25,787 bases of DNA. It comes from a virus. The stretch covers positions 1 through 25,787 of IMG/VR virus record IMGVR_UViG_3300010885_042661. One strand, 5' to 3'. The translations under genes and the position numbers were made by a program. Under the pieces are notes generated by a model. That model was not told the origin of the DNA and did not search any database. It saw only the letters and a list, made by a program, of their open reading frames with translations. Below are positions 1 through 25,787 of the stretch, piece after piece. Within the stretch, counting starts at the first letter, position 1. Each line of letters starts with the position of its first letter.

Positions 1-22
1 CTTTTTTAAATAGATTGGTCAT
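1..22 (-). CDS. Possible 5' end of a truncated gene downstream of the sigma factor
   Basis: After the TAG stop of the sigma gene, the minus strand has an ATG at 22-20 followed by six open codons (MTNLFKK) before the window ends. An AGTAGG sequence sits directly against the ATG, which is too close for a normal ribosome binding site. Strand and spacing fit a gene co-transcribed with the sigma factor, but seven codons cannot be identified and this could be chance. Confidence 0.25.
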
Positions 23-34
23 CCTACTATTATA

Positions 35-943
35 CTACTCATCGAGACTGCTTACAACCGGTCCGGACATGTCAGCCATTGATTGTTTGCCAGAATTTTG
101 TCGAGTCCAGGATGGATTCAATCCATTGATTTCCAAAATGTCATCGCGAATGTTTTGCATTTTCTTTTCAATGTTCAACACACGAGTGAAACTGTTGGTA
201 ATGGCAGCAGTGTAGTAGGCAAAAGGATTTTGCGATTTTGATTCGTCAAATTGCAAACCAATTTGGCTGAGTTGTAGCAGGGCCTGCCCACGCATTTCTT
301 CATTGTAAGTGTACCCACGCCAGTTTGATCTTGTGGCATAGCGTTCGCACAGTTTCATAAACATGTTGGCCAACTTGCGTGTCATGTTGCCATGATCTCT
401 AGAATACTCGCCGGTTTCTAAATCACCTTTCCAATGACTCCGGCCCACAGCATAAGGTATCTTGTGGTCAGTCACACGATAATGAAAGAAGGGAGGGAAG
501 TTTACTCGAACATGCACAGGATCTAACACAGGTTCGTCCACTAGATCTTCAATGGGATCTTCAGGAGGAAGTTCATCAAAAATCAAAATGTCTTCAATTT
601 TTTTCTTTTTTACGGCAGTTTTGGGAATCTTCTTGGGTGCCATGGGTATGTGTTCCCAGGTCATGATTCTAAACACCAATTCTGTGTTTTCAATTTTCTT
701 TTCGTTGACAATCTCACCAGTGGTTTTCTTGATCCTATCTGCTCGATTTCGTCGGGCTTCAGCAATGGTACGCTGGTTAATTTTGCTCACGTTGGGCAAG
801 ATAATATCATACTGATGATCACGTTCAGGATCTTGGTAACAGCAGTAGGTATTTTTGCTTAGATGAATCTCTTTCAACAGATCTTTGTTGTTGAGATAAT
901 TGACTTTTGGCGCAGGTTTGTCGCCGATGTATGATGTTGCCAT
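35..943 (-). CDS. 55: gp55-like late-transcription sigma factor with N-terminal extension
   Basis: This is a T4 gp55-family sigma factor, which replaces the host sigma on RNA polymerase and directs it to late promoters of the TATAAATA type. The family signature is at residues 184-282: an N-M-T-R-K-L-A start, then NWRGYTYNEEMRGQALLQLS, FDESKSQNPFAYYT, and a basic IEKKMQNIRDD stretch ending in NPSWTRQ. This is the region-2-like core. T4 gp55 is about 185 aa, whereas this protein is 302 aa. The extra length is an N-terminal domain (residues 1-110, with CCYQ and an Arg/Lys-rich stretch at 64-83), a lysine cluster (111-116) and an acidic, proline-rich linker (118-143). The start is supported by AGGAGAG at 957-951, 7 nt from the ATG. 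It is the only complete minus-strand gene here and diverges from the structural operon. The family assignment is firm; the role of the extension is unknown. The short acidic C-terminus (SSLDE) might be a sliding-clamp contact as in T4, but this is inference. Confidence 0.88.
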   Translation of the reverse strand: MATSYIGDKPAPKVNYLNNKDLLKEIHLSKNTYCCYQDPERDHQYDIILPNVSKINQRTIAEARRNRADRIKKTTGEIVNEKKIENTELVFRIMTWEHIPMAPKKIPKTAVKKKKIEDILIFDELPPEDPIEDLVDEPVLDPVHVRVNFPPFFHYRVTDHKIPYAVGRSHWKGDLETGEYSRDHGNMTRKLANMFMKLCERYATRSNWRGYTYNEEMRGQALLQLSQIGLQFDESKSQNPFAYYTAAITNSFTRVLNIEKKMQNIRDDILEINGLNPSWTRQNSGKQSMADMSGPVVSSLDE

Positions 944-968
944 TTACTGACTCTCCTAATATGTACTT

Positions 969-996
969 ATTGTAGCATATTTACAACAGTTGTCAA
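969..996 (-). promoter_or_regulatory. Sigma70-type promoter for the sigma factor gene
   Basis: Read on the minus strand there is TTGACA (996-991), a 16-bp spacer (990-975) and TACAAT (974-969) preceded by TGC, i.e. an extended -10. The predicted start is near 962, giving a leader of about 19 nt that contains the AGGAGAG ribosome site. The -35 is a perfect consensus and the -10 matches 5 of 6. This suits a phage sigma gene that must be transcribed by host polymerase before late expression. Predicted by eye only. Confidence 0.7.
980..996. promoter_or_regulatory. Dyad symmetry overlapping the -35 box, possible operator
   Basis: The minus strand reads TTGACAAC-T-GTTGTAAA, an imperfect palindrome (7 of 8 arm positions pair) centred in the promoter spacer and covering the -35 hexamer. 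A repressor bound here would block the sigma promoter. No regulator is identifiable in the window, and short palindromes are common, so this is tentative. Confidence 0.3.
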
Positions 997-1028
997 CCTT
1001 TTGTATAAACTATGCCGTTTATTTTTTA

Positions 1029-1036
1029 GGTAAATA
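1029..1036 (+). promoter_or_regulatory. T4-late-type promoter element upstream of the structural operon
   Basis: GGTAAATA (followed by TC) resembles the T4 late consensus TATAAATA in its last six bases. If used as a -10, transcription would start near 1042, giving a leader of about 12 nt in which AAGGA (1041-1045) is the ribosome site, 8 nt before the ATG at 1054. The gp55-like protein encoded divergently is the expected reader. Two mismatches to the T4 consensus lower confidence. Confidence 0.5.
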
Positions 1037-1053
1037 TCACAAGGACTACTCAC

Positions 1054-3651
1054 ATGGCAGAAAATACCAACCAGAGCATTTTTATTATTAACGCACAAGG
1101 CGCCTACGATTCTACTCAGGTAACTCAGGCTGTGTATGATGCATGGACACAAAACAACACACTCACAGCCATTGGGTCTGATGGTTTGTCGGTGGACATT
1201 GTTGGTGGCGTTAACAAAACCAGTCTATCAACTGACTCAACACCGCAGGTTGTGAATGGATATTCCCAAGATGTAGTTGGCACATTTGATGCAAACACCT
1301 TGTATGAACAAGCAGTTGTTCAAAATGCGGCTGTGACATTGACCAACGCAGAAGTACTTGAAATTTTACAAGAAAATATAGATGCCGCTGTTGCACTCAG
1401 AAACGAAGTGCTTGCAGATTCTGCAATTGATCCAAACACATTCACCATTAGAGACGGTGATATTAACAGCTCAACATATGGTAAGATTGTAACAACTACC
1501 ACGGCAGTTGATGCTGCCATTGATGCTGCCTATGCGGCCTATGACGTATTTAAAAACAATCCACAAGCATTTGTTGAAGTGATCAGAGCACCGGCATTGA
1601 CAGCATTGGAAGACTTGCTGATTGATGTCGCAGGCGGCGTAAGAGCCGTGGATATTGATTTTGTGCCGTTTGGCGGGCAAGTAAATTCTACTACTGTGGA
1701 TACCACAGGTCAAACAGTCAGTCAATCCAGTATTGCCACTGCCAGTCAAACATTTATATCAAATCAAAATCTCTCAACCACTTTAACAGGTGACAGCATC
1801 AGTGCTGCCGATCAGGCTGCGTTTGACCTACAACTGATTAGAATTCAAGAAGTCAATCAAGAAGTACAAGGCGATCCCATAATTCGACAGATCCTGTCAG
1901 ACATCAAAGGCACATTTAATACAGAAGCCGAGCTTCGTGCAGCCGCTGGTGCCGCAGTTGCTGACTACTTTGGTATCAACAATCCTTTGGGCCAATCAGC
2001 CATCGATCGAGCCATAAAAACAATAACAGCACAGTTGCCAGGTGTAAATGAAATTAGAACTATTGCAGGAGCCGCAGGAACTGGCATAGCAATTACAGAT
2101 ATTGTAAATCAAAACAATATTAGTCTTCAAGACATTTATAATGTGGGCAAGGCTGTGGCATTGATTGTTAATCCTGCACTAAGAGTTCCATTGGCTGTGG
2201 CCGAAGGACTATATGGTCTAACAACAGGAACCACACAGGCTGCCATAGCCACAGTGACAGACAGTTTTACAACCCTAACCGGTGGTGGAGGTGGAGCCGA
2301 AGGCGAATTGCCGGGAGACTTGACAGCCTACAATGTACCCAACACTGGCAACTCACAATCTTTTCAAGCCACTGCCACTGCCGCAGATGCCACTGTGGCA
2401 GAAAACCTAGCATTGGCAGAAGCACGTACTCTGGCCTTTGACACATTTGGGGCCACAAACACAGGATTCACTGGTGTAGATCAAGTCAATGTCAGAATCA
2501 ACGACAATGGTACCTACACAGCAACCTACTCAATTTCTGCACAATCTTATCAAGGTCCGGCCGCAGTCAGCAACAATGATGCCACTGCCGCAGGTATCAA
2601 TGCAACAATTGCAGAACAAAACACAGATGGCATCATACCTACGACAGCACCAGGTGCTGTACAAAATATCTATCAGTACCCTGTGGGACCCAACGGCCAA
2701 ACTCCCTACGACGACAACGGCAATTTGAATCCTGGCTGGGCATTGAATGAAAACAACGATCCTGTGTATGTTGGAGATGATTTTTTTGATCCCACTACCT
2801 TGGCATCAGCCGCCGCATCAAGACAACAAGCCACACTGGCCAGTGCTCGCAGTCAGGCAGCACAGCAGGCACAACGCAAACAAGCCAATGATGGCGACTG
2901 GCGTGTTAAATTGAGACTGGCTCCAGGTGCAGAATATCTCTACAAAGACCCAGGCCTAAACAGCAATGGCATACTTTGGCCCTTGAATGTCACAGACGGT
3001 GTGATATTCCCCTACATGCCTGTGATCAACACATCATATCATGCCAACTACAGCACGTATGATCTAACACACTCAAACTATCGCGGATACTTTTATCAGA
3101 ACAGTTATGTGGGTGAAGTCAACATGACAGCAACTTTTACAGCACAGGATACCAAAGAAGCAGAATACATGCTGGCAGTGATACATTTCTTCCGTTCGGC
3201 AACCAAGATGTTCTATGGACAAGATGCACCTGGTCGTGGATCACCCCCGCCTTTGGTTTACTTGCAAGGACTGGGCGAGTATCAGTTCAATTTGCATCCT
3301 TGTCTAATCAGTCAATTTACCTATAATCTGCCCAATGATGTTGACTACATTCGTGCTCGCAGTCCCAATCTTGTGGGAACAAACTTGCAGATCAAACGTG
3401 ATCGCAAGACCAACCCCACAAATCCGTTCTCGGCTGCAATTGAAAGACTCAACGCAATTGGTCAGCCCAAAGGTGGCATCAACATACCGCCAGCACCACC
3501 AACACTGGGTACCAACTCACCTACCTATGTTCCAACCAAGATTGAAATACAATTGACTCTATTGCCCACACAGACTCGACAACAAGTCAGTCAAGAATTT
3601 AGTTTACAAAAATTTGCCAATGGCAACTTGCTCAAAGGAGGGTTCTGGTAA
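1054..3651 (+). CDS. Baseplate tail-tube cap/initiator-like protein (gp48/gp54 type)
   Basis: An 865-aa virion protein. The C-terminal third (about residues 612-865) looks like the conserved domain of tube-cap/tube-initiator proteins in aquatic T4-like phages: DWRVKLRL, a DGVIFPYMPVINTSY strand, YTHSNY-like YDLTHSNYRGYF, FTAQDTKEAEYMLAVIHFFR, and a C-terminal FANGNLLKGGFW. In T4, gp48 and gp54 sit on the hub and nucleate the tail tube. The N-terminal 600 residues are rich in Ala, Thr, Asn and Gln, with a hydrophobic, glycine/alanine-rich stretch at 332-400, a GGGGG hinge near 412 and a long low-complexity linker. T4 gp48 and gp54 are about 320-365 aa, so this protein is more than twice as long. 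AAGGA precedes the ATG by 8 nt. The gene ends in a TAATG overlap with gp53. The choice between gp48 and gp54 is not possible here; the structural role is likely, the exact name is inference. Confidence 0.6.
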   Translation: MAENTNQSIFIINAQGAYDSTQVTQAVYDAWTQNNTLTAIGSDGLSVDIVGGVNKTSLSTDSTPQVVNGYSQDVVGTFDANTLYEQAVVQNAAVTLTNAEVLEILQENIDAAVALRNEVLADSAIDPNTFTIRDGDINSSTYGKIVTTTTAVDAAIDAAYAAYDVFKNNPQAFVEVIRAPALTALEDLLIDVAGGVRAVDIDFVPFGGQVNSTTVDTTGQTVSQSSIATASQTFISNQNLSTTLTGDSISAADQAAFDLQLIRIQEVNQEVQGDPIIRQILSDIKGTFNTEAELRAAAGAAVADYFGINNPLGQSAIDRAIKTITAQLPGVNEIRTIAGAAGTGIAITDIVNQNNISLQDIYNVGKAVALIVNPALRVPLAVAEGLYGLTTGTTQAAIATVTDSFTTLTGGGGGAEGELPGDLTAYNVPNTGNSQSFQATATAADATVAENLALAEARTLAFDTFGATNTGFTGVDQVNVRINDNGTYTATYSISAQSYQGPAAVSNNDATAAGINATIAEQNTDGIIPTTAPGAVQNIYQYPVGPNGQTPYDDNGNLNPGWALNENNDPVYVGDDFFDPTTLASAAASRQQATLASARSQAAQQAQRKQANDGDWRVKLRLAPGAEYLYKDPGLNSNGILWPLNVTDGVIFPYMPVINTSYHANYSTYDLTHSNYRGYFYQNSYVGEVNMTATFTAQDTKEAEYMLAVIHFFRSATKMFYGQDAPGRGSPPPLVYLQGLGEYQFNLHPCLISQFTYNLPNDVDYIRARSPNLVGTNLQIKRDRKTNPTNPFSAAIERLNAIGQPKGGINIPPAPPTLGTNSPTYVPTKIEIQLTLLPTQTRQQVSQEFSLQKFANGNLLKGGFW

Positions 3652-3950
3652 TGGCTGTTTACGACTCAACTAGTCCTTATTTCTTCACACCTACCACGCA
3701 GTTCTATCTGGATCCCATGGTCAACAGACCCATTCCCAAAGAAACTGATGACAACCTCATGATGATCAATCAAACATATCAATACCGACCCGACTTGTTG
3801 GCATTTGACTTGTATGATCAGCCTGGCCTATGGTGGGTCTTCTATCAGCGCAATCCCAATACTTTGACAGCACCACCTTGGGATTTTGTAGCAGGCAAAA
3901 CAATTTACATTCCAAAAATAACAACCTTACGCACCACACTAGGGTTTTAA
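3651..3950 (+). CDS. 53: Baseplate wedge protein gp53, short LysM-like form
   Basis: A 99-aa protein matching the gp53/LysM-type baseplate wedge family, which in T4 clamps wedges together around the hub. The recognisable part is RPDLLAFDLYDQPGLWWVFY (residues 46-65), followed by RNPNTLTAPPWDF and AGKTIYIPK (81-89): the helix-helix-strand pattern of a LysM fold that ends in an IYIP strand. T4 gp53 is about 196 aa, so this is close to the LysM module alone. The start is set by a strong AAGGAGGG at 3635-3642, inside the preceding gene, 8 nt before an ATG that overlaps the upstream TAA (TAATG). That layout suggests translational coupling with the tube-cap gene. Confidence 0.75.
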   Translation: MAVYDSTSPYFFTPTTQFYLDPMVNRPIPKETDDNLMMINQTYQYRPDLLAFDLYDQPGLWWVFYQRNPNTLTAPPWDFVAGKTIYIPKITTLRTTLGF

Positions 3951-3953
3951 CAC

Positions 3954-6932
3954 ATGGCAACACTAGCACAATTAGAAGCACTGTATCAAGAGAAAGTTGC
4001 TGAACGCAATGCCTTAGGCGCCAGATATGAAGCCGGCGAAACTTATCTCTTGCCGGACATTCAAGCATTGAATACAGAAATTCGTGCCTTGGTCTTACAA
4101 ATAGAAGCCTTCCAATCTAGACCCGTTCAAAGTACAGGACAAACAGTGGCCAACGCACAGTTGGCCAATGACGACAGAGCCGATACTGTAAGACCCAACC
4201 CACCTCAATCACAACTTACCACTGATGGTCAGGTGGTTCCTACACCACAGACCACAACACCATCCAATGCCACAGGGTATGAAAACAATTCAGATGCAGG
4301 CACAGACGGAGTGTTGCGTCCTGCAGGTCGTGTGCAAAGCACACCTGGCACAGTGGCCAATCCTGGTGCGGCTGTGCCCAATGGCACTAATAATTACACG
4401 GTCCTTGGCGACTTTATAGAGAACGGTACGATCTATCCAGGATCCACGCCTGGTGCTGCCGCAGGCAGCGATGATTCAGGTGCAGGCATGAATGCTGTGG
4501 CTGCTGCCTTGCAGAATTTATATGGCACCAATAGTGAAAGAGTAACGCCTCAGCCTAACATACTTGATCGCTATGCTTCGTATACCTACAACATCAGTAT
4601 CTATCTTGCTACACCCACTCAGTATCAACGATTGATTACCAACAAACGCAAAAGTGTTTCGGGATTCAGTCTATTGATGAGCAGTGCCGGATACCCAACT
4701 ACTGGATCATCATTTAACAATGAAACAGAAACACTCAATGAGACATTTACACAAACATCTCAGGCCAGTCGCAATCAATTCTTTCCATTGGATTACTATC
4801 TAGATGGTGTGCAACTCAAAACGCTGGTCAATGGCAAAGGCACCATGAGTGCGCATAGTGCGACAGAATTGAGTTTTCGTGTGATTGAGCCCAATGGTAT
4901 CACGTTCATACAAAATCTTGCCGCTGCCACCAATGCTCTAGCACAAAAAACCACAGACGACAGCAATGCTTATCTGAATCAATTGTATCTCATGGTCATA
5001 CGATTCTATGGCTACGACATCAATGGCAAACTCATACAGGCCACTACAGAAAGCAATGCTAATCAGAGTGATAGAACAGCCATCTCAGAAAAGTTCATAC
5101 CGTTTATATTCACAGGCATAAAATTCAAAATTGGCAACAAACTTACCGAGTATGATTGTCAAGCAGTGACACCACAAAACATGATTGCATCTGGACAACA
5201 GCGCGGTGTGATCCCTTACAACATAGAGTTGACTTCCAAAACTCTCAACGAACTGCTGTCGGTAGATCTGGCAAAAGCACTAAATGGTTATCAAGCTCAG
5301 TTTGTGAAAGACGGCATATTCACCTATGCAGACCAATACGAATTTAAATTGTTAGCACCACTAGATTCCACAGCAGTGAGTGTGGTTCCACCAGGCCAGA
5401 CAAACATAACTTCCACGCCCATGGTCAATGTGGAAAATGCTCGAGCCGCTTTGTTGATGAGCACCAACAGTGTGGACAAAACAAGCAAAAACAACAGCGC
5501 CATAGCAGGACAAAGCATAGTGCAGTTCATTGATCAAAAAGTTCGCACCAGTGACTATGTGTATCTGCAACAGAACAAAATATATGATCCCAAAACCAAT
5601 CAACTCAAAGACAAGCCTGGCGCCGGCAAACTGTTTGCCTGGTACCGTATAGGTCTACAGGCTGTGCCACAACTGGACAAATGGGATCCAAAACGCAGTG
5701 ACTATGCATACACAATCACTTACCAAGTGGCTCCATATCTTGTGACCGACGTGCTGTCAGACTATTTTCCTCAAAGTCCACGATGGACAGCACCCAAAGA
5801 ATACTATCATTGGTTCACTGGACAAAACAGTCAGATTCTGGACTACAATCAAGACTTCAACAATCTCTATTACTTTGTGGTCAACTCCGCACAAAACACT
5901 TATTCTGCATCGCCTTTGAAAAATGCATCCAAAAAAGGATATCAGCCCAACAGCAATCAAAGTTCGCAGGGCATTGAAGGCAAGGTCAATGAACCCAGTG
6001 CCAATGCCGCTGACTATTTGTACAGTCCAGCAGACCTGGCGCGAGTCAGAATGACCATCATTGGCGACCCAGACTGGATACAGCAAGGCGATGTCTGGGA
6101 AGGCATATCAGGAGATAATTTTACATCGGCTGCATTTTTACCTGACGGCACAATCAACTACGAAAGCCGCGAGCCTTTGTTTGATGTGATATTCAATACG
6201 CCAGCAGACTATAACTCAGCCAAAGGTATTGTGGATACTGGATCAGGCACCCAACCACTGAATCAACCAACAGGTACTGCCAGAACCATTGAACAACGAG
6301 CAAGATACAAGGCCTATCAAGTCACACATTATTTCAATCAAGGCAAGTTCACACAAGATCTTGAAGGCGTACTAGTACTACCAGAAGTGTCCACAAACAC
6401 AGCCGCTGCCAATGCACAACAAGCACAAACTTCTTTCCCAGTTACCAATACTGTGACAGGTACTGTCAATGACGTTGACCTAAGTACCACACGAACACCA
6501 GAAAATTCTGCTGCCGCTATCACAACAGCAGGCGGTAATTCACTGCCCTGGACTGCTGTGAACCAACAAATAGTATTTGGATCAGCATCACAGCTCAACA
6601 CAGCAACAGATCTCAATTCTACTGCTCTACAATCATTGACTGTGTTGGCACCCACTTCTGCTGGGTTGTTAATTGGCACAGCCACCTCTGTGTCCAACAC
6701 TAATTACGCTACTGGTGGGGTGAATGTTCAACAGGTATCCACTGTTGTGCCATTGATTGCAGGTGGAACACAAGTGGTCACATCTGAACAACAAGCAACA
6801 GAACTGTATAATCAGGGCTTGATAACATTCCAATCAGCAAATCGAGCCACTGTTGACATTAGGTCAAGAACAGTGGCACAACAGTCACCAGTGACAGCCA
6901 GCGCATTACAACAAGGAAGTAGAGATCCATAA
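3954..6932 (+). CDS. Large virion protein, putative baseplate hub component
   Basis: A 992-aa protein that I do not recognise as one named T4 product. Residues 2-56 form a likely coiled coil (regular Leu/Ala/Ile spacing, many Glu/Gln). A Thr/Gln/Pro/Gly-rich linker follows to about residue 200. The folded core, about 205-830, begins YTYNISIYLATPTQYQRLI and holds PLDYYLDGVQLKTLVNGKG, LYLMVIRFYGYD, FIPFIFTGIKFKIGNKLTEY, WYRIGLQAVPQLDKWD and a late RVRMTIIGDPDWIQQGDVW. The C-terminal 160 residues are low-complexity Thr/Ala/Gln/Val. The gene lies 3 nt after gp53 and overlaps gp5 by TAATG, the place expected for a hub ring protein that binds gp5, such as gp27. The GDPDWIQQGD motif is typical of phage structural domains near hubs. 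The hub assignment rests on context; only AGGG (3941-3944) could serve as a weak ribosome site, so coupling to gp53 is likely. Confidence 0.5.
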   Translation: MATLAQLEALYQEKVAERNALGARYEAGETYLLPDIQALNTEIRALVLQIEAFQSRPVQSTGQTVANAQLANDDRADTVRPNPPQSQLTTDGQVVPTPQTTTPSNATGYENNSDAGTDGVLRPAGRVQSTPGTVANPGAAVPNGTNNYTVLGDFIENGTIYPGSTPGAAAGSDDSGAGMNAVAAALQNLYGTNSERVTPQPNILDRYASYTYNISIYLATPTQYQRLITNKRKSVSGFSLLMSSAGYPTTGSSFNNETETLNETFTQTSQASRNQFFPLDYYLDGVQLKTLVNGKGTMSAHSATELSFRVIEPNGITFIQNLAAATNALAQKTTDDSNAYLNQLYLMVIRFYGYDINGKLIQATTESNANQSDRTAISEKFIPFIFTGIKFKIGNKLTEYDCQAVTPQNMIASGQQRGVIPYNIELTSKTLNELLSVDLAKALNGYQAQFVKDGIFTYADQYEFKLLAPLDSTAVSVVPPGQTNITSTPMVNVENARAALLMSTNSVDKTSKNNSAIAGQSIVQFIDQKVRTSDYVYLQQNKIYDPKTNQLKDKPGAGKLFAWYRIGLQAVPQLDKWDPKRSDYAYTITYQVAPYLVTDVLSDYFPQSPRWTAPKEYYHWFTGQNSQILDYNQDFNNLYYFVVNSAQNTYSASPLKNASKKGYQPNSNQSSQGIEGKVNEPSANAADYLYSPADLARVRMTIIGDPDWIQQGDVWEGISGDNFTSAAFLPDGTINYESREPLFDVIFNTPADYNSAKGIVDTGSGTQPLNQPTGTARTIEQRARYKAYQVTHYFNQGKFTQDLEGVLVLPEVSTNTAAANAQQAQTSFPVTNTVTGTVNDVDLSTTRTPENSAAAITTAGGNSLPWTAVNQQIVFGSASQLNTATDLNSTALQSLTVLAPTSAGLLIGTATSVSNTNYATGGVNVQQVSTVVPLIAGGTQVVTSEQQATELYNQGLITFQSANRATVDIRSRTVAQQSPVTASALQQGSRDP

Positions 6933-8428
6933 TGGGAGATAATGTACAACGAAGTCAAGGACGAGGATCAGGTTACAAGTTTGATCGTGGCGGCATGCCC
7001 GCAGAAATGGGTCCTTACATTGGCACAGTCAAAAGCAATGTTGACCCCACACGCGGCGGCCGACTACGAGTGTGGATTGAGCAATTCTCAGGTCCTGATC
7101 AAACCAAAGATAGTCTGTGGCGCACAGTAAAATATCTGCCACCATTTTATGGTGTGACCCCACAGTCGGGTACCAATCAAGGTGCAGGTACCTATGTGGG
7201 CAATCCCAACGCTTATGGCATGTGGTTCACACCTCCTGATCTAGGCACACAAGTTATTTGTTTTTTCATTGCTGGTGATCCCGACGATGGTTACTACATA
7301 GGATGTGTACCTTCACCTGGATTGAATCACATGATTCCGGCCATTGGCGCCAGTACCAAGTATCAAGCCGACAACAACGTTCAGAAACCCTATTTTGTGG
7401 GTGCCACACAGGTTCCTGTGGTTGAAATAAATGACGCCAACAATGCTGTGGCTGGCAATCCTAAATTCTATGATCAGGTCAAACCTGTGCATTCGTATGT
7501 GTCAGGACAGATGATTCAGCAAGGTCTAATCAAAGATGTCATTAGAGGACCAATTACCAGCAACAGCCAACGTGAAAGCCCGTCTGCTGTGTTTGGTATA
7601 TCAACTCCGGGTCGTGCCATTTATCAAGGCGGTCTATCTGAAGTTGACATCAAAGCCAAACTTGAAGCAGGCACAGTGAAGCCACAAGAAGCCACTGTGA
7701 TAGGACGTCGAGGCGGCCACAGCATTGTGATGGATGACGGTAATCTACAAGGCTACGACAATTTGATTAGAATTCGCACCAGCAAAGGTCATCAAATTAC
7801 CATGAGTGATGACGGCGATTGTTTTTACATCACACATGCCAATGGTCAATCCTGGATTGAGTTAGGATCTGAAGGCACAGTAGATATATTCAGCACCAAT
7901 TCTGTCAACGTGCGTACCAAGGGAGAAATCAATCTACATGCTGACAAAACCATCAACATGTATGCAGGCGAAAGTTTCAACATCAAGAGTCCCATTGTCA
8001 ACATTGAAGGGGCACAAAAACTTGCACTGACATCGGCCGGTACACTAGCAATAAAATCCACTGCCGCCTTGTCAGTCAACAGCGATGGATCTTTGAGCTT
8101 GTCGGGCAGTTTGGCCAGTTTGAAATCAGATGGGGCACTGGTTCTTAAAGGCCGACCCATTGACCTTAACGGAGCAATTCCTGCCATACCTGGCCTGCCT
8201 ACTTCAGGTATTCAAGATGTACAATTGCCCGACACTATATTTAAAACCAACATTGGCTGGGAAGTTGAGCAAGGAAAAATCACAACCATTGTGAGTAGAG
8301 CACCCACCCACGAACCTTACCCTTATCATAATCTTGGCGTACCAGTATCAATCACATTGTCAGGAGCCACAACAGATCAAACTAACAACACGTTGCCCCC
8401 AGGTTTTTCTATATCAAGAGGAGTATAG
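6932..8428 (+). CDS. 5: gp5-like baseplate central spike, OB-fold plus beta-helix, no lysozyme
   Basis: A 498-aa central spike protein of the gp5/VgrG type. Residues 27-135 are the OB-fold: GPYIGTVKSNVDPTRGGRLR, then VWIEQF, WFTPPDLGTQVICFFIAGDP and DDGYYIGCVP. Residues 262-412 are a repetitive beta-helix like those of gp5 and VgrG (GHSIVMDDG, IRIRTSKGHQITMSDDGD, SWIELGSEGTVDIFS, then short Ile/Leu/Ser/Asn repeats). A conserved-looking tail follows (VSRAPTHEPYPYHNLG, 454-469). T4 gp5 has a lysozyme domain between these parts; residues 136-260 here have no lysozyme-like catalytic arrangement I can see. The start overlaps the upstream stop (TAATG), with AGAG at 6921-6924 or AAGGA at 6913-6917 as ribosome site. 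It acts at the tip of the tail hub in cell-envelope penetration. Confidence 0.85.
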   Translation: MGDNVQRSQGRGSGYKFDRGGMPAEMGPYIGTVKSNVDPTRGGRLRVWIEQFSGPDQTKDSLWRTVKYLPPFYGVTPQSGTNQGAGTYVGNPNAYGMWFTPPDLGTQVICFFIAGDPDDGYYIGCVPSPGLNHMIPAIGASTKYQADNNVQKPYFVGATQVPVVEINDANNAVAGNPKFYDQVKPVHSYVSGQMIQQGLIKDVIRGPITSNSQRESPSAVFGISTPGRAIYQGGLSEVDIKAKLEAGTVKPQEATVIGRRGGHSIVMDDGNLQGYDNLIRIRTSKGHQITMSDDGDCFYITHANGQSWIELGSEGTVDIFSTNSVNVRTKGEINLHADKTINMYAGESFNIKSPIVNIEGAQKLALTSAGTLAIKSTAALSVNSDGSLSLSGSLASLKSDGALVLKGRPIDLNGAIPAIPGLPTSGIQDVQLPDTIFKTNIGWEVEQGKITTIVSRAPTHEPYPYHNLGVPVSITLSGATTDQTNNTLPPGFSISRGV

Positions 8429-8429
8429 C

Positions 8430-9359
8430 ATGACAACATTTTCTTTTACAGCACCCAATGGAGAAAAGTTCAATGTTGATGCGCCTAACGGCACAACAGA
8501 AATACAAGCACGAGCAATATTTGATCAGCAATACAATGCAGGTGCATTGAATCAGGTAGGTGTGGGACAAACAGTCAATGGACTGAGTACAACTGCATCA
8601 CAGACCCAGGCCAAGGTAGCCAGTTTATCTTCAGTGGCATTGACAAATCCTGTACGAGCAGCACAGGTACTCAAACAACTGCCTGCCACAGTTTCGGTAG
8701 GATCGTTAAACACTCGACAGGTTACCAGTTTGTTGGGACAGGCGGTGCAATCAGTCAACCAGCCATTTAACGTTGCCAGTGTAACAAAAGGCATAGGCTG
8801 TTTTGGATTAACTCCTTCACAGTTGGAACAACAGGGTTTTTTGAAACCTGGCACAGTGAGTCAGTTTTTAGGAAACAATGCTTCTGCTGACTATACCAAA
8901 ATACTACAAAGTCCAGCAGTGTGGACAGGCAAAAGCGGAGTGGCCAGTCTGGATTCGTTTCTTGGCAGCCAAAACATTCAAAACATCACACAGCAAAACA
9001 TCATGAACGTGGGTCTTAGCGGAATGAAATCACTGGGTATGGTCACAGGAACCGAATCGGTACAACAACTATCAGGCCTGGTACAAGGTGCCGCAAAGTT
9101 TGGTCCTGCGGCTATGTCAGAATGGACCAAAGGACTGGCATCACCCAACATTGTGGGATCTATTACTAATTTGGCCAAAGGAGCACAGTTTGCAGTGGGT
9201 CTAATAAGCAGATTGTTTGGCGGCGGCGGCGGGAGATCAGTAACACCTGCGTCAGGCACGGTCAATAGAACAGCCCTTGACAATGCCATTGTTACATTCT
9301 TGGGCAACAGCAAAATACCGCCTCCGCGCTATGGCCCTGTGATTCGAAACCCTGAATAA
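8430..9359 (+). CDS. Virion-associated protein with N-terminal phage tail motif, function unknown
   Basis: The in-frame ATG at 8430 is preferred to one at 8334. It has AGAGGAG at 8416-8422, 7 nt upstream, and leaves a 1-nt gap after gp5 instead of a 95-nt overlap. The product is 309 aa. Residues 1-40 (FSFTAPNGEKFNVDAPNGTT, then EIQARAIFDQQYNAGAL) match a short motif I know from the start of various phage tail and lysis-associated proteins. A central stretch around residues 119-150 (GIGCFGLTPSQLEQQGFLKP, GTVSQFLG) and the following TGKSGVASLDSFLG look folded. A Gly-rich hinge (FGGGGG) near residue 266 precedes a proline-rich end. No enzyme motif is visible. Its position between gp5 and gp25 suggests a hub or baseplate part. 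If the spike lacks lysozyme, this is one candidate for a partner, but nothing in the sequence proves that. Confidence 0.7.
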   Translation: MTTFSFTAPNGEKFNVDAPNGTTEIQARAIFDQQYNAGALNQVGVGQTVNGLSTTASQTQAKVASLSSVALTNPVRAAQVLKQLPATVSVGSLNTRQVTSLLGQAVQSVNQPFNVASVTKGIGCFGLTPSQLEQQGFLKPGTVSQFLGNNASADYTKILQSPAVWTGKSGVASLDSFLGSQNIQNITQQNIMNVGLSGMKSLGMVTGTESVQQLSGLVQGAAKFGPAAMSEWTKGLASPNIVGSITNLAKGAQFAVGLISRLFGGGGGRSVTPASGTVNRTALDNAIVTFLGNSKIPPPRYGPVIRNPE

Positions 9360-9362
9360 ATA
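9355..9362 (+). promoter_or_regulatory. T4-late-type promoter element overlapping a stop codon, upstream of gp25
   Basis: AATAAATA, 7 of 8 matches to the T4 late consensus TATAAATA, overlaps the TAA stop (9357-9359) of the preceding gene and is followed by TC, as at 1029. Transcription starting about 6 nt downstream would begin at or next to the gp25 ATG (9368). Whether it is functional is uncertain because of that geometry. Confidence 0.45.
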
Positions 9363-9367
9363 TCTGC

Positions 9368-9742
9368 ATGCCTACTTTTATTGGATTCAACACAATCAAT
9401 CAATACAAAAAATTCACACTTGTGGATTTTGAATTGATCAAGCGTGACTTTGCTAACGCACTCAACATACAACAAGGATCCTTGCCAGGTCGTCCAGGTT
9501 ATGGTACTGTGATATGGAGTTATATATTTGAAAGTCAAACGCCTGAAACCGAACAAGCCATACTTGCAGAACTACAGCGTGTGGCCGGCGGCGACCCTAG
9601 ACTGTACGTTTCAAATGCTGTTAGTTTCCCCAAAGACAATGGCATTCTGGTCGAACTGTCAGTACAAGTGGTACCCAGTCAAACAGCAGAACGCCTGGCA
9701 CTGTTCTTTGACCAACAAAGCCGCAGAGCCAGTTTTATCTAA
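9368..9742 (+). CDS. 25: Baseplate wedge protein gp25
   Basis: A 124-aa gp25/TssE-family wedge protein, close to the 132 aa of T4 gp25. Family features are RPGYGTVIW (residues 42-50, matching the RPF-D/E-FG region), an amphipathic helix TPETEQAILAELQRVAG (58-74), DPRLYV (76-81) and a closing strand LVELSVQVVP (94-103). T4 gp25 anchors the gp6-gp7 trimer bundle and the first sheath ring. The family EPR motif appears here as DPR. The gene lies 8 nt after the previous stop; there is no purine-rich ribosome site before the ATG, and a late-promoter-like AATAAATA sits 5 nt upstream, so the start is unusual. No alternative in-frame ATG exists upstream before a stop. Confidence 0.88.
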   Translation: MPTFIGFNTINQYKKFTLVDFELIKRDFANALNIQQGSLPGRPGYGTVIWSYIFESQTPETEQAILAELQRVAGGDPRLYVSNAVSFPKDNGILVELSVQVVPSQTAERLALFFDQQSRRASFI

Positions 9743-9754
9743 AACTGCGTGGTT

Positions 9755-9777
9755 TTTGATTACCATAAATAATCAAA
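9755..9777 (+). promoter_or_regulatory. Late-promoter-like CATAAATA inside an 8-bp inverted repeat, upstream of gp6
   Basis: CATAAATA (9764-9771) matches the T4 late consensus at 7 of 8 positions and would start transcription near 9777, leaving a leader of about 14 nt with a weak GAG site (9783-9785) before the gp6 ATG at 9791. The element lies within a perfect inverted repeat, TTTGATTA (9755-9762) and TAATCAAA (9770-9777), with a 7-nt spacer. The rest of the 48-nt gap holds nothing else I can identify. Confidence 0.55.
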
Positions 9778-9790
9778 CAGACGAGAAACC

Positions 9791-12700
9791 ATGGCAAAAA
9801 CCGCACGACAAACCGCTATATTTGGTGTAGAAGATTGGAAGAGACTGTACCAAACCTACAGAGAAGCCGACTTTCAATCCTACGATTTTGAAACTCTACG
9901 CAAGAGTTTTGTTGATTACCTTCGTCTTTATTATCCTGAGACATTCAATGATTACATTGAGTCATCAGAATTTATTGCAATCCTAGACGTCATGGCATTT
10001 ATGGGACAGGCCTTGGCCTTCCGTAACGATTTAAACGCTAGAGAAAATTTCTTAGACACAGCAGAACGTCGTGACTCTGTTGTACGCTTAGCCAATCTAG
10101 TGAGTTACACACCCAAACGTAACACACCGGCACAGGGTTTGATCAAAGTGCTGTCAGTTCAGACCACAGAGAATTTAACAGACTACAACGGTGTCAATCT
10201 CAGCAATGTGACCATTGACTGGAACGACCCCACAAACACCAACTGGTTTGAACAATTTACCACAATTGTCAATGCTGCCTTGGTAGACAGTCAAAGGTTT
10301 GGACGCCCTGGCAACCGCGATACTATCTTAGGTATTCGCACAGACGAATACACCATTAACTATGTGCCTGGATTCTTGCCTGTGGTACCTTATACCTCCA
10401 CAGTGGATGGTGTTAACATGCCATTTGAAGCAGTAAGCAGTACCACAGTGGGTCGTGACTATGTCTATGAACCCGCACCCAAACCCAGTGGTGCATTTAA
10501 CATGTTGTATCGCAATGATCAAATGGGCTACGGGTCAGACAACACAGGATTTTTCTTCTTGTTCAAGCAAGGTGTGTTACAAAATCAAGACTTTAACTTG
10601 GCCGAAGCAATCACAAACCGCACAGTGAATATCAACATTGAAGGTTGTAATCAAGAAGATCACTGGTTATACAAACTAGATGACGTTGGAAGTGTGGCCA
10701 GCGAGTGGTTGTACGTGGAAAGTGTTTATGCTGCCGCAGTTGAACAACTGGCCCCCAACCAAAGAAAAATATACAGTATCACCAGCAGAGCCAATGATCA
10801 GATTACATTGACCTTTGGTGACGGAGTGTTCTCTGAAGTTCCTGTGGGACAGTTTCGTACCTATGTTCGAGCCAGCAACGGTCTGCAATACATTATCAAT
10901 CCTGAAGAAATGCAGAGTGTGCCGATTGTGATCAGTTATGTCAGCAGATTTGGCCGATTAGAAACTATCACATTCAACTGCGGTATCACCACTCCAGTGA
11001 GCAATGCGCAGGCACGTGAAACCATTGAAGAAATCAAACAACGTGCTCCTGCTCGTTATTACACACAAAATCGTATGGTCAACGGCGAAGACTATACATT
11101 GTTCCCGTTCACCAAGTACAATTCAATTATCAAATCCAAGGCTGTGGCTAGATCTGCTGTGGGCACCAGCCGATTCATTGATCTAACAGACATCACAGGC
11201 AAGTATTCGTCAACCAACATATTTGGCAGCGATGGTATGTTGTACGAAGAAAATGTGCTAAACGATTTCCAGTTTGATTGGATCAACCTCAATGACATCA
11301 TTGATGTAATCAACAATTCAGTGGAGCCATTGTTGACCAGTCGGTCAATGTTGCAGTTCTACTATGCTAACTTTCCAAGACCCGATCTTGCAGTACTAGA
11401 GATAACATGGAATCAAAGCACCACACTTATTAATCAAACCACTGGTTATTTTGTAAATGCTCAAGGCAACCCACAACCCATTGGCATTTACAGCGGTAAC
11501 AACACTCAATACATCACACAAGGCAGCCTGGTAAAATTTGAACCTCCTGCGGGCTATTACTTTGATGCCAACAACAGATTGGTAGCAGGAATACCAATTC
11601 GTGCTAATGAAAAACTGGTTATCTGGGCTACTGCAATTGCTGTGGTACTAGATGGAATTGCTCAGGGCGCCGGAAACTTGCCTGATGGAATTGGACCTGT
11701 CACACTGAATAACTTTGTTCCGACAGGTGCAATAGCCACGCAGGTTATTCCTAAATTTGTAGATAATATTCCCACTGCTCTTGAGCAAAGTATGGTACAA
11801 CAAATTGAACTGGCAAGAAATTTTGGCCTTGGATATGATAACCTCACATCAACTTGGTATTTGATTACCAGCACAAACCTAGCACAAAATTCTGCATTTA
11901 GTTTGACTTATGCACAAAACACACAAGGTCTAAATCTTGACGCATCCTGGTTGATAGAATTTGTCACCAACGGATTGAATTACACAGTGACCAGTCGTGG
12001 TTTAAATTATACTTTTGCCAGTGTAATTGAAACTAGATTTTTCTTTGACGGTAGTGAAAAAGTATACGATCCCAAAACAGGATTGGTAATCAATGATTTT
12101 GTTCGTGCATTGAAAACCAACAGCAGACCAGACAGCAACTTGCCACTCAGCAGTGATGTGACCATGGACATCATTGCCCAGCCAGTTGAAAGTGATGGAT
12201 TTGTAAATGATTACAAAGTCACAGTGAGTTACATTGACAGCGATGGGGATGGCGTGGCAGATGATCCAGATTTCTTTGATGAACTTGTGGCACCTGATGT
12301 GGATCCCAATACCAAATTGGTATTCTTGCAGTTGACCACGGATATATATAATCTTGAAAGATATAATCCTGTGGCAGCCGGAATAATCAACACTACCTAT
12401 GCCACACTAAATGACATTGAGTTGGTAAAAGCACAATATCTCAACGGACAGGTATTTTATGCTTATCAATCACAGTTGTTCTATGAACTCACAGTGACCA
12501 CGGTCAATGGCACAATACAACGCACACTGACACAAAGAACAGATTTTATATCTCGCGTGGGTAGACAAAGTTTGTATTATCAATATCGTCATAACTCAGC
12601 ATTGACCAATGTAATTGATCCAGGATCTACCAACATCATTGATTCGTATTTGGTAACACAGGCATATTACACTGCATATCAAAACTATATAAAAGATACC

Positions 12701-13255
12701 ACAGGCACAGTACCTGAGCCGTCAATCCCGACCATTGATGAATTGAACATAGAGTATGCTGGACTCAACAATTATAAAATGATTTCAGATAATCTTGTTT
12801 TAAACTCTGTGGTATTCAAGCCTTTGTTTGGTGCCAAGGCCACTCAGTCATTACGGGCCACTATCAAAGTGGTCAGAGCCGCTAGAAGCACAGCCAGCAT
12901 CAGTGAAATTAAGAGTCAAGTGATCTCTCATGTAAACGATTACTTTACCATTGACAAATGGGATTTTGGTGACAGTTTCTTCTTTTCTGAATTGGCTGCT
13001 TACATACACGAGCGCATGGGTTCTATTGTGAGTTCTGTTGTGTTGGTACCATTGAATCCTCTAAGAACATTTGGCGACTTGTATGAAATACGTTGCGCAC
13101 CCAATGAAATATTTGTCAGTGCAGCCACAGTCAATGATGTTGAAGTTATTGAAGCATTGACACAAAGCAATATACGAAGTCAAACTCCTGTGTCGGGTCT
13201 ATATCCTGTTACCAGCACAGGATCTTCCACAATTAGTCAGACAGGTGAATATTAA
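9791..13255 (+). CDS. 6: Baseplate wedge protein gp6, long form
   Basis: An 1154-aa gp6-family wedge protein (T4 gp6 is 660 aa); gp6 dimers link neighbouring wedges into the inner baseplate ring. The N-terminus is diagnostic: FETLRKSFVDYLRLYYPETF, IESSEFIAILDVMAFMGQAL, FRNDLNARENFLDTAERRDS and LVSYTPKRNTPAQG (residues about 34-118). The C-terminal part carries the family's ring domain, with TIKVVRAARSTASISEIKSQ and DKWDFGDSFFFSELAAYIHE, ending in a short Ser/Thr-rich tail. The extra length lies in a middle region (about residues 590-1000) that includes a calcium-loop-like DSDGDGVADDPD at 816-827. The gene follows a late-promoter-like element and ends in a TAATG overlap with the giant gene, so the two are probably translated together. 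Confidence 0.9.
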   Translation: MAKTARQTAIFGVEDWKRLYQTYREADFQSYDFETLRKSFVDYLRLYYPETFNDYIESSEFIAILDVMAFMGQALAFRNDLNARENFLDTAERRDSVVRLANLVSYTPKRNTPAQGLIKVLSVQTTENLTDYNGVNLSNVTIDWNDPTNTNWFEQFTTIVNAALVDSQRFGRPGNRDTILGIRTDEYTINYVPGFLPVVPYTSTVDGVNMPFEAVSSTTVGRDYVYEPAPKPSGAFNMLYRNDQMGYGSDNTGFFFLFKQGVLQNQDFNLAEAITNRTVNINIEGCNQEDHWLYKLDDVGSVASEWLYVESVYAAAVEQLAPNQRKIYSITSRANDQITLTFGDGVFSEVPVGQFRTYVRASNGLQYIINPEEMQSVPIVISYVSRFGRLETITFNCGITTPVSNAQARETIEEIKQRAPARYYTQNRMVNGEDYTLFPFTKYNSIIKSKAVARSAVGTSRFIDLTDITGKYSSTNIFGSDGMLYEENVLNDFQFDWINLNDIIDVINNSVEPLLTSRSMLQFYYANFPRPDLAVLEITWNQSTTLINQTTGYFVNAQGNPQPIGIYSGNNTQYITQGSLVKFEPPAGYYFDANNRLVAGIPIRANEKLVIWATAIAVVLDGIAQGAGNLPDGIGPVTLNNFVPTGAIATQVIPKFVDNIPTALEQSMVQQIELARNFGLGYDNLTSTWYLITSTNLAQNSAFSLTYAQNTQGLNLDASWLIEFVTNGLNYTVTSRGLNYTFASVIETRFFFDGSEKVYDPKTGLVINDFVRALKTNSRPDSNLPLSSDVTMDIIAQPVESDGFVNDYKVTVSYIDSDGDGVADDPDFFDELVAPDVDPNTKLVFLQLTTDIYNLERYNPVAAGIINTTYATLNDIELVKAQYLNGQVFYAYQSQLFYELTVTTVNGTIQRTLTQRTDFISRVGRQSLYYQYRHNSALTNVIDPGSTNIIDSYLVTQAYYTAYQNYIKDTTGTVPEPSIPTIDELNIEYAGLNNYKMISDNLVLNSVVFKPLFGAKATQSLRATIKVVRAARSTASISEIKSQVISHVNDYFTIDKWDFGDSFFFSELAAYIHERMGSIVSSVVLVPLNPLRTFGDLYEIRCAPNEIFVSAATVNDVEVIEALTQSNIRSQTPVSGLYPVTSTGSSTISQTGEY

Positions 13256-16200
13256 TGGCTCAGCGTACTGTAGATTTATTACCAGAAATTTTCCGCACAG
13301 ATACCAACAAAAAGTTTTTTGCGGCCACACTGGATCAACTCACACAAGAGCCTAGACTTAAAAAGACACAGGGGTTCGTTGGACGTAGAGTAGGTCCGGG
13401 AGTAAATCCTGCAGATAATTATGTCACTGAGCCTTCTAAAACCAGATCAGACTATCAACTGGAGCCTGGTGTTGTATTCTTAAAAACTGATACTAACACA
13501 GCAATAGATGCCATAACATATCCGGGCATGATTGATGCATTAAACTTGCAAGGTGCCAACACACAACGTCAAGATCGACTATGGGAAAGTGAATACTATG
13601 CCTGGGATCCGTTTTGCGACCTAGATAAATTTACCAATTACAGTCAATACTACTGGATACCCAACGGGCCAGACAGCGTGGACCTGAGCAGTACAGCAGT
13701 ACCACTCACTGATGATTTCACAGTTACACGTACATCTACCTTAGATACTCATGCTTATCAGTTCAGTGGCCTTGCCGGTAACAACCCTATTGTGACCCTG
13801 GCCCGGGGCGGCACATACACCTTTGAGATCAATCAACCTGGTGCACCATTCTGGATTCAATCAGTTCCTGGAATCAATGGCACCTTGCCACAAACACCTA
13901 ATATCTCCAGCAGAGATGTATTGGGGGTGACCAATAATGGCATCACTGGTGGTACAGTTACTTTCAACGTGCCGCTTAAAAATGCACAAGATTTTTATTA
14001 TGCTCTCACTGACTTTGGCTCAGTAGACTTGTTGACAAGTTTACAGTTTGATCAAATCAACAACATCTATGTAGATGACTTCCTTGCGGCAAATTCCTCA
14101 GGCATTGACGGTGTTACCAATCTCAATGGTCGTACTGTGGTATTCACCACACAGACCACTGGATGGGGAGTCACCACATTCTTTGACCCGTTGCTTCCTG
14201 CAGGTAACGTGGTCAGCGGCACAGGCAGTTATGACAGTGTAGACTTTGATCAGGTAACTCCTATCACAGATCAAGCCATTCAATACAGCGTTTGGCAAAT
14301 ACAGTACATGTATGATTTTGACAATCGCCCGTACATGGTGCTTACCAGTGTGTTGACTATCCCCAATCTCAATAAGTTTCGTATTTTATTTGGCACACAA
14401 TGGAGTAACACTTACTGGTATAAAAACTCAGGTGGATACTTTGAACAAGTTCCATTACTTACTGCTATACTAGATACCCTATGGTATCAAGACGGCAGTG
14501 ATCCAGATATATTTGGACAAATTCGACTTGTTGATCTAGACGTTGGCGCACCAGTAGACGCCAACGACATTGTGGGTGCCAAGAATTATACCAGCCCCAA
14601 TGGCGTGGTACTGACCAATGGCCTGAAAGTTCAGTTTCGTGGATTAACTAGACCTGCTGAATTTCAAAATCTTGAATATTATGTTGAAGGCGTTGGCACT
14701 GGCCCAGGCATTAACTTACGAGTGGGATTTATTGACGGAGAAGCATATTTTGGACCTTGGCATTATTATCAAGGTCAAAAGATGACTGGAAGTGTGCATA
14801 GCGAAACTACTTTTCAACTCTACATCTATGAGTCCTTAGAAGATAGTGTACTCAATCCAGGCGCTGGCGCACCCGAAGGAGCACCATTACCTAGCACACC
14901 CATAGCCGGCGCATCATTGGGAGTTGGCATACGGTTGCTGCCAATTACAGATTTTGTAACTCCTGAAACTTACACTAAAAATTTAACAATACCGTTTGAT
15001 AGCGTGCCATTTGATTCAACTGCATTTGATGGAAGTTTAAATTCTCCAGTTGTACAGGACTATCTAACAATCAACAGAGCCAGTTTAGACCTCAATGCTT
15101 GGACAAGAAGCAATCGCTGGTTTCATATTGATGTACTACGTGCCACAGCAGAATATAACAATCAAACTGTAGTAGTAGACAATGCACAACGAGCCAAGCG
15201 TCCAATCATTGAATTCCGTGCTGGTGTGGAACTTTACAATTTTGGCACACAAGGTAAACAACCTATCAATGTGATTGATCTACAAGAAACAGATGCATTC
15301 AGCAACATCAACGGAACCTTGGGTTATAGCATTGATGGCTACTCTTTTGTCACAGGCAGCCGAGTAATTTTTGCCGCAGATCTTGATCCTCAGGTGCGCA
15401 ATCGAATCTGGGAAGTGATTTTTATTGACCCAACCAATACAGGCAATCTGGTTATTGATTTGGTTCCTGTATATGATAATGTGGCTCAAACGGGTCAAAC
15501 AGTTGTGTGCTTGAGCGGCCTTAGTTTACAAGGTAAAAGTTTTTGGTTTGATGGTGATATCTGGACTGAAGCACAACAAAAGACTGGGGTTAATCAAGCA
15601 CCTTTGTTTAACATACGAGATGCCGACGGTGTATCATATGCTGATCGGGCAGTGTATCCAAGCAGTACTTTCACAGGTAGCCGTTTGTTTGGATATGCAC
15701 TGGGTGGCACACAACAAACCGACGAAGTATTGGGATTTGCATTAAAGTATCTCAACATCAACAACGTTGGTGATATTGTATTTGAAAACTACCTGTACAC
15801 AGATACATTTATCTATGTACGAGATTCTGTCAGTACTACACTAAACATCAGCAACGGATATGCAAGACAGTACGTTGATCGGATTCAATTCTCTAATCAA
15901 ATTGGATGGCAAACGGCCGCAGTTGAAAACCGCAGTAGACAAGTATTCCGATTCATCTACGATGGAATTCCATTGGTGTTTGATGTACCTCCTGCAGCCA
16001 ACACAGTATTTCCTGTACTACAGATCTTTATTGAAGGCATTTTTGTTGACCCTTCAACTTATACATTAACAAGCACATCTGTTTCAACCACTGTGACTTT
16101 TGTCACAGCACCACCTGTTGGCTCAATCATTGATGCTGAACTCATTAGTGACGTAGCAAGTTCTGTTGCGTACTATGAAGTTCCGTTGAATTTAGAAAAT

Positions 16201-19200
16201 AATCCTTTAAACAACAACAGTACTGCATTTACACTAGGCACTATACGTACACACTACAACAGTATTGGACAAAATCTTGTAAACATTTCTGGACCTATCA
16301 ATGGCGCCAACAACACAAGAGACCTTGGCGACATCATACGCTATGGTGATTTAATTGTGCAACATTCTGCTCCGTTGACCCTGGATGGTGTGTTTTTACG
16401 TCGACAACAATATCAACTGTTTAATTCCATTAGATTCAATAGCCAAGAGTATGAAAAGTACAAAGCCTTGCTAATTGATGTGGCCACCCGCGGCGACTTT
16501 GTAAACAACACCCCTACCCAAGTGCTTGACCAAGCCATGCTTGAAATTTCTCTAGGCAGAAACAACTTGTCTCCGTTCTACTGGAGTGACATGGTTCCGT
16601 CTGGTGAGACCTATGTAGAGAACACCTATACATATACCGCAATCAGTACACCAACATTTGATACCCAGTACGTGTATAGTTTTACAACTTCCAACTTCCG
16701 TGGACTGTTGGTGTATTTAAATGGTAACTTGTTGATCAAAGGGTATGATTATACCGTGGGAGACAATGCGCCCACGGTGACCATTACTGCTACACTAGCA
16801 GTGGGCGATGTTGTTGTCATTAGAGAATATCTAACCACCTATGGTAGTTTTGTGCCTAATACTCCCACAAAGATGGGACTGTATCCTGCATTCAAGCCAG
16901 AAATATTCGAAGATAAAACTTCTGGCTCTCCAGTATTGGTAATTCAAGGACACGACGGATCAATTACTCGAGCATTTGGTGATTATCGAGACAATGTGCT
17001 ATTGGAATTTGAGTCAAGAATTTTTGATAATTTAAAAATTGCTACACCTATCCCAATGACACTGGACGAAGTCATGCCTGGTCAGTTTAGAACAACTGAT
17101 TACACACTAGGTGAAGTCAATGATATTCTAGCCACAGACTTTTTAAGTTGGGTAGGCTGGAACAAACTAGATTACACCACCCAGAATTATTTGCCTGGCA
17201 ATGAATTTACCTACAACTACAGTCAAAGTGGCAATAGATTAACAACCCAACCATTGCTAGGCGCCTGGAGAGGTATCTACAATTACTTCTATGATACCTA
17301 TGCTCCTAACACACGCCCTTGGGAGATGCTGGGATTCAGCCAAGAACCCACCTGGTGGAAAGATGAATACGGCCCTGCTCCTTATACGTCAGGTAACTTG
17401 GTGCTGTGGAGTGATCTTGAACAAGGTCTTGTGAGAGATCCTGCAGGATCATATGTATTGCCTCTGTACGTCCGCCCTGGGCTTACCAACGTTATACCAT
17501 CTGATTCCGAAGGTGCATTACTGAGCCCATTAGATGCAGTGGTTGGCAATTACGATGCCACCAGTTTCCGTCGTTCATGGGCATTTGGCGACGATGGCCC
17601 TGTAGAAAGCACCTGGCGCACAAGTTCATCATGGCCGTTTGCTGTGATGAGACTGTTGGCCCTGACCAAACCTGCCAAATTCTTTGCATTGTTTGCAGAC
17701 CGAGACAGATATGTTTACGATACCGCAATTGAACAATATCTGTGGGATGTCCGCTATAGACTTGATGCCAACAAATTAAATCCTTTGTACGGCCAAGGTG
17801 TCAGCAAGGCCAGTTATATCAACTGGATCATTGACTACAACAGACAACTAGGTCATGACAGCACAGCAGAATTAACAACTGCCCTTAGCAATGTGGATGT
17901 ACGCCTGTGCTGGAGACTGGCTGCTTTCTCAGACAAAAAATATTTAAAAATTTATACCGAACGTGGAACTCCAAACAGTCTCAACACCAGTTTGTTGTTG
18001 CCTGATGAAAGTTATCAATTGTTGCTGTATAAAAATCAGCCTTTTGCAAAAACAACCTATAGTTCTGTAATCATACAAAAAACAGATACAGGATATGCAG
18101 TGTTGGGTTATAATACAACCAATCCGTATTTTGAAATACTGACCAGTAGACCCAGTGGTAATAGTGTGACTGTGTCGGCTGGCAATGTGTCAGTTAGAGT
18201 ATCAACAGAATATTCAAATGATGTGGTACAGGTTCCCTACGGGTATGTGTTCACCAACAATACCGCAGTGTGTGACTTTTTGATCAACTATGGTAGATTG
18301 TTAGAAGCACAAGGCATGACGTTTGACAGTGGCGAAAACGGATATGTTCTCAACTGGTTTCAGATGGCACAAGAGTTCTTGTACTGGAGTCAACAAGGGT
18401 GGGCACCAGGATCCATGGTCAATCTTAATCCCACTGCTACAAAACTAACAGTAACCAGACCGCAGTCTGTGGTTGACAGCATTGCTACTCCTACTCCTGA
18501 AAACTTGGTACTCAACCAGAATAGACAGGTATTGCCAGCCAACGACATGATAATTGATCGTCTTGACAATACATTTACTTTAAGAACAGTAACCAATAAT
18601 ACAATCAACTACATTGATCTCAAATACACGTCTTACGAACACATAATCATCCTGGACAATGTGAGTATATTTGCAGACTTGATCTATGATCCAGTGACTG
18701 GTGCAAGGCAAAGTCGTGTGCTGGTGTCAGGTTGGCTCACAGCCGATTGGACAGGCTTAGTTGATGCGCCAGGCTTTGTGCTCAATCAAGACAACATTGT
18801 GGAATGGGTACCAACACGCAAATACGCCAAAGGTGAAATTGTGCTGTTCAAGAACGAGTACTGGTCTGCCAGTACTATTATTCAGCCCAGCCAAGCGTTC
18901 AATTACAATGTCTGGATCAAGAGCGATTACAATCAAATACAGAAAGGTCTGTTGCCCAATGCTGCCAATGTCAGTGATCAATTGGCGCAGGCCTATTCTG
19001 TGTACGATGCCAACTTGGAAAATGAAATTGACTTGTTCAGTTATGGATTGATTGGATTCCGTCCAAGAGAATACATGGCAGCATTGAATCTTGATGATGT
19101 CAGTCAGGTTGATTTGTACCAACAGTTTATTGGAACCAAAGGTACCATACGTAGTGCTGAAATATTCACCTTTGCCAACCTTGGCAAGGAAACTGCTCAG

Positions 19201-22200
19201 TATGATATCTACGAATACTGGGCCATGTCTCGCAGTCAATATGGCGCCACTGCCAACAGACGATATTTTGAATTGTTGCTCAACGAAGCCCATTTAAAAT
19301 CTGATCCTAGTTTGATCCAAGTGATTGAGCCTGGACAAACCAGCCAGGCAGATCAAACAGTATTGTTACAGAATATTTGGAAACTGAGTTATTCTCCAAC
19401 ATCTGCCAACTTGTTGCCCACAACAACCAGTGTGGTCACAGACATTGGTCTGCCCACCGCTGGTTATGTCAAACTAGGTGATGTAGACATCACTGCATTT
19501 GATTTGGCAACTTCACAGGCCATCAATGCTGACCTGGAAAATGTAGGGGTTGGCACATTGATATGGGTAGCCAAAGTAAATTCATATGACTGGGATGTGT
19601 ACAGATGCGAACATATCTATGGTGATATTACCACGGTGTCAGACAATCTTGACAATCTGTCTCTGGTAACATTCAGTCGCCAACATGGTCTTGTGACTGG
19701 CGACTATCTAATCATAAGATTTTTTAATGATGCTATCAATGGTGTGTACCAGATTAGATCAGTACCGTCATTGACCACAGTGTTAATTGACTATGTGTTC
19801 ACAGGATCATTGGCCAATGCTACAGCAGTTACAGGTTCGGGTTCAGGATTTATTCTCCAACCTGCCAGAGTTGTGCAAGCCTCTGACATTGTAACATTGC
19901 CATATGTCAACGAAATTGTACCAGGTGCCAAAGTTTGGGTAGACAACAATGGTGATGGGCTGTGGACTGTGTTGGAAAAAACATCCCCGTTCACACCCAC
20001 AATTAGAATAACTGCTGATTCCCCTACAGTCGACGATCAATTTGGATCAGCCGTATCTCAAGGTATAAGAAATCTCTTTGCCTTGGTGGGAGCACCAGGA
20101 TATGATAGCAATGCAGGCGGCGTGTACACCTATGTCAAGGCCAGCAATAATCAATACGTTCAAAATGCACAAGTACAACAACTAGGTACACCTGATGCAA
20201 CGGGATTTGGTAATGCTATGGACATTGGAGACCAAAGTTGGGCCGTGGTGGGTGCCAGCACAAGTGACACCAATCAAGGCTATGCTGCCGCAATATACAA
20301 TATACCTGGTACCAATGTTATAGAACAAACGCAATTGTTTGTTATACCCGATCAGGACTTTCGTACAGCAAGATTTGGTTACTCAGTGACCATAAGTCAA
20401 AACGAGCGTTGGATGTACATTGGTGCACCTGACATTAATAAAGTTTATGCCTATGGGTTAGTTGACGTTGAAGAACAAATAGTTCGTTACGTCACTGATG
20501 GAATTTCTACTGTTTATTCGTTCTCGGGAGAAATTGAGATCAATAACAATCAGCAAGTCAGTGTTATATTAGACAATACTGTACTGACATTGAACGTAGA
20601 TTATTCTGTTGCCGGAACATCAATTGCGTTGAGTTCTATACCACCTGTTGGATTAAAATTAATAATTTTACGTCGCAATTCAGTGCAGTTAGACGCAAAC
20701 AACTATACAGCCGTTACAGGCACCACAGGCGGCAGCGGTACTGATGCTACATTCAGTGTCAACAACACACATGGAGTCTATTCAGTAGTATTAACAAATG
20801 GCGGAGATTTTTATGCTGTGAACGATACTATTACTGTATTAGGAACCTCAGTTGGCGGAACTACCACTGCTAATGATATCACAGTCACAGTCACAGCCAT
20901 TGATGGTGTAGGAACAGGACCAATAACTAGTATTTCATACACAGGAACTGGCGCAATAAGTTACGGTCCGTTTGCATTAAATGATGAATTGTATACTGCT
21001 ACAAATATATTCTCTTTTGCCATCAAAGTCAATGGATCATTGTATAGACCATTCCTTGATTATGACATTATAGCAGACAGCACTCTTACCACAATTGAAT
21101 TCCATAATGCTACCACACTGCCACCAGCAGGCGCAACCATCATGGCATATGCCAACTCATACTGGGACTTTGTTGAAGTACTCACAGTAGCCGGGTTGCC
21201 TGCAGATGCTGAATTTGGACACAGTGTCAGTACCACATCAGATGGTAGACAAATCTTAGTTGGCGTCCCAGGAATATCAGCAACAATTAATTCTACATCT
21301 GCTGCCCGAGCTGGATCTGTATATGTGTTTGATAGATCAGTACAAACCTTCCAGGTTACTGATGCCGCAACACTGAGTTACACAACTGAAGTTTCTCAAC
21401 AGGGTCCTGTATCTGTGTCAATTAATGGAGAATTCTTGCAAGATTCTGCACAGTTTATCAACGGACAATACAGCATTGCTGGTGACACAGTTACATTGGC
21501 ATCCAGCGTTGACCTTGTGGTAGGTGATTTTATAACAGTTGACACCAATGATTTTACTTTGATTCAAGAACTCACAGTTGGCCAACCTTACGCTGGATCT
21601 GAGTTTGGATACATTGTTGACCAATGCATAAACAACTGTAGTTTATATGTGGGCGCACCGTTTGATAGTGCTATTTTACCCAAGGCAGGTCGAGTAGAAT
21701 ATTATCAAAATCAAATCAGAGTATATGGAACAGTAACATCCAACATTGGTAATCCTACGTTGACACCCGGGGAGTTTATTAGAATCAACAATATTTTTGT
21801 TGAAGTTCAAACACCTACTTCTTGGTCGTCGTCTGTATCTTGGTCAGTTGACTCGTTTGCAACCACTGGTGGAAACATTTATAGAGCCTTGCGTAACGTG
21901 CCAATCGGCACAGCAATCACGGATATTTCTTACTGGAAAGGCAGCAGTTGGGTAGAAATGTTTGCCAGCCAAATTAATAATGCTGGTATACCTAATGCTC
22001 AAGCCTCTTCGGTGCCAGACTTTGAAGGCCTTGCTGATGGCAGCAGTACAGTTTACAGTGTAGGAACAATATATTCTTCTGCTGACTCATATACTCCATT
22101 GGTATATTTAGATAACGTTGCACAAACACTGGGAGTAAACTATACCTACAGCAACTCAGCACAAACAATAACATTTGCAATTGCGCCTACTAAAAACGTA

Positions 22201-25200
22201 TTGATAACAGCAATTAGTGGTAGACTCACTGTGTCTGTTAGGAACTTTGATGCATCACAACCACTCAATAGATTGCAAGTACTACCTGGCACAGGAACTG
22301 TATTTGAAGACCTTGGATTTGAAACCTATGTAAATCAACAGGTAATTAGAGCACCTGTTGTGCAGGATTTTGCCAACTTTGGTCAAGTTCTTTCTATCAG
22401 TGACAACACAACTACATTACTTGTTGGTGCACCGCATGGTAGTACATTGATATATGATGCGTTTGATCATGGTACCACAACATTTGATGCCAATTCAACT
22501 GTGTTCTTTAATGCAGTAACTGACAGTGGCGCAGCCTACGTATATGATTTCTTGCCAGCCGCCAACGCCACAGTGAACAATCCAGGGCAGTTTGCGTTTG
22601 GCCAGGAAATATATGACAGCAGTATTGCCTCAGGATCTGAGTTTGGATCAGCATTAGATTATACCACTGGTACTTTATTAATTGGTGCACCGTCTGCTGA
22701 CATTGATGGCAATGTTAACAGCAACTACGGACAGGTGGCTAGATTTGAAAACATTGATCGTTTACCAGCCTGGACTGTGTTAAGATTGCAACAGCCAGTG
22801 GTTGATGACTCTTTGTTGAATACAGCATTCATGTACGATAGAGTTACCAATGCTGAAAAACAATATTTTGATCACTTCAATCCGTTGCAAGGACGCATAC
22901 TTGGTGTGGTTCGACAGAACATTGACTTCATTGGTGCAGTAGATCCTGCCGCATACAATGTTGGAGAATTAAACAATTATGGTCAGCGTTGGGCACAGGC
23001 AAGAGTGGGACAAATTTGGTGGGACACAGACAATGTACGATTCATTGACCCCAACCAGGACGACATTGTGTATGCCAGCCGACGTTGGGGACAAGTGTTC
23101 CCAGGCAGTACTGTGGATGTTTATCAATGGATATCTTCTACAGTACCACCAGTAGATTACATAGGTCCTGGAATACCATTGAGCACAACCAGTTATTCAG
23201 TTACTTCGTCTGTGACTGAACAAGGATTGTTTGTTACCAACTACTTCTTTTGGGTGCAAGGCATCACAACCGTAGCACGGTCAGCCCTAAAAACCCTAAG
23301 TACTGTGACAATTTCTCAATACATTGAATCACCTCGCAGTAGTGGCATTGCATATATTGCACCTATCAATAGTAGCACAATTGCTATCTACAACGGATTG
23401 CCATACATTAGTGCTCAAGATACTGTGCTACACGTAGAATTTGATCAGCAATTTACTGAAAATGCAGTACACGTTGAATATCAGTTGATTGCACAAGATC
23501 GTGCAGATGGATTCTTGTCAGCACCATTGTACAGAAAAATGCAAGACAGTTTCAGCGGCGTAGACACACAAGGTGCGCAGGTTCCTGATCCATTCTTGTC
23601 ACCCAGTGAAAAATATGGTGTGTTGTTTAGACCGCGCCAAAGTTTCTTCCAGAATCGATTCCTTGCACTAGAAAATTACCTAGGCAGAGCCAACACAGTG
23701 TTGACTTTGTATCCTGTGACTGAGAGTCGTAAATTTAATTTACTCAACAGTGCAGAACCTGAGCCAAGTGCATCGTCGGGTGCCTGGGACAAGCGTGTGG
23801 CCAACAATGAAGAACTGCTATTCCAGGACCTTGCACAGGTGCCAGTTGGCTATCGTTATCTTGTGGTCAGCGACAGTACCAATAATGGTCTGTGGACAAT
23901 ATATCAAGTAATCTCAGGACCACTTGTGGGCTCAAAAGAATTACAACTGTCAAGAGTACAAAACTACGACACCAAAAAATACTGGAGTTATGTCAACTGG
24001 TATCTGCCAGGATATAACCCGTTGACAAGACCAGTGACAGAAGTTCCCACTTACTCAGCCTTGGAAACTATAACAGTGCCCGAGGGTAGTTCTGTTAGGG
24101 TAACAGCCAACGCACAAGGTAAATTTGAAATATATCAATTAACTGCAGGTGAGTGGATAAGAGTAGGACTACAAGACGGCACAATACAATTCAGTGCTGT
24201 GTTGTGGGATTATGCACTTGGTCGATTTGGATTTGATGTAGAAGTGTTTGATGCACAGTATTTTGATCAGGAACCTGTTGTTGAAACACGTAGAATTATT
24301 CAAGCCATTAATGAAGAATTATTCATTGACGATTTGGCAATAGAACGCAATAGACTGTTGACATTGATGTTTAATTACATTCTGACAGAACAGCAGGCAC
24401 CGCTGTGGTTGACCAAAACCAGTTTGATTGATGTTGACCATACTATTCGTGAACTAGTACCATTCCAGATATATCGACGAGACAACCAAGACTTTGTTTT
24501 GAACTATATCCAAGAAGTCAAACCTTACCATGTACAAATTCGCGAATTCAATCTGATTTACAATGGATTTGACCAGTTCTCAGGTTCGCTGACAGACTTT
24601 GATTTGCCAGCATTCTGGGACCCAACACAAAACTTGTTTATCAGCCCTGTGTTGGACAACACAGGTACACTGAGTACTACCTCTAGTTATCCAAGTTCTG
24701 CGGCTGTGTGGCAGACTTTTCCTTGGAACCAATGGTATCAAAATTATCTCTTAGAGATACAAGATGTAACCATTGTAGACGGTGGCACAGGCTATACAAT
24801 TGCCCCAGATGTAGTGGTCACAGGCGACTGTGTGGTTCCTGCTGAAATGACAGCAACAATTAACAGCGCAGGACAAGTGATTGCAATTGCCATTATTGAC
24901 CCAGGTCAAGGTTACACAACAACAGCAATCATTACCATGACAGGTGGCAACGGATCAGGTGCAACTGCTGTGGCTGTGATGGGCAACGGCCTTGTTAGAA
25001 ATATCAACACAACAATCAAATACGATCGTTACCAATATCAAACTACCATAGTGGACTGGGCTGCCAATGTTCAATATGAAAATGGTACTCAAGTTCGGTA
25101 TGATGATCGAGTGTGGGAAGCCAGCAATGACGACAGTTCTGCTGTTGAAAGTGCAACATTTGATCCGGCCCAATGGACGCTGGTAGCAGCCAGCAGCCTC

Positions 25201-25787
25201 AGCGGCGTTGATCGTACCATGGGATTCTATGCTCCTGCAGTTAACGAGCCAGGACTAGATCTAGCACTGTTGATCTCAGGTATAGACTATCCTGGAGTAC
25301 AAGTACTAGGCCCTGGATTTGATCAAAACACAGGATTTGATGTTGGTAACTTTGACATCAATCCGTTTGATAACATTTCATTTGGTCCAGAAGGACGTCC
25401 AACATACGACCCTGCAATTTTGGATGCCATATATGAAAGCAACTTTGTTGATCCTTACCTTGGAGTGGGTCCATCCGCTATCAATGTTGCAGGTGGCGCA
25501 TTTGTTGACGAGTATTCAAGTCATGCTCCTGAAGAATTGGTTCCGGGTGCTATATTTGACACACTAGATATTCGTGTGTTTACCACACCCGGAGCAGACT
25601 GGACCAACAATGGGCATGGGTTTCCGCTTAGAGAAATCAGTTATGAATTCACTGCACCTGGCACAACATACAGTTTTCAGGACGTATTACCATACCCAGT
25701 GGCCATCAAAGTCTTTAATAAAAATGTAGGAATAGACCTCATACCCAATGTTGACTACATTGTTAACTGGCCCACACAAACTATCAC
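13255..25787 (+). CDS. Giant modular baseplate/adhesin protein, at least 4,177 aa, 3' end outside window
   Basis: One frame is open from the ATG in the TAATG overlap with gp6 (AGGTGA at 13243-13248, 6 nt spacing) to the window edge. The head, VDLLPEIFRTDTNKKFFAAT and NYSQYYWIPNGP (residues 6-135), and a Trp-rich core at 1263-1490 (RPWEMLGFSQEPTWWKDEYG, TWRTSSSWPFAVMRLLALTK) look like the large protein that follows gp6 in aquatic T4-like phages. Domains in order: cupredoxin-like beta domain (about 163-252); HGL-type beta domain (2135-2172); seven FG-GAP blades (2263-3166) with insertions; conserved helical stretch with NYIQEVKPYHVQIREF (about 3692-3745); GGxGY repeat pair (3838-3912); CBM-like motif (3933-3979); SSHAPEELVPGAIFDTLDIR (4088-4107). 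The position equals T4 gene 7 (1032 aa), the wedge scaffold, but homology to gp7 is not shown. The likely role is wedge scaffold plus exposed host- or surface-binding module. No stop or frameshift was seen. Confidence 0.85.
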   Translation, partial: MAQRTVDLLPEIFRTDTNKKFFAATLDQLTQEPRLKKTQGFVGRRVGPGVNPADNYVTEPSKTRSDYQLEPGVVFLKTDTNTAIDAITYPGMIDALNLQGANTQRQDRLWESEYYAWDPFCDLDKFTNYSQYYWIPNGPDSVDLSSTAVPLTDDFTVTRTSTLDTHAYQFSGLAGNNPIVTLARGGTYTFEINQPGAPFWIQSVPGINGTLPQTPNISSRDVLGVTNNGITGGTVTFNVPLKNAQDFYYALTDFGSVDLLTSLQFDQINNIYVDDFLAANSSGIDGVTNLNGRTVVFTTQTTGWGVTTFFDPLLPAGNVVSGTGSYDSVDFDQVTPITDQAIQYSVWQIQYMYDFDNRPYMVLTSVLTIPNLNKFRILFGTQWSNTYWYKNSGGYFEQVPLLTAILDTLWYQDGSDPDIFGQIRLVDLDVGAPVDANDIVGAKNYTSPNGVVLTNGLKVQFRGLTRPAEFQNLEYYVEGVGTGPGINLRVGFIDGEAYFGPWHYYQGQKMTGSVHSETTFQLYIYESLEDSVLNPGAGAPEGAPLPSTPIAGASLGVGIRLLPITDFVTPETYTKNLTIPFDSVPFDSTAFDGSLNSPVVQDYLTINRASLDLNAWTRSNRWFHIDVLRATAEYNNQTVVVDNAQRAKRPIIEFRAGVELYNFGTQGKQPINVIDLQETDAFSNINGTLGYSIDGYSFVTGSRVIFAADLDPQVRNRIWEVIFIDPTNTGNLVIDLVPVYDNVAQTGQTVVCLSGLSLQGKSFWFDGDIWTEAQQKTGVNQAPLFNIRDADGVSYADRAVYPSSTFTGSRLFGYALGGTQQTDEVLGFALKYLNINNVGDIVFENYLYTDTFIYVRDSVSTTLNISNGYARQYVDRIQFSNQIGWQTAAVENRSRQVFRFIYDGIPLVFDVPPAANTVFPVLQIFIEGIFVDPSTYTLTSTSVSTTVTFVTAPPVGSIIDAELISDVASSVAYYEVPLNLENNPLNNNSTAFTLGTIRTHYNSIGQNLVNISGPINGANNTRDLGDIIRYGDLIVQHSAPLTLDGVFLRRQQYQLFNSIRFNSQEYEKYKALLIDVATRGDFVNNTPTQVLDQAMLEISLGRNNLSPFYWSDMVPSGETYVENTYTYTAISTPTFDTQYVYSFTTSNFRGLLVYLNGNLLIKGYDYTVGDNAPTVTITATLAVGDVVVIREYLTTYGSFVPNTPTKMGLYPAFKPEIFEDKTSGSPVLVIQGHDGSITRAFGDYRDNVLLEFESRIFDNLKIATPIPMTLDEVMPGQFRTTDYTLGEVNDILATDFLSWVGWNKLDYTTQNYLPGNEFTYNYSQSGNRLTTQPLLGAWRGIYNYFYDTYAPNTRPWEMLGFSQEPTWWKDEYGPAPYTSGNLVLWSDLEQGLVRDPAGSYVLPLYVRPGLTNVIPSDSEGALLSPLDAVVGNYDATSFRRSWAFGDDGPVESTWRTSSSWPFAVMRLLALTKPAKFFALFADRDRYVYDTAIEQYLWDVRYRLDANKLNPLYGQGVSKASYINWIIDYNRQLGHDSTAELTTALSNVDVRLCWRLAAFSDKKYLKIYTERGTPNSLNTSLLLPDESYQLLLYKNQPFAKTTYSSVIIQKTDTGYAVLGYNTTNPYFEILTSRPSGNSVTVSAGNVSVRVSTEYSNDVVQVPYGYVFTNNTAVCDFLINYGRLLEAQGMTFDSGENGYVLNWFQMAQEFLYWSQQGWAPGSMVNLNPTATKLTVTRPQSVVDSIATPTPENLVLNQNRQVLPANDMIIDRLDNTFTLRTVTNNTINYIDLKYTSYEHIIILDNVSIFADLIYDPVTGARQSRVLVSGWLTADWTGLVDAPGFVLNQDNIVEWVPTRKYAKGEIVLFKNEYWSASTIIQPSQAFNYNVWIKSDYNQIQKGLLPNAANVSDQLAQAYSVYDANLENEIDLFSYGLIGFRPREYMAALNLDDVSQVDLYQQFIGTKGTIRSAEIFTFANLGKETAQYDIYEYWAMSRSQYGATANRRYFELLLNEAHLKSDPSLIQVIEPGQTSQADQTVLLQNIWKLSYSPTSANLLPTTTSVVTDIGLPTAGYVKLGDVDITAFDLATSQAINADLENVGVGTLIWVAKVNSYDWDVYRCEHIYGDITTVSDNLDNLSLVTFSRQHGLVTGDYLIIRFFNDAINGVYQIRSVPSLTTVLIDYVFTGSLANATAVTGSGSGFILQPARVVQASDIVTLPYVNEIVPGAKVWVDNNGDGLWTVLEKTSPFTPTIRITADSPTVDDQFGSAVSQGIRNLFALVGAPGYDSNAGGVYTYVKASNNQYVQNAQVQQLGTPDATGFGNAMDIGDQSWAVVGASTSDTNQGYAAAIYNIPGTNVIEQTQLFVIPDQDFRTARFGYSVTISQNERWMYIGAPDINKVYAYGLVDVEEQIVRYVTDGISTVYSFSGEIEINNNQQVSVILDNTVLTLNVDYSVAGTSIALSSIPPVGLKLIILRRNSVQLDANNYTAVTGTTGGSGTDATFSVNNTHGVYSVVLTNGGDFYAVNDTITVLGTSVGGTTTANDITVTVTAIDGVGTGPITSISYTGTGAISYGPFALNDELYTATNIFSFAIKVNGSLYRPFLDYDIIADSTLTTIEFHNATTLPPAGATIMAYANSYWDFVEVLTVAGLPADAEFGHSVSTTSDGRQILVGVPGISATINSTSAARAGSVYVFDRSVQTFQVTDAATLSYTTEVSQQGPVSVSINGEFLQDSAQFINGQYSIAGDTVTLASSVDLVVGDFITVDTNDFTLIQELTVGQPYAGSEFGYIVDQCINNCSLYVGAPFDSAILPKAGRVEYYQNQIRVYGTVTSNIGNPTLTPGEFIRINNIFVEVQTPTSWSSSVSWSVDSFATTGGNIYRALRNVPIGTAITDISYWKGSSWVEMFASQINNAGIPNAQASSVPDFEGLADGSSTVYSVGTIYSSADSYTPLVYLDNVAQTLGVNYTYSNSAQTITFAIAPTKNVLITAISGRLTVSVRNFDASQPLNRLQVLPGTGTVFEDLGFETYVNQQVIRAPVVQDFANFGQVLSISDNTTTLLVGAPHGSTLIYDAFDHGTTTFDANSTVFFNAVTDSGAAYVYDFLPAANATVNNPGQFAFGQEIYDSSIASGSEFGSALDYTTGTLLIGAPSADIDGNVNSNYGQVARFENIDRLPAWTVLRLQQPVVDDSLLNTAFMYDRVTNAEKQYFDHFNPLQGRILGVVRQNIDFIGAVDPAAYNVGELNNYGQRWAQARVGQIWWDTDNVRFIDPNQDDIVYASRRWGQVFPGSTVDVYQWISSTVPPVDYIGPGIPLSTTSYSVTSSVTEQGLFVTNYFFWVQGITTVARSALKTLSTVTISQYIESPRSSGIAYIAPINSSTIAIYNGLPYISAQDTVLHVEFDQQFTENAVHVEYQLIAQDRADGFLSAPLYRKMQDSFSGVDTQGAQVPDPFLSPSEKYGVLFRPRQSFFQNRFLALENYLGRANTVLTLYPVTESRKFNLLNSAEPEPSASSGAWDKRVANNEELLFQDLAQVPVGYRYLVVSDSTNNGLWTIYQVISGPLVGSKELQLSRVQNYDTKKYWSYVNWYLPGYNPLTRPVTEVPTYSALETITVPEGSSVRVTANAQGKFEIYQLTAGEWIRVGLQDGTIQFSAVLWDYALGRFGFDVEVFDAQYFDQEPVVETRRIIQAINEELFIDDLAIERNRLLTLMFNYILTEQQAPLWLTKTSLIDVDHTIRELVPFQIYRRDNQDFVLNYIQEVKPYHVQIREFNLIYNGFDQFSGSLTDFDLPAFWDPTQNLFISPVLDNTGTLSTTSSYPSSAAVWQTFPWNQWYQNYLLEIQDVTIVDGGTGYTIAPDVVVTGDCVVPAEMTATINSAGQVIAIAIIDPGQGYTTTAIITMTGGNGSGATAVAVMGNGLVRNINTTIKYDRYQYQTTIVDWAANVQYENGTQVRYDDRVWEASNDDSSAVESATFDPAQWTLVAASSLSGVDRTMGFYAPAVNEPGLDLALLISGIDYPGVQVLGPGFDQNTGFDVGNFDINPFDNISFGPEGRPTYDPAILDAIYESNFVDPYLGVGPSAINVAGGAFVDEYSSHAPEELVPGAIFDTLDIRVFTTPGADWTNNGHGFPLREISYEFTAPGTTYSFQDVLPYPVAIKVFNKNVGIDLIPNVDYIVNWPTQTI
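13741..14010 (+). other. Cupredoxin-like beta domain in the giant protein
   Basis: Residues about 163-252 read HAYQFSGLAGNNPIVTLARG, GTYTFEINQPGAPFWIQSVP, then GGTVTFNVPLKNAQDFYYAL. This is the pattern of a plastocyanin-like beta-sandwich (an exposed G-x-TY-x-F-x-I strand followed by a Pro-Phe loop), seen in many aquatic phage structural proteins. The usual metal ligands (His, Cys, Met) are not evident, so it is probably structural rather than copper-binding. Confidence 0.45.
18802..18930 (+). other. Carbohydrate-binding-like Trp motif 1 in the giant protein
   Basis: Residues 1850-1892 contain EWVPTRKYAKGEIVLFKNEY, then WSAS and, after a loop, a terminal Trp. The order W-x-Y-x-x-G-x-x-V-x-x-x-x-x-(Y/W)-x-A...W resembles small chitin-binding-type modules (CBM5/12). 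Similar segments lie at 21841-21960 and 25051-25191. Sugar binding is not shown. Confidence 0.4.
20032..22752 (+). repeat. Seven FG-GAP repeats forming a split seven-bladed beta-propeller
   Basis: Seven copies of the integrin-alpha-type pattern FG-x-(S/A)-V ... (L/I/V)-VGAP ... G-x-V-Y-x-Y occur in the giant protein. Their FG pairs start at residues 2263, 2318, 2374, 2654, 2784, 3042 and 3130. Examples are LVGAPGYDSNAGGVYTYV (blade 1), MYIGAPDINKVYAYG (3), ILVGVPG...AGSVYVFDR (4), LYVGAPFD...AGRVEYYQ (5), LLVGAPHG...SGAAYVYDF (6) and LLIGAPSADIDGN...YGQVARF (7). Blade 2 is weaker (VVGAST). Blades normally sit about 60 residues apart; the steps 280, 130 and 258 mark insertions after blades 3, 4 and 5. 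Blade 7 keeps a D-x-DG loop as in calcium-binding FG-GAP blades. Confidence 0.8.
21841..21960 (+). other. Carbohydrate-binding-like Trp motif 2, in the propeller insertion after blade 5
   Basis: Residues 2863-2902 begin with Trp, then contain GGNIYRALRNVPIGTAITDI followed by SYWKGSSWVEM. The G-x-IYRA ... W spacing matches the other two segments. It sits between propeller blades 5 and 6, next to a copy of the NG...DY module. Confidence 0.35.
24766..24990 (+). repeat. GGxGY repeat pair in the giant protein
   Basis: Two half-repeats, VDGGTGYTIAPDVVVTG (residues 3841-3857) and DPGQGYTTTAIITMTGGNGS (3882-3901), follow the pattern GGxGY-T-x-x-P-x-(V/I)-x-(V/I)-(T)-GG, then a GATAxAxV strand. This motif is frequent in tail fibre and structural proteins of aquatic phages. 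It begins just after the conserved helical stretch and directly precedes the third Trp motif. Confidence 0.6.
25051..25191 (+). other. Carbohydrate-binding-like Trp motif 3 in the giant protein
   Basis: Residues 3933-3979 contain VDWAANVQYENGTQVRYDDR, VWEAS and FDPAQWTLVA. The W...Y-x-x-G-x-x-V-x-Y-x-x-x-(V)-W-x-A ... W-x-LV order is the clearest of the three copies and closest to the small CBM5/12-type fold. It lies directly after the GGxGY repeats. Function is inferred by resemblance only. Confidence 0.45.

Follow-up and report, generated by a model that had tools for sequence, protein, structure and literature searches.

Our results suggest that a seven-bladed propeller of the integrin-alpha type sits as an insert in the turn of a conserved β-hairpin of a giant baseplate-associated phage protein, that it has been inherited vertically, and that it would act as a rigid platform for host contact or fibre docking; taken as a whole, we regard this explanation as fairly probable. 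On the basis of the models and alignments described below, the predicted fold of the propeller, its site, its pattern on the tree and the positions of its inserted modules can be taken as established, and its inheritance as well supported.

The window, the whole stretch of DNA analysed here, is a virus record of 25,787 bases. It encodes a late sigma factor, a gp53-like wedge subunit, a gp5-type hub/lysozyme, gp25-like (9368-9742) and gp6-like (9791-13255) wedge proteins and, directly after the latter, the giant frame that carries the propeller (13255..25785, plus strand). This frame is open at the contig end and encodes at least 4177 aa; its full-length relatives have about 4650-4990 aa. The giant protein belongs to PHROG 10938 (virion structural protein), both by its match to the core profile (E = 0, aa 966-1846) and by its position after a gp6-type wedge gene. 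The homologue in phage CBB was detected in virions by mass spectrometry (PMC5259590). The PA5oct homologue was likewise detected in virions by this method. No solved structure related to the giant protein was found, and a PDB search with profiles of two of its conserved parts gave no match at E <= 1. Since the structure of T4 gp7 is solved and present in the PDB, this search should have included it; the giant protein shares with gp7 its gene position and not sequence similarity, so the label "T4 wedge" rests on gene order. Thus, the baseplate-associated protein proposed in the earlier note is indeed a virion giant encoded directly after gp25- and gp6-type wedge genes, and its identity as a T4 wedge component is one of gene order.

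A T4-type portal was present in 6 of the 7 large contigs (up to 345 kb) encoding the same giant protein, and the one portal tested was closest to those of Phosso and Atu_ph07 (about 56% identity). These portals, together with the virion-protein homology of the giant, indicate that the window most likely derives from a T4-type jumbo myophage; a terminase search contributed little more. A cyanophage host was dropped from consideration on weak evidence, the absence of the Photo_RC gene from the seven large contigs. Within 6932-9359 two frames overlap, that of the gp5-type hub (6932-8428) and one starting with TTG (8334-9359), and the second likewise matches a hub/lysozyme profile; gp5 may be split in the window, or its start may be misplaced. 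In the giants of the window (P0001, aa 3935-3956) and of PA5oct (P0002, aa 1595-1618), weak CBM_5_12 matches below the curated cut-off were also observed.

The seven FG-GAP blades that the earlier note had read in the giant frame were recovered. The strict pattern FG-x(11-15)-[VI][GA][AV][PS] has exactly seven matches in the giant protein, all within aa 2263-3146 (cores at aa 2263, 2318, 2374, 2654, 2784, 3042 and 3130), compared to a mean of 0.03 and a maximum of 1 in 2,000 shuffles of the same protein. Each blade was then scored with a profile from which it had been left out, using as control the best of 200 shuffles per blade (range 5.8-11.6 bits). Six of the seven blades exceeded their own best shuffle: blades 1, 3, 4, 5, 6 and 7 scored 20.5, 24.4, 18.0, 15.6, 9.7 and 8.7 bits, ranging from the clear case of blade 1 (best shuffle 11.6 bits) to the marginal one of blade 7 (best shuffle 8.3 bits). 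Blade 2, with 6.1 bits versus 8.8 for its best shuffle, failed, and it was also the outlier when the blade profiles were compared with each other; position and predicted structure are what identify it as a putative blade.

The Pfam family FG-GAP_2 (PF14312, curated cut-off 23 bits) matched both the whole window protein (E = 9.4e-12, 45.4 bits) and the propeller segment (E = 8.8e-17, 61.5 bits), scored 87.7 bits in a compact relative, and was matched by all 26 aligned relatives. The classic FG-GAP family (PF01839) had no match in the window; PF14312 is the right Pfam model for these blades.

AlphaFold2 gave confident models for the window segment (26 sequences; pLDDT 84.6, pTM 0.85) and for the compact relative L120 (64 sequences; pLDDT 91.0, pTM 0.89). 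When the L120 model was compared with the PDB using Foldseek, the best 50 matches were all integrin alpha chains, with TM values, normalised to the target, of at most 0.62. The alignments had about 790 columns for a query of 779 residues and so cover the entire domain. Integrins also predominated among the matches of the window model (best target TM 0.51), whose lower global superposition is due to its large inserts; its first-ranked match, a portal-tail chain of cyanophage A4, was uninformative (TM 0.10). Another candidate suggested by a Foldseek match, S-CBWM1, was rejected because it had no FG-GAP_2 match. In the models, therefore, the window domain is a propeller of the integrin-type seven-bladed fold, as the earlier note had anticipated. 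The end-to-end integrin matches and the DSSP strands suggest that the ring is closed, with the strand pairing at the closure expected from integrin topology: an N-terminal strand (aa 2247-2252) probably supplies the outer strand of blade 7. This closing strand sets the start of the propeller at about 19993, and with the DSSP strands of the model and integrin topology we place its limits at 19993..22749 (plus strand, as are all parts given below). The previously proposed 20032-22752 was therefore nearly right.

Blade 1 spans 20029..20175, with its FG core at 20041, and blade 2, which diverges most and has four strands in the model, spans 20194..20340, with its core at 20206; blade 6 lies at 22378..22611 and blade 7 at 22642..22749. 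The DSSP of the window model places three large inserted blocks, absent from the earlier note, between strands C and D of blades 3, 4 and 5. In blade 3, strands A-C (20374..20463) and strand D (21160..21183) enclose an array of modules (20464..21159) that in part resembles the N-terminal domain of the T7 tail fibre. In blade 4, strands A-C (21214..21354), with a weak single-blade match to integrin alpha-IIb, and strand D (21529..21573) flank one module (21355..21528), delimited by DSSP and blade spacing. The modules of blade 5 (21712..22326), delimited in the same way, lie between strands A-C (21604..21711) and strand D (22327..22347). The A-B loop of this last blade (DQCINNCS), at the place where integrins bind calcium, contains two cysteines (C-x3-C) that hardly vary among 64 relatives; they could form a disulfide or a metal site.

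Almost all close relatives have large inserts at blades 3, 4 and 5, and a minority show longer spacing elsewhere (e.g. L065, L070). Compact propellers have 450-490 aa in total and blade spacings of about 45-95 throughout (L182, L223), and in one of them, at 6564-8009 of L199, all seven blades are recognisable by eye. In intermediate relatives (e.g. L174, L158) the blade starts are spaced by about 53, 51, 130, 120, 146 and 88 aa, and in the window's group typically by 55, 57, 188-406, 125-140, 149-270 and 88. Among the relatives the distance from blade 3 to blade 4 takes values of about 125, 190, 275, 359 and 406 aa, rising in steps of about 65-85 aa, and that from blade 5 to blade 6 is mostly 145-270 aa. 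The likeness to the T7 fibre comes from a match of PF03906 to the window segment (E = 5.6e-4, below the curated cut-off). In T7, the N-terminal domain is the part that fixes the fibres to the tail. This resemblance favours a reading in which the propeller would be a docking hub within the particle, its partners being other tail proteins (fibres, whiskers or the next wedge) and not the host. Propellers are common protein-binding hubs, and a single origin with no loss seen, described below, fits such a role too; against it speak the faster divergence of the propeller compared to the baseplate sequence on either side, and the existence of related phages that have the giant protein but no propeller. 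We consider this reading unlikely, if the most serious of the alternatives.

The domain has an integrin fold but is not an integrin. It shares with integrin alpha chains (alpha-V, alpha-5, alpha-IIb) the seven FG-GAP blades and, by Foldseek, the fold over the whole domain, and these chains were also the only sequence-profile matches of the propeller in the PDB, weak ones at E of about 0.07. In contrast, no conserved motif corresponding to the D-x-D-x-DG calcium loops of integrins was found between FG and GAP in any blade of 26 members, which is why we do not class it as an integrin; a calcium-dependent, integrin-like adhesion was discarded for the same reason. The D-x-DG loop that had been pointed out in blade 7 is present, but it follows the GAP motif instead of occupying the place of the calcium loop in integrins, and it is not a conserved feature. 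In integrins the I domain is inserted between blades 2 and 3, unlike the inserts in the C-D hairpins of blades 3-5 seen here. In the window giant, the Pfam scan recognised no further integrin domain, including those of the leg (thigh, calf).

Comparison of the flanks located the insertion site. The window reads LWTVLE-[propeller]-AWTVLRLQQPVVD, in which the strand before the propeller (19963..19980; segment residues 14-19 by DSSP) and that after it (TVLRLQ region, 22771..22791; residues 950-956) correspond, by comparison with empty sites, to the two arms of one interrupted hairpin of the host domain. The empty sites of L173 (WKVYQKYGVWFEYRSENKKVD) and L202 (WTVYKRAQGRWTAFRQQEYKVD) each read as one short hairpin, and PA5oct also reads through. 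The gap between the flanks is 931 aa in the window versus 4 in L173, -4 in L172 and 5 in L202; it is 28 aa in L197, 33 aa in Vibrio 2.275.O and -17 aa in CBB, Munch and XaC1. In the clearest empty-site cases, these alignments indicate that the propeller is an insert replacing the turn of a conserved β-hairpin. The PHROG 10938 giants of PA5oct, CBB, Atu_ph07 and Phosso have the same gene order and both flanks, homologous at about 20-30% identity, but lack FG-GAP blades at this site, where the flanks meet or hold other inserts. The giants of Atu_ph07 and Phosso (L005, L008) carry about 1,300 aa of other material, including repeats of the kind GxGYxxxPxVxVxGGxGxGA, and seven uncultured giants (L152, L153, L155-L157, L170 and L196) carry 380-640 aa of non-FG-GAP sequence. 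The site seems to be a general insertion point.

The propeller could also be structural filler with no specific partner, kept since its removal would disturb the folding of the giant. The lack of losses in our sample agrees with this, but cultured jumbo phages (CBB, Munch) have the giant without any propeller and, in the alignment of the relatives, the propeller core columns are conserved across deep divergence, so we give this proposal hardly any credit.

To follow the propeller among relatives, we sampled the best matches to two queries among the IMG/VR matches listed, which comprised more than 570 loci. Among these, at least 189 giants could be scored (a few contigs being counted twice): 166 with the propeller, 8 with an empty site and 15 with other content. 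In a quick maximum-likelihood tree built on the adjoining core sequence, from which the propeller was excluded, all 58 propeller rows fell on one side of one branch (support 100), and the propeller state required one change, versus a mean of 19.4 when shuffled. This means one gain or one loss, which the tree itself does not separate. A single gain in this clade is favoured as the simpler of the two, since every other lineage sampled has a site that is either short or occupied by something else. The single change led us to drop exchange of the propeller between lineages; vertical descent, with the propeller retained in every sampled descendant, is well supported.

None of the cultured phages searched has a propeller at this site. 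Both the DNA search against phages and tblastn with the window propeller gave no match, as was the case for the compact relative L120, and no relative was found in bacterial and archaeal genome contigs using patterns taken from the flank rather than the blades. No description of an FG-GAP propeller in a phage baseplate or a jumbo phage was found in the open-licence literature searched. Proteins that have FG-GAP_2 repeats, or that resemble the compact propeller, do occur in other phages (S-TIM5 AEZ65754, Atu_ph07 gp320, two Phosso giants and an FG-GAP protein of Vibrio phage nt-1), yet these are separate genes, whereas here the family is embedded in a baseplate protein. In cyanophage S-TIM5 the protein stands alone, and its annotation is that of a virion structural protein. 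The two adjacent giants of Sinorhizobium phage Phosso (L141, 48338-68978; about 3,160 and 3,690 aa), annotated as hypothetical, contain dozens of FG-GAP_2 repeats.

Sequence divergence is faster in the propeller than in its flanks (0.47 versus 0.64-0.66 mean pairwise identity), and the blade-3 insert is the least conserved part (0.40). This fits surface exposure, and also weaker constraint. Together with the integrin-type fold and the occurrence of FG-GAP repeats in virion or adhesin-like proteins of other phages, this divergence would agree with a propeller that is itself the primary, host-specific adhesin, a receptor-binding head as put forward in the earlier note. Phages usually exchange their receptor-binding parts between lineages, however, and no such swapping was seen; moreover, fibre-type genes appear to lie downstream of the giant gene in relatives. 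We judge a primary adhesin improbable, with receptor binding by the propeller a plausible, putative activity. Note that the absence of lineage swapping also counts against the host-contact platform that we prefer.

The mechanism that fits best is a permanent display scaffold for surface-contact or fibre-docking modules, favoured over a freely swapped receptor tip by the single origin and the absence of losses. In the giant of one large T4-type jumbo clade, the propeller occupies the turn of the conserved hairpin; with both ends at this turn, the ring can stand off the protein and leave the core undisturbed. The C-D hairpins of blades 3, 4 and 5 carry the extra modules, some of them T7-fibre-N-terminal-like. 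Each giant would hold up a rigid platform, and in adsorption the free face with its hanging modules would touch the surface of the host or fibres docked there. Exposure on the particle and contact with the host are what we infer from these data, and the place on the baseplate rim suggested by the earlier note is a putative one.

Finally, we tentatively propose, with some doubt, that a large jumbo clade was founded by one acquisition, and that the integrin-like head borne by each of its giants enlarges by the stacking of modules in fixed hairpins; it would be a platform dedicated to host contact, of a kind not known in cultured phages. A domain gained once, at a precise position, and shared by a whole clade allows a clean test of the way in which giant baseplates become elaborated. 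It also allows one to ask if bacterial viruses use an integrin-type head to touch surfaces, as animal cells do.
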